Source of the DNA: Saccharopolyspora gloriosae
Lineage (GTDB): Bacteria; Actinomycetota; Actinomycetes; Mycobacteriales; Pseudonocardiaceae
Length of the DNA stretch: 64,000 nucleotides
Direction: 5' to 3'
Assembly (NCBI RefSeq): GCF_022828475.1
Contig: NZ_CP059557.1
Span: forward strand, 2,899,470 to 2,963,469
The stretch's first letter is position 1. The number at the start of each line of letters is the position of its first letter. Shown here piece after piece: positions 1 through 64,000 of this stretch. The notes under the pieces were generated by a model, which saw only the letters and a list, made by a program, of their open reading frames with translations, did not search any database and had not been told where the DNA came from. The position numbers and the translations under genes are program-made.

Positions 1-589
1 CCGGCGGGCAGCGGTCGAGTCGGAAAACGCCGCCGAGCACTGCGGACGGATTCCGCGACAGCAATACCGCGGAAGATCGTCGCGCACGGCGACCCCGGTC
101 GATTCCAGAGCAGCAAGGACCGCACTGGTACCGAAAATCCGGGTGAGGGGATTGTCAGACCTGGACCACGAATCCCTGAGACCGTGATACCAGAAATACG
201 AGAGCCACGCGCCGGACAGCTCACGCACGACTCGGGAACAGGCCGTCGACAATGACGGGAGCAAGAAGTCGACTTTGACGATCAAGCTGTGATCTAACGC
301 TACGGTAAGTGATCTGCCAGTCGCAATATCAACCCCAGTGATGACCGACACGGCCGTTCCGGAAAAAATTGGTGTTTTCCCCAGAATCGATTGGCGCAAA
401 CCATTCGGTGGATTGACGCGCACATCGGCACGCGGACTCGCCCTGACCTGCGACGGCGACTCCGGTGAATGCCGCCCCCGGATATCATCGTTCGCTGGTG
501 CGGCAATCCCGCATACGTCCGAATAGCTGTCATTCGACTATGACCACCGGCGCAGCGCCGAATGCGATGTTCGCGAAGTCGGACGGATA
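1..589. other. No supportable gene at left edge
   Basis: Only short open frames with arginine/serine/proline-rich translations are present on both strands, and none has a recognisable motif or a convincing ribosome binding site. It may contain flanking DNA of the decayed monooxygenase gene to its right. Confidence 0.4.
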
Positions 590-1112
590 TCCCTGCTCAG
601 CCCGGCTCCGTCGAAGGGCGAAGCCCCGGTGGTCGTCGCGGACGACCACGTCGCAGATCTGCCGGTGGGCCGGTGTTCCTCCCGGGGTAGACCAGGCCCC
701 TGCGGGGCTCCCCGGGAACGTTGCCGCCCACGTACCAGTCGGACTCCGACGCCGGCAGCAGCGTGTCCGCGGCGAGCTCGTCGGTGTGCGCCACCCATTC
801 CTGCCGGGCCTGCGCGGTGGCCTCGACCGTGTCGTAGCCGTTGGCCGCCAGGTGCGCGATCGCCTCCGCGCTGAAGTCGACGCGGTCCTCGATGGCCGGC
901 GGCATGTTGGTGAGCACCGATCGGCGTTGCGGGCCGGTGATGATGAACAGGTTCGGGAACCCGTGCACGGTCAGGCCGAGGTAGGTCTGCGGGCCGTCCG
1001 CCCACACGCCGGCGAGCCGGGTTCCGCCGCGCCCGACCACGTTCATGGCGAGCAACGGTCCGGTGCACGACGGCATAGTTCCATCTGGCATTTCAGTTCG
1101 AACTGAATACAA
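590..1112 (-). pseudogene. 3' relic of a Baeyer-Villiger flavin monooxygenase
   Basis: The translation carries the C-terminal third of a cyclohexanone-monooxygenase-type BVMO: GPxxYLGL-like text (ADGPQTYLGLTVHGFPNLF), then ITGPQ, a VLTNMPPAIE-like stretch, and DWYVGGNVPGEPRRG near the end. Such enzymes are about 540 residues and use FAD and NADPH to insert oxygen beside a ketone. Here the FAD and NADP-binding N-terminal two thirds are missing. Just after LVYPG the frame is lost by one base: the alternative frame continues TPAHRQICDVVVRDD, which fits the usual BVMO end. Truncation plus frameshift make a functional product very unlikely. The family assignment is by motif recall; the exact boundaries are approximate. 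Confidence 0.7.
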
Positions 1113-1655
1113 ATATCAATACAAGAATTGACGTGCCGGCTGTGGAGCGTCGGCTACGATCTCACCACGTGTGGTCAGCGTGCGTGTCCGAGCCGGAGTC
1201 GAGGCGTTCCCTGCCTTCGAAGGCGTCGATGGCGGATCCGGTGAGGCTGCGCCGGATGTGCGCGCGCATGAGATCGCGTGCTCCAGGCGCATCGCGCCAA
1301 GCCGAATCCGTCGGTAGCGGTCGGACTTGTCCCAGACGTCGTCGAGCAGGGCCGGAGCAGCCTGCCAGCGGCGAGCGGATCCCGCAGGGGCAATCCTTTG
1401 CCGGAACGTGGTTCGGCAATGAATGTTCTTCTCTGGGCACGGAAGCTCGCGCGGCACGACGTCGAGCACCACATCGCTCAAGGGATCGTCCGCTCGGGCG
1501 GGAGGAGTGCGTGGTTGATGTCGTCGGGTGAAGCGATCTACGGCGGCCATGCCGTACCGGGCCGCTCGGCGAGCGCCGCGTCGGCAGAGCGGAGCACGCG
1601 GACTCCGAAAGCGCGTGGTCGCGGGTGAGTTCCCGCGACCACGCCTGCTCTCGCG
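1113..1655. other. No confident gene
   Basis: Overlapping open frames exist on both strands, but their translations are low-complexity R/P/S/T text typical of wrong-frame reading in GC-rich DNA. The stretch separates the BVMO relic from the secreted-protein gene and could be decayed coding DNA. Confidence 0.35.
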
Positions 1656-2726
1656 TCAGCCGCCGGCGACCGGTGGCGCCGGTGCCGGCGGTGCAGCGGT
1701 GGCGAACTGCGCGGTCAGCTTGGTGAAGTCCCAGGGCTGCTGCGGCACGCTGCTGCACGTCCCCGACGTCTGGCCGTTGTCGGGCTGGTCGCATTGGCGG
1801 TCTCGGTTGAGCGACCAGAACGTGTACCGGGAGAACCCGCGGCTGATCCCGTAGTCCAGCACCGCCCGCATGTCCTCCTGCCGGTAGTGCTCGCCCGCGT
1901 CCGAGCGCCCGTTCATCAACGAGACGCCTTCGTGGGCGTACGCGGTGGCGCTGTCCCAGCCGAACGTGCTCATCAAGGTGCCGTGGAACGCTTCGAGCGA
2001 GGCAATCTGGCTGTCGACGTCCGGGAACCCGTTGAACGGCATGGTCGCGTAGTTGTTCGGGACGAAGTTCAGCGCCTTGGCGGTGTCCAACAGGTTCTGC
2101 CCGGCGGGTGTCGTGCCGGTCGTGGACGCGACGGTGGTCACCGAGACGTACAAGCCGGGATTGTTCCTCTGCAGGATCTGTGCCGCGGCGAGCTCGTTCC
2201 TGATCGCGTCGGGCTGCTGGATCTCCGGCTCTTCCAGGTTGAAGTCGATCGCGCGGAGTTGGTGCGCGTCGATGACCTGCTGGTACGCCGCGGCCGTGGC
2301 CTCCGGTGTGCCGCAGGTCTGGCCGAGGTTCGTCCCGCCGTAGCCGCCAACGGACACTGAGACGTCACCACCCGCCGCGCGAACGCCGTCGACGATGGCC
2401 GCCGTTCCGTCGTCCGCGGAGACCGGGGTCGTGCCGTCCCAAGTGGGCTGGCAGCCCCCGCTCTTCGGAGCGAGTACGAACGCCAGTTGGAAGGTCTTCT
2501 GCCCGGTTTCGCGCATTACTCGGGGCAGGTCCGGCGGGTTGCCGTACATCGGTGTCACGTACGGTGCCGCCCCGTACCACCGGGGGTCCAGCTGCGGTGC
2601 TTCCACGGCCTGGGACGCCGCCGTTGACGCCGTCTGCGGATCGGATGGGGCCATCGACAGCAGGCCCACAAACCCCGCAGTGCCCAGCACGGCCACCGCG
2701 GTGCCGAGCATTAAGACCGAACGCAT
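1656..2726 (-). CDS. Secreted GH18-like (chitinase-type) protein
   Basis: The 356-residue product starts with a short basic N-terminus and a hydrophobic segment (about residues 4-25), so it is probably exported or membrane-anchored. The body looks like the TIM-barrel of small actinomycete GH18 chitinases: an SVGGYGG strand motif at 125-131, followed by AIDFNLE at 159-165 where the family has DxxDxDxE. The final glutamate and one aspartate are kept, but the first aspartate is missing and the third is asparagine. Four cysteines (about 92, 138, 312, 324) may form disulfides. The tail is Ala/Pro-rich. An ATG start with an upstream GAGGAG-like site was chosen. It might be a weakly active chitinase or a carbohydrate-binding pseudo-enzyme; no operon partner is visible. 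Confidence 0.7.
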   Translation of the reverse strand: MRSVLMLGTAVAVLGTAGFVGLLSMAPSDPQTASTAASQAVEAPQLDPRWYGAAPYVTPMYGNPPDLPRVMRETGQKTFQLAFVLAPKSGGCQPTWDGTTPVSADDGTAAIVDGVRAAGGDVSVSVGGYGGTNLGQTCGTPEATAAAYQQVIDAHQLRAIDFNLEEPEIQQPDAIRNELAAAQILQRNNPGLYVSVTTVASTTGTTPAGQNLLDTAKALNFVPNNYATMPFNGFPDVDSQIASLEAFHGTLMSTFGWDSATAYAHEGVSLMNGRSDAGEHYRQEDMRAVLDYGISRGFSRYTFWSLNRDRQCDQPDNGQTSGTCSSVPQQPWDFTKLTAQFATAAPPAPAPPVAGG

Positions 2727-2805
2727 CTATTCTCCTCGCTAGTTTTATTCGGAGCGCGGCCGAACCGTCCGCTGCCATCGCTGTCGCGGGACTGCTGCCC
2801 GCGGT

Positions 2806-2925
2806 TCAGGTGCTCACCAGGTCTGAGAGGTCGCCCAACACCTCGGACAGGGTGGTCCAGATCGCCAGCCAGCTCACCGGCTCTTTCCGGTGCACCGCTT
2901 CCAAGTCGGGCATGGACAGCGCCAT
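2806..2925 (-). pseudogene. Short coding-like fragment, unknown
   Basis: A 39-codon frame (MALSMPDLEAVHRKEPV...) has a codon pattern and amino acid mix like real actinomycete protein, with an in-frame stop about 50 bases upstream of its ATG. It may be a very small protein or the last piece of a decayed gene. No family is recognised. Confidence 0.25.
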
Positions 2926-3291
2926 CGCCGGCTCGACGTCGAGCGCGGGGACCGGCCACCGGGACTGGATGTCTTAGCGACTCCACGTACTGGCCGTCCG
3001 CATCGAACACCCCACCGCGCCGGCACAGCCGGGTCGAGGGGCGCGGACCTGACCCGGGCAAGCAGATGGGTCGGCCCTCGCCCGCGGAGCGCCGTCGTCC
3101 AGCGGAGCCTGCTCGCTCTGGCGCACCCACGGCGGACGTATCGGGAAGTGCGGGTTTCGGCAGGCACGGCGAACCGAGCGTCGGCTGGCATGAAGACACC
3201 TGGAGAGAGGAATCGGTGAGAGGAACCGGTCGGGCAGTAGCTCATCACGCGGGCCCGCCTGACAGATCGCGACAGCGGTACGGGGGCCGCA
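2926..3291. other. No gene seen
   Basis: No frame in this stretch shows a motif, signal peptide or convincing start. It precedes the recombinase and could include its promoter and an attachment site, but no direct repeat supporting one was found by eye. Confidence 0.35.
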
Positions 3292-5107
3292 TTGTCGGGA
3301 TTCCACTCACGGAGCCGCTGGATGCATTGCTGGCGCCCGTGCTGGGGGCTTCGGCTGGAAGTTGTCGAACCCGTTGACCATGCGATCGGTCCGATCGCCT
3401 TCTACGGACGGTGCTCGACGGAGGACAACCAGGACCCGGAGACCTCGCACGGCTGGCAGCTCGACGCCGCCCGGAAGTTCGTCGAACCCTTGGGTGCGAC
3501 CGTGGCCGCCGAGTACTTCGACATCGGGCAGTCCCGTTCGGTGCCGTGGGAGCGCCGGGACGAAGCTGGACGGCTGCTCGCGGCGTTGAAGAACCCGGAT
3601 CGTGGCTGGAACGCCGTTGTGGTCGGCGAAGGAACGCGGTGCTGGTTCGGCAACCAGTTCTCTTTGATCGCCCCGAAGTTCGCCGCGCACGGAGTCGAAC
3701 TGTGGGTGCCGGAGTTGGGCGGCAAGTTCGACGCGCGCAACCCGTCGCACAAGATGTTGATGAGCGTGCTCGGCGGCATGAGCGAATCAGAGCGCCAGCA
3801 CGTGCAGGCCCGTGTCCGGGCGGCGATGGACGCGCAGGTCGTCAACGAGGGACGTCACCAGGGCGGCCGGGCACCGTTCGGGTACTGCACCGCGGACGGT
3901 GGTCCGCACCCGAACCCGCGCAAGGCTGCTGAGGGCTATCGGCTGCGTGTGCTCGCGGTCGAGGAGGCGTCGGCCGAGGTGGTGCGGCGGATCTTCGCTG
4001 AGTACATCAGCGGTAAGGGTGATCGGGCGATTGCGAACGGTCTCAATCGTGCTGCCGTTCCGTGCCCGTCGGCGCGGCGACCGGGAGCAGAACCGACACC
4101 GGCTCGCCGACGGATGGCAGGGCAGCACCGTGCGCGCGATCTTGGAGAACCCGCGCTACACCGGTTACGCGTTCTTCGGCCGATGGACCCGACAGGAGAC
4201 GCTGATCGACCCGGACGACGTCGCCGCCGGAAGCGCAGTCCGCTTCCGCCGATCGAGCCCCGACCGCGTCGTGAGATCGAGAGAACCGGCCCACCCGGAA
4301 ATCGTCTCGATCGAAGACTTCACCCAAGCCCAACTCTTGCGCCGCTCGAAAGCCTCGGGAGGACTCAAGACCGCGCGCAAGACCGAACGCAGCGGCCGAG
4401 CAACCAAACACACCTACCTGTTCCGGGGACGAATCCGCTGCGCGCTCTGCGGGCGCAAGATGGAAGGCAGTCCCCGCGCGCACGGCATGTACTACCGGTG
4501 CCCAGCCCGCACGCTCGCGCCCGGCTCACCGGCACTGGAATCACACCCGCCTGCGGTCTACCTCCGAGAAGATCTCATCCGCGACGCGGTGAACCGTTGG
4601 CTCGGACGACTGTTCGACCGCAAGAACGTCGATGGGACCGTGGCGGCTTTGGTCGCTTCACAAGGCGGCTCCAGCGGTGTCCCGAGCGAGCAGGGCCGGT
4701 TGAAGCAGAAGCTCGCCGACACGGAAGCGAGGCTGAGCAAATTCCACGCCGCTATCGGAGCGGGAGTCGATCCGGCCGCAATGGTGGAAGCGATCAACGC
4801 CGCTCAGAACGAACGAGCAGCGCTCAGAGCTGAACTGGAACACGCGCCCACGCCTAGCACGCTGACCGACGCCGAGATCTACGCAATGGTCGACTCACTC
4901 GGCGATGTCGGCGCGGCCCTCTCGCAGGGGAAGCCGGAGCGCCTGGCGAGCCTGTACGCCGCCGTCGACCTGCACGTCCACTACCAGCACGAAGACCGAG
5001 CAGCGGACATAAAAATTCACCCGGCACGAAGCCGGGTGAATAGTATGCGTGTCCGAGGACGTTCTTGCGCGCTAACTACACGCATCGAGCTGTCGGAATC
5101 CCAGTAG
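3292..5107 (+). pseudogene. Large serine recombinase, one frameshift
   Basis: This is a site-specific recombinase of the large serine family, which integrates or excises mobile DNA through a serine nucleophile. The N-terminal resolvase domain has YGRCSTEDNQ with the catalytic serine and GEGTRCWFGNQF with a conserved arginine; MSESERQHVQARVRAAM is the linker helix. Frame 1 reads to about 4083, then the protein continues in frame 2: EQNRHRLADGWQGS, TVRAILENPRYTGYAFFG (recombinase domain), a zinc-ribbon (CALCGRK ... YRCPA) and a coiled coil (about 4680-4860). One extra G in the CCGGGAG run near 4081-4085 explains the break, so it may be a sequencing error. The start is uncertain: TTG at 3292 is simply the longest option. 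It is the likely mobility gene of the 3-10 kb island. Confidence 0.8.
5015..5041. terminator. Perfect hairpin inside recombinase 3' end
   Basis: ATTCACCCGGC and GCCGGGTGAAT form an 11-bp perfect stem around ACGAA. On the minus strand the stem is followed by TTTTTAT, like an intrinsic terminator, although it lies within the last 30 codons of the recombinase. Confidence 0.45.
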
Positions 5108-5512
5108 CCGTGTGGCTGGGCGGCTGCCCGTCCGTTCCCAGCGGATTCCGACGTCTAGGGCGGAGTTCGGGGCGCCTCGCTGCCGGATGAGCTGTGGGTT
5201 AGACAGAGCTTGCCCCTGCATCAGCTACATTCTCAGTCGTCCTGACCTGCCTAGGAGGCCAATTCGATGGTCGTTCCGCGCAAGCGCGCTGATCAGTTAG
5301 GGCAGCCGATTCACGGACGGCCTACCAACTGAGGGAGACCCGGCCGGAACGGTGCAGGTGCGCGGATGCGCGACGCCTGCGAGGGCTCGCCTCGCTAGCG
5401 TCCAGCTTCGCACGGCGTTCGAGAGTCACTCGGCCGTCGTCGACGTTGATCAACTCTGCTAGCGATCTGGAATTCAGGCCATCAGCCGGTCCGGCTGGGG
5501 GATCATCACTGC
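5108..5512. other. Gap without clear gene
   Basis: A possible 62-codon frame at 5112-5300 has no recognisable features. The interval probably holds the promoter of the downstream membrane-protein gene. Confidence 0.35.
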
Positions 5513-6073
5513 ATGTCTCCTGATTCTGACGTCATCAAGTGGATCGCGTTCGTCGCCGCACTCGTCCAGACAGTCGTGTCCATCATTCAACTCCAGCAGC
5601 CCAGAAGAGGGACCGAACCTGCCCGGTCGGCCACCGTCGCGTCCGGTCCTCTCTTGGTGGGGCTAGGTGCTTCGTTGTTGAGCTTGTTCGTTGTTGCGTT
5701 GTTCGGCTACCTCTACGAGCGCCGCGGGACCGGCGAGACGGTCTACTACGAGATCCGGAGCCAGTTTGAGAATGCCACGGTCCTTCGATTAGCGATCTTC
5801 CTCGGCTTGCTCCTCGTCTTCCCGCTGGGCGTCGCCGCGATCACCTCGAATGTGAAAGGCATGATGGCGAGCCCCGCAGTCCCCGCACGGCTGTTGGTGC
5901 ACGTTCTGATCTTGTCCACCAGTACCATCGGTTTGGTTGCCGTGATGGCCCAAGAGGCCGCTCGGTCGTCGTATGACACTACTCCCTGGGTAATGCTGTT
6001 CGGGGGAGCCGTGTCAGGTTTCTTCATGGAGGTCGACCCTGCCAAGGAAGCAAGTAGCTCCAGAAACGACTAA
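5513..6073 (+). CDS. Hypothetical multi-span membrane protein
   Basis: The 186-residue product has four or five predicted membrane segments, at about residues 8-25, 45-68, 88-110, 124-146 and 156-172, separated by short charged loops. A YERRGTGETVYYEIRSQF loop lies after the second helix. No catalytic motif is visible and no family is recognised. It starts at ATG 5513 with only a weak upstream purine tract. It sits between the serine recombinase and a convergent pentapeptide-repeat gene, so it is probably cargo of the same island. Confidence 0.55.
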   Translation: MSPDSDVIKWIAFVAALVQTVVSIIQLQQPRRGTEPARSATVASGPLLVGLGASLLSLFVVALFGYLYERRGTGETVYYEIRSQFENATVLRLAIFLGLLLVFPLGVAAITSNVKGMMASPAVPARLLVHVLILSTSTIGLVAVMAQEAARSSYDTTPWVMLFGGAVSGFFMEVDPAKEASSSRND

Positions 6074-6279
6074 TGAAGTGTTTTGAATCACCTTGTCAAT
6101 CCACCGGCGAGTGGCTGTCTCCAAGGTGACGGTAGGTGGCCCGGCGCCGACAGGAGATCAGCTGATAAGCCGCGTTGCGGCATCCGATGTGAACGGCACT
6201 GCACACTTTTCTGCGGCTTCCTCGTCCTCGTCGCCTCGCTCACCAGTTAAAAACCTCACCAAATAGGAAATTTCTAAGT

Positions 6280-8130
6280 TTATTTCGGTGGGAATTCGAT
6301 TTCTGCCCATTGTTGAGAGCGCTTAATTAAGCCGTTTCCGCCAGTGCTTTGAGGAAGATTGACGGTGAAGCCGTCGGGCAGATAGCGAGTCTCGTTAACA
6401 GAAGTAGGGACATTAACACGCAAGAATACATTTTCGAGTGAAATGTTTTCAGGTGCCCCTACGTTTCGAAAGTCAATAGATCGCCCAAAATTCACCCAGG
6501 AGAAGGTGGCATGGGCGGCGAATTCTGATCCGTGAAAATCGACATCTTTGTCAAAGAAAGACGATGAAAATTCGACGGTATTTTCGAACTTGATCCGCAC
6601 GAATCGGGCGTTTCCTTCGAAGCGCACAAGTCTAAAGGAAGCAGGGCCATCGAAGGTGGTTTCGCCAAACTTGACGATCGCCCAAAATTGGCATCCTTCG
6701 AAAATTGACCTCCCGCCAAATGTGGCGTTATGAAATAGGGCGCTGCCATTGAACTTGGAACGTGAAAAGTCGACGCCTTCTATAAAAGAAGCATGGTCAA
6801 ACTTGACGCCGCCACCAAAACGCGTTTCGTCGAACAGGGAAAGCCCGGTAAACGTTGTCCCGTTGAAGCTGGCACCTTGTTTGAATCGCGCAGAGCCGAA
6901 AAGTGTTTTCCCCTGAAAAGAGGCGAATTCAAACTTGGCAGATTCTCCAAGCCATGCTCTTTTTAGGGCGAACGATCCGCCAACATTGACGTGACTGAAA
7001 TTTGCGATACCGTTAACCATCGCAGACTTAAGGTCTGCATTTTTAAGGAATCTTGCGCTATTGAAGTCGACGTTCCGTTTTAGGTGTGCACTCGCGAAAG
7101 TAACGTCTTCCGAAAACGTGGCGCGTGTGAACGTAGCATCTCCGCCGAATCGTGCTCTTTCAAAAGAGGCTTCGTGCTCGAAAGCGGTATTGTGCCAATT
7201 TGAATCACCATCTATTTGGGAGCCGGAAAAGTCTGCTTTATTGGAAAATCTTGCACCGTCAAAGTCGACATCTGTGATGAATCGAGATCGCGTGAAGATG
7301 CATTCCTTTTCAAAGACGGCACCGCGCCAACTTGAATTGCGTCCCATCTGTGCGGAAGAAAAACTCACCTTCCCGGTGAATTGCGCACCGTCAAAGAAGG
7401 ATATGTCGGTCACCTCGGCTCGTTCGAACCGGGCAGTGCCGTCAAATACGGCATCCTCAAAGTCGACGGAACGAAGTCGGCAGTCCGAGATGTTAAAGTC
7501 GAATAGAGTTACTCCGGTCAGGTTTAGGTCGAGATCTTTCCAGCTCTCTCTAAGGTGCTCGCTGCTTCCTTCTTTGGGGCGCAAGTTGCTGACAATTATT
7601 TCCTGTGCTGCTAGGCGAACCTCCTTTTCTTGAGATGGGCTATCGTCTTGAATTGAAGCGTGCTCTTCCATGCGTAGGTACGCGCACAGAACGTTAACGA
7701 TGGCCTGCCGATGCTCTGTGTTCGTATGCGCAAGACGCTCTAGGGAGTACATTCCCGCGAGCCGAACAGGCGCCTTCTCCGAGCCGAGCTGGTCGACCGA
7801 TCGCGAGAAATCTTCACCAAATAGGCGCGCATCTTCTCGGTTTTCGGCAGACTCTCCGAGTCGTTGTTTCCGGTAGGAGACTACAAGTGCCACAACGCCA
7901 CCGATACCACCTACGGTGGCCAGGACAAGTTTGATGAAGTCGAAACTGTCTTTCGTGGTCCACGGTTTATCATCTGCAACCGGCGGTTTGCCGATGATCC
8001 ACCAAATTCCATAACCGACGGCGGCGGCAGTAAGCAAAGCTGCGAGGAGTACGAAAAATATGTTTATGCCGAGACGCATCCGCACTGGTGCCAGTGAGGT
8101 GGAGGGTTTGTGGCTGCGAGGGAAGCGCAT
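6280..8130 (-). CDS. Membrane-anchored pentapeptide-repeat protein
   Basis: The 616-residue product has two N-terminal membrane helices (about residues 18-48 and 68-92, the second next to GGIGGVVALVVSYRKQR). A helical linker with EDFSRSVDQLGS and LAGMYSLERLA follows, and then about 350 residues of pentapeptide repeats of the A(D/N)LxX type (SVDFEDAVFDGTARFERAEV and similar). Such repeats fold into a right-handed quadrilateral beta-helix; the two-helix plus YSLERLA architecture is common in bacterial membrane proteins of unknown role. The gene is clearly richer in A+T than its neighbours, with frequent AAA, GAA and TTT codons, which points to horizontal acquisition. ATG 8130 is preferred to an upstream TTG. 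The function is unknown; defence or stress sensing is only a guess. Confidence 0.8.
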   Translation of the reverse strand: MRFPRSHKPSTSLAPVRMRLGINIFFVLLAALLTAAAVGYGIWWIIGKPPVADDKPWTTKDSFDFIKLVLATVGGIGGVVALVVSYRKQRLGESAENREDARLFGEDFSRSVDQLGSEKAPVRLAGMYSLERLAHTNTEHRQAIVNVLCAYLRMEEHASIQDDSPSQEKEVRLAAQEIIVSNLRPKEGSSEHLRESWKDLDLNLTGVTLFDFNISDCRLRSVDFEDAVFDGTARFERAEVTDISFFDGAQFTGKVSFSSAQMGRNSSWRGAVFEKECIFTRSRFITDVDFDGARFSNKADFSGSQIDGDSNWHNTAFEHEASFERARFGGDATFTRATFSEDVTFASAHLKRNVDFNSARFLKNADLKSAMVNGIANFSHVNVGGSFALKRAWLGESAKFEFASFQGKTLFGSARFKQGASFNGTTFTGLSLFDETRFGGGVKFDHASFIEGVDFSRSKFNGSALFHNATFGGRSIFEGCQFWAIVKFGETTFDGPASFRLVRFEGNARFVRIKFENTVEFSSSFFDKDVDFHGSEFAAHATFSWVNFGRSIDFRNVGAPENISLENVFLRVNVPTSVNETRYLPDGFTVNLPQSTGGNGLIKRSQQWAEIEFPPK

Positions 8131-8290
8131 GAGCAAAGTATCGCCTTATCGCGAGCGATTGGCAACACTGATCAAAAAATGACCGGATTCGCCGTCCGCA
8201 AATTAGTGAATTAGCCTTGTCCTTCCAGTGGCTCCGGGGTACGTTGCGTCATCAAGCTCTATGGCCTGGAGGATCGTCACTAGGTCGTGC

Positions 8291-8893
8291 TTATCTTAGT
8301 TTGAGTTTGTCTAGGGCGGAAGGATTGGTCTTTGCGCTACCGCGTTGCACAGAGTAGACGATTCCATTGTAGACGAGATCCCAGAGGTCGCGGTTAGTCT
8401 GGATCTCTCGTAGGTTGATCGATAGCTCGTTTCCGCTCTCGTCTTTGAGTTCCAGGTCCCATGCGAGACCGCCACTTGTGCCGACTATTTTCACCTCGGT
8501 CAGTTCGTATGTGTCGACGTGGCCGTTCTTGATTGCGAACCAGTCGGCTCCGGCGGAGATTCCGACGCTTCTGCCGATGAAGTAGAAGACGAATGGTGGC
8601 CAGATGACGAAGAGCCACAGCCACCATGTGCTCATCCAGCCGATTCCCCAGTCTCGCAACGTTCCGAAGGCGATGAGGATCACCGACATCAGGAGGCCCG
8701 ACAAGATCGATGTCGATACGCGGCCTTGATGCCACTCAAGCACTGGCCCGCGTCCCTCAGGGGCTGACGGGTATCGGGCTCGTCCTGGGGCGTTCTTCAC
8801 ATCACCGCTGTAATCAGCTGAGACCGGCGCCCGCGGTGGACGAGGTTCGCCGCTGCGCGGGTCTGGTTTTGGTGCGATCTCGGGCAACTTCAA
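8291..8893 (-). CDS. Hypothetical two-helix membrane protein
   Basis: The 200-residue product has a proline-rich cytosolic N-terminus (about 1-55), two membrane helices (about 64-82 and 86-108, WWLWLFVIWPPFVFYFIG) and a C-terminal soluble domain with alternating beta strands (DTYELTEVKIVGTSGGLAWD). The helices-plus-small-beta-domain plan resembles bacterial PH-like membrane proteins. The start is poor: a TTG directly behind AGAGG, so a different start is possible. It begins 30 bases after the glycine-zipper gene on the same strand and is probably co-transcribed with it, which would suit an immunity or partner protein. Confidence 0.5.
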   Translation of the reverse strand: MKLPEIAPKPDPRSGEPRPPRAPVSADYSGDVKNAPGRARYPSAPEGRGPVLEWHQGRVSTSILSGLLMSVILIAFGTLRDWGIGWMSTWWLWLFVIWPPFVFYFIGRSVGISAGADWFAIKNGHVDTYELTEVKIVGTSGGLAWDLELKDESGNELSINLREIQTNRDLWDLVYNGIVYSVQRGSAKTNPSALDKLKLR

Positions 8894-8923
8894 CCTCTCG
8901 ACATGGAATGGCGCTGCGTCAGC

Positions 8924-9583
8924 CTAGTCCGGCCATATCTCGTCGACAACGAAACCAACGCCAATTCCGACGACGCCGCCGACGACGACGCCGACAGGGC
9001 CACCGATTGCAGCGCCGACGACGGCGCCAGAAACGAACGAGGAGCCACCACTGACCGCAGCTTGGGTGGGATCTTTTCCGTTATTAATATCTAGACCCAC
9101 TCCGAAAGTGGTGATCCCCAGCCCGAGCCACGGTAGTTTCGAAGCTATTTTTCCAGCGCCTTTGAGTACAGGGCTTCCGGACTTCGGTGCTTTCGGAACC
9201 AGTTTCGCGTCCATCCCGCGGATGATCGATTGGACCTTCGGTGGGAACCGGTCGATGACGCGTGCAGCGCGTGACGCTGCCGCGTTGTCCATCGCGTCTT
9301 TCGCGGCGAGTTCGTTGGTGATCTGAATTCGCGCTGCTTGTGTGCGGTTGGAGAGGCTGAGGTTTTGGCTTGTGGTGAGGTGCGCTGCGCGTTCGGCTTT
9401 GGTGATCGCTTCCTCGGCAAAGGCGCGGAACTTGGTGGTGCGCACCGCGACCGCACCGGCCATGCCCGTTGACATGTCGGCCAGGGTCAGCGAGAGCTTC
9501 GCCGGATCCAGGGCGCCGGACAGGAAGCGGATCAAGACGTGTTGGGAGTCGGATTCCGTCTTGCGGGCATCCTTCACGGCCAT
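8924..9583 (-). CDS. Glycine-zipper-tailed hypothetical, possible effector
   Basis: The 219-residue product has a helical N-terminal half rich in Ala, Lys, Glu (about 30-110) and a C-terminal run of small residues with glycines every four positions (GAVVGAAIGGPVGVVVGG, about 185-205), ending in VGFVVDEIWPD. Glycine-zipper tails with this ending occur in polymorphic toxins and type VII-type secreted proteins that insert into membranes. No catalytic motif is seen. A second short frame (MTEASPSAEPP) runs up to the ATG in another frame, so the true N-terminus may be longer with a one-base error. The effector role, with the downstream membrane protein as partner, is inference. Confidence 0.5.
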   Translation of the reverse strand: MAVKDARKTESDSQHVLIRFLSGALDPAKLSLTLADMSTGMAGAVAVRTTKFRAFAEEAITKAERAAHLTTSQNLSLSNRTQAARIQITNELAAKDAMDNAAASRAARVIDRFPPKVQSIIRGMDAKLVPKAPKSGSPVLKGAGKIASKLPWLGLGITTFGVGLDINNGKDPTQAAVSGGSSFVSGAVVGAAIGGPVGVVVGGVVGIGVGFVVDEIWPD

Positions 9584-9840
9584 GGCGGCTCTGCGGAGGG
9601 GCTCGCTTCTGTCATCGGGAAGTGAGTCCGCTGGGATCAGGTGTCGCCAATTTCGGCATAGTCGACACAGTCAAGGCCCAGAGCGAGTTCACGCGAAACC
9701 TCCCATACGCGTTGCCTATGGCCGGGGTAGGGCATCGCTCATTGTCTGAACCCCGCACGAGCGCTTTGACTCGTGGATGACGGGGCGTTCGCGAGGCAGC
9801 AGCGCCTGGCGGGCTCGTGCGGAGGGAGAGGGGTGCGCAC

Positions 9841-10614
9841 ATGGGTGCTGATCTGGTTGGAAAGGTCGTGCTGCTCACGGGTGCGACCGGTGATATAGGC
9901 GTTGCCTACACCATGGCGTTGACCGCGCGTGGCGCGAACGTGGTCGCCACCGACCTGGAGGGCTTCTCCGAAGCCGGTCGGGAGATCGCGGAGAAGGTCA
10001 CGGCGCAAGGTGGCGGGCGAGCGGTTTTCGCCGGTTGCGACATCACCTCGAACGAGGACCTGCAGCGCGTCGTGGACTTGGCGAGTGACCGGTTCGGCGG
10101 CCTGGACTGCCTGGTCAACAACGCGGCGATCTACCGAACACTGGGGCCGAAGAGAACGCTCACCGAGCTCACCAACGATGAGTGGGACCTGGTGCTGCGG
10201 GTCAACGTTCGCGGCTGCTGGCAGTCGATCCGTGCCGCTGTCCCCGCCATGCGGGAGCGGGGTGGCGGTCGGATCGTCAACATCGCCTCCGTCGTGTCCC
10301 GGACCGGGGCGGCGGGTTTCGCGCATTATGTGGCGTCCAAGGCGGCGGTCGAGGGTTTGACCAGGGCCGCGGCGCGTGAGCTGGGGCCGGAGGGCATCGC
10401 GGTGAATGCGGTCTCGCCCGGCTTGGTCGACGACGCGGCTTCTCGCGATATCAACGATGCGAACTACTTGGAACGCATGAAGTCCACGCGTTCCGTACCG
10501 CGTTCCATGGAGCCCGAGGATCTGGTCGGTGCGGTGGTGTGGTTGTGCGGAGACGGCAGTGGTTTCGTGACCGGGCAGACGATCGTGGTGGACGGCGGAG
10601 GGGTGTTCGTGTGA
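9841..10614 (+). CDS. Short-chain dehydrogenase/reductase
   Basis: The 257-residue product is a classical SDR: TGATGDIG nucleotide-binding motif at 13-20, NNAA, a serine in IASVVSRTG, and YVASK with the catalytic Tyr/Lys pair. It ends with VTGQTIVVDGGGVFV, usual for the family. ATG 9841 follows GGAGGGAGAGG; an in-frame GTG lies at 9817. It overlaps the UbiX-like gene by one base (TGATG), so the two are translationally coupled. In the putative furan cluster it could oxidise or reduce an alcohol/aldehyde, but the substrate cannot be read from sequence. Confidence 0.8.
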   Translation: MGADLVGKVVLLTGATGDIGVAYTMALTARGANVVATDLEGFSEAGREIAEKVTAQGGGRAVFAGCDITSNEDLQRVVDLASDRFGGLDCLVNNAAIYRTLGPKRTLTELTNDEWDLVLRVNVRGCWQSIRAAVPAMRERGGGRIVNIASVVSRTGAAGFAHYVASKAAVEGLTRAAARELGPEGIAVNAVSPGLVDDAASRDINDANYLERMKSTRSVPRSMEPEDLVGAVVWLCGDGSGFVTGQTIVVDGGGVFV

Positions 10615-11234
10615 TGCGCCCCGACGAGTTCCCGCCTCGAATCATCGTCGGCATCACCGGTGCTTCCGGTGTGATCTACGGAATCCGCGCACTGGAGCTG
10701 CTGGCACAACTGGGCGTCGAAACGCACTTGGTGGTCACTCGCGGCGCACGGGCGACTTTGGCGCAGGAGACATCCTGGACAGTTGCGGACGTGCGGGAGC
10801 GAGCGTCGGTGACGCACTCAGAGCACGACCTGGGCGCGGCGATCGCGAGCGGCTCGTTCCCGGTCGACGGGATGCTCGTTGCGCCGTGCAGCGTGAAGAC
10901 GTTGTCCGCGATCGCCAACAGCTTCGACGACAACCTGCTGGTGCGGGCTGCTGATGTGACGTTGAAGGAGCGCAGGCCGCTCGTGCTGATGTTGCGCGAG
11001 ACACCGCTGCATGCCGGACACATCCGGCTGATGGCGCAGGCCAGCGAGGCGGGTGCGGTGTTGATGCCGCCGGTGCCGGCGTTCTACGCCCAGCCGGCGT
11101 CGATCGAGGAGATGGTCACCCACACCGTCGCTCGCGCCCTGGACGCCCTGGGGTTGGCGCACCCGCACGCGACCCGGTGGTCCGGAGAGCGGAGCGCGCC
11201 GTCGGCTACCGAGCGGCGGTCTGTTAGCGCATGA
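10614..11234 (+). CDS. UbiX-like flavin prenyltransferase (HmfG-like)
   Basis: The 206-residue product starts IIVGITGASGVIYGIRALE, the nucleotide-binding loop of UbiX/Pad1. VAPCSVKTLSAIANSFDDNL and LVLMLRETPLHAGHIRLM match the conserved FMN and dimethylallyl-phosphate sites. UbiX prenylates FMN to make prFMN, the cofactor of UbiD decarboxylases. One UbiD gene lies 11 kb downstream in the same cluster (22601-23986), its likely client. In hmf clusters this role is played by HmfG. The tail after AHPHATRW is poorly conserved. Confidence 0.85.
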   Translation: MRPDEFPPRIIVGITGASGVIYGIRALELLAQLGVETHLVVTRGARATLAQETSWTVADVRERASVTHSEHDLGAAIASGSFPVDGMLVAPCSVKTLSAIANSFDDNLLVRAADVTLKERRPLVLMLRETPLHAGHIRLMAQASEAGAVLMPPVPAFYAQPASIEEMVTHTVARALDALGLAHPHATRWSGERSAPSATERRSVSA

Positions 11235-11241
11235 TGTCGGC

Positions 11242-12132
11242 ATGGAGCTCCACCAACTGCGCTACGTGCTCGCGGTCGCGCGCGCCGGGAGCTTCAGCCG
11301 AGCGGCCGAGGACCTCTTCCTGGCTCAGCCGTCGTTGTCGGTGCAGATCCGCAAGCTCGAGAAGGAGCTCGGCGTCGCCCTCTTCGACCGGCTGGGCCGC
11401 AGGGTGGTGCTCACCGCGGCAGGGGAGGAGTTCGTCGCCCACGTCCAGCAGGCGTTGGCGCACCTCGACCGGGCGCGGGCGGGCGCCGCCGCAGTGCGCA
11501 GCCTGCAAGGCGGTCGGGTGTCGATCGGTGTGTTGCCCAGCGTCGGCGCCGGATTGTTGCCCGGGGTGCTCGCGGATTTCCGCCGCGAGTACCCGGATGT
11601 CGAGATCAGGCTCACCGAGCACAACGTCTCCGCCGAGTTCGAGCGGATGGTGGAGGACGGGCGATTGGACCTCGCGGTGATCAGGGCCCCTTGGGCGCGA
11701 CCCGGACTCGCGGGCCGGTCGATCGTGCGCGAACCGATCGTCGCTCTGCTCCCGCCGGACCATCCGCTGGCCGATCGGAGCGATATAGCGCTGGTCGAGT
11801 TGAAGTCCGAGAAGTTCGTTGCCATGCAACGGGACTACGGACTGCGGGAGCTGCTGGAGCTGGTCTGCAACCGGGCTGGTTTCGAGCCGACGGTGACGGT
11901 GGAGACCACTCAGCTGTCGGTGCTGCAGGGCATGGTGTCCAGCGGTCTGGGTGTTTCGTTGCTGCCGGAACTCGCCGGCGCCGGCTATCCCGTCACGATT
12001 CCGATCGACGACGAGGGCGCGGCCCGGGAACTGGGCATCGTTCACCGCGCCAGGACCCCGCTGTCACCGCCTGCCGCTCTGTTCCTGGAGCTGCTCGCGG
12101 GCGCCGCCGCCGATCGGCCCGCTCGCGGCTAA
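11242..12132 (+). CDS. LysR-family transcriptional regulator
   Basis: The 296-residue protein has an N-terminal winged helix-turn-helix (MELHQLRYVLAVARAGSFS, AQPSLSVQIRKLEKELG) and a periplasmic-binding-like effector domain (about 90-290). The 11242 ATG matches the family's usual first residues. It starts 7 bases after the UbiX-like gene, so it may be expressed with it. LysR proteins commonly control neighbouring aromatic or furan catabolism genes, and hmf clusters carry such a regulator. Its stop overlaps the convergent PadR gene by 4 bases. Confidence 0.85.
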   Translation: MELHQLRYVLAVARAGSFSRAAEDLFLAQPSLSVQIRKLEKELGVALFDRLGRRVVLTAAGEEFVAHVQQALAHLDRARAGAAAVRSLQGGRVSIGVLPSVGAGLLPGVLADFRREYPDVEIRLTEHNVSAEFERMVEDGRLDLAVIRAPWARPGLAGRSIVREPIVALLPPDHPLADRSDIALVELKSEKFVAMQRDYGLRELLELVCNRAGFEPTVTVETTQLSVLQGMVSSGLGVSLLPELAGAGYPVTIPIDDEGAARELGIVHRARTPLSPPAALFLELLAGAAADRPARG

Positions 12133-12680
12133 GCCTCGAACTCGCCTCGCTCGGCGCGTTCTGCGAGCGAGGTCCAGAACCGCAGGGCCGCGTGTTCCAT
12201 CTCCAGGCCGAGGCCGAGCGTGACCATGCGTCGTGAAATGGCTGATTCGTGGCCGAAGCGCTCCTGCATCTGCTCGTACTCGGCGATGCGGTCCTGGTGC
12301 TGCTTGATCTGGTCCTGTGCGAGCCGCTTGATGTCGTCGGGGTCGGCGAGCTCGTTGAAGAAGAGCTTGATCTCGGCGATGTCGCGCAGCTCGTAGTGCT
12401 GGTCGGTGGGCTCGGCCAGCCATGAGCGGAGAGCGGCGAGGCCGGCGTCGGTGATCGTGTAGGTGCGGCGGCGACGGCCGTCGTCCTCCTCCTCGACTTC
12501 GAGCAGTCCCAGCTGTTCGAGCCGCTTCGGCTCGGAGTAGAGCTGGGCGTGCGGGAAGTGCCAGAAGTAGCCCACCGAGTGGCCGATGGCCCGTTTGAGG
12601 TCGTACGAGGTCGAAGACCCGCGCATGGCGATCATCCCCAGCACGACGTACGAGGTCGTGGAAAGCCGAACCGTTGACAC
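12129..12680 (-). CDS. PadR-family transcriptional regulator
   Basis: The 183-residue protein has the PadR N-terminal winged helix (LSTTSYVVLGMIAMRGSS, HAQLYSEPKRLEQLG, RRTYTITDAGLAALRSWL) and a helical C-terminal dimerisation domain (about 95-175). PadR repressors typically respond to small aromatic carboxylates. It is transcribed divergently from the acyl-CoA ligase operon, with about 106 bases between the two starts containing a 19-bp inverted repeat. That arrangement is typical of a repressor controlling the adjacent catabolic operon and itself. Confidence 0.85.
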   Translation of the reverse strand: MSTVRLSTTSYVVLGMIAMRGSSTSYDLKRAIGHSVGYFWHFPHAQLYSEPKRLEQLGLLEVEEEDDGRRRRTYTITDAGLAALRSWLAEPTDQHYELRDIAEIKLFFNELADPDDIKRLAQDQIKQHQDRIAEYEQMQERFGHESAISRRMVTLGLGLEMEHAALRFWTSLAERAERGEFEA

Positions 12681-12706
12681 GCTCCAAACCCTACCGTACG
12701 TTTCCG

Positions 12707-12725
12707 ATCGTCTGTTTCAGACGAT
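12707..12725. promoter_or_regulatory. Candidate PadR operator
   Basis: ATCGTCTG-TTT-CAGACGAT is a perfect inverted repeat in the divergent promoter region between padR and the acyl-CoA ligase. Its position, 27 bases upstream of the padR start and about 60 upstream of the ligase start, fits a repressor site. Binding by the neighbouring PadR is inferred. Confidence 0.55.
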
Positions 12726-12786
12726 GTGAAACGGATGATCCGCTTCTGACTTGTGTCGCACCGCTGACGCTGCGAGAGGACTGGGA

Positions 12787-14355
12787 ATGGATCTCGGGAC
12801 AGTGCTGAGCTGGACCGCCGAGCGGTACCCCGCCAGACGTGCGGTTGGCGGCGAGCTCGCGATGACCTACGCGGAATGGGACGCCCACACCAACCGGCTG
12901 GCGCGGGCCTTGGCCGAGCTCGGTGTCGGGCACGGCGACAGGGTCGTGTTCCTGCTCGCCGGTGGCGAATCGATGGCCTCGCTGCACCTGGCCGCCCAGA
13001 AGCTCGGAGCGGTCTCGGTTCCGCTGTCGTTCCGGTTCGGTGTTGACGAGCTCGCCTACTGCTTGTCCGATGCGGCACCGACGTTGCTGGTCACCGATCA
13101 GTCCACGGTCGAGACGGCGAGCGCGGCACTGCAACACACCGAGCCCGTGCCGCACGCGCACGTCGGTGAAGGCGCTCCGGCGGGTGTCACAGCGCTGCTG
13201 GAACTCGCCGCCGATCAGACCGGGAGCGCGATCGACGTGCAGGTCAGCGATTCCGACACGAGCGTCATGCTCTACACCTCCGGCACCACCGGGAAGCCGA
13301 AGGGCGTTCCGCGCACGCACCGCGCGGAGTTCCACGCCGCCGTCGCGCACCTGCACCAGAGCCGGTCGGCCGCCTTCGAGACGACCCTCGGCGTGATGCC
13401 CATGTTCCACACGATGGGCCTGCGCACCCTGCTGGCCAGCGTGGTCAGCGCCGGGACCTGGGTCCCGCAGGTCCGGTTCGACGCCGAGGAATCGTTGGAG
13501 CTGATCACCCAGGAGCGCGTCTCCGCGCTGTACCTGGTGCCCACGATCTACTGGAGCCTGCTGGGCACGGGACGGCTGGGGGAGACCGGTGTCCGCAAGC
13601 TCGCCTACGCGGGAGCCGCGATGACCCCCGCGCTGGCCGAGGCGCTCGTCGACGCGCTCGAACCCGAGGTGTTCGTCAACCACTTCGGAAGCACCGAGAT
13701 CTACACCTTCACCATCGGGCCGGACGTCGCGGCCAAACCGGGTTGCGCCGGACGCCCCGGCGTTTTCACGCGGGTTCGCCTGGTCGACCCGCACCCGCAG
13801 GCCACACCGGATGCGCTGGTCGGTGCCGGAGAGCAGGGGCAGATCGCGATCTCGATGGAGTCGCCGGAAGCGTTCGCCGGGTACTGGAACAGGCCGGATG
13901 CCGATGCGAAGTCCATCCGTGACGGCTGGTACTTCCCGGGCGATCTCGCCGTCGCGGACCAGGACGGCGACCTGTGGGTGTCCGGACGCGTCGACGACAT
14001 GATCAATTCGGGTGGCGAGAACATCTACCCCGACGAGATCGAGGACGCGCTGATCCGCTGCCCGGAGGTCGCCGACGTCGTGGTCGTCGGGATGCCGGAC
14101 GACCGCTGGGGACAGGCCGTCACCGCCTTCTTCGTGCCCGCAGCGGGGCGCACCCCGGAGGACGCCGCCGCCGCGCTGAGCGCGTACATCCGTTTCGGCT
14201 CCGGGCTGCCGCCGCTCAAGCGGCCCAAGAAGGTGGTCGCGGTCGCCGAGGTCCCCAAGTCGGCGGTGGGCAAGATCCTGCGCCGCGAACTCGCCGGTGG
14301 GCGGTTCAACCCGCTGGCGGAGCTGTCCGCCGCTTCGATCGGATCGCGAAAGTGA
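12787..14355 (+). CDS. Acyl-CoA ligase, likely 2-furoyl-CoA synthetase (HmfD-like)
   Basis: The 522-residue product is an AMP-forming ligase of the ANL superfamily, activating a carboxylate first to an adenylate and then to the CoA thioester. The P-loop is YTSGTTGKPKGVPRTH, the A5 region is NHFGSTEIYTF, the hinge and A8 region are GWYFPGDLAV and SGRVDDMINSGGENIYPDEI, and the A10 lysine is in PKSAVGKILRREL. ATG 12787 follows GAGAGGACTGGGA; an upstream TTG (12751) would add 12 residues. It overlaps the molybdenum hydroxylase gene by GTGA. The gene set around it suggests 2-furoate as substrate; benzoate-type acids are the alternative. Confidence 0.75.
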   Translation: MDLGTVLSWTAERYPARRAVGGELAMTYAEWDAHTNRLARALAELGVGHGDRVVFLLAGGESMASLHLAAQKLGAVSVPLSFRFGVDELAYCLSDAAPTLLVTDQSTVETASAALQHTEPVPHAHVGEGAPAGVTALLELAADQTGSAIDVQVSDSDTSVMLYTSGTTGKPKGVPRTHRAEFHAAVAHLHQSRSAAFETTLGVMPMFHTMGLRTLLASVVSAGTWVPQVRFDAEESLELITQERVSALYLVPTIYWSLLGTGRLGETGVRKLAYAGAAMTPALAEALVDALEPEVFVNHFGSTEIYTFTIGPDVAAKPGCAGRPGVFTRVRLVDPHPQATPDALVGAGEQGQIAISMESPEAFAGYWNRPDADAKSIRDGWYFPGDLAVADQDGDLWVSGRVDDMINSGGENIYPDEIEDALIRCPEVADVVVVGMPDDRWGQAVTAFFVPAAGRTPEDAAAALSAYIRFGSGLPPLKRPKKVVAVAEVPKSAVGKILRRELAGGRFNPLAELSAASIGSRK

Positions 14356-16808
14356 GCACGTCGATGACGCCTGCACGCACCACGGCACGCATCGAGGACC
14401 CGGCCCTGCTGACCGGCCGCGGCCGGTTCCTCGACGACCTCGATCCGCTGCCCGGCACGTTGACCGCGGCGATCGTGCGCAGCCCGCACCCGCACGCCCG
14501 CATCCGCGGCGTCGACCTCACCCGAGCTCGCGCGCACCCCGGGGTGGCGGCGGTGATCGGACCCGACGAGGTCCTGGAAGCCCTGAACCCGTTCCCGCTG
14601 TCGCTGAAGACGCCCATGCCGTACTACCCGACGGCGACCGATCGGGCGCGCTTCGTCGGCGAACCCGTGGCGGTCGTGGTCGCCGCCGACCGCTACGCCG
14701 CCGAGGATGCAGCCGAGCTGGTCGCCGTGGACTACGAGCCGCTGCCGCCGGTCGTGGACGTCGACGTCGCGCTGCGCCCCGAGGCGCCGCGACTGCACGA
14801 CGCGGCCGACAGCAACGTCGCCACCGACCGCACGTTCCACTTCGGACCCGTGGACGAGCTCTTCGCCGCAGCCGATCACGTCGTCAGCGGCGATTACCGG
14901 TTCCCGCGCTACTCGTCGACACCGATGGAGTGCTACTCGGTGATCGCCGAGTGGCAGGACGAAGTGGACGGTCCGGCGATCGCGGCCTGGGCGAACTTCC
15001 ACGGTCCGTTCTCCATGGTCCCGGTGATCGCGGGTTCGCTGGGCGTCCCGACCTCGCGCGTGCGGCTGATGATCCCGGCCGACAACGGCGGCAGCTTCGG
15101 CATCAAGGCCGGGATCTACCCGTACGTGGTGCTCATGGCGCTGGCCAGCAAGCACGCCGGACGTCCGGTGCGCTGGACGGAGGACCGCAGCGAACACCTG
15201 CTGGCCAGCTCAGCGGGTTCGGACCGGTCGATGCGCTTCGAAGCGGCGGTCAGCGCCGAGGGGAAGGTCCAGGCGTTGCGGGCGGATCTCGTCGACAACG
15301 TCGGCGCCTACCTGCGCCCGCCGGAACCGAGCACGCTCTACCGCTGCTTCGGCAACCTCACCGGCGCCTACGACGTCGAAGCCGTGCAGATCCGCTCGCG
15401 CGCGGTGGTGACCAACAAGACGCCGACCGGGCTCAACCGCGGTTTCGGCGGCCAGCAGCTGTACTTCGGGCTGGAGCGGCTGATGGACAAAATCGCCGCG
15501 ACGTGCGGGGTCGACGCCGCCGAGATCCGCCAGCGCAACCTGGTGCGGGCCGACGCGTTCCCGTACCGGACGGCGACCGGCGGCATCTACGACTCGGGTG
15601 ACTACCCGCGGGCCTTGGACATGGCGCTGAAGAACGCCGACTACCCGGCGCTGCTGCAGCGCCAGCGGGAGGCGCGGGAGCGCGGCGAGCACTTCGGCAT
15701 CGGGCTGGCCACCATCGTCGACCCGTCGGCGACCAACATCGGGTACGTGGGACTGGCCACGCCGGCCGACGAACGCCCGCCGGGGCGCGGCAAGTCGGGT
15801 TCCACCGAGCACGTGCGGGTCAGCGTCGACGTCAACGGGGTCGTCTCGGTCCTGCTGGGCACCGTCCCGCAAGGCCAGGGCCACGCCACCGTCGCGCAGC
15901 AGGTCGTGGCCGACAGGCTCGGACTGCCGCTGGAGAAGGTCCGGCCGGTGGTGGAGATGGACACGGCCACGACTCCGTGGACCATCAGCTCCGGCAGCTA
16001 CTCGTCGCGGTTCGCCCCGCTGCTGACCAGCGCGCTGGTCGAGGCGTGCGACCGGCTCGCCCGCACGATGCGGACGGCGGCCGGCTCCATGCTGGGACTG
16101 GACCCCGACGAGCTCGAATTCGCCGAAGGCCGGATCCGGCACCGCGAAGACCACGCGCAGTCGGTGGATTTCCGCCACGCCGCCGGAGTGGTGCACTGGG
16201 ACCCCGGCTCGTTGCCGGACGGGACCTCGGCCCGGCTGTACGAGGAAGCCGCCTTCACACCACCGCAGGCCAAAGCGGCCAGCCGGGACGACCAGATCAA
16301 CTCCAGCCTGTGCTACGGCTTCGTCGCCGAGCTCGTGGTCTGCCGCATCGACCCGCAGACCTACGAGCTCACCCTGGAGCTGGTGTCCACAGTGCACGAC
16401 GCGGGCACGATCCTGAACCCGGTGCTGCTGGAAGGGCAGGTCCACGGTGCGCTGGCGCACGCCATCGGCGGCGCGATGTACGAGGAGATGCGCTACTCCG
16501 ACAACGGCCAGCCCACCTCCGCGACGTTCATGGACTACTTGTGCCCGACCACCGCGGAGGTCGGCTACGAGCTGCGCAGCGACCACCTGGAAACGCCCTC
16601 GCCGCTGACCCGCCTCGGCGCCAAGGGCTGCGGCGAAGGCAGCTGCATGAGCCTTCCGGTGGCCATCGCCAACGCCGTGGCCGACGCGCTCGCGCCGTCC
16701 GGCGCCGACATCACCACGCTGCCGATCCACGGCGACGTGATCCACCGCCTGCTCACCGCGGCGACAACGGACACCGCGGTGCTTGAAGGAACAGAAGGGG
16801 AGAACTGA
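14352..16808 (+). CDS. Molybdenum hydroxylase large subunit, likely 2-furoyl-CoA dehydrogenase
   Basis: The 818-residue product belongs to the xanthine dehydrogenase / CO dehydrogenase large-subunit family that carries the molybdopterin-cytosine cofactor. It begins with an aldehyde-oxidase a/b hammerhead region (EDPALLTGRGRFLDDL, FVGEPVAVVVAADR). Cofactor motifs follow: NGGSFGIK, GLNRGFGGQQ, VPQGQGHATVAQQVVAD and, at the end, GAKGCGEGSCMSLP with the catalytic glutamate. GTG 14352 overlaps the ligase stop by four bases; ATG 14364 is an alternative start. Medium and small subunits lie downstream, separated by the crotonase-family gene. In hmf pathways this complex hydroxylates 2-furoyl-CoA at C5. 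Confidence 0.8.
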   Translation: MSTSMTPARTTARIEDPALLTGRGRFLDDLDPLPGTLTAAIVRSPHPHARIRGVDLTRARAHPGVAAVIGPDEVLEALNPFPLSLKTPMPYYPTATDRARFVGEPVAVVVAADRYAAEDAAELVAVDYEPLPPVVDVDVALRPEAPRLHDAADSNVATDRTFHFGPVDELFAAADHVVSGDYRFPRYSSTPMECYSVIAEWQDEVDGPAIAAWANFHGPFSMVPVIAGSLGVPTSRVRLMIPADNGGSFGIKAGIYPYVVLMALASKHAGRPVRWTEDRSEHLLASSAGSDRSMRFEAAVSAEGKVQALRADLVDNVGAYLRPPEPSTLYRCFGNLTGAYDVEAVQIRSRAVVTNKTPTGLNRGFGGQQLYFGLERLMDKIAATCGVDAAEIRQRNLVRADAFPYRTATGGIYDSGDYPRALDMALKNADYPALLQRQREARERGEHFGIGLATIVDPSATNIGYVGLATPADERPPGRGKSGSTEHVRVSVDVNGVVSVLLGTVPQGQGHATVAQQVVADRLGLPLEKVRPVVEMDTATTPWTISSGSYSSRFAPLLTSALVEACDRLARTMRTAAGSMLGLDPDELEFAEGRIRHREDHAQSVDFRHAAGVVHWDPGSLPDGTSARLYEEAAFTPPQAKAASRDDQINSSLCYGFVAELVVCRIDPQTYELTLELVSTVHDAGTILNPVLLEGQVHGALAHAIGGAMYEEMRYSDNGQPTSATFMDYLCPTTAEVGYELRSDHLETPSPLTRLGAKGCGEGSCMSLPVAIANAVADALAPSGADITTLPIHGDVIHRLLTAATTDTAVLEGTEGEN

Positions 16809-16812
16809 CGAC

Positions 16813-17592
16813 ATGGCCCTCACCGGAGGCGAGATCAAGCTGACCCGCGGCCACGACGGCCGGGTCGCGTACCTGACGCTGGACCACGGCAAGTACAACA
16901 TCATCACCTGGGAGACCCGGCAGGTCATGGCCGACCGGTTCGCCGAGATCGACGACGACGACGCCATCCAGGTCGTGGTCATCCGGGGCGAAGGCGAGCA
17001 CTTCTCCTCGGGCGGCGACATCGCGGGCTTCATGGAGGTCGACCCGGTCGACTTCACCGACCTCGGCCACAACGTGACCGCGCCCTCCCGCAGCTCCAAG
17101 GTCGTCATCACCGCCGTCGACGGCTACTGCTTCGGCGTCGGGTTCGAACTCGCGCTGTCCTCGGACATCCGCGTGGCGACCGAGCGCAGCCAGTTCGCGC
17201 TGCCGGAGATGAACCTCGGCATGATCCCGGGCTCGGGCGGAACGCAGCGCCTCGCCCGGCTGATCGGGCTCTCCCGCGCCAAGTACCACGTGCTGACGGC
17301 GTCGCGGATCAACGCCGACGACGCCAAGGACTGGGGACTTCTCGCCGACCTGGCGGCCGACCGAGCGGAGCTCGACGAGAAGGTCGAGCAGCTGGTGACC
17401 AAGATGATCGGGTTCTCCCCGCTGGCGGCGCGCACCGCCAAGGAGGTTCTCGACCGCGGCGTCGACGCCCCGCTGTACAGCGGGATCGAGCTGGAGCGCA
17501 AGGCCTACGCGATGCTGCGCTCCAGCAAGGACTTCGCCGAAGGCGTGGCCGCGTTCAACGAGAAGCGCGCACCGAAGTTCCAGGGGCGGTGA
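16813..17592 (+). CDS. Enoyl-CoA hydratase/isomerase family, likely 2-oxoglutaroyl-CoA hydrolase (HmfE-like)
   Basis: The 259-residue crotonase-fold protein has the oxyanion-hole segment GGDIAGFME, GFELALSSDI with the first active-site glutamate, and FALPEMNLGMIPGSGGTQR with the second. ATG 16813 follows AGAAGGGGAG with a short gap after the large-subunit gene. Placement within the Mo-hydroxylase operon fits HmfE, the crotonase-family enzyme that ends the furoyl-CoA pathway by releasing 2-oxoglutarate. A generic hydratase remains possible on sequence alone. Confidence 0.7.
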   Translation: MALTGGEIKLTRGHDGRVAYLTLDHGKYNIITWETRQVMADRFAEIDDDDAIQVVVIRGEGEHFSSGGDIAGFMEVDPVDFTDLGHNVTAPSRSSKVVITAVDGYCFGVGFELALSSDIRVATERSQFALPEMNLGMIPGSGGTQRLARLIGLSRAKYHVLTASRINADDAKDWGLLADLAADRAELDEKVEQLVTKMIGFSPLAARTAKEVLDRGVDAPLYSGIELERKAYAMLRSSKDFAEGVAAFNEKRAPKFQGR

Positions 17593-17600
17593 GGATCTAG

Positions 17601-18488
17601 ATGAAGGCCGCACCTTTCGCGTACGCGCGCCCCGCGGCGTTGTCCGACGCCGTTGCCGAACTCGTCGACGCCGACGGAGGCGGCAAGGTCATCGCCGGCG
17701 GGCAATCCCTGGTGCCGGTGCTGGCCATGCGGCTGGCGCGGCCGACCACCCTGGTGGACATCAACGCGGTCACCGGGCTCGACGCGCTGCGGACGGTCGG
17801 CGACCGGCTGGAGGTCGGCGCCACCGTCCGGCAGCGTCGGGTCGAGCACGCGCCCGAGTCCGCTCAGGTGCCGTTGCTGCGGCTCGCGCTGCCCTGGGTC
17901 GGGCACCGCGAACTGCGCAGCCGCGGCACGGTGTGCGGGAGCCTGGCGCACGCCGATCCGGCTGCCGAGCTCCCGGCGGTCGCCTGCTGCCTGGACGCGG
18001 AGCTGACGCTGACGGGTCCTGAAGGCGAACGCCCCGTTCGAGCCCGTGAGTTCTTCGACGGGGCGATGACGACCGCGCTGCGACCGGAGGACGTCCTGTC
18101 GGCGATCTCCTTCCCCGTGGCCGGGGCGCGCGAGGGCTTCGGATTCGCGGAGATCGCGCGCAGGCACGGCGACTTCGCGCTGGCCGGAGCGGCGGCGCAC
18201 GTCCGCGTCGATGACGACGGCGGCGTGTCCGCCGCGACGATGACGGCCTTCGGCGTCTCCGACCGGCCCGTCACCCGCGACCTGACCAGCCTGGTCCGCA
18301 CGACCGGTGGAGACCAAGCCGAACTGGCCGGTGCGCTCGACGAGGTGGTGCGCGAGGTCGTCGACACCGACGGCGACGCGCACGCGTCGAACGGCTACCG
18401 GCGGCGCCTCCTGCGCGCGCTCGCAGCTCGGGAATTGGCCAAGGCGCACCGCCGCGCGGTGCGCGGCACAGCGGAGGTGGAATCATGA
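17601..18488 (+). CDS. Molybdenum hydroxylase FAD-binding (medium) subunit
   Basis: The 295-residue product matches the CoxM / XdhB FAD subunit: FAYARPAALSDAVAEL, the FAD loop VIAGGQSLVPVLAMRLARP, and GTVCGSLAHADPAAELPA. A C-terminal CO-dehydrogenase flavoprotein domain follows (about 175-290). It passes electrons from the iron-sulfur subunit to an unknown acceptor. ATG 17601 is 9 bases after the crotonase gene, and the stop overlaps the next start by ATGA. Confidence 0.85.
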   Translation: MKAAPFAYARPAALSDAVAELVDADGGGKVIAGGQSLVPVLAMRLARPTTLVDINAVTGLDALRTVGDRLEVGATVRQRRVEHAPESAQVPLLRLALPWVGHRELRSRGTVCGSLAHADPAAELPAVACCLDAELTLTGPEGERPVRAREFFDGAMTTALRPEDVLSAISFPVAGAREGFGFAEIARRHGDFALAGAAAHVRVDDDGGVSAATMTAFGVSDRPVTRDLTSLVRTTGGDQAELAGALDEVVREVVDTDGDAHASNGYRRRLLRALAARELAKAHRRAVRGTAEVES

Positions 18489-19711
18489 CGAGCACAGAAG
18501 AGCCCGTGCAGGAGGGGCTTCGACCGGTCCGCGCCGAAGCCGGCGAGACCGTCGAGGTGCGGTTCACGGTCAACGGCACACCCGCCGTGCTGAACCTCCC
18601 CGCCCGCGTCACGCTGGCGGACGCGCTGCGCGACCACCTGGGGCTGACCGGGACCCACGTCGGCTGCGAGCACGGGGTCTGCGGGATGTGCACCGTGCTG
18701 GTCGACGGCGAAGCCGCCCGCGCCTGCCTGCTGTTCGCCTGCCAGCTCGACGGCGCCGAGGTCGTCACCGTCGAGGGGCTCGGGCGCCCGGACGACCTGC
18801 ACCCGCTGCAGGAGTCCTTCGGCCGGAACCACGCCCTGCAATGCGGTTTCTGCACCCCGGGCTTCCTGCTCAGCTCCTACGACCTGCTCAGCACCAAGCC
18901 CGAGGTCACCGACGAGGAGCTCCCCGCGGAACTCTCCGGCGTGATCTGCCGCTGCACCGGGTACCGGAACATCATGACCGCCGTCTCCGAAACCCGCGCC
19001 GCGCACCCGGAGGGGATCCCCGAGCCGGGCAACTGCGCTCGGCGGGCGCTGGTCGGCCGCTCCGGCGGCCAGTCCGCGACGGTCGTCGAGGAGCCCGCGG
19101 AACCTTCGGGCGAAACTTCCAGGAACGTGGAGATCGTGCTCCCCGAGGGAGACCCGACGATCGCGGTGCAGGTGGACACCGCCTTGGACGTGCCGTTCGA
19201 TCAGGTGTGGCGGGTGCTCGACGACGTGCACGTGCTGGCGCGATGCCTCCCCGGCGCGGAACTCACCGAAGAACTCGGCGAACAGCTCTACGCCGGACGC
19301 GCGCGGGTCGCGGTCGGACCCATCAAGCTCTCGTTCCACGGGATCGCCCGGGTGCTCGAACAGGACCGGGACACCGGCACGATCCGCGTGCTGGCGCAGG
19401 GCCAGGACACCGGCGGGGCGCAAACCCAGGCCGACATCACGCTGCGGGCGCACGCCACCGCAGCGGGGACGGAGCTGCGCGCCGACGCGGCGGTGTACCT
19501 GACCGGCCGCATCGCCCAGTTCGGCCGAGCGCTGGCCGGTGACATCAGCCGGCGCATGTTCGAGCAGTTCGCCGACTCGGTCCGCCAGGCCGCCACCACC
19601 GGAGAAGCACCGCAGCAGTCCCACGCCGCGCCGAGCGCGTTCCGCATGATGTTCGGCACCTTGCTGGACCGGATCAAGCGAATCGGCCGTCCCCGAGGTG
19701 GGAAGTCATGA
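18485..19711 (+). CDS. 2Fe-2S small subunit fused to CoxG/SRPBCC domain
   Basis: The 408-residue product is longer than the usual 150-180-residue small subunit. Residues about 22-175 form the two-cluster iron-sulfur subunit: Cys61, 66, 69 and 81 for the plant-type [2Fe-2S] cluster (CEHGVCGMC) and Cys120, 123, 155 and 157 for the helical one (CGFC ... CRC). After a linker, residues about 195-355 form a CoxG-type SRPBCC domain (DVPFDQVWRVLDDVHVLARC, GRARVAVGPIKLSF). CoxG proteins help assemble or anchor CO-dehydrogenase-type enzymes. The fusion places that helper on the enzyme itself. A basic C-terminal tail (DRIKRIGRPRGGK) could touch membrane. Confidence 0.85.
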   Translation: MTSTEEPVQEGLRPVRAEAGETVEVRFTVNGTPAVLNLPARVTLADALRDHLGLTGTHVGCEHGVCGMCTVLVDGEAARACLLFACQLDGAEVVTVEGLGRPDDLHPLQESFGRNHALQCGFCTPGFLLSSYDLLSTKPEVTDEELPAELSGVICRCTGYRNIMTAVSETRAAHPEGIPEPGNCARRALVGRSGGQSATVVEEPAEPSGETSRNVEIVLPEGDPTIAVQVDTALDVPFDQVWRVLDDVHVLARCLPGAELTEELGEQLYAGRARVAVGPIKLSFHGIARVLEQDRDTGTIRVLAQGQDTGGAQTQADITLRAHATAAGTELRADAAVYLTGRIAQFGRALAGDISRRMFEQFADSVRQAATTGEAPQQSHAAPSAFRMMFGTLLDRIKRIGRPRGGKS

Positions 19712-21093
19712 AAACGCCCCTCCAGCCGGTCAACCCGGCGACGCTCGAACCACTGGACATCGCGGAACGAGCCACGGACGCCGAGATCGGCGAAGCGGTA
19801 TCGGAGGCGACCCGCGCCATGCGCACCGGGTGGCCGCGAGATCATCGGCTCCGGGCGCAGTCCCTGAACGCCTGGGCCGACCTGCTCAGCGACCACAGCT
19901 CGGAACTCGCCGACGACCTGGTGCGGGAAACCGGGAAACCCATCGGTGAGGCACGCAAGGAGGTCGCGGGCGCGATCGACTCCCTGCGGTTCAACGCCGG
20001 TCTCGCCAGGCTTCCGCTGGGCCGTGCCGCCGGCCTGCCCGACGGGAGCGAAGCGCACCTGGTGCGCGAACCGGTCGGCCCGACCGTGTTCATCACCCCG
20101 TGGAACTGGCCCGTGCTGCTGTTGCTGCGCGATCTGGCTCCGGCGTTCGCCGCCGGGGTGACGGCGCTCGTCAAGCCCGCCCCGCAGACCACGCACATCA
20201 CCCGGCGCGTGATCGCGCTCGGCCACCGGGCCGGAGTACCACCGGAGGTGCTCCACGTGTTCCCCGGTGACGCCGAGGTGGGCGCTGCACTCGTAGCCCA
20301 CCCCGACACCAGAGCCGTCGCGATCACCGGCTCGACCGAGGCCGGGCAAGCGGTGATGCGCGCCGCAGCGGACACCATGACCAGGCCGCTGCTGGAGCTG
20401 GGCGGCAAGGCCTCGATGCTCGTGATGGCCGACGCCGACCTGGAAGCCGCGGTGGAGGTGGCCGCCCGCGCGGCCGTGATCACCAGCGGTCAGATGTGCA
20501 TGGCGTGCACCAGAATTCTCGTGCACGCAAACCACGCGAAGGATGCCGAGGAGCTCCTGCGCGAGCGACTGGCCGCCTTGACACCGGGTGATCCGAGGGG
20601 CGAGAGCACCGATCTCGGTCCGCTGATATCCGAAGCCGCGGTGACCAAGGTCCTGAGCGCTGTGGACCGCGCGCGCGAGGATGGTCGCGTCCTCGTCGGC
20701 GGACAGCAGGTGCACCCCGACGGCCTGCGGGGTCACTTCCTCACGCCAGCGCTCGTGTCCGAACTGGACCCGCGATCACCCGTGGTCCAGGAGGACATCT
20801 TCGGCCCGCTGCTGTCGTTGGAGGTCTTCGACTCCGACGAGGACGCGATCGAGCTGGCCAACGCCACGCCCTTCGGGCTCGCCGCAGCGGTGTGGACGCG
20901 TGATCTCACGCGCGGCTTCGCCGTGGCGCGCGAGTTGCAGTCGGGCACCGTGTGGCTCAACGGGTACAACCACTCCTACGCCGAGATGCCCTCCGGCGGC
21001 GTGCGGATGTCCGGGATGGGCCGCACCCGCGGGGTCGAGGGCGTCGAGCAGTTCACCGAGCTCAAGCACGTGCACTTCCCGGTCGGGCTATAA
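19708..21093 (+). CDS. NAD(P)-dependent aldehyde dehydrogenase, likely furfural-type
   Basis: The 461-residue enzyme has the ALDH landmarks: TPWNWPVLL (about 130-138), a GST coenzyme loop at 208-210, LLELGGKAS with the general-base Glu230, and GQMCMACTRI with nucleophile Cys264. Its start overlaps the preceding stop by four bases (ATGA), so it belongs to the same operon. In a furan pathway it would oxidise furfural or a related aldehyde to the acid that the ligase activates. Substrate is inferred from context only. Confidence 0.8.
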   Translation: MKTPLQPVNPATLEPLDIAERATDAEIGEAVSEATRAMRTGWPRDHRLRAQSLNAWADLLSDHSSELADDLVRETGKPIGEARKEVAGAIDSLRFNAGLARLPLGRAAGLPDGSEAHLVREPVGPTVFITPWNWPVLLLLRDLAPAFAAGVTALVKPAPQTTHITRRVIALGHRAGVPPEVLHVFPGDAEVGAALVAHPDTRAVAITGSTEAGQAVMRAAADTMTRPLLELGGKASMLVMADADLEAAVEVAARAAVITSGQMCMACTRILVHANHAKDAEELLRERLAALTPGDPRGESTDLGPLISEAAVTKVLSAVDRAREDGRVLVGGQQVHPDGLRGHFLTPALVSELDPRSPVVQEDIFGPLLSLEVFDSDEDAIELANATPFGLAAAVWTRDLTRGFAVARELQSGTVWLNGYNHSYAEMPSGGVRMSGMGRTRGVEGVEQFTELKHVHFPVGL

Positions 21094-21202
21094 CCCGAGC
21101 CAATAGGAGCTATGCGCAACAGGTTCAGGCTGGTCCTCTCGCACCGGTCTAACTTCGCTCGTAGTTTCTCTGGCCGCAACGGAGCGGCGTTGGAGGGTTC
21201 CC

Positions 21203-22604
21203 TTGCAATCAGGTTGGTTAGTGGTTCTCATCGTCGCGGGCTACATCGCGTTGCTCGCCCTGATCAGCTTCCTGGCCGGGCGGTCGACGCGGACCGCGTC
21301 AGGATTCACCGGCGGAGGCAAGAGCTTTCCCGCCGTCCTCATCGGATTCCTGCTCGCGTCCGAGTTCATCGGCACGAGCGCGAGCATCGGGACCGCGCAG
21401 GAGGCCTACCGATCCGGTCTCTCGGCCGCGTGGAACATCGTCTCGCTGGGAATCGGGTTCGTGCTCTTCGCCTTCCTGCTGGCGCGCAAGTTCAGCGAGC
21501 TGGGGGAGAACACGATCTCCGGTGCCCTCGACCGCTACTACGGGAGGAGGGTGCGCACCGCGACGTCGATGATCATGGTCTGCTCCTTGCTGATCGTCGC
21601 CGTCTCGGTCTACGCCAGCGGTGGTGCGATCCTGAGCGGGCTCCTCGCCGTCGACCACGATCTGGCCGTCGTCCTGGTCGGTGTGCTCGCCACGTTCTAC
21701 GTGGTGGTGGGCGGCATGCGATCGGTCGTCTACACCAACGTCGTGCACGCGATCGTGAAGATGGCGGGGGTGGTCATCCTCGCGATCATCGGCGCCCAGC
21801 GCGCAGGCGGCGTGGACGGGCTGCGAGCAGCGCTGCCGCCGACGATGTTCTCCTGGCACGGCGTGGGTTTCGGGCAGATCTTCGCCTGGCTGATCGCCGG
21901 TGTCGGTGCCATCTTCGCGACCCAGTACGTCGTGCAGGCCATCACCACCGCCGGCAGCGCTCACCGCGCGCAGCGAGCCGGGTTCTACTCGGCGCTGATC
22001 CTGGTTCCCTACGGTCTGCTCGCCGCGTTCATCGGCATGTGCAGCGCGGTGGTCTACCCGCACATCAAGAGCATCCAGGCCATGCCCGCGTTCGCCATGG
22101 ACATCGACCCGGTCTTGGCCGGGATCGTCGTCGCCGGGCTCGCCGGTGCGATGTTCGGGACCATCGCGGCACTGGTCATCGGCGCTTCCACGCTGCTGCT
22201 CAAGGACTTCTACCAACCGCACTTCAACGCCGCCGGGGACGACCGCCGCGACGTGCTGTTCCCTCCGGGCGGCGACAGTGGTGACCGGCCTGGTGCCGAT
22301 CGCCCTGGCCCTGTTCGCCACCGACGTGCTCACCGTGACCTTCCTGGCCAAATCGCTGCGCGCGGCACTGGCAGTGCTGGTGCTGCTGATGTTCTACGCG
22401 CCTCGGTACGGCACGAAGGCCGGTGCGTTCTGGGCCATCGTGCTCGCGCTGCCGACCACCATCGGCTGGTTCCTGCTCGGTGACCCCTTCGGCATCGACA
22501 ACGCCTACATCGCGGTCGCCACGCCCTTGCTGGTGATGACCTGCACCCACCTCACATCGGGCCGGTCGAAGGCCGTCCCGGCGGTCACCGGGGAGAAGAG
22601 ATGA
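21203..22604 (+). pseudogene. Sodium:solute symporter, one frameshift
   Basis: The protein is a multi-helix transporter of the sodium:solute symporter (SSS) family, with GGGKSFPAVLIGFLLASEF and GLSAAWNIVSLGIGF early on. TTG 21203 lies five bases after GGAGGG, so it is a good start. Frame 2 reads to about 22262 (NAAGDDRRDVLF), then the protein continues in frame 3 (RAATVVTGLVPIALALFATD ... VTGEKR). One extra C in TTCCCTCC near 22260 explains the break, so it may be a sequencing error. Without it the product is about 466 residues. It overlaps the UbiD gene by four bases. It probably imports an organic acid such as furoate or furandicarboxylate. Confidence 0.75.
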
Positions 22605-23986
22605 CGAACAACGCCCTGCCCGTCGGCGCTGATCTGCGCGGCTGGCTGGACCACCTGCAGGCGACCGGACGGCTGTCCGCGGCCAGGCCGGGAGTGGACC
22701 TCCGGTTCGAGCTGGCCGGCATCGCCAACCGGCTCGACGGCGATCGCGCGGTGGTCTTCGGCGGGCCCGGCGGGAAGGACATCGCCGTCGTTTCCGGGCT
22801 GCTGTCGCGCCGCGAGTGGATGGCGGAAGCGCTCGGGGTCGCCGAGACCGAACTCATCGACCGCTTCCAGCAAGCGTGCAAGGCCCCCGTTCCGTGGACC
22901 GAGGTCGAGGACGCCCCGTGCCAGGACGAGGTGATCCGCGAGGTCGACCTCGGCTCGTTGCCGGTTCCCACGCACAACGAGCACGACCACGGCCCGTACA
23001 TCACCGCGGGCCTGCTCATCGCGCGCGACCCGACGACCGGGTCGCAGAACGTGTCCATCCACCGCCTGCAGGTCAGCGGGCCGGACCGGCTCGGGGCACT
23101 GCTGCTGCCCCGGCACACGGCCGCCTTCTTCAACCAGGCCGAAGCGTCGGGAACGGACCTGGAGGTGGCGATCGTCATCGGCGCCGACCCGCTCACCTTG
23201 ATGTCCTCGCAGGCGGCGGTGCCGATCGGCCACGACGAGCTGGAGATCGCCGGGGCGCTGCGCGGCAGCCCGCTGCCGGTGACCAAGGCGGTCACCAACG
23301 AGGTCCGGGTTCCCTCCGACGCGGAGATCGTGCTGGAAGGCAGGCTTCTCGCCGATGTCCGCGAGCCGGAGGGGCCCTTCGGCGAATTCCCCCAGTACTA
23401 CGGGCCTCGCGCCGACCGCCACGTGGTGCGCGTCGACGCCATGACGCATCGCCGGAACCCGATCTACCACACCATCGTCGGCGGCGGACTGGAACACCTG
23501 CTGCTGGGGTGCATTCCGCGCGAAGGCTCCTTCCTGGCGCACCTGAGGCAGAACTTCCCGTGCGTGCGGGCCGTGCACCTGCCGCGCGGCGGCGTGTGCC
23601 GCTACCACCTCCACGTGCAGGTCCGCGATCCCCAGCCCGGCGAGGTGAAGAACCTGATCTTCGCGGCGCTGGGCGCGCACTACGACATCAAGCACGTGAC
23701 GGTCGTCGACTCCGATGTGGACGTCTTCGACCCCCACGAGGTCGAGTGGGCCGTCGCCACTCGCTTCCAGGCCGACCGCGATCTGGTGCTCGTCGGTGGT
23801 GCGCAGGGGTCACGGCTCGATCCGTCCACAGCGGACGGTATGGGATCGAAGATGGGTCTCGACGCGACGATTCCGCCCGGCGGCGACGCAGGACGGTTCA
23901 CCAGGATCCGCGTTCCGGGGGAGGAGGAGATCGACTTGGAAGGCGCCGTGGCCCCCGCGCCGGCGAACTGGCGCTCGGCACCCTGA
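22601..23986 (+). CDS. UbiD-family decarboxylase, possibly furandicarboxylate decarboxylase (HmfF-like)
   Basis: The 461-residue product is a prFMN-dependent decarboxylase. It has NVSIHRLQ (150-157), which binds prFMN phosphate and metal, and REPEGPFGEFPQYYG (254-268) carrying the acidic active-site residues. The segment after PIYHTIVGGGLEH is unlike the P(P)ED loop common in aromatic-acid UbiDs. His299 and Arg307 are eight residues apart, like the substrate-carboxylate pair I recall for HmfF (His296/Arg304). With the UbiX-like gene and the furoyl-CoA genes in the same cluster, conversion of 2,5-furandicarboxylate to 2-furoate is the best guess. Another heteroaromatic or aromatic acid is possible. 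Confidence 0.7.
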   Translation: MTNNALPVGADLRGWLDHLQATGRLSAARPGVDLRFELAGIANRLDGDRAVVFGGPGGKDIAVVSGLLSRREWMAEALGVAETELIDRFQQACKAPVPWTEVEDAPCQDEVIREVDLGSLPVPTHNEHDHGPYITAGLLIARDPTTGSQNVSIHRLQVSGPDRLGALLLPRHTAAFFNQAEASGTDLEVAIVIGADPLTLMSSQAAVPIGHDELEIAGALRGSPLPVTKAVTNEVRVPSDAEIVLEGRLLADVREPEGPFGEFPQYYGPRADRHVVRVDAMTHRRNPIYHTIVGGGLEHLLLGCIPREGSFLAHLRQNFPCVRAVHLPRGGVCRYHLHVQVRDPQPGEVKNLIFAALGAHYDIKHVTVVDSDVDVFDPHEVEWAVATRFQADRDLVLVGGAQGSRLDPSTADGMGSKMGLDATIPPGGDAGRFTRIRVPGEEEIDLEGAVAPAPANWRSAP

Positions 23987-24052
23987 CCCGACCGAAGCCG
24001 CGGAACCTCGTTCCGCAACACCACACCAACAGACCTCGATGAGGAGGTGGGC

Positions 24053-25393
24053 ATGTCCACTGCGAACACCGGACTGTCCAGAAGAGCCACGCTGTACGCG
24101 AGTTTCGCCTCGGTGGCGGGGTGGGCGTTCGACCTGTTCGACCTGTTCATCCTGCTCTACGTCGCCAGCACGATCGGCGACCTGATCTTCCCGGTGGCCA
24201 GCCCCACCCTGAGCCTCGCCGCCGTCTACGCCTCGTTCGCGGTGAGCGTGCTGCTCCGCCCGGCCGGAGCGGCGATCTTCGGAGCGGTGGCCGATCGCAA
24301 CGGGCGCAAGCAGACGATGGTCATCGTGCTGGCCGGCGTGGGGTTGTCCACCGCGGCGATGGGTGCCGTGCCGACCTACGCCGCCGCCGGTATCGCCGCA
24401 CCGCTGCTGTTCCTGGCGCTGCGCCTGGTGCAGGGCGTGTTCGTCGGCGGTGTCGTCGCGGCGACGCACACCCTGGGCACCGAGAGCGTCGGGCAGCGCT
24501 GGCGAGGCCTGATGTCCGGGCTGATCGGTGGCGGCGGCGCGGGCATCGGTGCGGCCCTGGCCAGCGGCGTGTTCATCCTGGTCAGCGCGATCTTCCCGGG
24601 CGAGCAGTTCAACGTCTGGGGGTGGCGCGTCATGTTCTTCTCCGGGCTCATGGCGGCGCTGATCAGCTTCCTCGTGCTCCGCGGGGTCGAGGAGTCGCCG
24701 CTGTGGAAGGCGCAGCAGCAGGCCCCCGGCCCGAAGACGCGCTTCACCGACCTGGCCCGCGGCGGCAGGGGAGGGTTGCTCGTGCTCAACCTGGTGCTGG
24801 TCTCCGGCGCGGGTTCGCAGTACTACCTCACCTCCGGATTCCTCCCGACGCTGCTGGGCAAGGTCAGCGGTGTCGCCCAGAGCGCGCAGGGCACGATCCT
24901 GCTCGTTTCGAGTCTGGGAGTGATCGTCGCCGCGGTGGCCGCGGGAGAGCTCAGCGAGCACTTCGGACGCCGACGCACGATGCTGGTGATCGGCTCGTTC
25001 AACCTCATCGCTCTGCCCTTGCTCGTGTGGCTGATCACGAGCACCGATCCGGCGAGCACCGGCCTGATCATGTTCTACGCATCAGCCCTGGCCTTCTTCG
25101 CCAACGCCGCCTACGCCCCGGTCCTGGTGTTCCTCAACGAACGCTATCCGACGGCGCTGCGAGGGCGGGGCACCGCGATCTGCTGGAACCTCGGCTTCAT
25201 GATCGGTGGTTTGATGCCGAGCTTCGTCAACCTCGCCAGTCCGGAGCTGGCCGACGTGCCCGGTCGGCTCATGGTGTTCCTGTTCGTGATGGTCCTGGTC
25301 TTCGTCGTCGCGGGAGTGCTGAGCCCGGAGACCCGCGGCGCTATGAACGCTGAGGAGACCGAGCGACGACCGGTGCAGCCCGCAGTTGAATGA
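24053..25393 (+). CDS. MFS transporter (aromatic/furan acid importer type)
   Basis: The 446-residue product has about 12 membrane helices and MFS signatures of the metabolite:H+ symporter group: FDLFDLFILLYVAS in helix 1 and ADRNGRKQTMV between helices 2 and 3. ATG 24053 directly follows a strong GAGGAGGTGGGC site, preferred to GTG 24047. It is the last gene of the catabolic cluster and is followed by a hairpin. A transporter of this family is part of known hmf clusters, so uptake of furoate-like acids is likely. Confidence 0.8.
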   Translation: MSTANTGLSRRATLYASFASVAGWAFDLFDLFILLYVASTIGDLIFPVASPTLSLAAVYASFAVSVLLRPAGAAIFGAVADRNGRKQTMVIVLAGVGLSTAAMGAVPTYAAAGIAAPLLFLALRLVQGVFVGGVVAATHTLGTESVGQRWRGLMSGLIGGGGAGIGAALASGVFILVSAIFPGEQFNVWGWRVMFFSGLMAALISFLVLRGVEESPLWKAQQQAPGPKTRFTDLARGGRGGLLVLNLVLVSGAGSQYYLTSGFLPTLLGKVSGVAQSAQGTILLVSSLGVIVAAVAAGELSEHFGRRRTMLVIGSFNLIALPLLVWLITSTDPASTGLIMFYASALAFFANAAYAPVLVFLNERYPTALRGRGTAICWNLGFMIGGLMPSFVNLASPELADVPGRLMVFLFVMVLVFVVAGVLSPETRGAMNAEETERRPVQPAVE

Positions 25394-25468
25394 GAGTTCC
25401 CTGGTCGTCGCACGCAAGACGGGCGGTCCCAGCGATGCTGGGGCTGCCCGTGCTTCCTCGGGCGCCGC

Positions 25469-25500
25469 GAGCTCGCGCGCGGTTTTCCGTGCGCGAGCTC
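25469..25500. terminator. Hairpin after catabolic operon
   Basis: GAGCTCGCGCGCGG and CCGTGCGCGAGCTC pair around TTTT with one mismatch, 75 bases after the MFS stop. It is a plausible factor-independent terminator for the long operon. Confidence 0.6.
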
Positions 25501-25731
25501 AAGCGGTGGTACCGGCCAGCGCCGGGCGGCCGTGGGGTGTGGTGGCGTCGAGTCATTGGACCAGGACGTCGATGCAAAGGGACAGCAGGGCGCGAGCCGT
25601 GTTAGGGATCTCGGACTGATCGAACACACCGGTGTCGCGGGCCCCGTCCAATCGCAGCTGGAGCTACGCAGGTCTGGTCATGTGCCTTGCTGCGTGCTCG
25701 TCTCGGGCGGATCCCAGGGGTCCGTCGAAGG

Positions 25732-26876
25732 TCAGGATGAGTGCTGGTCCTGGGTTCGCAGGCTTTGGCGGCGTTCCTGCTCGCGTTTGCTGTAGGCGGC
25801 CTGGCGGACCGCGTCCTCGCTGGCGAGCCCGGAGCCCAGTGCTCCGGCGATGGTGCCCATCGAGGCGGACAGCCAGGCCACGATCGCGAACTCGGTGAAG
25901 CCGCTGGGGTGGTTGAGGGTGGTGGTGAGGTAGTCGGGTGGGATCACGACCAGCGCCGAGATCAGGGTGACCACGAACAGCAGCGCGTACATGCACAGCA
26001 CGCCGATCGAGATCGTCAGAGTGGTGACCGCATTGTAGAGCGCGGCCTCTTCACGCAGTTGCCGGTCCGAGGGTCGCTCCCAGAGGCTGTTGTCGATGAT
26101 CAGCCATGCGATCATCGCGAGGACCGCTAGGACGTTGACCAGTGTGAGGCGCCATCCGCTGAACGCGTCGGCGAGCTGCCAGATGTTGGAGTAGAATACA
26201 CCGAACGCCGCCCCGCCGCGGCACCAGCGATGGCCGGGGACAGGCTCGGCACTAGCCGCCACGGCCGGTTCGCCCGCACCATCCCGGCCAACAGCCGCAA
26301 CCGTCCCCGGGCTCCGGTCAGGGCCAGGTGGGCGTCGATGCCCTCGTCGGTGGAGTCGATGTGCTGCACAGGGGCGCCCGGGCCCCACGCCCGGTGGTCG
26401 CGCAACCCGCCCAGGCCTTGCCTGTCGGCGCCACCGTCACTGAGCGGTTTCTCGACCAGGTGCTCGGCGACCAGGTGCACAATCAGCTCGCGGGCCTGGC
26501 GACGCAGCCCCATCCCGCCCAACCCGGGCAGCGAGACCAGGCCGAAGCCGGTGGCGAGCCCGTAGTCGGAGATGATCGGCTGGGTGCCGGCCCGGCGGGG
26601 GAGCTCGGTCACCAGGATCACCAGGTCCCACCTGTGCTCGGCCATGGCGTGTTAGCCGATCTCGACCGAGGGCAGTGTGCCGTGCTCGTCGAGGTTCAAC
26701 TGCTGGGACGCGGTCTCTACTCGTCATCGGGCACGACCGTCGGTCTCGTGTTCAAGCAGGTCGGGCAGCTGTGCAGCAAGGCCGTCCGACAAATCGGCGG
26801 GCAGTCCGGGGTCGCTGAGCAGGCCCAGCATCACCGTGGGCGCATCGACCGCGGCACCGCCCTGGCTTGTTGCCAC
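25732..26876 (-). pseudogene. Decayed membrane protein gene
   Basis: Reading from GTG 26876, placed behind AAGGAGGTGACGTC, gives MATSQGGAAVDAPTVMLGLL, then a frame change near HETDGRA and an in-frame TAA after LPSVEIG. The reading resumes with MAEHRWDLVILVTELPRR and VSLPGLGGMGLRRQARELIV, and shifts again near 26215 to a three-helix membrane part (WRLTLVNVLAVLAMIAWLI, ISIGVLCMYALLFVVTLIS, AIVAWLSASMGTIAGALGSG). It was once a protein of roughly 375 residues with a soluble N-terminal and a membrane C-terminal domain. I do not recognise its function. Two frame changes and a stop indicate real decay. Confidence 0.65.
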
Positions 26877-26950
26877 GACGTCACCTCCTTCGCGCGGGTC
26901 GAGCGCTGTGGGCTGTCGCCGGCATCCGCGCAGCGGCTGCTCGGGGCATC

Positions 26951-27292
26951 TCAGGTCGGGGGTTTCTCGGCGATCACATCCACTGGTTCGATGGTGGGCT
27001 GGGCGAACAGGGTGCCGGTGTTGTCGGCGAGGGCTTCGGCGACCTGGCCCGAGAGGTGGGCCTGGCGACCGGAGTCGTCGGGAAAAGCGTCGTAGATGCC
27101 GAACGACGAGGGCACGAAACGGATGGCGAACCACGGCGCCGTGTTGGGTTCCTGCTCCACGATCCCGAGCCCTTGCTGCAGGAAGGTTTCGATGTCGCTT
27201 TCTATAACGCCCAGCTCAAGCAATGGCGCATCCAGCGTAAGCTTCGCTGCAGCACCCGCCGCGCCGGCCGCCCGACTCGCCAAGCCATCCAT
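26951..27292 (-). pseudogene. Antibiotic-biosynthesis-monooxygenase (ABM) fold fragment
   Basis: The last 80 residues read ETFLQQGLGIVEQEPNT, WFAIRFVPSSFGIYDAF, ALADNTGTLFAQPTIEPV, the ferredoxin-like fold of YgiN/ABM quinol monooxygenases. The first beta strand is replaced by an Ala/Gly-rich stretch that does not resemble the family. It may be a gene with a degraded 5' end, or the fold may still form from a later start. It sits among other decayed genes. Confidence 0.5.
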
Positions 27293-27463
27293 GTCCTACA
27301 GACCTTGGAAGTCACCGCCGGATGAAAAGGGCTCAATGTCCAAAAGGGGACGTGTAGGTCCGTTTGCGTGCGTCGGCGCACGCGATCTTTTAATGCGCCG
27401 GTCCGTGTGTAGGTTTTGCTGGCACGGAGTGCCCACCGGGACTCCGGCAGGGTGGCAGCTAGG

Positions 27464-27600
27464 AGCTGTTTAGAAATTGATCTTGGTGAGGCTGCGTAGC
27501 CAGATGTCGATGGCAGCGATGTGCACGGTGGCTTCGTAGCGGAGGGCGAGTTTGTCGTAGCGGCAGGCCACGGCACGGTGGTGTTTGAGCTGCCCCAGTG
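27464..27600 (-). mobile_element. IS5-type transposase 3' remnant
   Basis: The minus-strand text HHRAVACRYDKLALRYEA and IHAAIDIWLRSL-like ending is the usual last 40 residues of IS5-family DDE transposases. GAGCTGTTTAGAAATTGATC just beyond its stop resembles the outer end of such elements. The rest of the transposase is gone, and the text turns into the DUF6153-like relic on the other strand near 27600. Confidence 0.6.
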
Positions 27601-27851
27601 CCGGTGGCGATACGGCCACACATGTCCCTGTCGTCTCCGCTGGCGACAAGCCGGGTATGGAACACGGCTTGCTGCACCTGTGCCTAGCTGTCCTGGCAGG
27701 GGCCGCCGCTGTCGCCATCGCGTCGCTGGCACTGCGGATCCTGCCCGCGACTGCTTCGCTTCGAGCGTCGATCCCGACGAGCATCGGACGCGCCCGACCT
27801 CCACCGCCGGTTCCTCGAAGACTTGCCGAGCTGTGCGTCCTTCGACTGTGA
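27600..27851 (+). pseudogene. DUF6153-like membrane protein, 5' end lost
   Basis: From about ATG 27657 the frame reads MEHGLLHLCLAVLAGAAAVA, a membrane helix, then a Pro/Arg-rich tail ending RRLAELCVLRL. This HLCLAVL ... LCVLR pattern is typical of the small actinomycete DUF6153 proteins that often sit beside copper-binding DUF305 genes, as here. The N-terminal helix is absent and the IS5-type remnant abuts the break, so an insertion probably destroyed the gene. Confidence 0.45.
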
Positions 27852-27942
27852 GCATTCGCCTCCCGCAACGATCACGGGGACTGTTGCGGACACGTGCTCA
27901 GGTTGAAATCGCATTGAATACGCATGACGAAGGAACCCCAGA

Positions 27943-28572
27943 ATGAAGAATATTCGCGTAGCGGGCGTTTCGGTCACAGCGGCAGTCGCGGCTGTCCTGC
28001 TCGCCGGGTGTACCGGCTCCGATCAAGGCATGCCCGGCATGGATCACGGCACTTCGCCGAGTGCCTCGCAGCCGCCTGCCGAAGCCGGCCAGCACAACGA
28101 TGCCGACGTGGCCTTCGCGCAGGGCATGATTCCGCACCACACTCAAGCGATCAAGATGTCGCAACTGGCACCGGAGCGGGCGCAGTCCGAGCAGGTGAAG
28201 AACCTCGCTCGTCAGATCGAAGCCGCCCAAGGCCCGGAGATCGACACGCTGAACGGGTGGCTACAACAGTGGGGTGCCCCGGCACCGCAGGGCGGCATGC
28301 CGGGCATGGACCACGGCTCCATGCCTGGCATGGACCACGGGGGCATGTCGGGCATGATGGCTCCGGAGGACATGCAGAAGCTCCAGCAGGCGAAGGGCGC
28401 TGAGTTTGACCGCATGTTCCTGACGATGATGATCAAGCACCATGAGGGTGCGGTGGGCATGGCCCAGACCGAGCTGGCTCAAGGTCAGTTCCCCGAAGCC
28501 AAGCAGATGGCTGAGCAGATCGTCAGCAGTCAGCAGGCCGAGATCAAGACAATGCAGGACTTGCTGAAGTAA
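27943..28572 (+). CDS. DUF305 lipoprotein, copper-associated
   Basis: The 209-residue product has a lipoprotein signal (VAAVLLAGC, Cys23 as the lipidated residue) and a four-helix DUF305 domain. The two hallmark metal-site motifs are GMIPHHTQAIKM and MMIKHHEGAVGMAQ. Between them lies a Met/His-rich linker with repeats of PGMDHG and a final MSGMMAPEDM. DUF305 proteins are found in copper resistance loci and are thought to bind Cu outside the membrane. It is convergent with the CopA gene and ends in a strong hairpin. An AAGGAA site precedes ATG 27943. Confidence 0.85.
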   Translation: MKNIRVAGVSVTAAVAAVLLAGCTGSDQGMPGMDHGTSPSASQPPAEAGQHNDADVAFAQGMIPHHTQAIKMSQLAPERAQSEQVKNLARQIEAAQGPEIDTLNGWLQQWGAPAPQGGMPGMDHGSMPGMDHGGMSGMMAPEDMQKLQQAKGAEFDRMFLTMMIKHHEGAVGMAQTELAQGQFPEAKQMAEQIVSSQQAEIKTMQDLLK

Positions 28573-28586
28573 GGCTGACACTGTCG

Positions 28587-28622
28587 ACGGTGCCGCTCGC
28601 CTGCATCGGCGGGCGGCACCGT
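28587..28622. terminator. Terminator hairpin after DUF305 gene
   Basis: ACGGTGCCGCTCGCC and GGCGGGCGGCACCGT form a 15-bp stem with one T-G pair around TGCATC, 15 bases after the stop codon. Confidence 0.7.
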
Positions 28623-28866
28623 CACGCCGCGGTCCGGTAGGGAATAATGAAGAGAGAGTGCTTACCTATTGCCGCAGTGGCGAGGGTGGGCTGACCCGGA
28701 GGTTGGCGTTGAGCGTGCCGATCGCGTTGGTGCGTTTGGCCGTCGCGTGCGCGCTTGCCGGCAATGTTCGGCAGCATTGATCATCAATAACCAGCCGGGC
28801 ATGCCCCGCTCCCCGAGGACATGGCAGCGGTGAACGGCTCATCGCGATCCTCGGTATCGATCGGCT
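28623..28866. other. Gap without gene
   Basis: No frame with motifs or a start signal is visible in this spacer between two convergent terminators. Confidence 0.4.
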
Positions 28867-28893
28867 GGGGCCGTGCTAATTCAGCACGGCCCC
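28867..28893. terminator. Terminator hairpin after copA
   Basis: GGGGCCGTGCT-AATTC-AGCACGGCCCC is a perfect 11-bp stem, 22 bases beyond the copA stop on the minus strand. Confidence 0.7.
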
Positions 28894-28915
28894 TACCGCC
28901 TCACGTTCGCGTCTG

Positions 28916-31249
<2,334 letters not shown>

Positions 31250-31427
31250 GGAGTCCTCCTGTCCATGTACGTGGTCGGCCGGTGTCGTGCTGGCGGGGCC
31301 AGCCCCGAAAGCCACCTCGGATACCCCCGGCCTGTATCGCTCGTCCAGCGGTCGGGTCCAGAGCCTCCGGCGCACGCGAGGTGTGCACGGAGGAGCGGAA
31401 TCGGCAGATGGCGAGCAGCGACGCCCG

Positions 31428-31713
31428 CTACTGGGCTGCTAGCTGGTAACCGGCTTCTTCGATCGCAGTGCGCCCGTTCGTGTCGCTGGCCGGTTCAGCA
31501 CTGGTCACGGTCACTGCCGCGGTGCCCAGGTCGAGCGCGACGTCGGAGACGCCGGCGATCTCGTTGAGTTCTTCGATCACCGACCGGGCGCCGTGTTCGC
31601 GGCGGACTAGCAGACGGTGCCTGTGCCGCGGGCACACCCGGCGCGCAGGCCGCAACGCCGGCCAAGCCCAGCGTGAGAACGGACGCGGCTGCGGTGCGGC
31701 GAAGGCTGATCAT
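31428..31713 (-). pseudogene. HMA-domain lipoprotein, frameshifted and without metal cysteines
   Basis: From 31713 the frame gives a lipoprotein signal (SVLTLGLAGVAACAP, Cys23). After about 35 residues the frame changes near 31610 into REHGARSVIEELNEIAGVSD and ALDLGTAAVTVTSA to [10 protein letters not shown], clearly a heavy-metal-associated domain. The usual MxCxxC is replaced by REHG, so both copper ligands are lost. It may be a decayed copper chaperone fused by deletion to a signal peptide. It lies directly upstream of copA. Confidence 0.6.
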
Positions 31714-31770
31714 GGCGCCCTCTCATGTCCTAGAGTTGCTCGACCGGGACTGACATCTACGTTAACACCC

Positions 31771-31787
31771 ATACCCCCTAGGGGTAT
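31771..31787. promoter_or_regulatory. CsoR-type copper operator
   Basis: ATACCCC-CTA-GGGGTAT is an inverted repeat of the TACCCC/GGGGTA type bound by CsoR copper repressors. It sits 58 bases upstream of the HMA lipoprotein start and would govern the lipoprotein-copA unit. No csoR gene is in the window. Confidence 0.7.
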
Positions 31788-31918
31788 TCCGGTTGGCGTT
31801 CTTGGTCTCTGCGGCGGGCGCCGTCAGCGAGCGCTCCGGCAGGAAGTCGGTCAGGCTACGGAGATCTGTGATCTCGCCTTCCGGAGGTAGCGATGGGGGA
31901 CGCCTTGATGCCTGAGGG

Positions 31919-32317
31919 ATGGCGCTCAATGCTCGTGATCTCGGGTCCGCTCCTGCTGCGTGGATCATGAGTGGGTTCGCGGCAGCGTTGCTGTTGCTGG
32001 TCGTCGCCGTAGTGGTGGTCGGCGGGGTGTACGGGGGCGCCTCGCTGGTGCAGGTGGCGCCGCGCGACGCTCCGGTGAGGCCGTTTCTGGGGGGTCATGA
32101 ACCGTCTGAGCACGCGTTTTCACGTTTCCACGTGCGGTGGTATGCGCTGACGATGATCTACCTGGCGTTCGAGATGGAAATGCTGTTCATGTATCCGTGG
32201 GCGCTGGTCGTTTCCTCGGTGGGGGCGAGCGCGGTCATCGAGATGTTCGTGTTCTTGGGGATCTTGCTTGCCGGTGTGGCCTATGCGTGGCGGGAAGGGG
32301 CGCTGCGATGGGCGTGA
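31919..32317 (+). CDS. nuoA: NADH-quinone oxidoreductase subunit A
   Basis: The 132-residue protein has three membrane helices. The conserved loop between helices 1 and 2 reads PFLGGHEPSEHAFSRFHVRWY where normal NuoA has the ECG(xx)P loop, so the conserved cysteine is absent. MIYLAFEMEMLFMYPWAL is the family's second helix. ATG 31919 gives a longer N-terminus; ATG 31967 is an alternative. It is the first gene of an eight-gene operon and overlaps the next by 10 bases. Confidence 0.85.
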   Translation: MALNARDLGSAPAAWIMSGFAAALLLLVVAVVVVGGVYGGASLVQVAPRDAPVRPFLGGHEPSEHAFSRFHVRWYALTMIYLAFEMEMLFMYPWALVVSSVGASAVIEMFVFLGILLAGVAYAWREGALRWA

Positions 32318-33507
32318 CCGCTGACTTGCGGCGCTTCGCCGCCGGGGCGCCCCATGTGCTGGTCGCTGAGGCCCCCGGGGGTACCGCTGCTCGATTGGCG
32401 GTTGAGCAGGTGCTGCGTCGACGGGGATGGGTGCAGGCATTTGGCCCGGCGGATGCTGATGTTCTGGCCGTCGTCGGGTCTGCTGGGCCTCAGTGGACGA
32501 ACTTCGTCGATCAGCTGTGGGGTCAGGCCCCGTATCCCCGGGTTCGCGCGCACGTCGGCAACGCGGCCGAGGCCGACATGGCGCTGGAGCGTGCTGCGGG
32601 CCTGCTGGCCGACGGCGGGGCGCTCTCTCTCGACGGGGCGACGGATCACGCGGAGCACGGTCGCCCTGATGACCAGTCCCAGGGTCACGAGCATCTCGGT
32701 GGCGGTGGGATGGACATGCCGGGGGGTGTGCCGATGGCCGATCGTGGGCCGGATCGGGACGGGCTCATGCTCGATCAGCTCCATGTGCCGCTCGGCCCGG
32801 TGCTGCCGGGCTGGCCAGCCGGTCTCGTGCTGCACGCCACGCTGCAGGGCGACGTGATTCAGGAAGCTCGAGTCCAGGTGGTTCGTGAAAACGGCGACGT
32901 GGCGGATTTCTGGAACGAGCCATGGCGTCGCGCGGCGACAGGCGAGTCCGTCACATCGGGGGAGGCCGCTCGACACCGTGCGGCGGCGCACCTGGACAGC
33001 TTGGCGAGGCTGCTGGCGGTGGCGGGTTGGGCAGATGCTGCGCTGCGTGCGCGGCGATCCCGCGACGACGTGCTCGCGTGCTCGCCGATCGAGGTGACCG
33101 CTCGTCGGGTGTGTCGGCTGGCTCGGCGGCTTCGCCGGTCTCGGACACTGCGGTGGCTCACCGACGGGCTCGGCGTCCTCCCGGCAACGGTGGCCGAGGC
33201 CACCGGAGTGACCGGACCTGCGCTGACGGCCTCTCACACTGGGCGTGACGTGCGCGCGCGATGGCAGGCATGGCTGGACGAGGTCACGCGTTCGTTGCCC
33301 ACTCTCGACGACACCGCGCCGTTGGCCGCCGTGGATTCGGGGCCACGAGGCCGGCTCGGCGCAGGCGGGGGTTCGGCAGCACTGCTGGAGGTGCTTCCCG
33401 AGCTGGTGGATGGCGTCGAGCTGGCCGGGGCCAGGCTGATCGTGGCCAGCTTGGACCCCGACATCGCCGGGCTCGACCACTCGGTTGAAGGGGCGGCCAA
33501 TGGGTGA
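32308..33507 (+). CDS. Fused, degenerate NuoB/NuoD-like protein
   Basis: The 399-residue product lies where complex I operons carry nuoB, C and D. Residues about 15-105 resemble NuoB (DADVLAVVGSAGPQWTNFVD ... PYPRVRAHVG), but the four cluster-N2 cysteines are absent; only Cys258 and Cys269 occur, elsewhere. Residues 110-145 form a His/Met-rich linker (DHAEHG, GHEHLGGGGMDMPGGVPM). Residues about 155-395 follow NuoD: LGPVLPGWPAGLVLHATLQG, then RRSRTLRWLTDGLGVLPATV, GVTGPALTASHTGRDVR and ARLIVASLDPDIAGLD, matching NuoD's GPQHPSTHG, NRTxxxRTVGIGV, GxSGPMLR and C-terminal motifs. The quinone-site His-rich loop is changed. It could be a structural dock or a copper-linked module without electron transfer. 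ATG 32308. Confidence 0.7.
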   Translation: MGVTADLRRFAAGAPHVLVAEAPGGTAARLAVEQVLRRRGWVQAFGPADADVLAVVGSAGPQWTNFVDQLWGQAPYPRVRAHVGNAAEADMALERAAGLLADGGALSLDGATDHAEHGRPDDQSQGHEHLGGGGMDMPGGVPMADRGPDRDGLMLDQLHVPLGPVLPGWPAGLVLHATLQGDVIQEARVQVVRENGDVADFWNEPWRRAATGESVTSGEAARHRAAAHLDSLARLLAVAGWADAALRARRSRDDVLACSPIEVTARRVCRLARRLRRSRTLRWLTDGLGVLPATVAEATGVTGPALTASHTGRDVRARWQAWLDEVTRSLPTLDDTAPLAAVDSGPRGRLGAGGGSAALLEVLPELVDGVELAGARLIVASLDPDIAGLDHSVEGAANG

Positions 33508-34429
33508 GGCTCCGATGTGGAGTGTGCTCGTGCTCCCTGCGCTGTTGGCGGTGGGTGCGTTCGCGGCGGTGGTCTTCGATACGGCGTTGGAGGCGCGTGC
33601 TGCGGGACGAGCGTTGTCGGTGTCGGCCGTGGTGATCGCTCCGCTGCGTGCGGTGGTGCGGCTGCTGATCACTCAACGGCGCACGACCACGGCAGCCGAT
33701 GCCGTGCTGTGGCGCACCGGTGTCGTCCTCCTTCCGGTCATTGCGGTGCTGGCGGCGCTGGTGGTGCCGCTGGGCGGGGTGGCAGTGGCGGATCTCGGGG
33801 TGGGGGTCGTGTGGTTCAACGCGATGGAGATCCTGGCGTGGGCGGCGGTGTGGATGGCCGGGTGGGGCCCGAACGCGGCGTTGTCCCTGGTGGGTGGTTA
33901 CCGGTTCGTGGCCCAGGGATTGGCCTACGAGTTGCCGCACATGTTCGCGCTGATCACAGCGGCCACCGGGGCGGGCACGTTGCGGATAGGTGGGATCGTC
34001 GAGGCCCAGTCCGGTTTGTGGTTCGTGGTGTGGATGCCGGTCGCCTTCGTCGTCTATCTGCTCAGCGCGATGGCGATGGCGTTCTGGGGCCCGTTCGACT
34101 CGCCGCTGGGGCGTGATCTCGCCGGAGGAGCAGCGGGGGAGTTGTCCGGAGTGGACCGGCTGGTGTTCCTCGGCGGACGGTGGTTGCTGCTGGTGGTCTC
34201 GGTGGCGATGGCGGTGCCGCTGTTCCTCGGGGGAGGCAGTGGCCCGTGGCTGCCGGGCTGGATGTGGACGGTGCTCAAGACGGCCGCGGTGCTGGGCGTG
34301 GTCGTGTGGGTCGGTCGCCGGTTTCCCACGGTGCGGATGGAGCGGTTCGCGGAGTTCGCCTGGGTGGTGCTGGTCCCGTTGACGATCCTGCAGGCGCTGG
34401 TCGTCGCGCTGGTCGTGCTGATCCGATGA
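33500..34429 (+). CDS. nuoH: NADH-quinone oxidoreductase subunit H
   Basis: The 309-residue membrane protein has eight or so helices and NuoH landmarks: GWGPNAALSLVGGYRFVAQG, LAYELPHMFALITAA and FWGPFDSPLGRDLAG. NuoH normally forms the quinone tunnel with B and D. The usual acidic loop after GPFDxPEAE is altered here (SPLGRDLAGGAAGELSG). ATG 33500 overlaps the upstream stop by 8 bases. It is coupled with the fused NuoB/D-like gene, its expected structural partner. Confidence 0.85.
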   Translation: MGEAPMWSVLVLPALLAVGAFAAVVFDTALEARAAGRALSVSAVVIAPLRAVVRLLITQRRTTTAADAVLWRTGVVLLPVIAVLAALVVPLGGVAVADLGVGVVWFNAMEILAWAAVWMAGWGPNAALSLVGGYRFVAQGLAYELPHMFALITAATGAGTLRIGGIVEAQSGLWFVVWMPVAFVVYLLSAMAMAFWGPFDSPLGRDLAGGAAGELSGVDRLVFLGGRWLLLVVSVAMAVPLFLGGGSGPWLPGWMWTVLKTAAVLGVVVWVGRRFPTVRMERFAEFAWVVLVPLTILQALVVALVVLIR

Positions 34430-34430
34430 G

Positions 34431-35002
34431 GTGGTGTGTGTGGTGACGGTCGGGTTGTTCTGGCTGTTCGCGGTCGGCGCGGTGGTGTCGGGGTTCTTGG
34501 TGTTCCGCTTGAACTCGATGGCGCGGGTGACGTTCGCGCTGCTGGCCTCGTTCGTGTTCGTTGCCGCGGAAGTGATCCTGCTGGGGTTGGCCTATCTCGG
34601 TGTGGTGATCGTGCTGATGATGGTCATGGAAATGGTGATCATGGCCGTATTCATGATCATGTACATGATGAATCCCGCCGGGTTGATGCCGATGGCGATG
34701 TATCACAACAAGACCGGTGCCATGGCGATCTCGGTGGGCACCTTCGTCGTGCTCGCGGCGGGCATTTTTCTCGTTGACTGGCCGCAGCGGGCAGGGACGC
34801 CGCCCCGGATCCGACGTTCGCGCTCGGGGAAGCGTTGATGGGCCCGCACATGCTGACCATGATGACCTTGGGCGTGGCGCTGTTCGCGACGATCGTGGCC
34901 ACCGTCGTGCTCGCCACCCATCGGGGGCGGTACGACCGGCTGGGCGACGACCTGCACGCCGCGCGGGCCGACGATCCGGTGCGCGGTGGGATCGGTCGAT
35001 GA
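34431..35002 (+). CDS. nuoJ: NADH-quinone oxidoreductase subunit J, frame break near 34808
   Basis: The first frame (GTG 34431 to 34838) gives five-helix NuoJ-like text: LFWLFAVGAVVSGFLVFRLN, AYLGVVIVLMMVMEMVIMAV and a Met-rich MIMYMMNPAGLMPMAMYHNK. It stops after SRSGKR. The reading that fits the family continues in another frame as DPTFALGEALMGPHMLTMM, LFATIVATVVLATHRGRYD and ends RGGIGR at 35002, overlapping nuoK by ATGA. A single missing G in CCCCGGATCC near 34808 would join the two. A separate 54-codon gene starting at ATG 34838 (TGATG overlap) is the alternative. Confidence 0.75.
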
Positions 35003-35304
35003 GCCTGGAGCTGTTCTTGCTGCTCGGGGCGGGACTGTTCGCCATCGGTCTTTTCGGTGCGCTGTCGGAGCAGTCGATCGTGATGCTGATGATGGGCTTG
35101 GAGCTGATGCTCAATGGCGTCACCGTCACGGCGGCGGCCTTCTGGCACTACGTTGCTCCGTCCAATGCGGACGGCCAAGTGCTGATCATCGTGGTGATCA
35201 CCGCGATGGCGGTGGAGATGGCGGTGGGCTTCGCAGTGGTGACCTCGATCTTCCGCGCCCGAGACGTGGACATGACCGACATGGCCGCGGATCTCAAGGA
35301 GTAG
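34999..35304 (+). CDS. nuoK: NADH-quinone oxidoreductase subunit K
   Basis: The 101-residue protein has three membrane helices in the Mrp/NuoK pattern: LFLLLGAGLFAIGLFGAL, IVMLMMGLELMLNGVTVTA with the conserved glutamate, and a third with ITAMAVEMAVGFAVVTS carrying another. Both proton-path glutamates are present. ATG 34999 overlaps nuoJ by four bases; nuoL follows after three bases. Confidence 0.88.
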   Translation: MSLELFLLLGAGLFAIGLFGALSEQSIVMLMMGLELMLNGVTVTAAAFWHYVAPSNADGQVLIIVVITAMAVEMAVGFAVVTSIFRARDVDMTDMAADLKE

Positions 35305-35307
35305 CCG

Positions 35308-37179
35308 ATGGGCGCGCTCGGGTGGCTGCTGATCGCGGTACCGCTGGGGACCGGGGCGGTGCTGGCGTGCACCGGGAAGCGAGGCGATCGGATCGCGCCC
35401 GTAGTCGGAATCGCCTGCGCGGGGATCACGGTCGTGCTGGCCTTGTTGGCGTCGGTGGTGCGCCCGGTCGCGACCGCACGGTTCCTGCGAGGGATCGACG
35501 CGGGCGTGGCCGTCGACGGGCTTTCGGCGGTCCTGGTGGTCACGGTCTCCGTGGTCACCTTGGCAGTGCTGGTCTTCGCTGCTGGTGAGTTCGGTCCGGA
35601 CGAGTCGCGGGCTCGGTTTACCGGGCTGATGCTGCTGTTCTCCGGAGCCATGCTCGTCACGGTCACCGCCACCGGACTCGCACTGCTGTTCATGGGCTGG
35701 GAGGTCATGGGCGCGACGAGCTGGGCGCTGATCGGGTTCTGGTGGCACGAACCGCGCCGGGTGCACGCCGCCAACGTCGCCTTCCTGACGACCCGGGCCG
35801 CCGATCTCGGCCTCTACCTCGCAACAGGGGCGGCGCTCGCCGGCGGCGTCGGCACGCTCGTCCTGCCGGAGCTGCCCGCGGCAACGTCACCATGGCTGAC
35901 CGTGCTCACCGCGGGCATCGTGCTGGCTGCACTGGGCAAGTCGGCGCAGGTGCCGTTCCACTTCTGGCTCTCCCGCGCGATGGAGGGCCCGAGCCCGGTC
36001 TCGGCGCTGCTGCACTCGGCGACAATGGTCGCGGCCGGCGCGTATCTGCTGCTGCGGCTGCACTCGTTGCTGGCGGCCTCGGGCTGGGCCGGGCCGCTGG
36101 TGGCCTGGTTCGGTGCGGGTACCGCCCTGGTACTCGGACTGGTTGCGGTCGCGCAAAGCGACCTCAAGCAGCTGCTCGCGGCCTCGACCTGTGCGCAGAT
36201 CGGGTTCATGGTGCTGGCCGCGGGTACCGGTGGAATCACCGCGGGAACGATGCAGCTGGTCGCGCACGCGGCGACGAAGTCCGCGCTGTTCCTGGCGGCC
36301 GGGGCGTGGTTGACCGCGCTCGGTACGAAGGCACTGCCCGCGCTGCGGGGCGCCGCGCGTCACTATCCGGTGGTGGGCGTGACGTTCACGGTCGCCGCCG
36401 CGACGCTGGCCGGGCTGCCCCCGCTGTCGCTGTGGGTCACCAAGGACGCAGTGCTTGCCGCGACGCTGGAACGTGCGCCCGAGCTGTACGTGTTCGGATT
36501 GGCCGCTGCGGTGGTCTCTGCCGTGTACAGCATCAAAGCGGTCTGGTTCGTCTGGCAGCCGGAACCTTCCGGTGCCGAAGCCGGTTGGGGCACCACGCAG
36601 CCCGGCTCCCACGAGGTATCCGCATTTGCCCGGCCGGTCCTGGCGATCTTGGCTGGAATGGCTGCGGTCTTGGGTGTGCTCGGCCTCCCGGCGGTAGCCG
36701 AGCGCATGCGGGGACTGCTCGGTGCGGGACCTGCCGCCACACCCACAGCGTGGGAACTTGCGCTGTCGGCGGCACTTACCATCGGCGCGTCGGCTCTCGC
36801 CTGGTGGTGGGGAGACCGACCGATGCCGGTCACCACCGCTCTACGGCGGTGGCTAGCAGCGTGGCTCGGGTTCGAGCGCGCCGCCACGGTGCTCGTCGTG
36901 CGGCCGACGATGGCGCTGGCACGCGCGCTGGCGGCCTTCGATGACCGGGTCCTCGACCGAGCGGTGATGGCTGGTCCCGCATTGGTGATGCGGCTGGCCA
37001 AGCTCGTTGATCGGCGCACTGAAATTCCCGTCGACGGTGTCGTGCATGGCGTGGCCCGCGGTGCCGGGTGGCTAGGAGCGCTCGCCCGCCGCCCGCAGAC
37101 CGGGCAGCTGCACCAGTACTACGCCCAAGCCGTCGCGGTGCTGGCCGTGCTCGCCCTGCTGATCATCCTCGTGAGGTAG
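35308..37179 (+). CDS. nuoL: NADH-quinone oxidoreductase subunit L
   Basis: The 623-residue protein is an antiporter-like proton-pumping subunit with about 15-16 helices. It has FMGWEVMGATSWALIGFWWH with the key glutamate, LGKSAQVPFHFWLSRAMEGP with the pump lysine, and SALLHSATMVAAGAYLLLRL. The C-terminal part (about 500-600) has the amphipathic segment and last helix. ATG 35308. It forms the distal pump with M and N in this operon. Confidence 0.9.
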   Translation: MGALGWLLIAVPLGTGAVLACTGKRGDRIAPVVGIACAGITVVLALLASVVRPVATARFLRGIDAGVAVDGLSAVLVVTVSVVTLAVLVFAAGEFGPDESRARFTGLMLLFSGAMLVTVTATGLALLFMGWEVMGATSWALIGFWWHEPRRVHAANVAFLTTRAADLGLYLATGAALAGGVGTLVLPELPAATSPWLTVLTAGIVLAALGKSAQVPFHFWLSRAMEGPSPVSALLHSATMVAAGAYLLLRLHSLLAASGWAGPLVAWFGAGTALVLGLVAVAQSDLKQLLAASTCAQIGFMVLAAGTGGITAGTMQLVAHAATKSALFLAAGAWLTALGTKALPALRGAARHYPVVGVTFTVAAATLAGLPPLSLWVTKDAVLAATLERAPELYVFGLAAAVVSAVYSIKAVWFVWQPEPSGAEAGWGTTQPGSHEVSAFARPVLAILAGMAAVLGVLGLPAVAERMRGLLGAGPAATPTAWELALSAALTIGASALAWWWGDRPMPVTTALRRWLAAWLGFERAATVLVVRPTMALARALAAFDDRVLDRAVMAGPALVMRLAKLVDRRTEIPVDGVVHGVARGAGWLGALARRPQTGQLHQYYAQAVAVLAVLALLIILVR

Positions 37180-37182
37180 CCA

Positions 37183-38688
37183 GTGCTGTCACTGATCGTC
37201 TTCCTCCCGCTGGCCGCTGCGGTCGCCCTGGCCGCGGTGCCCGCCTCGGCACCGCGGCGCGTATTCGGGTGGAGCTGGATCGCGATCACGGCGGCCGATC
37301 TCGCCCTGGTCGTCGCGGCCTGGATCGGCTACGACGCCGGAACCGGTCTGGCGTATGAGGAGAATCTGAGCTGGATTCCCAGCGCCGGAGTCGGATACCA
37401 CATCGGTCTCGACGGACTCTCGCTGCCGCTGATCGCGATGACCGCACTGCTGTTCCTCGCTTGCGCGGTCTATTCGCTGCCGCACACGCAGCGAATCAAG
37501 AGCTTCGTGCTGCTGTTCCTGTTCCTGCAGACGGTGAGCCTGGGACTGTTCACCGCGCTCGATTTGATCCTGTTCTTCGTCTACTTCGATCTGTCCATCG
37601 TGGGCATGTACTTCGTCATCGCCGGATGGGGCCACGGCAACGCACGCCAGTCCGCGCTGAAGTTCTTCCTCTACACCTTCCTCGGCTCGCTGGCGCTCCT
37701 GCTCGGATTCATCGGCCTGTACTTGGCCGCCGAACCCCACACCTTCGACATCCTCGCGCTCACCCGGGCGAACCCGTTGGCGGGCAGCGGGGCCTACGGC
37801 GGACTGGTGCTGCTCGCGATCGGCGTCGGTCTCGCGGTAAAGACCCCGATCGTGCCGTTCCACACCTGGCTGCCACCCGCACACACCGACGCCCCGGCCG
37901 CCGGATCAGCGATTCTGGCCGGAGTGCTGCTGAAGATGGGCACCTACGGATTCGTCCGCATCACGATGCCACTGCTGCCCGACACGTGGCGCCAGTACGC
38001 GGTGGTCATCGTCGTCCTAGGCGTGCTCTCGGTGCTCTACGGCGCACTCGTGGCACTGGCCCAGGAGGACTTCAAACGGATGGTGGCCTACACCTCTGTC
38101 AACCACATGGGATACATCGTCCTCGCGGTCGGCGCGGCCGGGACCCTCGGCGGTAGTGATGCGCAAGCGCGATCGTTGGCCGTGACCGGTGCGGTGACCC
38201 AGATGGTCAGCCACGGCCTGCTCACCGCCGTGCTGTTCCTGCTCGCCGGGCTCTTCTACGACCGTCGCCGCACCTACGACATGGGCGCCTACTCGGGCCT
38301 GGCCGGTCCGGCGCCGGTCTTCGCGGGGACCACGGCCCTGGTCGCGTTCGCCTCCTTCGGCTTGCCCGGCTTCTCCGGGTTCATCGCCGAGTTCCAGATC
38401 TTCACCGGCAGCCTCGCCTCCGCCACCGTCGCCACCGCACTCGCACTGCTCGGAATCCTGATCACTGCGGGACTGTTCCTTCGGGTCTTGCACCGGGTCT
38501 TCCTCGGGCCCCTGCGGGTACCCGATTCGCCCGGTGCGGCCCGTGGGTTCACCGATCTGCGACCCAGCGAGGCCACCGCGATCCTGCCCCTGCTGGGACT
38601 CGCCATCGTCATCGGCGTGCTGCCGCGCTTCCTTCTCGACGTGATCGAACCCGCCGCGATGACGTTGATCGGACTGGTCAGCCGATGA
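37183..38688 (+). CDS. nuoM: NADH-quinone oxidoreductase subunit M
   Basis: The 501-residue protein has 14 predicted helices and the NuoM signatures: DGLSLPLIAMTALLF, FFVYFDLSIVGMYFVI with the acidic residue, and VKTPIVPFHTWLPPAHTDAP with the lysine and histidine of the channel. GVLLKMGTYGFVRI and YTSVNHMGYIVLAVGA follow. The GTG start at 37183 lies three bases after the nuoL stop, and the stop overlaps nuoN by ATGA. Confidence 0.9.
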   Translation: MLSLIVFLPLAAAVALAAVPASAPRRVFGWSWIAITAADLALVVAAWIGYDAGTGLAYEENLSWIPSAGVGYHIGLDGLSLPLIAMTALLFLACAVYSLPHTQRIKSFVLLFLFLQTVSLGLFTALDLILFFVYFDLSIVGMYFVIAGWGHGNARQSALKFFLYTFLGSLALLLGFIGLYLAAEPHTFDILALTRANPLAGSGAYGGLVLLAIGVGLAVKTPIVPFHTWLPPAHTDAPAAGSAILAGVLLKMGTYGFVRITMPLLPDTWRQYAVVIVVLGVLSVLYGALVALAQEDFKRMVAYTSVNHMGYIVLAVGAAGTLGGSDAQARSLAVTGAVTQMVSHGLLTAVLFLLAGLFYDRRRTYDMGAYSGLAGPAPVFAGTTALVAFASFGLPGFSGFIAEFQIFTGSLASATVATALALLGILITAGLFLRVLHRVFLGPLRVPDSPGAARGFTDLRPSEATAILPLLGLAIVIGVLPRFLLDVIEPAAMTLIGLVSR

Positions 38689-40109
38689 ACATGAACGAGA
38701 ACCCCGCCGCGCTGATCCCCGAACTCGCGCTGGTCGCCGGAGCCGTGCTCGGTCTGCTGCTGGGCGCCTGGCTGCCGCGACAGCGGCAATGGGTGGTACG
38801 CGTGCTCGCGGCCACCGCCTGTGTCGTCGGCCTGGCCGCCACCGTCGTCGCGATGCGGTCGGCTCCCGAGACGGTGTTCGGTGACAGCTTCGTCGTGGAC
38901 ACCGCGACCAACGCGGTCCGGTTCATCGTGCTGGCCGCCACCTTGCTGGCCCTGTGTCTGTCGATCGACACGGTTGACTCCCAGCACCGGGAGACCGAGT
39001 TCTACGTGCTCGTGCAACTCGGCGCCCTGGGCACGATCATGCTCGTCGGCGCGGCAGATCTGCTGCTGCTCGTCGCCGCCTACCTGCTGGCTTCGCTGCC
39101 GCTGTACGCGTTGGCCGGCTTCGCCAAGGACTCGCCGGGGACGGAGGCCGCGTTGAAGTACTACCTCATGGGCGTCTTGTTCGGTGTCCTCATGCTCACC
39201 GGCATCACCGTCCTCTATGGCGCGGGCGGGGCCACCGAATACGCCACGCTTGCACGAACGCTTCCAGTCGCCTCGCACGCGGCGGTCGCCGTTGGTGTGA
39301 TCGGAGTCCTTGCCGGGCTGCTGTTCAAGATCGGCGGTGTACCGGTGCACTTCTGGGTTCCCGACGTCACCGAGGGCGCCACGACACCCGTCGCCGCGTT
39401 CGTGACCACCGTTCCCAAGATCGGCGGGCTCGCCGCCATCTACCGGCTCGTGGCCGAGGCACTGCCCGCAGTGAGCGTTGACTGGCCACTGCTCGTGGCG
39501 ATTCTGGCTGCCGGGTCGATGACGCTAGGAAACCTCGCCGCGTTCTTCCAAGACAATGTTCGCCGCCTGCTCGGCTACTCCACGATCAGCCAGGTCGGAT
39601 ACCTGCTCATGGCGGTCGCGGTGGCGATTCGCAGCGACCTCGCGCTGCCCACCCTGTTGTTCTACCTGGCCGCCTACGCGGTGACCAACCTCGGTGCCTT
39701 CGCGGTGGTTGCGGAACTCCCGCACGCGCCCCGGATCACCGATTACCGCGGACTTGCCCGTCGCCATCCGGGGCTGGCGGCGGTCCTAGTCGTGTGCCTG
39801 CTGGGCCTGGTCGGCACACCACCTACCGCGGTGTTCCTCGGCAAACTCGGCGTATTCGCCGCATCTATCGACGGGGACCTCGCCTGGTTGGCCATCCTTG
39901 CGGTCATCAACACTGTCGCCAGCCTTTTCTACTACCTCCGCTGGATTGCCCCTACCTTCCTCGCGGCGCCCGATTCCGAGGGGAACATGTTGGTTCCTGC
40001 GGGACTGTGGTCGGCGGTCGCCGCCTACACCGCCGGAACCGCCTCCCTCGTCCTAGGTGTAGCGGGAGGCCTCGCGATCTCCCTGGGGGCCGGCTCGTTG
40101 CTGCCGTAG
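38685..40109 (+). CDS. nuoN: NADH-quinone oxidoreductase subunit N
   Basis: The 474-residue protein is the third antiporter-like subunit. It has AADLLLLVAAYLLASLPLYA, FKIGGVPVHFWVPDVTEGAT with the channel lysine, and RRLLGYSTISQVGYLLMAVA. It closes the operon A-[B/D]-H-J-K-L-M-N. No nuoC, E, F, G or I lies upstream or downstream within the window, so this complex cannot take electrons from NADH in the usual way using these genes alone. Confidence 0.9.
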   Translation: MNMNENPAALIPELALVAGAVLGLLLGAWLPRQRQWVVRVLAATACVVGLAATVVAMRSAPETVFGDSFVVDTATNAVRFIVLAATLLALCLSIDTVDSQHRETEFYVLVQLGALGTIMLVGAADLLLLVAAYLLASLPLYALAGFAKDSPGTEAALKYYLMGVLFGVLMLTGITVLYGAGGATEYATLARTLPVASHAAVAVGVIGVLAGLLFKIGGVPVHFWVPDVTEGATTPVAAFVTTVPKIGGLAAIYRLVAEALPAVSVDWPLLVAILAAGSMTLGNLAAFFQDNVRRLLGYSTISQVGYLLMAVAVAIRSDLALPTLLFYLAAYAVTNLGAFAVVAELPHAPRITDYRGLARRHPGLAAVLVVCLLGLVGTPPTAVFLGKLGVFAASIDGDLAWLAILAVINTVASLFYYLRWIAPTFLAAPDSEGNMLVPAGLWSAVAAYTAGTASLVLGVAGGLAISLGAGSLLP

Positions 40110-40130
40110 AGGGAAGAGGCGGAGTCCGGA

Positions 40131-40355
40131 GTGCAAGTCGTAATCACCTCTCGGCCGAGTTTTGGGGAGGTCACGCCAGAACCGGCCGACGAGCTCGTCG
40201 GCTGCTGGGGCGCGGTAAGCAACGCTGGTGGGGCTGCGGGGTTTCCGTTTCTGCCTGTCGATGCGGGGTACGTCGGTCCGGTCGCGGAAAGCCTGATCGC
40301 TTCGCTGGAATCCCCGCAGCAGTCGGCCGGTACTGGCAACGTGGCGTCGGGGTAG
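40131..40355 (+). pseudogene. GNAT-type acetyltransferase N-terminal relic
   Basis: The 74-codon frame from GTG 40131 has natural-looking protein text (VVITSRPSFGEVTPEPADEL, SLESPQQSAG) similar to the first beta strands of small GNAT proteins, but it stops before the acetyl-CoA-binding QxxGxG region. The stop lies inside a terminator-like hairpin. It is probably a truncated gene; assignment is weak. Confidence 0.35.
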
Positions 40356-40374
40356 CCGCCGCAGCGGCTACCCC
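40349..40374. terminator. Terminator hairpin
   Basis: GGGGTAGCCGC-CGCA-GCGGCTACCCC is a perfect 11-bp stem. It lies about 240 bases after nuoN and about 90 beyond the convergent aminotransferase gene, so it could serve both operons. Confidence 0.65.
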
Positions 40375-40423
40375 CAACGCAGGTAGTCGATCGGCCCACT
40401 TCGGATCCGCTGTCGTGACGACT

Positions 40424-40442
40424 ACTCAGCTCCGGGCTGAGT
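40424..40442. terminator. Small hairpin after aminotransferase gene
   Basis: ACTCAGC-TCCGG-GCTGAGT forms a 7-bp perfect stem 19 bases past the aminotransferase stop on the minus strand. Confidence 0.4.
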
Positions 40443-40461
40443 TATCGGCGTACTTCCCGTC

Positions 40462-41778
40462 TCACGCGCGAAAACGATCGGCCGCGTCGCGCAGAGCCAC
40501 CGCCAGCCGGTCCACGTGTTCACGTGTGGTGAACAGTGCGGGTGTCACTCGGACGCAGCTTCCGCGTAGCGGCCCCTCGCGGGCGACGGTGAAGATGCCG
40601 TGCTCTTGCAAGAGGTAGTCGGCGATGGCCTCGTTGTCCGTCTCCGTCGTCCGGCCGGTGATCCGGAAGCTGGTGATGGCGCCGTACATCGACGGTTCCT
40701 GTGGAGTGAGCACTTCGATGTCGGTTCGGTCGGCGACGGCGGAGACCCAGCGGTCACGGAGATAGCGCAGCCGCGCCTGTTTGATCGAGCTCCCCAGCGA
40801 TTGGTGGAAGTCCAGCGCGGTTGGGACCGACAACACGCACGCGACGTCCCGAGTACCGGAGACCACCCGCGACCGAATGTCGGTAACGGGGTAGGACTCG
40901 TCGGCGAACGCTGGGTCGATCGCGTCGAGGCGGGATCGCCGGATGTAGAGGAATCCGGTTCCCAACGGGGCGCCGATCCACTTGTGCAGGGAGAATCCGG
41001 CGAAGTCGGCGTCGAGATCGCTGATCGTGAAATCGAGCTGTCCCCAGGAGTGCGCGGCGTCGACGATGACGTCGATGCCGTGGGACCGTGCCATCGCGGT
41101 GATCTCGCGGACGGGGGTGGCGAGGCCGGTGCGGTTGTTGACGTGGGACAGCAGCAGCAGTTTCACACTCGGGTGGTCTCGGAACGCCGCGGCATAGGTG
41201 TCCAGAACGGCTTGCCGAGTGGCGGGCTCCGGCAGTGCGATGGAGACGACGTCAACGCCTCGCCGGTCGCGTAACCAGTCCATCGTGTCGATCATGTCCG
41301 GGTAGTCGAGGTCGGCGTACATGACCGCATCGCCGGGCCGCAGCTCGTGGTAGCCCGCGATCAGGTTCTGCAACGCCTCGGTCCCGCTCTGAGTCAGCGC
41401 GATTTCCTCTGTCTGCGCACCGAGTAGCGCGGCGATCCGTTCCCGGATCTTCTCGGACTCAGGTTTGAACGCGTTGCGCAGCAGGTGCGAGTTCTGTGCG
41501 TTCAATCGGTCCACGTTGTCGTGGAAGGCTCGGCGAACGGTATCGGGCATGATCCCGTAGTAGCCGTTCTCCAAGTTGATGAACTCGTCGCTGACGGTGT
41601 AGCGCTGCGCGACTCGTCGCCAGAATTCTTCGTCGCCCGCGAGGGCCTCCGGGCTGACGCCCGCAGGTGGCCTGATCGGCCCGTCTTCGTGGCCGGGCGA
41701 TGCGGAGCAGGCCGAGACCGCCCCGATGGCGGGTAAGGCTGCCATGCCGGTGAACATGCGGCGTCGAGACAGGTTCAT
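40462..41778 (-). CDS. Tat-signal class V aminotransferase-fold protein
   Basis: The 438-residue product begins MNLSRRRMFTGMAAL, a twin-arginine signal, and its signal ends VSACSA, a lipobox-like site with Cys24. The rest is a PLP-dependent class V fold (isopenicillin N epimerase / cysteine desulfurase group): TQSGTEALQNLIAGY, VIVDAAHSWGQ with the PLP-binding Asp240 and His243, and GFSLHKWIGAPLGTGFL with the Schiff-base Lys266. ATG 41778 is chosen because the Tat motif follows directly. A periplasmic PLP enzyme is unusual, since cofactor must be loaded before Tat export. It is third in an operon with a synthase and exporter. Confidence 0.8.
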   Translation of the reverse strand: MNLSRRRMFTGMAALPAIGAVSACSASPGHEDGPIRPPAGVSPEALAGDEEFWRRVAQRYTVSDEFINLENGYYGIMPDTVRRAFHDNVDRLNAQNSHLLRNAFKPESEKIRERIAALLGAQTEEIALTQSGTEALQNLIAGYHELRPGDAVMYADLDYPDMIDTMDWLRDRRGVDVVSIALPEPATRQAVLDTYAAAFRDHPSVKLLLLSHVNNRTGLATPVREITAMARSHGIDVIVDAAHSWGQLDFTISDLDADFAGFSLHKWIGAPLGTGFLYIRRSRLDAIDPAFADESYPVTDIRSRVVSGTRDVACVLSVPTALDFHQSLGSSIKQARLRYLRDRWVSAVADRTDIEVLTPQEPSMYGAITSFRITGRTTETDNEAIADYLLQEHGIFTVAREGPLRGSCVRVTPALFTTREHVDRLAVALRDAADRFRA

Positions 41779-41831
41779 GGGCAGTTCTCCAGTTCGAAAG
41801 ACATGGGGGATATCGGTGCCGCGCGGTCGGC

Positions 41832-43196
41832 TCACCGTCGTCCGCGTGCAGGCGTGTAGTCGGTGTGGACAGGGCCGTAGGGCTCAGATGGCCGGATTAG
41901 GATTGGCGCGGTCCGCTCGGTCGCGGGTTCGAGAACTCCGCTCATGCTGCGCAACACCGGGGGATGCGAGGCTTCCGCGTGGCTGCTCGCTCGTTCGGTG
42001 AGTTCGGCCTGGTTCGCGCGGAAGCAGCACAGGCAGGCCACTGCGCAGGCCACGCCCATCAGTGCGATCGACAGCGGTGCTGGAAACACGACGGCCATCG
42101 GCCCTGCCAACAGCGGCCCGGCGGACTGCCCGACGAGCAGGAAGCTGTTGGCCGAGCCGACATAGCCGCTACGACGCGCGTCGGGAGCGTGTTGACTTAC
42201 GTGGAAGAACAACGACTGGGCCAATGCCGCGAAACTCGCCCCTTGCAACAGCCGCAACACGATCAATCCCACGGCACCGAGCGGGAGCGCTTGCGCTGCG
42301 ATGCTGAGCGCGCATCCGGCGGAAGCCCAGATCAGGGCGCGCACCGGACGCTGGAGATGGTCGTTGTGACGCCCCCACCAAAACGACGCGATCAGCGTTG
42401 CGCCCCACGTCAGAGACTGGAACACGCCGACCCACAGCTCCGCGTGCCCGGCGGGGAAGGTCTGCTGCACATGGGTGGCGAAGACGGGGATCAACCCGTA
42501 AACGCCGAGGTAGGCGGCGATGGCCGCCACTGCCAGCGGAACCATCCCCGGGAGTTGCCAGAACCCGGTTTTCGGCGCCGAGTCGTCGCGCATCGTCCGG
42601 CGCGTGGGCTCGGGTGCGTGTTCCGCGCGGAGACCCCACCCGCATGCGGCGGCGAGCAGGACGGCGAGCACGGCGATGGTGGTCATCAATGCGCTGAGCC
42701 GGCCGGCGCCGACCAGGAGCCCGCCCAGCAGCGGTCCGGTCAACGATCCGGCCGCGGTGGCGCTGAAGGATTTGCCCAGAGCCGAGCCTCGCTTGCCGGC
42801 GGGTGCGGCCGATCCGGCGAACGCCTGGGCCGCCTCGACGACACCACCTAGGCCGCCTTGCAACAGCCGTCCCAGCACCAGCACGACCGGGTTAGTCGCC
42901 GTGGCCATGACGAGCATGGCCAGCGCGAGCCCGACCAGAGCACGCACCACCATCCAATGCTGCCCGACCCGGTCGCCGAGGCGACCCCACAGCGGGGTCG
43001 CCACGGTCAACGCGAGCGCGGGCGCGGCGATCGCCACTCCCGCCCAGGTTTGGACTGCGGCGAAGCCTTGCACGCCCAACCCTTGGACATAGAACGGCAT
43101 GACCGGCACGAGCATCATCAGTCCGGCGGTGTTGACGAACTGGCTGGCCCACAGCAGCACTAGATTGCGCCGGTGGGTACGAGCCGAGGTGCTCAC
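41832..43196 (-). CDS. MFS drug/metabolite exporter
   Basis: The 454-residue protein has about 12 helices and the DHA1-type multidrug exporter loop PLWGRLGDRVGQHWMVV. ASQFVNTAGLMMLVPVMPF is helix 1. Its start overlaps the synthase gene's stop by ATGA, and the aminotransferase gene begins 53 bases after its stop. The coupling suggests it exports the amino-acid product of the operon. Confidence 0.8.
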   Translation of the reverse strand: MSTSARTHRRNLVLLWASQFVNTAGLMMLVPVMPFYVQGLGVQGFAAVQTWAGVAIAAPALALTVATPLWGRLGDRVGQHWMVVRALVGLALAMLVMATATNPVVLVLGRLLQGGLGGVVEAAQAFAGSAAPAGKRGSALGKSFSATAAGSLTGPLLGGLLVGAGRLSALMTTIAVLAVLLAAACGWGLRAEHAPEPTRRTMRDDSAPKTGFWQLPGMVPLAVAAIAAYLGVYGLIPVFATHVQQTFPAGHAELWVGVFQSLTWGATLIASFWWGRHNDHLQRPVRALIWASAGCALSIAAQALPLGAVGLIVLRLLQGASFAALAQSLFFHVSQHAPDARRSGYVGSANSFLLVGQSAGPLLAGPMAVVFPAPLSIALMGVACAVACLCCFRANQAELTERASSHAEASHPPVLRSMSGVLEPATERTAPILIRPSEPYGPVHTDYTPARGRR

Positions 43197-44173
43197 GGTG
43201 CCTCCGCCAGATCGGCTCGGGCAGCGTCTGCCTTCACCTCGTCCACCCAGGCGTCGTCATAGACCGAGTCGAGATAGCGCTCGCCGCGGTCGGGCAGCAG
43301 AGCGACCACCCGGGCCAGCCCGGTAACACCGGCCAAAAGCTCCTCCAACGCGGAGATGACCGCGCCGGAGGAGCCCCCGGCCAAGATGCCCTCCGTCTCG
43401 GCCAAACGGCGGCAGCCAGCGGCCGAACTCGCGTCCGCGATGTGGAATACCTGGTCGATCTCCTCTGACTTGAAGATCTCGGGTACCCGGCTGGCGCCGA
43501 ACCCGGGGATGCGCCGTTTCCGCGGAGGCGTCCCGAAGATCACCGACCCGACGGCGTCTACCGCGACCGCCTTCAGCTCGGGATGCGACTCCCGCAGCCG
43601 CCGCACCGTGCCGTGCAGAGAACCCGTCGTGGACACCGGGCCGACCAGGTAATCGATTGGACCATCGACTGCATGCAGGATCTCGGCACCGACGGTCTCG
43701 TAGTAGGCACGCCAATTCCGCTCGTTCGCGTACTGGTTGATCCACACCACGTCCGGGTCAGCGTCGGCGTAGCTGCTGGCTCGGAGCACCCGCGTCTGCA
43801 GGTAGCCCCCGGCCGAGTCTTGCTCGGTCACCATGTCCACGTCGGCGCCGAACAGTTCCAGCAGCCGCAGGTTCGTCGGTGACGTGTTCGGGTCGACCAC
43901 CGCGGTGAACGACATCCCGTGCATCCGTGCCGCGACGGCCAGCGCGACGCCGAGGTTGCCCGATGTGCTCTCCACGATCCGCATGCCGGGCCGCAGCGAG
44001 CCTTCGCGTACCCCCTGCTCGATGATGTAGCGCGCAGGACGGTCCTTCATGCTCCCGCACGGGTTGAGCATCTCCAGCTTTCCCAGAACCTCAACTCCGG
44101 GGCGGGGGAAGCACCGCTGCAACCGCACGAGCGGGGTCGAACCAACACAGTTCAGGACAGAGTCGGACACCAT
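43193..44173 (-). CDS. SbnA-like PLP-dependent cysteine-synthase-family enzyme
   Basis: The 326-residue product has the fold type II PLP site: NPCGSMKDRPARYI with Schiff-base Lys43, STSGNLGVALAVAARMHG for phosphate and substrate carboxylate, and GILAGGSSGAVISAL. MTEQDSAGGYLQTRV-like text and INQYANERNWRAYYET match SbnA, the N-(2-amino-2-carboxyethyl)-glutamate synthase of staphyloferrin B and 2,3-diaminopropionate pathways, better than CysK. ATG 44173 follows GGGAGGTGTGCG. No SbnB partner is nearby. It heads a three-gene operon that probably makes and exports a non-protein amino acid. Confidence 0.75.
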   Translation of the reverse strand: MVSDSVLNCVGSTPLVRLQRCFPRPGVEVLGKLEMLNPCGSMKDRPARYIIEQGVREGSLRPGMRIVESTSGNLGVALAVAARMHGMSFTAVVDPNTSPTNLRLLELFGADVDMVTEQDSAGGYLQTRVLRASSYADADPDVVWINQYANERNWRAYYETVGAEILHAVDGPIDYLVGPVSTTGSLHGTVRRLRESHPELKAVAVDAVGSVIFGTPPRKRRIPGFGASRVPEIFKSEEIDQVFHIADASSAAGCRRLAETEGILAGGSSGAVISALEELLAGVTGLARVVALLPDRGERYLDSVYDDAWVDEVKADAARADLAEAP

Positions 44174-44402
44174 CGCACACCTCCCGGCTGCCGTGGCGAA
44201 AGCGCGACAAGGCAGCCGTGTAGTAAGTGGGGAATGACACCATCCGCCAATGACGGAGGTGAATGTGAGGAGAACTTCCAGCAAAAAGAGGGGCCTGTCG
44301 ATTGACGGCATCCACTCGTTGGGCCGAAAGCTGAGAATAAAGCCCTGTTGTCTCAGGATAAGTTCAGGAAACTCTTATCGAGACAGTGGCTGAGGGTGTG
44401 GA

Positions 44403-44873
44403 TCAGGTGCGCGAAACGCCGAGGGAGATCAGCAGGGTGAAACCAGCGAAGGGGCGCGCTGGTCGCCGGGACCGGGCGTGGACACGCCACCGTGTGGTCG
44501 TGTGAGCGCTTGCGAGCAGGACCACCAGCACTGCGCCCAACAGACCTGTTACGTCTAGCGGGACGCTCGGCAGTGCGCCCTGTAGCCAGTCTCTGACCTG
44601 GGCTCCTGCGTTGTGGCACACCATGAATTGGTGCGACTGATGACCATGTTCGCCCTGGTCAGCGGAGCTCCCGTCGACCTCATCGGCAACGGTCGGCGGT
44701 GCTGCATCGAGGTTCGGCGCGGCAGCTGAACCAGCGGCCGGTCCGGAACTGCTCTCGGCTGCCGCGGTAGCCGGCGCGGCCGGCGAATGATGCGGCGGCA
44801 ACGCGCACATCAGGAATGCTGAAAGCATGAGCAGGGCGAGCAGTCCTCGCTTCCGCATCAATGTCCTCAGCAT
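44403..44873 (-). CDS. Hypothetical membrane/secreted protein
   Basis: The 156-residue product has an N-terminal hydrophobic helix (LLALLMLSAFLMCALPPH), an Ala/Pro/Asp-rich outer segment with a His cluster (DQGEHGHQSHQFMVCHNAG), and a second membrane helix (VTGLLGAVLVVLLASAH) before a basic tail. The layout resembles DUF6153-type proteins of copper loci. ATG 44873 is a reasonable start. The next 300 bases upstream hold no gene. Confidence 0.5.
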   Translation of the reverse strand: MLRTLMRKRGLLALLMLSAFLMCALPPHHSPAAPATAAAESSSGPAAGSAAAPNLDAAPPTVADEVDGSSADQGEHGHQSHQFMVCHNAGAQVRDWLQGALPSVPLDVTGLLGAVLVVLLASAHTTTRWRVHARSRRPARPFAGFTLLISLGVSRT

Positions 44874-45176
44874 GACCCCACTGTAGCGAACCTGGATGCT
44901 GCACTTGGTTGGGGTGAAGGTTCATCGGCACTAAGGAGTGAGCCTGCTTAATGTGCTCACTCTTCAGGAGTTCATCTTGAGACGATCGACAATCGGTTGC
45001 TTCCGAGGGCAGTTGGCTCCGGCGACAGAGGTTGCTTTGGTTGGCGAACTGGGTTGGTCGCCAGAGAGGGTTGTCCCATCGTGTCGCCGACCAAATCAGA
45101 ATCGGCAGGTGCACGCGGTGTGACCGGATGGTAAGGCCGTCAGCGTCCGGCGCGTCAGGCCGAAACACTTTCGGCC
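44874..45176. other. Gap up to ISL3 element
   Basis: No gene is seen. It probably contains the promoter of the upstream membrane-protein gene on the minus strand. Confidence 0.4.
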
Positions 45177-46812
45177 GGCTCTGGTCCGGATTCGGTGGTG
45201 ACGATGCGTGTCCGATTCGGTGCTGTGCCAGGGTGAACGCCGTGCGCTAGTGATCAACTTCTTGCGTTGGTGTTCTCGGGGCTGTCGTCTCTGGTCCTCG
45301 ATGGCGTCGACGATGAGGCCGGGGTGCTCGTGGTGCGGGCATCGACGCGGCCCGGTCCTGTGGACTGCCCGGACTGCGGAGTGGCGACGGGGCGGGTGCA
45401 CGGCTATGTCGTCCGGCAAGTGGCCGATGTGCCGGTTGACGGGCGGCGGGTGCTGGTAAGGCTGCGGACTCGACGGATGCGCTGCGGGCATCTCGGGTGC
45501 GTGCGGCAGACGTTCCGTGAGCAGCCCGTCGGCATCGTGCAGCGATATCAGCGTCGAACTGCTCGGCTGGCCGCGCACGTGGCGAGCGTTGCGCGGGAAT
45601 TGGCCGGTCGTGCCAGCGCCCGGGTCCTGGCCGCTGTCGGTGTGGTGCTGTCGAGGCAGACCGCGTTGCGGGCGCTGCTGCAGTTGCCGTTGCCGGCCAG
45701 TTCGGTACCCCGGGTGATCGGGGTGGACGACTTTGCCCTGCGTAAGCGGCAACGCTACGCCACCGTGATCATCAACGCGGAAACCGCCGAGCGGGTTGAC
45801 GTGTTGCCGGGCCGCAAAGCAGAGGTGCTGGAGGCCTGGCTGCGGGAGCATCCCGGTGTGGAGGTGGTGTGCCGGGATGGTTCGGCCACCTATGCCCAGG
45901 CGATCCGTCGAGCCCTGCCCAACGCGGTGCAGGTTGGCGATCGCTGGCATTTGTGGCACAACCTCGCCGAGGCCGTGTTGAAGGAGGTCGCCGCGCACAG
46001 CACCTGCTGGGGCAAGACCGGTCCGCCACTGCGCGAGGACGCGCGAGCGGTGACCACCCGCCAACGCTGGCAACAGATCCACGACCTGCTCAAGCACGGC
46101 GTGGGGCTGCTGGAAATCGCACGCCGACTGAACCTGGCATTGAACACAGTGAAGCGATACGCCCGCATCAATCAACCCGACCGGCTTGTTCGCGCACCGC
46201 AGTACCGGCCCACCCTCGTCGACCCATTCCGCGACTACCTGCGCAGCCGCCGCCGCGAGAACCCGGCCGTGCCCGTCCATCAGCTGCTGGCAGAGATCAA
46301 ACAGCGCGGCTACACCGGAAGCCACAATCTGCTGTATCGCTACATCACCCAAGGACGAGTCGAATCCGACCGGCCAGCAATCTCTCCGAAGCGACTCGCA
46401 CGCAACCTGCTCACACGCCCGGACAAGCTCCAAGATCACCAGCAGGAACGACTCCAAGCCGCCGTGAGCGCCTGCCACGAGATGACGGCGCTGGCCGGCC
46501 TCGTCGGTGACTTCGCGGCTCTGCTCACCCCGGCCACCGGCAACGACGACCGTCTCAGCGACTGGATCGCCCGGGCCCGAGCCGAGGATCTACCCCACCT
46601 GCACGCCTACACCCGCGGACTCGAATTCGACCGCGAGGCCGTCAATGCCGCCCTCACCCAGCCATTCCACAATGGACGAACAGAAGGAGTGAACACCAAA
46701 ACCAAGATGATCAAGCGGCAGATGTACGGCCGCGCGGACTTCCCCCTCCTGCGCCACCGCATCTTGCTCGGCTAACGCCACCCAGCGCTACCACCGGATC
46801 CGGACCAGAGCC
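45177..46812 (+). mobile_element. ISL3-family insertion sequence, complete
   Basis: The ends are inverted repeats: GGCTCTGGTCCGGATTCGGT at 45177 and its near-perfect complement ending at 46812 (21 of 22 bases match). GGCTCT-type ends are typical of ISL3. The 8 bases outside are TTTCGGCC on the left and GTTCGGCC on the right, a 7-of-8 target duplication of the family's usual size. The element is about 1.64 kb and has one transposase gene. Confidence 0.85.
45267..46775 (+). CDS. ISL3-family transposase
   Basis: The 502-residue transposase has an N-terminal zinc-binding region (DCPDCGVATGRVHGYVVR and MRCGHLGC), then a DDE domain with VIGVDDFALRKRQRYATVII (first Asp), VVCRDGSATYAQAIRRALP (second Asp), GDRWHLWHNLAEAVL, and FHNGRTEGVNTKTKMIKRQM (glutamate) near the C-terminus. 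Its length matches intact ISL3 transposases and no stop or frameshift is present, so the element may be active. Confidence 0.9.
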   Translation: MVFSGLSSLVLDGVDDEAGVLVVRASTRPGPVDCPDCGVATGRVHGYVVRQVADVPVDGRRVLVRLRTRRMRCGHLGCVRQTFREQPVGIVQRYQRRTARLAAHVASVARELAGRASARVLAAVGVVLSRQTALRALLQLPLPASSVPRVIGVDDFALRKRQRYATVIINAETAERVDVLPGRKAEVLEAWLREHPGVEVVCRDGSATYAQAIRRALPNAVQVGDRWHLWHNLAEAVLKEVAAHSTCWGKTGPPLREDARAVTTRQRWQQIHDLLKHGVGLLEIARRLNLALNTVKRYARINQPDRLVRAPQYRPTLVDPFRDYLRSRRRENPAVPVHQLLAEIKQRGYTGSHNLLYRYITQGRVESDRPAISPKRLARNLLTRPDKLQDHQQERLQAAVSACHEMTALAGLVGDFAALLTPATGNDDRLSDWIARARAEDLPHLHAYTRGLEFDREAVNAALTQPFHNGRTEGVNTKTKMIKRQMYGRADFPLLRHRILLG

Positions 46813-46869
46813 GTTCGGCCGACAGACCCCGAGCTGGACGGCTACATGGACCGGCACCGGCTCTAGCTA

Positions 46870-46920
46870 CATCAAGACTTGATGAACGAAGCGTGATGCA
46901 TAAAAGCTTGGTTAACAAGC
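46870..46920. promoter_or_regulatory. Inverted repeats upstream of HTH gene
   Basis: CATCAAG-A-CTTGATG (46870-46884) and GCTTG-GTTAA-CAAGC (46906-46920) lie 96-146 bases upstream of the HTH gene start, in A+T-richer DNA. They may be operators for that regulator; this is inference. Confidence 0.35.
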
Positions 46921-47015
46921 CTTGAGAATTGGTGCAGGGTCAGCCTCGCGTTACTCTGTGCGTGCCTTGGGACTCTGGGCTTCACTGATCGCGCTCGACT
47001 AGGAGGTCCGTGCTC

Positions 47016-47891
47016 ATGGCAGCGACGGTTCGCACCGCCAAGAAGTTGCTGCTCGGGCGGGAAATTGCGCACATGATCGACGGCGCGGGCCTGTCGCAAG
47101 GCGAGGCGGCCAAGCTGATCGAGACAAGCCAGTCGCGTATCGCCCTCTTGATCAACGGCGGTGGCAGCATCTCGCCTGGCGACCTGCTCCTGCTCGCCGA
47201 CAAGCTCGGGTTCGGCGACGAGGGTTACAAGGAGGCTCTGCGCGAGCTGCGTCGCGACAACCACAAACGGGGTTTCTGGACGACCGGGCACAACCGCGCA
47301 TACTCGGAAGACCTGCGACTGCTGGTGGACTTGGAGAAGCACGCCGACCAGATCAGCTCCGCGCAGGTCGAAGTGATTCCCGGACTGCTGCAATGCGAGT
47401 CATACGTCCGTGCGCAGCACTCTGACCGGGCGGAAGCCGGTGACGTTCCGCTGGAAGATCAGATCAAGGCGCGCTTGGCGCGGCAAGACATCCTGGACAA
47501 GGCCGAACCGCCGGTCGTGCAGTTCGTGCTCTCCGAGTCCTGCCTGCGTCGGGTCTGGGGTGACTCCGAAGTCATGCGCGAGCAGATCGACTACTTGATC
47601 AAGCTGTCGAAACGATCGAACGTCCTGCTGAAGGTCATACCTTTCGATCAGCCCGCCGGCCGTCGTTCCCCGATCGCGTCGCCGTTCACGCTGATCCACG
47701 CACCCTCGCCCGGCGCGGCCGGACCACTGGAGCTGGTTTACGTCGAAGGCGAAGGCGAGATCAGGTACCTCGACGACGCGAAGGCCCTCACCGCGCACCA
47801 AGCAGCCTGGGCCCGCGTCTCCAACGCCGCGCTACGGTTCGAGGAGACCCGCAAGTTCCTGAAGTCGGTCCTCCAAGACTTCAGGAAGTGA
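47016..47891 (+). CDS. XRE-type HTH regulator with DUF5753 domain
   Basis: The 291-residue protein has an N-terminal helix-turn-helix (REIAHMIDGAGLSQGEAA, SQSRIALLINGGGSI) and a long C-terminal DUF5753 domain (about 105-285; IPGLLQCESYVRAQHS, RRSPIASPFTLIHAPS, LVYVEGEGEIRYLDD). ATG 47016 lies nine bases after AGGAGG. Such regulators, like WhiJ of Streptomyces, nearly always pair with a small DUF397 protein, present 19 bases downstream here. They act in development or antibiotic control, or as toxin-antitoxin-like modules. Confidence 0.88.
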   Translation: MAATVRTAKKLLLGREIAHMIDGAGLSQGEAAKLIETSQSRIALLINGGGSISPGDLLLLADKLGFGDEGYKEALRELRRDNHKRGFWTTGHNRAYSEDLRLLVDLEKHADQISSAQVEVIPGLLQCESYVRAQHSDRAEAGDVPLEDQIKARLARQDILDKAEPPVVQFVLSESCLRRVWGDSEVMREQIDYLIKLSKRSNVLLKVIPFDQPAGRRSPIASPFTLIHAPSPGAAGPLELVYVEGEGEIRYLDDAKALTAHQAAWARVSNAALRFEETRKFLKSVLQDFRK

Positions 47892-47910
47892 ACACCGAGG
47901 AGCGAACCCG

Positions 47911-48309
47911 ATGACCAGCGCCCCGCCCGCCTTCACCGAACCCGACTTCCGCAAGGCGAGCGCCAGCCAGCCGAACAAGGAGTGCGTGTGCGTCGCCCGG
48001 AAGGACGGCTGGGTCGAGCTCCGCGACGACAAGGCCGCATTCGGCGCAGCTGACGACCTCCGCCTGGTGTTCACGGAGGCCGAGTTCGATGCCTTCTTAG
48101 CGGGTGTGCGCTCGGGGCGGACGGCTGACCTCTGCTTGGAGATGGCGCGACGCGTAGACGGGACATACACCTTCCGCCGTTCCATGCCGCAGCCCGCTGG
48201 CCGAGGCGCGGAGCTGGAGTTCACTGAGGATGAGGTCCTGGCCTTCCTGGACGGTGTTGGTCGAGGTGAGTTCGATCGCGACCGTCGGGCTGCGGCTGTG
48301 CTCGTGTAG
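47911..48309 (+). CDS. DUF397 protein, double domain
   Basis: The 132-residue product has a DUF397 start (FRKASASQPNKECVCVARKD, VELRDDK, LVFTEAEFDAFLAGVRSG) followed by a second similar half ending ELEFTEDEVLAFLDGVGRGE. It is about twice the usual 60-80-residue length. GAGGAGCG precedes ATG 47911. It is encoded with the HTH regulator, its usual partner. Its stop is only 25 bases from the leader of the first CRISPR array. Confidence 0.8.
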   Translation: MTSAPPAFTEPDFRKASASQPNKECVCVARKDGWVELRDDKAAFGAADDLRLVFTEAEFDAFLAGVRSGRTADLCLEMARRVDGTYTFRRSMPQPAGRGAELEFTEDEVLAFLDGVGRGEFDRDRRAAAVLV

Positions 48310-48334
48310 CTCGACGTCCCAATCCATCCTTGTC

Positions 48335-48430
48335 AGCACCGGCCATTGAGAAGTCGAAAGGCGCTACGGTCACCGAATGCGGGACTCCGAAAACGAACAA
48401 CGGCCCCTGTAAACACCCTGGTCGCGAAGG
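48335..48430 (+). promoter_or_regulatory. Leader of CRISPR array 1
   Basis: This 96-bp sequence directly precedes the first repeat. Its last 70 bases match the reverse complement of 52506-52575, beside array 2, at 68 of 70 positions. It contains an A-rich CGAAAACGAACAACGG stretch and ends GGTCGCGAAGG at the repeat. Leaders direct array transcription and spacer insertion. Confidence 0.75.
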
Positions 48431-49131
48431 GTGCTCTCCACGCACGTGGAGGTGATCCAGCACCATCAGCACCGACGGCCACATCGGCAGCGTGCTCTCC
48501 ACGCACGTGGAGGTGATCCGTCGGCCGGGATGGATCAGGGCCGCGCAGGAACGTGCTCTCCACGCACGTGGAGGTGATCCGTATGGCGCAGGGCCTCGAG
48601 GAACTCGCGTGCCGTGCTCTCCACGCACGTGGAGGTGATCCGCTGTTTACCAAGCCCCATAACCGCAGGTCAGCGTGCTCTCCACGCACGTGGAGGTGAT
48701 CCGATGGCCATCGAGCACCACAACGGCATGGGCGGGTGCTCTCCACGCACGTGGAGGTGATCCGGTCAGGCAGACCGTGGAGCGGTACTACAGCAACGTG
48801 CTCTCCACGCACGTGGAGGTGATCCGGTCCTCGCCGGATGGAGCAAGCACTTCGACGGGTGCTCTCCACGCACGTGGAGGTGATCCGAACACGGCCGCAC
48901 CCGCGAGCGCGAGCTGCGAGTGCTCTCCACGCACGTGGAGGTGATCCGCGCGGATGCAACGCGCTGTGGTGACCTCCACCGTGCTCTCCACGCACGTGGA
49001 GGTGATCCGCCAGCGAGCGAGGCGCACCGCGCAAGGGTTTCGTGCTCTCCACGCATGTGGAGGTAATCCGGCGGCGTTGATCGCGCACCACATCACCCCC
49101 AGGTGCTCTCCACATACGTGGAGGTAGTCCG
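48431..49131 (+). CRISPR. CRISPR array 1, 12 repeats, type I-E-like
   Basis: Twelve 29-nt repeats begin at 48431, 48492, 48553, 48614, 48675, 48736, 48798, 48859, 48920, 48981, 49042 and 49103. They enclose 11 spacers of 32 nt, one of 33. The repeat starts GTGCTCTC, has the palindromic core CTCCACGCACGTGGAG and ends GATCCG, like actinomycete type I-E repeats. The last two repeats carry two to four changes (CATGTGG, TAATCCG; CATACGTGG, TAGTCCG), the decay usual at the leader-distal end, so the leader is on the left. A more decayed unit may lie near 49164. No cas genes are in the window. Confidence 0.95.
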
Positions 49132-49208
49132 TGTCGAGGCCAATCAGCTGGAGAGAGGTTAGGGACTCTCCACTACGCCATCCTCACCGACGAGGTCCCG
49201 AAAGCGAC

Positions 49209-49284
49209 CAGACCACCTCCAAGCGTGTGGAGAGCACGCCCAGGCCGTCCTGCTTCCCGGTGGTCATCGCGGACAACCTCTATG
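49209..49284 (-). CRISPR. Decayed leader-distal end of CRISPR array 2
   Basis: A degenerate repeat at 49209-49237 (CACCTCCAAGCGTGTGGAGA, five mismatches overall) is followed by a 32-nt spacer and then by the first 15 bases of another repeat (49270-49284), cut by the IS21-family element. The remaining 14 bases resume at 51455-51468. Orientation and 61-bp phase match array 2. Confidence 0.8.
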
Positions 49285-49349
49285 TGTCAACTCCGGTTCA
49301 ATCGTGACCCGGTTGTTCCGGGTGAATGTTGACCCACCCGGGTTGGTTG

Positions 49350-50147
49350 TTAGTCGTTGGTCTTGGTGGCTGCGGGGACGCGGCCGAGGTCTCGGTCTTT
49401 GAGTCGGTAGCTGTCTCCTTTCATGGAGACGACCTCGGCGTGGTGGACGAGGCGGTCGATCATGGCTGCTGCGACGACGTCGTCGCCGAAGACCTCGCCC
49501 CAGCGCCCGAAGGGCTTGTTGCTGGTGACGATCAGGCTCGCTCGTTCATATCGGGACGAGACGAGCTGGAAGAACAGGTTCGCCGCTTCGGCCTCGAACG
49601 GGATGTAGCCGACCTCGTCGATGATGATCAGCGGGATCCGGCGGAGCTTGACCAGTTCGGCTTGCAGGTTGCCGGCGTGGTGGGCCTCGGCCAGGCGGGA
49701 GACCCACTCGGCGGCGGTGGCGAACGCGACCCGGTGACCGGCCTGGCAAGCGCGCATGCCGATCCCGATCGACAGGTGTGTCTTCCCGGTGCCGGGCGGC
49801 CCGAGAAACACCACGTTCTCTTTGGCAGTGACGAAATCCAAGGTTCCGAGGTGGTTGATCGTGTCGCGTTTGAGGGAGCGTTGGTGGTCGAAATCGAACT
49901 CTTCCAGGGATTTCCGCGACGGGAACCTCGCGGAGCGGATGCGGCCCTCACCGCCATGAGACTCCCGTGCGGCGACCTCGCGTTGCAGGCAGGCGGCGAG
50001 GAATTCCTCATGCGTCCAGCCCTCATCGCGGGCTCGTTGCGCGAGCCGTTCGACCGCGCCTGCCAGCGAGGGCGCTTTGAGGGCGCGAGTGAGATAGGCG
50101 ATCTCGCCGGCGACGTTGCGGCCACTGGTCGTGGTCGTGGCGGCCAT
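49350..50147 (-). CDS. istB: IS21 helper ATPase IstB
   Basis: The 265-residue DnaC-like AAA+ ATPase has Walker A FLGPPGTGKTHLSIGIG and Walker B PLIIIDEVGYIPFE, and SRYERASLIVTSNKPFGRW as sensor region. It guides target choice and activates IstA. Its start overlaps the istA stop by one base. The length is normal for the family. Confidence 0.93.
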   Translation of the reverse strand: MAATTTTSGRNVAGEIAYLTRALKAPSLAGAVERLAQRARDEGWTHEEFLAACLQREVAARESHGGEGRIRSARFPSRKSLEEFDFDHQRSLKRDTINHLGTLDFVTAKENVVFLGPPGTGKTHLSIGIGMRACQAGHRVAFATAAEWVSRLAEAHHAGNLQAELVKLRRIPLIIIDEVGYIPFEAEAANLFFQLVSSRYERASLIVTSNKPFGRWGEVFGDDVVAAAMIDRLVHHAEVVSMKGDSYRLKDRDLGRVPAATKTND

Positions 50148-51394
50148 CAGGCGATCTCCTCAGCACTGGTGAGGCCGAACATGCGGTCGTAGTCGGTCAG
50201 TTCCCGGTGTTCAACCGTCGTATCGGTCTTGCCGGGCGCAGCGAGACGACGGGACCGGCGCATCTCGACGGCCGCGGCGGCATGGACCGGGTCGGTGATG
50301 CTCTGGTGATCGGCCCAGCATCGAACATGCCGGGCCAGCTCGGTGTCATCGCAGGTCACTGTCACTTCGTCGAGGTTCGCAGCGACCTGGACGCGGCGAC
50401 CGACCGCTCTCGGGTGCACCGAGTAGTCGTTGGAATCCAGTCGGACGTAGTGATCCCGCGGCAACCGGGTACTCAGCCGCCATCCGGTCACCGGCGCGAC
50501 CGGCGGCAGCACCAGCATCGCCGAGCGATCAGCGCCCCAACGGTCGGCCGGCCTGCAACCCAGCCTGCGGTGCTGACGCTGATTCGCCCGCAACAGCCAG
50601 CCCTGTAGCTGCGTGTTGAAATCCGCCGGGCCAGTGAACGAACGTCCGGGCAAAAACGACGTTTCCAGATACCCGTTCGCCCGCTCGACCAGCCCTTTCG
50701 CTTCTGGATCGCCTGGACGGCACTGGATCACCTTGATGCCCAGCGTTCCCCGGAATGCGTGCATCGCTTCCGTGAGCTGGGGTTTCCCGCCACGCCACTG
50801 CCCGACCGCGGACTCGTTATCCCAGACCAACGCCTTGGGAACCCGGCCCCAGCCACTGATCAAGGCCCAGTGCCCGGCCAGCAAATCCGCCGACTGCCGC
50901 GACGGCAGCATCACCGCCGTCATGACCCGCGAATAGCCACTGACCAGCACCAATACCGGCGGCCGGCCAATCTGGCCGAACCCGAGCGGCACATCAGCCG
51001 GTGGAAACCACAGATCACACTGCGCCAGCTCGCCCGGCTGATACTCCGTGCGCGACGCAGGATCAGCCGGTTTGAACAGCGGCCGCAACTGCGCGACCCG
51101 CTCGAAAAACACCGTCTTCCCGCGCTGCCAGCCGACTCGCTCCATGATCACAGACGAGGGCATCTCCGGGAACTCCGCCAGCAACGCACGGATCTGCGGC
51201 TCGACCGCATCCACGACCGACCCACGCGCCGCCCGCTCATACAACGGCGGCCCATGCGACGCCAACGCCTTCTTCACCGTGTTCTTCGAGATCCCCAACC
51301 GACGAGCGATGGCCCGAATCGCCATCCCCTCCGACCGGTGCAACCGACGAATCTCCGCCCAGTCCTCCACGCTCAACACCTCATGATCGTTCAT
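50147..51394 (-). CDS. istA: IS21 transposase IstA
   Basis: The 415-residue transposase has an N-terminal HTH (VEDWAEIRRLHRSEGMAIRA, ARRLGISKNTVKKAL) and a DDE core: GELAQCDLWFPPADV (first Asp), KALVWDNESAVGQ (second Asp) and GLVERANGYLETSFLPG (glutamate). A C-terminal beta-barrel (RDHYVRLDSNDYSVHP) follows. No frameshift is present. Confidence 0.93.
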   Translation of the reverse strand: MNDHEVLSVEDWAEIRRLHRSEGMAIRAIARRLGISKNTVKKALASHGPPLYERAARGSVVDAVEPQIRALLAEFPEMPSSVIMERVGWQRGKTVFFERVAQLRPLFKPADPASRTEYQPGELAQCDLWFPPADVPLGFGQIGRPPVLVLVSGYSRVMTAVMLPSRQSADLLAGHWALISGWGRVPKALVWDNESAVGQWRGGKPQLTEAMHAFRGTLGIKVIQCRPGDPEAKGLVERANGYLETSFLPGRSFTGPADFNTQLQGWLLRANQRQHRRLGCRPADRWGADRSAMLVLPPVAPVTGWRLSTRLPRDHYVRLDSNDYSVHPRAVGRRVQVAANLDEVTVTCDDTELARHVRCWADHQSITDPVHAAAAVEMRRSRRLAAPGKTDTTVEHRELTDYDRMFGLTSAEEIA

Positions 51395-51454
51395 GGGTGG
51401 GTCAAAACTCGCCCGGAACCAGAGGGTCAGTCTTCAACCGGAAGCGACACTATG

Positions 51455-52505
51455 TGCGTGGAGAGCACCCAACACAAGACCGGCACAGGACCGGGAAGCG
51501 CGGATCACCTCCACGTACGTGGAGAGCACGCTGGTCACGCATCCGAACCGATGACCACACCTGGATCACCTCCACGTGTGTGGAGAGCACAACAGCAGGA
51601 ACGCCACCAGCCAGGACAGCACCGGATCACCTCCACGTGCGTGGAGGGCACTAGCACAGTGGTAGAGCGAGGGTGTACCTCTCCGGATCACCTCCACGTG
51701 TGTGGAGAGCACCGCCCGGCCATGCCGAACGTGGTGCGGACGGGCGGATCACCTCCACGTGCGTGGAGAGCACGGGCGGGCGGGCCGCACTGCCGTCCGT
51801 CCGGCTGGATCACCTCCACGTCCGTGGAGAGCACGAGAACGAGTCGCAGAACCAGTTCCTCGGCCTCGGATCACCTCCACGTGCGTGGAGAGCACCCCAT
51901 GACCGCCGGATCCGACCGGTGCAGCCCCGGATCACCTCCACGTGCGTGGAGAGCACGGCCACGGCCGCAGCGTCGATCCCCGCACGATCGGATCACCTCC
52001 ACGTGCGTGGAGAGCACGGATCCCCGTGGCCCTGCGAGTCGAGCACGCCCGGATCACCTCCACGTGCGTGGAGAGCACAGGTACTCCAGCAACTCCCGGA
52101 TCTCGGCGGCCGGATCACCTCCACGTGCGTGGAGAGCACTCGTGTCCTGGTGCGCCCGGCACGCCATCCCGCGGATCACCTCCACGTGCGTGGAGAGCAC
52201 AGCTCGACGACGGTCGTCGCGCGGCTCAAGGACGGATCACCTCCACGTGCGTGGAGAGCACCAGTACAGCCCCGCAACAGCCGTTCGAGCAATCGGATCA
52301 CCTCCACGTGCGTGGAGAGCACACCTAGCCCTGACTCCTCATCCATGTCATTTGCGGATCACCTCCACGTGCGTGGAGAGCACTTCCAGCGCGCACTCGA
52401 CGCACTGCCCGCCGGCGGATCACCTCCACGTGCGTGGAGAGCACACGGCGTACGCCAACCACCACTGCAGATCGGTCGGATCACCTCCACGTGCGTGGAG
52501 AGCAC
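51455..52505 (-). CRISPR. CRISPR array 2, 17 intact repeats plus one split
   Basis: Seventeen 29-nt repeats start (plus-strand left edges) at 51501, 51562, 51623, 51684, 51745, 51806, 51867, 51928, 51989, 52050, 52111, 52172, 52233, 52294, 52355, 52416 and 52477, with 32-nt spacers. The half repeat at 51455-51468 completes the one split by the IS21-family element. The repeat is the reverse complement of array 1's consensus. Variant repeats (CGTACGTGG, CGTGTGTGG, GGAGGGCAC, CGTCCGTGG) cluster at the left, so the leader is on the right at 52506. Transcription should run right to left, toward array 1. Confidence 0.95.
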
Positions 52506-52601
52506 CCTTCGCGACCAGGGTGTTTACAAGGGCCGTTGTTCGTTTTCGGACTCCCGCATTCGGTGACCGTAGCGCATACCTACTTCTCGATAACCGGTGC
52601 T
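52506..52601 (-). promoter_or_regulatory. Leader of CRISPR array 2
   Basis: This 96-bp stretch abuts the last repeat and, reversed, matches the array 1 leader: 68 of the 70 repeat-proximal bases are identical and the outer 26 are partly so. Its presence supports minus-strand transcription of array 2. Confidence 0.75.
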
Positions 52602-52675
52602 TTCGGGGGCGGGGTTGTCTCCTCTGGTTGCTGGGTTGTTGTGTGAGTGATTGGTGGTGTTTCTGGTTGTTGTGG

Positions 52676-53725
52676 TTACTGCTGGCTTCGTGGGTGTGGT
52701 GTGAGGGGGTGGTGTTCGCCGGTGAGTGCGGCTAGGGCGATTGCGATTTCGTCGAGGCCGGCACGGATGTAGGTCGTGGTGGTGGCGCCGTCGGTGTTGT
52801 TGTCGGTGTGTCCGGCGTAGGCGCGGGCGATGGCGTAGCCGTGGTGGCGTTCGACCCAGGTGAGGGTGGTGTGTCGGAGCCAGTGGGTGCTGATTTGTTG
52901 GGTGGCGGCCCAGGGGAGGTGTCGTCCGATGCGTGTCCAGAGGTGGTCGTAGCGGCGGGTGGTGATGGGTTGTCCGTTGCGGTAGCGCAGGAGTTGTCCG
53001 CCTGTTTGGGTGGCGCCGCGGTGGTGGGCGTGTTCTTGCAGGTGGTGCATGAGTGTGGGTGAGATGGGTTGCCAGCGGACGGTGCCGCCTTTTTCGTGCA
53101 GGAGGATGAGGCATTGGTCGGGGTCGAGGTCGCGTGGGCGTAGGGCGAGTGCTCCGGCGCGGCGGCAGGCGGTTTCGGTGTGCAGGCGCAGGATGAGGGT
53201 GTCGAGGGTGGGGTCGTTGCCGGTGGTGGCGGCGATGTGGTTGATCTCTGCGAGTCGGGCGTCGGGGAGTCCTCGGCGTGTGCTGGGCAGGCGCCGTGGT
53301 TTAGGGACGCGGATGGCGGGGTTGGCGGCTTGGGTGATGAGTTCGTCGGCGACAGCGTGGTTGTAGATGCAGCGCAGGGCGGCGATGAAGTGCTCGACGG
53401 CGCTGCGTCCGCCGCGGGCGTTGCGTCGTTGTACGACCCCGGTGCGGATGTCTTCGGCGAAGTGACGGATTTCCAGGGGCGTGGGTTCATTCAGGCGGCG
53501 GTGTCCCCAGTGTTCGACGATCCGGTTCCAGTAGGACTGATAGACCCGTCGGGTTCCGGTGGAGACGGCGTCGGCGACTTTCGGGACGTAGTCGGCGAAC
53601 GTGGGTGCTGACGGGCGTGTTTCGGGGGTGTCGACGAGGTCTTCGGGCGTGACGCCCATGCGGGACAGCAGCAGGCGTGCGGCGTCGAGTTCTGCTGAAC
53701 CGGGGGAGGGGTGTTCGGTGGTCAT
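52676..53725 (-). CDS. Tyrosine recombinase/integrase
   Basis: The 349-residue protein has a SAM-like core-binding domain (about 45-130, RVYQSYWNRIVEHWGHRRL) and a catalytic domain with TETACRRAGALALRP (catalytic Arg near 188), Lys near 212, HWLRHTTL (His281, Arg284), GHTDN (His306) and TTTTYIRA (nucleophile Tyr319). All six catalytic positions can be assigned. It overlaps the AbrB-like gene by ATGA. It lies 75 bases from the array 2 leader. It may be the integrase of a lost or unrecognised element, or an orphan of the XerD-like group. Confidence 0.85.
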   Translation of the reverse strand: MTTEHPSPGSAELDAARLLLSRMGVTPEDLVDTPETRPSAPTFADYVPKVADAVSTGTRRVYQSYWNRIVEHWGHRRLNEPTPLEIRHFAEDIRTGVVQRRNARGGRSAVEHFIAALRCIYNHAVADELITQAANPAIRVPKPRRLPSTRRGLPDARLAEINHIAATTGNDPTLDTLILRLHTETACRRAGALALRPRDLDPDQCLILLHEKGGTVRWQPISPTLMHHLQEHAHHRGATQTGGQLLRYRNGQPITTRRYDHLWTRIGRHLPWAATQQISTHWLRHTTLTWVERHHGYAIARAYAGHTDNNTDGATTTTYIRAGLDEIAIALAALTGEHHPLTPHPRSQQ

Positions 53726-54249
53726 GACGGGTCACCACCAGTCAGCTGTGTGTGCAACGGAGACAGCATCGCGTCCAGCGTGTACACCGATTGCACGATG
53801 AGGAGGTCGGCTGCGGGGTCGGCGGTGAGCAGGGCGCGGTCGCCGATGCGGATCCGGCAGCGGGTGCGGGCCGCGGCGGGAACGAGGATGGTGCTCGCGC
53901 GTGCGGGGAGCTGGTGGACACCGGTGGGGTCGGGTCGTAGCAGCACCGAATCGGAGATGACGTGCATCGAGATGTGCTGGCCGGCCGACCATCCGAGTGC
54001 TTCGAGTAGGAGTTGGTCCGAGATCCGTCCGGAGCCGTCTACTCGTGCCAGCCCGTAGAGCTTCCGAGGTCCTTCGGAGGGAGGTGGCTCGGCGACCGGC
54101 AAGCCAGGCCCGTTCCCGTGCTGCGGGATCGGTTTCGATTGATGGGACTGGCCGCGGGGAGGGACCAGTCCGGCCACGACACCTTCAGCCACGGCCATCA
54201 CCCCAGCCGCCACCCAGACAGGCCACAGCCTGGACATGACGAAGGCCAT
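53722..54249 (-). CDS. AbrB-like DNA-binding protein, partner of the integrase
   Basis: The C-terminal 110 residues (LYGLARVDGSGRISDQLLLE, LGWSAGQHISMHVI, VLVPAAARTRCRIRIGDRAL) have the swapped-hairpin strand pattern of AbrB/MazE-type transition regulators, apparently in two copies. The N-terminal 28 residues are hydrophobic (VWVAAGVMAVAEGVVAGLV) and may be spurious, so the true start could be internal. Its stop overlaps the integrase start, so the two are translated together; this pairing suggests control of recombination. Confidence 0.5.
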   Translation of the reverse strand: MAFVMSRLWPVWVAAGVMAVAEGVVAGLVPPRGQSHQSKPIPQHGNGPGLPVAEPPPSEGPRKLYGLARVDGSGRISDQLLLEALGWSAGQHISMHVISDSVLLRPDPTGVHQLPARASTILVPAAARTRCRIRIGDRALLTADPAADLLIVQSVYTLDAMLSPLHTQLTGGDPS

Positions 54250-54329
54250 CGCAGCAGGAAACCTGCCGCGATGGCCTGATCAACAACTCTGCGCGTTGGG
54301 GAAATCGCACGCGTTTTTGTGTCCGAGGG

Positions 54330-54343
54330 GGGACTCAAGTCCC
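54330..54343. repeat. Short inverted repeat
   Basis: GGGACT-CA-AGTCCC lies 80 bases upstream of the AbrB-like gene start. It could be an operator or part of a former attachment site; nothing decides between these. Confidence 0.3.
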
Positions 54344-54589
54344 GCTGCGTAGCGGATCCGCGCAAAGCGCGTCTCCATACTGCGATCGTAACCTCTCTTT
54401 TGCGGTACTGGCGGGCACGCTTCGGGGCCGCCAGTCACGGGATGCTGCCGACTTCTAAACGGGTCGACGAGTCTGCAATGAAGACCCTGCTGCGCGCAGT
54501 CCCGGTCTGGCCGAACCAGCTGGGCGGCGGACAAGTGCCGCTGGCCTGCGACCCAAGCGGACAGTGAAGGGTCACGGCGGTTCGGGATG

Positions 54590-54980
54590 TTCTGGTGGAT
54601 CTGTTGGTCGTTGTTCCCGGCAGGTTTCTCTTTGCCAATCGAGAATCCGCGGAAGTCGAAGTACCTGATGTTCGTGAACGGAGCTGTGCCGATGTTGCGG
54701 CGAAACAACGTCCGCCCGTTGCAAGAATGGCCCGACCCGTACGGCACGCGCAGCAGGCTTCCGCTGTTCAGGTGGTCGGCCACCTCGCGCAGTTCGGGAT
54801 GCGCTGTTCCTTGCACGTGGCGCACCTCGAACCGGCAGCCGTAGCGAGCCGCCACCGGTCGAGTTCGAGCTCAGTGGTATTGCCGTCGTCCCTTGATTTC
54901 GCCGGGCAGGTCTTGAGTCGGGCGCGCGGCTGAAGTCCGCCCAACGGCGGTTCCGCCTGCGGGTGGTGTTCGAACACGTG
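54590..54980 (-). pseudogene. RNase H-like fold relic, frameshifted
   Basis: Two frames join near 54848: LKTCPAKSRDDGNTTELELD-RWRLA continues as ARYGCRFEVRHVQGTAHPEL and REVADHLNSGSLLRVPYGSG. The alternation of a helix ending RWRLA, a strand FEVRHVQG with following His, and ADHLN resembles the last part of RNase H-type domains. The rest (54280-54590) has no recognisable content. It is probably a decayed gene; the family guess is weak. Confidence 0.3.
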
Positions 54981-55173
54981 CTGGTCATCGCGGTGTCGGC
55001 CGCCGTGATCGAGAGTTGCGACTGATCGCGTCAGGTTCGTAGTGCCTCCGACGGTTTCCTCGTGAGGACGGTGATTTCTACGGTAGTGGAGCTGTCCGCG
55101 CAGTCGGTCGTGCGGTGAACGCGCGGCTGCGGTTCCGCCGCCGGACCCGCCGGCCAGCTCGCTCGGGCAGCAC
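54981..55173. other. Spacer downstream of TetR gene
   Basis: No gene is seen in the bases following the TetR stop. Confidence 0.4.
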
Positions 55174-55821
55174 TCAGTCGATGGTGGTCACGGATCGGGT
55201 GAGTTCCTCGATGAACTCGTGCACTCCGCCCTGCGGCCACACGTCGCGCACGGACATGTCGAGCATCAACCGGCCGTGCACGGCCGACCACAGCGAGAGC
55301 GCGCCTTCCTGCGGTGATTGCGTCAGCCGCATGCCTTCGGCTGCCAGTCGGGTCACCGCCGCGTGCCACCGCTCGGCCACTTCGGTCGTGTCGGGTCCCT
55401 CGTCGCCCAGGAATTCCGGGGGAACGGTGAAGATCAGCCGGAATCCTCCTGGGTTGTCCTGGGCGAACCGGCAATAGCCGTGGGCGATGGCGGCGAAGCG
55501 CTGCGCAGCCGAGTCTCCGGCCGCTTCGTCGTCGGCGCGGTCCATCGCGGCCAGCAGCTGGTCGAACAGGCTGTGCACGGCCGCGCGGCTCAGGCTCTCC
55601 TTGTCCGGGAAGTGCCGGTAGATAGAGGGGGCGGTGATGTTCGCTTCCTTGGCCACTTCGCGCAGCGACAACGGGATGGGGCGCATCCGCTCTTCGTCGG
55701 CGATCAGCCGGAGCATCGCTTCGAGGATTTCCGTGCGCAACTTCCCGCCCTCGCCGCGGGCGTTGCGCGGCCTGTCTCCCGTGGACGCGGGCGAATCGGT
55801 CGAATCGGTGGGTGCGGCCAT
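55174..55821 (-). CDS. TetR-family transcriptional regulator
   Basis: The 215-residue protein has the TetR helix-turn-helix at about 30-75 (LSLREVAKEANITAPSIYRH, FPDKESLSRAAV) and a TetR_C-type ligand-binding domain (ALSLWSAVHGRLMLDM near the end). ATG 55821 is preferred over upstream starts that only add Arg/Pro text. Without the intervening IS30-family element it would be divergent from, and about 180 bases away from, the ferredoxin-P450 operon, so it probably represses that operon. Confidence 0.85.
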   Translation of the reverse strand: MAAPTDSTDSPASTGDRPRNARGEGGKLRTEILEAMLRLIADEERMRPIPLSLREVAKEANITAPSIYRHFPDKESLSRAAVHSLFDQLLAAMDRADDEAAGDSAAQRFAAIAHGYCRFAQDNPGGFRLIFTVPPEFLGDEGPDTTEVAERWHAAVTRLAAEGMRLTQSPQEGALSLWSAVHGRLMLDMSVRDVWPQGGVHEFIEELTRSVTTID

Positions 55822-55905
55822 GTCTTCAGGTTCGCACAGCGGCTCGCCGGAGGAAGCCGTGCCGCACGCCGATGGGCCACGGGGAGCTGCTTGGCGGATT
55901 CTTGT

Positions 55906-57335
55906 GGTGGTCGCAACGCCTGATGGTTTATGTGGTGGTGAGTAGATCACGGAGGCGTTGGGCTGGGGTGTGCCAGCCGAGTGTTTTGCGTGGTCGGTTG
56001 TTGAGTTGTTGGGCGACGTGTTCGAGGTCTTCGGGGCTGTGGATGCGGAGGTCGGTGCCTTTGGGGAAGTATTGGCGCAGGAGTCCGTTGGTGTTCTCGT
56101 TCGTTCCGCGTTGCCAGGGTGAGTGGGGGTCGCAGAAGTAGACCGGGACTCCGGTGGTGATGGTGAACTGTTTGTGTGCGGCCATTTCGCAGCCTTGGTC
56201 CCAGGTCAGGGAGCCGCGGAGGTGTTCGGGCAGGGTTTTGATCAGGGGGATCAGGACGTCGCGGACGGCTTCGGCGGTGTGTCTGCCGGGCAGGTGTCCG
56301 AGCAGGACGTAGCGGGTGGAGCGTTCGACCAGGGTCACGATCGCGCTTTCGCTGCGGGTGCCGACGATCAGGTCGCCTTCCCAGTGGCCGGGCACGGCCC
56401 GGTCTTCGATCTGTGGTGGGCGTTCGGAGATCATCACCATGTCGTCGAATCGGGGCGTGCGCTGTTCGGGGCTGCGGTGTAGTGCGCGGCGGGTGCGTCC
56501 GGTGCGCAGCGCGTCGGCGAGTTCGCGCCGTAACCCGCCTCGTGCCTGGATGTAGATGGCTTGGTAGATCGTTTCGGGACTCACCCGCATGCCTTCGTCG
56601 TCGGGGAACTCGGTGACCAGAGCGTGACAGATTTGCTCTGGTGACCATCGTTGCTGCAGGCCGGCGGTGACGTAGTCGCGTAACGGGCCGTGTTGGGCGA
56701 GTTTGGAGGCCTTCGGGCGTGCGCGGCTGGCGGCCCATGCCCGCTGCGCCCGGTGCGGCTGATATTCGCCGGCGACGCTGCGGTTGTCGATCTCGCGTTT
56801 GACCGTGGAGGGCGACCGGCCCAAAACACGCCCGATCGCCCGCAACGACTCGCCCTGCCGCCACAAGTCAGCGATCGTTTCCCGTTCCGTCACCGTCAAA
56901 AACCGGGGGTGCAGCTCAGCTTCGACCACCGCCAACGACAACACTGATCCACTAGTCACAGCGGTGTTGTAGTCGATCCTGTGCCCGTCCGGGTGCACCC
57001 GGGCATCACCGATCTTGCGGATCCCCCGATCCCAATCAGCGGCAGTGCGCACATGCACCCCGACCCGTGCCGCAGCATCCCGCCTCGACACCCCGGACCC
57101 ACGCAACTCGTCGTAGACCGCCCGGCCGGGATGCCCACGCCTGCCCGGTTTCCCACGACCACGAACACCCGCCCTCTTCGCCCACCCGAACGCCGTCGCA
57201 GGAGCCACCCCGGCCACCCGAGCAGCACCCGCAATACAGCCCCCTTCACCCTCCAACACCTCGAAAAACCACGCCTTCAACCCCGCAACAACCACGACCC
57301 CCACAACCCCTCAAATCCAAGGCGTTGCAAGGACC
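55906..57335 (-). mobile_element. IS30-family insertion sequence
   Basis: The ends carry imperfect inverted repeats: GGTGGTCGCAACGCC at 55906 and GGTCCTTGCAACGCC (reverse strand) ending at 57335, 11 of 15 matching. IS30-type elements of actinomycetes have such GCAACGCC ends. No clear target duplication was found, so limits are approximate. It splits the region between TetR and the ferredoxin operon. Confidence 0.7.
55928..57304 (-). CDS. IS30-family transposase
   Basis: The 458-residue protein has two N-terminal HTH regions (RVAGVAPATAFGWAKRAGVR; ETIADLWRQGESLRAIGRVL, GRSPSTVKREIDNRS) and a DDE core: PGHWEGDLIVGTRSESAIVT (first Asp), RGSLTWDQGCEMAAH (second Asp) and RGTNENTNGLLRQYFPKGT (glutamate). 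It is intact and of normal length for long IS30 transposases with an extra N-terminal HTH. Confidence 0.92.
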   Translation of the reverse strand: MGVVVVAGLKAWFFEVLEGEGGCIAGAARVAGVAPATAFGWAKRAGVRGRGKPGRRGHPGRAVYDELRGSGVSRRDAAARVGVHVRTAADWDRGIRKIGDARVHPDGHRIDYNTAVTSGSVLSLAVVEAELHPRFLTVTERETIADLWRQGESLRAIGRVLGRSPSTVKREIDNRSVAGEYQPHRAQRAWAASRARPKASKLAQHGPLRDYVTAGLQQRWSPEQICHALVTEFPDDEGMRVSPETIYQAIYIQARGGLRRELADALRTGRTRRALHRSPEQRTPRFDDMVMISERPPQIEDRAVPGHWEGDLIVGTRSESAIVTLVERSTRYVLLGHLPGRHTAEAVRDVLIPLIKTLPEHLRGSLTWDQGCEMAAHKQFTITTGVPVYFCDPHSPWQRGTNENTNGLLRQYFPKGTDLRIHSPEDLEHVAQQLNNRPRKTLGWHTPAQRLRDLLTTT

Positions 57336-57433
57336 GCTAGAACCCGCACTTTTCAAGAAAGGTAAACATCTGTAAAGTTACGGGCGTAATCTGAACTTGT
57401 CGGAGCTGTCCGGCTCTTTCGTCAGGAGCGCCC

Positions 57434-57628
57434 GTGCAGATCACCATCGAAGAGGAGAAGTGCTGCGGTGCCGGTCAGTGCGTGCTGGCCGCCCCGGGGG
57501 TCTTCGACCAGCGCGACGAGGACGGCGTCGTCGTCCTGCTCGACACGGACCCCGGTGCCGACCAACTGGAGAACGTCCGCAACGCCGCGAACCTGTGCCC
57601 CGCGGCGGCCATCGAGGTGCGCGAGTGA
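57434..57628 (+). CDS. P450-type ferredoxin (3Fe-4S/4Fe-4S)
   Basis: The 64-residue protein starts with GTG and has the cluster cysteines in EEKCCGAGQCVLAAPGVF and NLCPAAAIEV. The CxxAxxC..CP spacing, lacking one normal 4Fe-4S cysteine, is that of small actinomycete ferredoxins that feed P450s. It overlaps the reductase gene by GTGA and is followed by a P450 gene, forming a complete electron chain. CAGGAGCGCCC precedes the start. It is very similar to the second ferredoxin at 61659. Confidence 0.9.
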   Translation: MQITIEEEKCCGAGQCVLAAPGVFDQRDEDGVVVLLDTDPGADQLENVRNAANLCPAAAIEVRE

Positions 57629-58840
57629 CAGCGGTACCCCGGGAGATCGTCGTCGTGGGTGCCTCGGCGGCAGGTCTCGCTACCGTCGAAGGCCTTCGGC
57701 GGGGCGGTTACGACGGGCGGCTCACCGTCGTCGGCGACGAGGCCCACCTGCCCTACGACCGGCCCCCGCTGTCGAAGCAGGTGTTGTCGGGGAGTGGGGG
57801 ATCGGGAAGCTCGCACTGCGCGATGCGGCGGTCTACGAAGACCTCGGCGTCGAGCTCAGACTCGGCTCCCCGGCTTCCTCTTTGGACACCTCCGCCCGCG
57901 AGCTCCGCTTGGCGGACGGCACCGTCCTCGGTTACGACGCGCTGGTCGCTGCGACCGGTGTGCGGGCCCGCGCTCTGCCGGGTGTTGAGGGCATCGAAGG
58001 GGTGCACTTGTTGCGCACTCTCGAGGATGCGTTGGCGTTGAAGGAATCGCTGGCCTCGGCTCCTCGGCTGGTGATCGTCGGTGGCGGATTCATCGGGGCT
58101 GAGGCTGCCGCTGTTTCCCGTGGATCGGGGTGTGCGGTCACCCTGATCACCGATCAGCACGTGCCGTTGTCCGACGCCGTCGGCGCCGAGATCGGCGCGA
58201 TGCTCACCGAGATCCACCGGGACCACGGGGTCGACGTCGTCGCCGACGCGATGGTTGAAGGAGTCCGCAGCGACGGCGGCCGCGTCACCGGCGTGCGGCT
58301 GGTCGATGGCCGCACCGTCGACGCCGAGGCCGTGGTGATCGGCATCGGCACCCTGCCCAACGTCGAATGGCTCGAAGGCACCGGTCTCTTCATTGGCAAC
58401 GGCGTCGAATGCGACGGCACGCTGCACGCCGGACTCGGAGTGTGGGCGGCCGGAGACGTGGCCGCCTTCCCCGATCCGGCCAGCGGGGAGCGGATCCGCA
58501 TCGAGCACCGCACCAACGCGGGCGAGCAGGGCATGGCCGTGGCCCGCAACATCCTCGCCGGTGCCCGCGAGGCGGAACCGTTCAGCAGCGTGCCCTACGT
58601 CTGGTCCGACCAGTACGACCTCAAGATCCAGATCTACGGCCGCAGCAGAGGGGCCGATCGCATCCACGTCGTGGACGGCAGCCTCGCCGATCGCAAGTTC
58701 ACCGCCCTCTGCGCCCGCGACGGCCACGTGACCGCCGCCATCGGCTCAACATGGTCCGCCCGCTGCGCGGCCTGCGTCCGGTGGTCGCCGACCGCACCGA
58801 ATGGGAGACCGCCGTGGCCGCGCGCACCTCAGCCGCTTGA
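57625..58840 (+). pseudogene. Ferredoxin reductase, two frameshifts
   Basis: The gene encodes an FAD/NAD(P) reductase of the putidaredoxin-reductase type: IVVVGASAAGLATVEGLRRG, PYDRPPLSKQVLSG, then in frame 3 LVIVGGGFIGAEAAA and GLGVWAAGDVAAFPDP, and in the last frame LNMVRPLRGLRPVVADRTEW ending TSAA at 58840. One missing G in TCGGGGAGTGGGG near 57791 and one missing C in GGCTCAAC near 58744 break it. The second break joins its frame to the following P450, so a spurious fused frame of 870 codons exists. Either both are sequencing errors or the gene is dead. The corrected product is about 405 residues. GTG 57625 start. Confidence 0.75.
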
Positions 58841-58868
58841 CGAACACCCCACCACACTAGGAGTAGTC

Positions 58869-60080
58869 GTGACGACGACCGAGTCCACCGAAACACCCCG
58901 GTTCCCGCTGACCCGGGGATGCCCGTTCGCCCCGCCCGAGAAGGCCGTCGAGTACCGCGCGGAAGGGGCTCCCCGGCGCGTGCAGATCTGGAACGGCGCC
59001 CAGCCTTGGCTGATCACCCGCCACGACCAGATCCGCGAGGTGCTCAGCGCGACCGACCGCTTCGGAGCCGACGTCACCAACCCCGGGTTTCCGAACACCA
59101 GTGACGCTCAGCCCTACGTGGAGGGTGAGCTCTTCTTCCGCAAGGACGGGCAGGAACACCTGCCGTTCCGGCGCATCCTCAACGGCGACTTCACGGCGAA
59201 GCGCTCCGAGGCCCTGCGCCCTCGGATGATCGAGCTGACCGACCGGCTGATCGACGACTTGGAGCAGGGGCCGCGTCCGGTCGACCTGATCGAGAAGTTC
59301 GCGCTCGCCCTGCCCACCGTCGTCATCTGCGAGGTCCTCGGCGTGCCGCCGGAGGACAGCCCGCGCGTGCACGAAGCCTCCAAGAAGACGGTGCAGCTGA
59401 GCATCCCCAAGGAGGAGAAGCTCGCCGGCATGCAGGACATGCACGACGTCCTGGAGAAGCACGCGGAGCGCAAGCGCGCCGAACCGGACGACGGCCTGCT
59501 GTCGCGCCTGGTGAACACCCACGTCGACGAGAGGGGCGACTTCGACTTCGAGTACGCCGTGCGGCTGGGCATGCTCGTGATCGGCGCCGGGCACGAGACC
59601 ACCGCCAACATGATCGGGCTCGGCATCCTTGCGCTGATGCGCGAACCCGAGAAGCGCGACATCCTGCTGTCCGACCCGGACAAGTACGCGCCCACCGCCG
59701 TCGAGGAGATGATGCGGTACTGGAGCATGGTGCAGACCGAGCCGCGCCGGGTGTGCTTGCAGGACACCGAGGTGGGCGGGGTGCTCATCCGCGCCGGTGA
59801 GGGCATCATCTGCAACCTGCCCGCCGCCAACCGCGACCCGGAGGTCTTCGACACCCCCGAGGTCCTGGACATCACCCGCGTGCAGCGCCAGCACATCGGG
59901 TTCGGCTTCGGCGTCCACCAGTGCCTCGGCCAGAACCTCTCGCGCGTGGAGATGCAGGTCGCCTGGCCGCGCTTGTTCCAGCGGTTGCCCGGTCTGCGGC
60001 TGGCCGTGGACGAGAGCGAGCTGCACTTCCACGACGACGCCCTGACCTACGGCCTCGAAGAACTCCCGGTCACTTGGTAA
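58869..60080 (+). CDS. Cytochrome P450 (bacterial, class I)
   Basis: The 403-residue P450 has the I-helix oxygen motif GAGHETT (239-245), ExxR at 280-283 (EMMR), PAANRDPEVFDTPEVLDI and the heme loop FGFGVHQCLG with Cys352. GTG 58869 lies five bases after AGGAG. The upstream ferredoxin and reductase provide electrons. The family resembles soil actinomycete P450s that hydroxylate terpenes, steroids or aromatic compounds; the substrate cannot be told. The downstream SDR may oxidise the new alcohol. Confidence 0.9.
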   Translation: MTTTESTETPRFPLTRGCPFAPPEKAVEYRAEGAPRRVQIWNGAQPWLITRHDQIREVLSATDRFGADVTNPGFPNTSDAQPYVEGELFFRKDGQEHLPFRRILNGDFTAKRSEALRPRMIELTDRLIDDLEQGPRPVDLIEKFALALPTVVICEVLGVPPEDSPRVHEASKKTVQLSIPKEEKLAGMQDMHDVLEKHAERKRAEPDDGLLSRLVNTHVDERGDFDFEYAVRLGMLVIGAGHETTANMIGLGILALMREPEKRDILLSDPDKYAPTAVEEMMRYWSMVQTEPRRVCLQDTEVGGVLIRAGEGIICNLPAANRDPEVFDTPEVLDITRVQRQHIGFGFGVHQCLGQNLSRVEMQVAWPRLFQRLPGLRLAVDESELHFHDDALTYGLEELPVTW

Positions 60081-60103
60081 GCGCGGAAGAAAGCGGGAAT
60101 CGC

Positions 60104-60910
60104 ATGAGAGGAAAGCTCGCAGGCAGGACGGCGGTCGTTGTCGGCGGCGGCCAGACGCCAGGTGCCACTCTCGGCAACGGGCGCGCGGTCGCGCTGACCT
60201 TCGCCCGGGAAGGCGCCGACATCGTGGTCGTCGATCGAGATGCGGCCTCCGCGGAGGAGACCGCGGAACTCGTGCGCGCCGAGGGCGGTTTCGCGGTCGC
60301 GCACCGCGCCGACATCACCCTTGATGAGGACTGCGCGAGCATCCTCCGGGCCGCGCTGAATGCTTACGGCCGGGTCGACGTGCTGCACAACAACGTCGGC
60401 ATCGTCCCGGCCGGGCGCACCGAGGAACTCTCACCGGAGAAGTGGCGGCAGGGTTTCGAGGTGAACCTCACCGGCATGTGGCAGACCTGCAAACACGTGC
60501 TGCCCCACATGCGCGAGCAGGGCAGCGGGGTCGTCATCAACATCTCGTCGATGGCCGGACTGCTGCACGCCGGAGAGAACATCGCCTACACCACGTCCAA
60601 AGCCGCGGTGCACTCGATGACCCGCAGCCTCGCCATCGAATACGCGCCGCACGGCGTGCGGATCAACTGCATCGCCCCCGGCATGATGGACACCCCGATG
60701 GGAGTCGATTCCGTCGCCCGCGACACCGGGACCGACCGCGAGGCAGTCGCCGCCAAGCGCGCCTCGATGGTCCCGATGGGACACCAGGGCACCAGCGAGG
60801 ACGTCGCCAAGGCCGCGCTGTTCTACGCCTCGGACGACTCCGCGTTCATCACCGGAACAGTGCTGCCGGTCGACGGAGGATTCACGCTCCGAGCCGGATT
60901 CACGGCCTGA
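60104..60910 (+). CDS. Short-chain dehydrogenase/reductase
   Basis: The 268-residue SDR has an unusual, longer glycine loop (VVVGGGQTPGATLGNGRAVA), NNVG, NISSMAGLLHAGE with the catalytic serine, and YTTSK with the Tyr/Lys pair. It ends with GTVLPVDGGFTLRAG. ATG 60104 lies 23 bases after the P450 stop, with GAAAGCGGGAA upstream. It likely oxidises the hydroxylated P450 product. Confidence 0.85.
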   Translation: MRGKLAGRTAVVVGGGQTPGATLGNGRAVALTFAREGADIVVVDRDAASAEETAELVRAEGGFAVAHRADITLDEDCASILRAALNAYGRVDVLHNNVGIVPAGRTEELSPEKWRQGFEVNLTGMWQTCKHVLPHMREQGSGVVINISSMAGLLHAGENIAYTTSKAAVHSMTRSLAIEYAPHGVRINCIAPGMMDTPMGVDSVARDTGTDREAVAAKRASMVPMGHQGTSEDVAKAALFYASDDSAFITGTVLPVDGGFTLRAGFTA

Positions 60911-60921
60911 CCGACGCGCGC

Positions 60922-60952
60922 CGCGGGTGCCGCCGCGACGGGGGCACCCGCG
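60922..60952. terminator. Hairpin between SDR and CMD genes
   Basis: CGCGGGTGCC and GGCACCCGCG pair around an 11-base loop and are followed by TTTCCCC, 11 bases after the SDR stop. Confidence 0.6.
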
Positions 60953-61039
60953 TTTCCCCATGACCACCCTGCACCCGAAGGCGACCGGGTTCGCGACTTT
61001 CCGCCCCCCGGACCGCTTCCGCCTCCAGGAGGATTGACG

Positions 61040-61471
61040 ATGACCGACAATCGCGCGAAAGCGCTGGCACTGCTCCAGGAAATGATCCCCGGCATGCTCA
61101 CCGAAGGCGACACCCCGAAAGTGGCCGCACAGGGATTCGCCGCCGAAATCGGGGAACTGAGCCTGGACAACGTGTTCGGAGCGCTGTGGTCCCGCCCCGG
61201 ACTCGACCGCCGATCCCGCAGCATCCTCACGATCGGCATCCTGATCGCATTGGGCGCCACCGAGGAACTGAAAGTCCACTTCCCGATCGCCCTCGTCAAC
61301 GGCGTGACCCGCGAAGAGCTGGAAGAGATTGTGTATCACTCCGCCGGATACGCCGGATACCCCGCCGCATCCACGGCACGCCTGGCCGGCATGGAAGTGC
61401 TCGACTCCGAGGACGCCGCCCAAGACCACCTCCGCCGTCTCACGGGTAACGGCGAGAAGACCACCGGCTGA
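61040..61471 (+). CDS. Carboxymuconolactone decarboxylase-family protein
   Basis: The 143-residue product has the CMD/AhpD fold: DNVFGALWSRPGLDRRSRSI, ILIALGATEELKVHFPIAL and NGVTREELEEIVYHSAGYAG. The paired cysteines of AhpD are absent, so it is of the decarboxylase/hydrolase type. ATG 61040 lies seven bases after AGGAGG. It is paralogous to the product of 63170-63550. Confidence 0.85.
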   Translation: MTDNRAKALALLQEMIPGMLTEGDTPKVAAQGFAAEIGELSLDNVFGALWSRPGLDRRSRSILTIGILIALGATEELKVHFPIALVNGVTREELEEIVYHSAGYAGYPAASTARLAGMEVLDSEDAAQDHLRRLTGNGEKTTG

Positions 61472-61560
61472 CTTGCAGTTTCGGATGCGGCGGCGAGGCC
61501 GCCCGGAGGAACGCTGGTCGTGACGCCCTGAGCATGATGGTCGGCGCCCAGCGGGTCGAT

Positions 61561-61608
61561 TCGGCTCATCGCCGGGCCCGGTGGCGCCCAGGCCCGGTGA
61601 TGAGCCGA
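61561..61608. terminator. Bidirectional terminator hairpin
   Basis: TCGGCTCATCGCCGGGCC and GGCCCGGTGATGAGCCGA pair over 18 bp with one G-T mismatch. It lies between the CMD gene and the convergent ferredoxin gene. Confidence 0.7.
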
Positions 61609-61658
61609 GTGTTCGGCAACTGCAGAGGGAGGCCCGGTGTTGTGCGGGCCCTGCGCGG

Positions 61659-61853
61659 TTATTCGTGGATTTCGATCGCGGCTGCCGGGCACAGCGCCGC
61701 GGCGGTGCGGGCGTTCTCGTGCTCGGCCTCCGCCGGGGTTTCGTCGAGCAGGATGACGACGCCGTCGTCGTCGCGCTGGTCGAAGACCTCGGGTGCGGCC
61801 AGGACGCACTGTCCGGCTCCGCAGCACTTGTCCTCGTCGATGGTGACCTTCAT
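61659..61853 (-). CDS. Second P450-type ferredoxin
   Basis: The 64-residue product (DEDKCCGAGQCVLAAPEVF, ALCPAAAIEIHE) is almost the same as the ferredoxin at 57434. It lies 77 bases downstream of the second P450 gene on the same strand. No reductase accompanies it, so it may share the one at 57625. An AGGAGTGAGGAA-like site precedes the ATG. Confidence 0.9.
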   Translation of the reverse strand: MKVTIDEDKCCGAGQCVLAAPEVFDQRDDDGVVILLDETPAEAEHENARTAAALCPAAAIEIHE

Positions 61854-61930
61854 TTCCTCACTCCTGTGCGGGCGGCGGCAGGTGTGCCGTCGCTGAACGT
61901 GGTTGCCACTTCTACGGGTGCGTCGGCCTG

Positions 61931-63142
61931 TTACCAGGTGACCGGCAGCGAGCGGACGCCGTAGTTGGTGCCGTGGGTGTCCATCGGGACCTCGGAGGGG
62001 TCGACGGCCAGTTTCAGGTCGGGGAAGCGTTCAATCAGCCGGGGCAGCACGGTTTTGAGCTCCGCGCGGGCGACGTTCTGCCCGAGGCATTGGTGGACGC
62101 CGTAGCCGAAGGCGAGGTGCCGGGTGAGCTTGCGGTCGAAGTCGGCCATGTCCGGGTCGTCGAACGCGCGCGGGTCCCGGTTGGCCGCGGGCATGGCCAC
62201 AACGACGAGGTCGCCCTGCTTGATCTGCGCGCCGCCGATCTCCAAGTCCTCCTTGGCGACTCGTCCGAGTCCGAATTGGACGATCGTGAGGTAGCGCAGC
62301 AGTTCCTCGACGGCGGGGCCGATCTTGGCGGGTTCGTCGCGCAGCTGCTGCCACTGCTGTGGGTGGGTCAGCAGCTGCATGATGGACAGGCCCATCATGG
62401 CCGCGGTGGTGTCGTGCCCGGCGAACAGCAGCAGCGCGCCGATCCCGGTGAGGTCGTCGTTGGTGAGGATCGTGTTGCCCTCGTCGGCGATCCGGATCAA
62501 CTCGGCCAGCAGTCCCGGCGAGTCCGGTTCCTGCCGCTTCTGCTCGACCAGCTTGCCGATGTAGTCCAGCAGCCACTTCGCACCCGCGTCCCGCTGCTCG
62601 CGGGGGTTGCTCATGTCCATCATCTGTTCGGTGGCTCCGTGGAACCCGTCCCGGTCCTCGTAGGGCACACCCAGCAGTTCGCAGATGACCAGGCACGGGA
62701 TCGGCAGGCACAGCGCCTGCACCAGGTCCACCGGCCCGTCCGCGGCGGCGACGGCGTCCAGGTGCTCGTCGACGATGCGATCGATGTAGGGCTGCAGCCG
62801 GTTCTGCACGGCCTTCGGGGTGAACTTCCCGGTCAGCAGCTTGCGGTAGGCGCCGTGATCGGGCTCGTCCATCATCACGAACAGCGGCGGCAGACCCCCT
62901 TCACCGTCACCGGCGGTTTCGGGTTCCTCGCCCGGAGGGTTGTCGTGGCGCGGACGGCGGGCGCTCATGCGCGGGTCCGCGAACACCGCGCTGCCCTCGT
63001 CGAACCGGGTCACCAGCCAGCCTTCGGTGCCGTTCGGGAACGTCACCCAGTGGATCGGCTGCTCCTCCTGCAAGGCCTGGTATTCGGGCGGCGGATCCAG
63101 CGGGGCGGCGGTGTCGCGCGTGGTGGGCATCGACCGGGTCAT
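61931..63142 (-). CDS. Second cytochrome P450
   Basis: The 403-residue P450 has AGHDTT (241-246), ExxR at 280-283 (ELLR), MPAANRDPRAFDDPDMADFD and the heme loop FGYGVHQCLG with Cys352. The early region has FVMMDEPDHGAYRKLLTGKF, the B'-C segment. It differs clearly from the first P450, so the pair probably oxidises a pathway at two steps rather than being a recent duplication. ATG 63142 has AGGAGAGAAGG upstream; the CMD gene precedes it by 27 bases. Confidence 0.9.
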   Translation of the reverse strand: MTRSMPTTRDTAAPLDPPPEYQALQEEQPIHWVTFPNGTEGWLVTRFDEGSAVFADPRMSARRPRHDNPPGEEPETAGDGEGGLPPLFVMMDEPDHGAYRKLLTGKFTPKAVQNRLQPYIDRIVDEHLDAVAAADGPVDLVQALCLPIPCLVICELLGVPYEDRDGFHGATEQMMDMSNPREQRDAGAKWLLDYIGKLVEQKRQEPDSPGLLAELIRIADEGNTILTNDDLTGIGALLLFAGHDTTAAMMGLSIMQLLTHPQQWQQLRDEPAKIGPAVEELLRYLTIVQFGLGRVAKEDLEIGGAQIKQGDLVVVAMPAANRDPRAFDDPDMADFDRKLTRHLAFGYGVHQCLGQNVARAELKTVLPRLIERFPDLKLAVDPSEVPMDTHGTNYGVRSLPVTW

Positions 63143-63169
63143 GTTCGTCCTTCTCTCCTGCGTGGCGGG

Positions 63170-63550
63170 TCAGTTCGAGTTCTGGTGGGCGGTGTGCTCG
63201 GCGACGGCCTTCGAGACTCCCTCGTGCACCGAGGTGGCGTTGCCCCAGCCGACGTAGAAAGCCAGCTGCAGCACGGATTCGTGCAATTCCTCGGGAGTGC
63301 AGTCCCCACCGGAGAGGGCGCCGCGGGCCTGCACCTGCACCAGGTCCGCCCGGCCGAGGGAGGCGGTCGCGCCGAGCACGAGCAACCTCCTGTCCCGAGT
63401 GGACAGACCAGGGCGGTTCCAGATCTCACCGAAGAGGTGGCCGACCGTCTCGTCGAGGAACGCGCCGCTCTGCCCGTCGAGGGACTTGCTGAAACCGGCG
63501 CCGTAGACCTCGTCCATGACGTCCAGACCGCGCTGGTACTGGTCGCTCAT
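63170..63550 (-). CDS. Second carboxymuconolactone decarboxylase-family protein
   Basis: The 126-residue product has the CMD fold: VGHLFGEIWNRPGLSTRDRR, LLVLGATASLGRADLVQVQA and CTPEELHESVLQLAFYVGW. It overlaps the upstream dehydrogenase gene by ATGA. Its neighbours match those of the other CMD gene (P450 and ferredoxin), suggesting linked steps. Confidence 0.85.
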   Translation of the reverse strand: MSDQYQRGLDVMDEVYGAGFSKSLDGQSGAFLDETVGHLFGEIWNRPGLSTRDRRLLVLGATASLGRADLVQVQARGALSGGDCTPEELHESVLQLAFYVGWGNATSVHEGVSKAVAEHTAHQNSN

Positions 63551-64000
63551 ACGTCCTTCCCTTCCTGAATTCCGAGGGTGTCCCGTTCTTCTCGGCGGGT
63601 CACGTCCACCAAGGGGAGTTCGACCTCCAGGTCCGCGGCGAGCTTCTGCGCGGCGGCGAGGTCCTTGTCCATCAACGGCTCGATACCGCGCACCAGCTTG
63701 CGGATCGCCGCCAGCGCCCCAGGACCGTCGAGGCCTTGGCCCGTCAACGCGGCGATCTGCTCGCTCATCGCCAGTGCTCCCGCCTGGTCGACGCGCTGCA
63801 TCTCCAGCAGTTGCAGGAGGGTGTGGCCTTCGGGGTCAGCGGTCGTGATGACCCGCATGAGCGTCTCCGGCTCGACCCCGGCCGCGCCCGCCAGCGATGC
63901 GGCTTCCGCCACGGTCCGCCAGCTGCCGTAGGTCACGACGTTGCGCGCGAGCTTGGTCGCCATGCCCGCCCCGAGCGGTCCGCAGTGCACGACCTCCTTG
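63547..64000 (-). CDS. 3-hydroxyisobutyrate-dehydrogenase-type oxidoreductase, 5' end outside window
   Basis: The visible C-terminal 150 residues include CGPLGAGMATKLARNVVTYG with the catalytic Lys and Asn (KLxxN), EAASLAGAAGVEPETLMRVI, and GIEPLMDKDLAAAQKLAADL, the family's all-helical domain. The NAD-binding Rossmann half lies beyond the right edge. It heads or belongs to the operon with CMD, P450 and ferredoxin. It probably oxidises a hydroxy acid of the pathway. Confidence 0.85.
   Translation of the reverse strand, partial: KEVVHCGPLGAGMATKLARNVVTYGSWRTVAEAASLAGAAGVEPETLMRVITTADPEGHTLLQLLEMQRVDQAGALAMSEQIAALTGQGLDGPGALAAIRKLVRGIEPLMDKDLAAAQKLAADLEVELPLVDVTRREERDTLGIQEGKDV

Follow-up and report, generated by a model that had tools for sequence, protein, structure and literature searches.

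A complex I homologue without redox ligands, encoded in part among copper genes, is probably a proton-driven copper pump

Introduction

What could drive a complex I from which the electron-handling parts are gone? It has long been asked how the quinone chemistry of complex I can move protons at distant points of the membrane arm, and a natural homologue that has the pumps and the NuoH/NuoJ/NuoK/NuoA junction, and is without the known redox ligands, isolates the coupling element of the enzyme. We analyzed such a homologue in a 64,000-nucleotide stretch of the Saccharopolyspora gloriosae genome, referred to here as the window, in which a single NuoB/NuoD-like fusion protein, BD, takes the place of nuoB, nuoC and nuoD. 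The junction has been re-lined with methionines, which names Cu(I) as the probable new driver or cargo. Because the electron parts are lost, the membrane part is methionine-lined and the genes often lie among copper-resistance genes, we propose that the complex probably pumps copper at the expense of a proton gradient, as a pump of a previously undescribed kind.

Results

A complex I operon with a fusion protein in place of B-C-D

The gene order in the window is A-[BD]-H-J-K-L-M-N, and the BD reading frame overlaps both of its neighbours, with nuoA ending at 32317 and nuoH starting at 33500 (Table 1). An earlier, sequence-only reading of this DNA had reported the order A, H, J, K, L, M, N with one protein in place of B-C-D and without E, F, G or I, and our analysis agrees: the operon of the window has no C, E, F, G or I gene. 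The four annotated plasmids that carry the whole operon likewise have no gene for NuoI or an electron input module within nuoA-nuoN. With Pfam and NCBIfam models, all the complex I membrane subunits (A, H, J, K, L, M and N) were recognized, both in the window and among its relatives. Ordinary nuoD and nuoB genes are also present in this genome, at 6.455-6.458 Mb, as is an ordinary nuoJ gene at 6.448 Mb, and the adjacent stretches match canonical A, H, K, L, M and N. These genes are the genome's own canonical complex I and do not replace BD, which answers the concern that separate nuoB, nuoC and nuoD genes might serve this complex from elsewhere.

Table 1. Features of the operon and its surroundings, in window positions
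Feature	Position	Strand	Basis
DUF305-like, Met/His-rich protein	27943..28572	+	clusters with L054 3788-4441, PF03713 E 2.1e-51
Cu-type P1B ATPase, CopA-like, divergent from operon	28916..31375	-	clusters with L066 5338-7722
Candidate CsoR-type operator ATACCCCCTAGGGGTAT	31771..31787	.	131 bp upstream of nuoA start; exact match
nuoA-like	31919..32317	+	PF00507 E 2.5e-24; Gly58 at loop Cys column; family-specific M86, M91, M109, H71
BD, fused NuoB/NuoD-like protein, 399 aa, no cluster ligands	32308..33507	+	profile comparison, family search
NuoB-like core, BD residues 34-84	32407..32559	+	hhalign vs 22 NuoB: Prob 97.4, E 1.1e-11
His/Met-rich linker and MDMPGGVPMA...DRDGL motif, ~residues 116-152 of BD	32653..32763	+	composition, 86 members
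NuoD-like part, BD residues 150-386	32755..33465	+	hhalign vs 18 NuoD: Prob 97.7, E 2e-12
nuoH-like	33500..34429	+	PF00146 E 3.6e-43
nuoJ-like, first helices and methionine array	34431..34838	+	frame breaks near 34805
nuoJ out-of-frame continuation (last helix, tail)	34805..34996	+	tblastn with L033 NuoJ
nuoK-like	34999..35304	+	PF00420 E 4e-14; family-specific M29, M31, M70, M74 around E35, E73
nuoL-like	35308..37179	+	Pfam/NCBIfam; TM5 Glu, channel Lys retained
nuoM-like	37183..38688	+	Pfam/NCBIfam; Asp136 at TM5 Glu position
nuoN-like	38685..40109	+	Pfam/NCBIfam; Leu134 at TM5 Glu position

BD has lost the ligands of complex I and carries a His/Met-rich linker

Searched as a single sequence, the window BD stays under the cut-off for both PF00346 (E 0.0046) and TIGR01957 (E 0.1), and phmmer against the PDB returned 0 matches at E<=10. 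A relative, L018, passes the Pfam cut-off for PF00346 (5.7e-16), with PF01058 under the cut-off at 0.0073. Profile-profile comparison bore out the claim that the 399-residue protein is a NuoB-NuoD fusion, with probabilities of 97.4 for NuoB and 97.7 for NuoD, against 0.2 for reversed profiles and 0.1-0.3 for crossed pairs, in which the BD N part was compared with NuoD and the D part with NuoB. The NuoD match extends to the C-terminal end of NuoD, as the sequence-only reading had proposed.

That reading had also found BD to be without the N2 cysteines, and this proved general: the N2 ligand pattern CC occurs in 0/87 BD proteins, and the NuoB-like part contains 0-3 Cys per protein (86 members). 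Two NuoD motifs, GP.HP..HG and [RK].DY, contain the His and Tyr of the quinone site. The first is found in 18/18 canonical NuoD and is absent from BD, where even the shorter GP.HP is restricted to L010 and L073 (2/87 proteins); the second is present in 17/18 canonical NuoD versus 1/87 BD proteins, L007 only. Judged by sequence, then, the B/D module is a single chain from which the cluster ligands and the usual quinone motifs are missing, and the membrane arm is retained. With a cluster-less fusion and no NADH module in the operon, ion movement must have a driver or gate that is neither NADH nor an N2 cluster, which supports what the sequence-only reading had supposed.

Between the two parts of BD lies a linker in which His accounts for 7.3% of residues, against 1.8% elsewhere in the protein, and Met makes up 11.9% of the 26 residues preceding the invariant Gly152, against 1.3% (86 members for both; some BD starts in the family set are placed ~7 residues too far upstream). 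The BD proteins of one clade contain a heavy-metal-binding domain (HMBD): PF19335 matches inside one relative at E 1.5e-12, and the HMBD Cys/His pattern is present in 14/87 BD proteins.

Methionines line the predicted membrane junction

The methionine arrays, and the copper context described below, are features that lay outside the sequence-only reading. Ten NuoJ positions are Met in 72/72 members and in 0-1 of the 30 canonical NuoJ sequences of the comparison set. The window array consists of M30, M63, M64, M68, M71, M75, M79, M80, M88 and M90, together with E67 and H92, and seven of the ten invariant Met fall between residues 63 and 80. A Tyr conserved in 30/30 canonical NuoJ, the presumed pi-bulge Tyr, has given way to Met in 72/72 members. 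Glu67 of TM3, three residues past this Tyr column in the sequence alignment, is Glu in 72/72 members and Ala in 30/30 canonical sequences. By hand calculation, M64, M68, M71, M75 and M79 lie within ~80 degrees of one another if TM3 is a regular helix. NuoK carries Met at positions 29, 31, 70 and 74 in 72, 71, 72 and 67 of 72 members, compared to 0/30 canonical sequences at each. NuoA M86, M91 and M109 are found in 73, 74 and 73 of 74 members, with other residues in the one canonical NuoA compared; against the same reference, Ser, Gly or Ala stands in place of the loop Cys in 74/74 members, so the reported lack of this cysteine extends across the family. The A, K, L, M and N counts leave out rows L161 and L162. 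In the Mrp antiporter (PMC7419157), the cation moves past E706 of the NuoJ-like part, the counterpart of the pi-bulge Tyr in complex I, and its binding cavity includes NuoK- and NuoN-like residues. The methionine positions of NuoJ, NuoK and NuoA would correspond to the cation-carrying place of Mrp.

In the window, the last helix of nuoJ is in another frame from ~34805, and the NuoJ of L033 aligns by tblastn with 92% identity on either side of the break. The window NuoJ falls under the Pfam cut-off, its match ending at the frame break, and the NuoJ proteins of five relatives pass. The pump module had been described as complete; in the window, nuoJ at least is not intact.

The TM5 Glu and the channel Lys have recognized roles in NuoL, NuoM and NuoN. 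With the genome's own canonical copies as reference, the NuoL channel residues are invariant in 70/70 members, including both of these. At the TM5 Glu position, NuoM has Asp in 63/70 members and Glu in 6/70, and NuoN has Leu, Val or Phe in 70/70. The earlier statement that channel lysines and glutamates are kept is thus correct for NuoL and fails at the TM5 Glu of NuoM and NuoN.

Relatives are found across Actinomycetota

The sequence-only reading had suggested a survey of actinomycete operons, and relatives were found at 59 named loci, spread across Actinomycetota with some in Roseobacteraceae, and on 16 plasmid records. All seven genes tested are present in 53/59 loci; BD is split over two ORFs at L065, and L075 has A plus a BD-like start only. 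The 72 members that share the ten NuoJ Met columns are distributed over the three deep clades of the NuoM tree, a tree that includes rows L161 and L162. The family search counted 35/396 genomes, weak matches included, among them G290 and G353, which have no locus. Three other weak matches are not members: G127 and G213 are canonical complex I, and the fetched region of G252 contains no such operon. At E<=1e-10, profile A1 also matches canonical NuoD (profile ~282-426) and NuoB (25-87), and membership among the 118 genomes matched out of 296 was assigned by E < 1e-20 and coverage of the BD part, which gave 19 members. One of the 19, G626, has internal stops. The same search matched 77 of 240 Alphaproteobacteria, the starting genome being the only member by this measure. 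The plasmid copies are annotated as NADH dehydrogenase subunits and a hypothetical protein. In the open-licence PMC literature, we found no description of the complex among the matches listed, and nothing combining "nuoJ", "methionine-rich" and "copper".

Part of the family is linked to copper genes and CsoR-type operators

The candidate operator upstream of nuoA has 0.03 expected chance matches in the window (<=3 mismatches allowed), and its core, TACCCCCTAGGGGTA, is shared with a variant of the S. lividans copZA1 operator oligo listed in PMC3902906. A CsoR-type box lies 5' of nuoA in 15/75 upstream segments, with 0.013 expected in each, and is absent from the other 60/75, L161 among them. 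On Curtobacterium pC1a, the order HMA-ATPase-nuoA runs along a single strand, and a CsoR-type box lies in the interval that separates the ATPase from nuoA. Copper genes (CopA, CsoR, CopZ-like, DUF305, multicopper oxidase) adjoin 30/60 loci, and none of these five types was found in the DNA examined for 30/60, including most Streptomyces loci. Multicopper oxidase or sulfocyanin-like genes adjoin some operons, and copper genes occur in 11/15 further family regions. These calls rely on our own GC-frame rule, with one representative per cluster checked against Pfam; that of the CopA-like cluster, L066 5338-7722, has HMA and E1-E2 ATPase domains. CopA is next to 12/35 sampled loci (11/34 genomes) versus 0.61 expected, an expectation calculated for 34 genomes at E<=1e-40, in which P1B types that are not copper-specific are counted too and related genomes are assumed to be independent. 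On the NuoM tree, the copper label requires 18 changes versus 24.3 in shuffles, and 5/500 shuffles were as low; the loci are not independent, because the label is clustered. Copper genes and a CsoR-type box accompany the operon in the window, as they do for some of its relatives.

Discussion

We favour, at somewhat better than an even chance, a complex I homologue that has no redox function and transports Cu(I), most likely exporting it in exchange for protons, the direction being suggested by gene context. Copper is the probable substitute for redox chemistry because of the Met arrays, the linker and HMBD, the copper neighbours and the CsoR-type operators. Our fuller proposal, which we would place a little short of even, is that the scaffold without redox centres is a multi-proton-driven Cu(I) exporter, in which a methionine-stripe metal path through NuoJ TM3 and NuoK, at the former E-channel site, is loaded by the metal-binding NuoB-NuoD fusion. 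In the favoured reading, copper handling would replace the redox reaction in an eight-subunit membrane complex. Cytosolic Cu(I), free or from a CopZ-like chaperone, would bind the His/Met-rich BD linker and then pass via NuoH/NuoA into the methionine-lined NuoJ/NuoK cavity, the presumed equivalent of the place where Mrp antiporters bind their cation. The ion would exit on the outer side as protons flow in through NuoL, NuoM and NuoN, so that a proton-driven exporter would operate alongside ATP-driven CopA. Against the favoured reading, half of the loci (30/60) show none of the five copper gene types in the DNA examined and 60/75 segments have no box, methionine arrays could bind copper without transporting it, and the window nuoJ is frame-broken. 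Coupling would also have to differ from that of Mrp, because NuoN has lost the TM5 Glu whose Mrp counterpart couples H+ to cation.

Other readings of the same features seem less probable. Under copper stress, metal bound to the BD linker and to NuoJ/NuoK could open or close a Na+/K+/H+ antiporter or a path for protons, copper being a signal rather than cargo. The invariant NuoL channel residues (70/70) agree with such a valve, as does the Mrp architecture, which runs without redox chemistry in the account of PMC7419157; ten invariant NuoJ methionines, seven of them in residues 63-80, nevertheless exceed what a regulatory site needs, and we consider it unlikely. We regard import as slightly less probable still. 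A methionine-lined path driven by the proton motive force could supply cuproenzymes such as the multicopper oxidases encoded, like sulfocyanin-like proteins, next to some operons, and Ctr1, an importer, uses Met triads (PMC6437178). CsoR-type boxes and CopA/CopZ-like partners are, however, signs of export and detoxification, and the His/Met-rich linker and HMBD are carried by BD, whose homologues face the cytoplasm.

Two further readings appear improbable to a similar degree. Copper might stand in for N2, a Met/His site near the BD domain passing electrons between Cu(I)/Cu(II) and quinone; NuoH is retained and copper binding is likely from the sequence, but the NuoD His motif is gone (even GP.HP is limited to 2/87 BD proteins), [RK].DY is found in 1/87, and the conserved NuoJ Tyr is lost. 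Equally, the subunits are homologous to parts of Mrp and might form a plain Na+/H+ or K+/H+ antiporter with incidental Met enrichment and copper neighbours, yet Met arrays and copper clusters coincide in separate clades, joined in some members by HMBD or CsoR-type boxes. A functionless, decayed operon is very improbable and was set aside: the broken window nuoJ, the two-ORF BD of L065 and the short L075 locus would fit decay, but the seven tested genes are all found in 53/59 loci, all 72 members from the three deep clades keep Met in the ten NuoJ columns, and the operon is carried on plasmids.

If the Cu(I) exporter proposal is true, a metal ion in motion can take the place of quinone chemistry at the coupling element of complex I, either driving it or being driven by it, and the complex belongs to a new class of secondary transporter derived from a primary pump. 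It would likewise represent a new type of copper transporter in bacteria, and a plasmid-borne one.

Among known systems, respiratory complex I (NDH-1), including its 11-subunit forms without the NADH module, has the same A, H, J, K, L, M, N order and recognizable B and D domains. Unlike NDH-1, the complex described here has B and D fused, lacks C, I and N2 ligands, has lost the quinone His/Tyr motifs and the NuoA loop Cys, and carries Met arrays in J, K and A; a canonical partial complex I was set aside, with the N2 ligands, the quinone motifs, NuoI and an electron input module all missing. Group 4 [NiFe] hydrogenases and their relatives belong to the same NuoB/NuoD/NuoH superfamily, and two CxxC pairs form the NiFe ligand motif of their large subunit. 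NiFe ligands are missing here, because no CxxC pair occurs in the NuoD-like part of 86 BD proteins (which has 0-3 Cys), and this identity was also set aside. Membrane Met ligands for Cu(I) are known from CopA-type P1B ATPases and CusA, and methionine triads form the Cu(I) filter of Ctr1 (PMC6437178). These proteins offer a parallel for Met as a Cu(I) ligand but are unrelated, and CopA is merely a neighbour here. Fused NuoBCD complexes in Desulfobacterial classes, described as complete in PMC12361115, resemble BD in joining B and D in one chain; in contrast to them, the BD operon is without C, E, F, G and I and has lost the ligands. The word "copper" is absent from the main text of that paper. 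Mrp differs in several respects: NuoA, NuoH and a B/D module are present here, as are Met arrays, the NuoN TM5 Glu is lost, and L and J are separate genes, unlike the joined L- and J-like parts of MrpA. The A-to-N stretch contains no further genes, and none for MrpE, MrpF or MrpG, either in the window or on the four annotated plasmids. What the Mrp cation/H+ antiporter (PMC7419157) shares with the present complex is a redox-free design with antiporter-like subunits; its cation site at the NuoJ/NuoK/NuoN-like junction may have a counterpart here, with E67 as the candidate acidic residue in TM3.

Identification of the fusion protein

As a single sequence, the 399-residue protein encoded between nuoA and nuoH (BD) is almost unrecognisable: it gave E = 0.0046 against PF00346 in Pfam and E = 0.1 against the NuoB family, and a PDB search returned no match. 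Profile-profile comparison with BD relatives makes its identity clear: it aligned residues 34-84 with 22 NuoB proteins (Prob 97.4, E = 1.1e-11) and residues 150-386 with 18 NuoD proteins (Prob 97.7, E = 2e-12), the latter match covering nearly the whole NuoD profile. Control comparisons gave Prob 0.1-0.3 for crossed pairs and 0.2 for reversed profiles, and the profile of BD relatives recovered canonical NuoB and NuoD in turn. In genome searches, the Pfam NuoD cut-off (24 bits) was passed by BD proteins from the genomes G017 (49.1 bits), G011 (43.0 bits) and G026 (42.9 bits). The relative at locus L018 matches PF00346 (5.7e-16), HMBD PF19335 (1.5e-12) and PF01058 (0.0073, below cut-off) within one chain.

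None of the 87 BD proteins has the NuoB CC pair, and the NuoB-like part contains zero to three cysteines (86 members). The core of the sequence-only reading, that BD is a NuoB/NuoD fusion without cluster ligands, is right. The motif GP.HP..HG, found in 18 of 18 canonical NuoD proteins, is absent from BD; among the 87 BD proteins, the shorter GP.HP occurs only at L010 and L073, and [RK].DY (17/18 canonical NuoD) only at L007. We take GP.HP..HG and [RK].DY to be the quinone-binding His and Tyr motifs of NuoD. For NuoA, NuoL, NuoM and NuoN, columns were compared with the genome's own single canonical copy. The NuoA loop Cys column holds Ser, Gly or Ala in all 74 members. In NuoL, the TM5 Glu and the channel Lys are conserved in 70/70, the NuoM TM5 Glu column holds Asp in 63, Glu in six and a gap in one of 70, and the corresponding NuoN column is Leu, Val or Phe in 70/70.

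The NuoB-like and NuoD-like parts are joined by a linker with a median of 91 residues as cut (86 members), in which His makes up 7.3% of residues compared to 1.8% elsewhere in BD. Met accounts for 11.9% of the 26 residues ahead of the invariant Gly152, compared to 1.3%. At most one His is present in 26 of the 86 linkers, so His richness is not universal. The HMBD pattern was seen in 14 of 87 BD proteins, all of family f19, one of which was run against Pfam.

The operon and its distribution

Genes of the operon overlap or nearly touch at most junctions from nuoA to nuoN. The 6.88-Mb genome also encodes a second, ordinary complex I (nuoD at 6455529, nuoB at 6457947, nuoJ at 6448486), and the operon in the window is therefore an addition rather than the cell's NADH dehydrogenase. 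The window nuoJ changes frame near 34805, with both sides 92% identical to NuoJ of locus L033. This break stems from a sequencing error or from a mutation that arose recently, and the strain's own nuoJ copy may therefore be inactive.

Features of the operon region (window coordinates)
Feature	Position	Strand	Remark
DUF305 protein	27943-28572	+	precedes operon
CopA-type ATPase	28916-31375	-	precedes operon
CsoR-type palindrome	31771-31787		upstream of nuoA
nuoA	31919-32317	+	Pfam above cut-off
BD, 399 aa	32308-33507	+	Pfam below cut-off
nuoH	33500-34429	+	Pfam above cut-off
nuoJ	34431-34996	+	Pfam below cut-off
nuoK	34999-35304	+	Pfam above cut-off
nuoL	35308-37179	+	Pfam above cut-off
nuoM	37183-38688	+	Pfam above cut-off
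nuoN	38685-40109	+	Pfam above cut-off

Downstream, translations of the minus strand at 40462-43196 read as an MFS-type transporter and an aminotransferase-like protein whose N-terminus is lipoprotein- or Tat-like. Elsewhere in the window, GC content falls to 0.507 at 6001-8000, the adjoining 2-kb bins being at 0.639 and 0.598; this stretch is possibly acquired DNA, and a 618-aa ORF (6280-8136, minus strand) overlaps it. An ORF of about 118 aa at G000:C1:2553884-2554165 in the same genome (L002, L093) matches PF00346 positions 74-169 (E 5.7e-12). It is a remnant of NuoD or a hydrogenase large subunit, and by eye no complex I gene was recognised among the ORFs listed around it.

The 59 named loci of operon relatives include Pseudonocardiaceae, Streptomyces, Streptosporangiaceae, Nocardiopsis, Geodermatophilaceae, Acidimicrobiales, Nitriliruptorales and Roseobacteraceae. 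The full set of seven genes looked for (A, BD, H, J, L, M and N) was detected at 53 of these, the exceptions being L071, L075, L078, L080, L084 and L087. At L075 (Streptomyces sp. TRM49041), nuoA precedes an ORF of 845 aa that begins like BD, and H, J, L, M and N were not found. BD in L065, nuoM in L049 and nuoH in L053 are each split over two ORFs, either because the draft assemblies contain frame breaks or because the genes are decaying. By our own reading of BD-profile matches, 19 of 296 genomes of the window's class carry the operon; among 240 Alphaproteobacteria sampled, the BD gene is present in only one, the starting genome. A NuoM tree, arbitrarily rooted and with canonical complex I as its long-branch rows (L161 and L162), resolved three deep clades and placed the window closest to the rows of Saccharomonospora sp. 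CUA-673 and Saccharopolyspora sp. HNM0986. Seven alphaproteobacterial rows, mostly Roseobacteraceae (L083, L085, L086 and L088-L091), are nested among actinobacterial rows, a placement that suggests transfer between phyla.

Association with copper genes

Copper neighbours were counted at 60 loci, namely the window and the 59 named ones. CopA-like genes are found at 17 of them, DUF305 genes at 14, CsoR genes at 12, multicopper oxidase-like genes at eight and HMA chaperone genes at six, and 30 loci have at least one of the five types. The remaining half, which includes most Streptomyces, had no copper gene in the locus DNA examined. Across 35 loci in 34 genomes, CopA was near the operon 12 times (11 genomes) compared to 0.61 expected. 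A further 18 regions from additional genomes contained 15 family members, 11 with copper genes by BLAST to copper clusters. PMC3902906 gives the streptomycete CsoR operator consensus as ATATACCCCTNAGGGGTATAT; of 75 segments preceding nuoA, 15 contain a CsoR-type box, compared to 0.013 expected per segment. Rows with the copper label are found in each of the three NuoM clades (6/6, 8/16 and 26/48 rows).

A BD relative was present on 16 of 72,556 plasmid records. Curtobacterium pC1a encodes, on one strand, an HMA protein, a P-type ATPase, nuoA, a "hypothetical protein" (BD), H, J, K, L, M and N, with a CsoR-type box between the ATPase and nuoA and with genes for a CsoR-type metal-sensitive regulator, a DUF305 protein and a multicopper oxidase nearby. 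The operon on the Arthrobacter sp. FB24 conjugative plasmid comes after genes for sulfocyanin-like, DUF305 and multicopper oxidase proteins, and regulator, HMA and ATPase genes face the operon on Pseudonocardia alni pPaSha1. No copper gene is among the genes listed for the operon region of Gordonia hongkongensis p2. For Rhodococcus oxybenzonivorans and Ornithinimicrobium, only part of the operon appears in the gene tables, which by design are not exhaustive. Ten of the 60 loci (within L040-L079) have a BNR-repeat protein family adjoining the operon; the FB24 "F510_1955 family glycosylhydrolase" is a relative, 36-44% identical to all ten.

Methionines gained in the small membrane subunits

NuoJ (numbered from the start at 34431) has Met at positions 30, 63, 64, 68, 71, 75, 79, 80, 88 and 90 in 72/72 family members and in none or one of 30 canonical sequences; the M64 column is Tyr in all 30. 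E67 and H92 are each found in 72/72 members. Over the N-terminal stretches compared, the Met share is 10.3% in family NuoJ against 3.0% in the canonical proteins. In NuoK, M29 (72/72), M31 (71/72), M70 (72/72) and M74 (67/72) adjoin the kept E35 and E73 and are Met in 0/30 canonical proteins, and NuoA carries M86 (73/74), M91 (74/74) and M109 (73/74). The large subunits showed no Met enrichment relative to one canonical copy. By eye, four plasmid-borne NuoJ and NuoK have an almost identical Met pattern, with MGMNPA replacing the stretch MMNPAG in L213-L215. Met is readily exchanged for Leu or Ile, and its invariance across Actinomycetota and Alphaproteobacteria thus points to its sulfur.

A proposed copper path and its relation to Mrp

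Together, these results indicate with high confidence that the complex is homologous to complex I, lacks the known redox ligands and has a link to copper. The sequence-only reading, in which protons or other ions may be moved with something other than NADH or an N2 cluster as the driver or gate, pointed the right way and left the matter open; the link to copper goes beyond it. With moderate confidence, we propose that the complex exports Cu(I). The soft-metal cation would pass at the NuoJ/NuoK site while protons would run counter to it through L, M and N. With at least two protons moved per Cu(I), the outward gradient alongside CopA would be steep.

The Mrp antiporters offer a comparison. According to PMC7419157, their cation site lies between E706 in the NuoJ-like part of MrpA, two residues of the NuoK-like MrpC and the TM5 Glu of MrpD; E706 corresponds to the pi-bulge Tyr of complex I, whose E-channel coincides with the Mrp Na+ exit path. 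At this place the family differs: the conserved NuoJ Tyr is replaced by Met with a new Glu three residues further, Met surrounds both NuoK glutamates, and the NuoN TM5 Glu is lost. Given the copper context, the simplest reading of these changes is that a soft-metal cation site and path lie at the NuoJ/NuoK/NuoN junction, where Mrp has its cation site.
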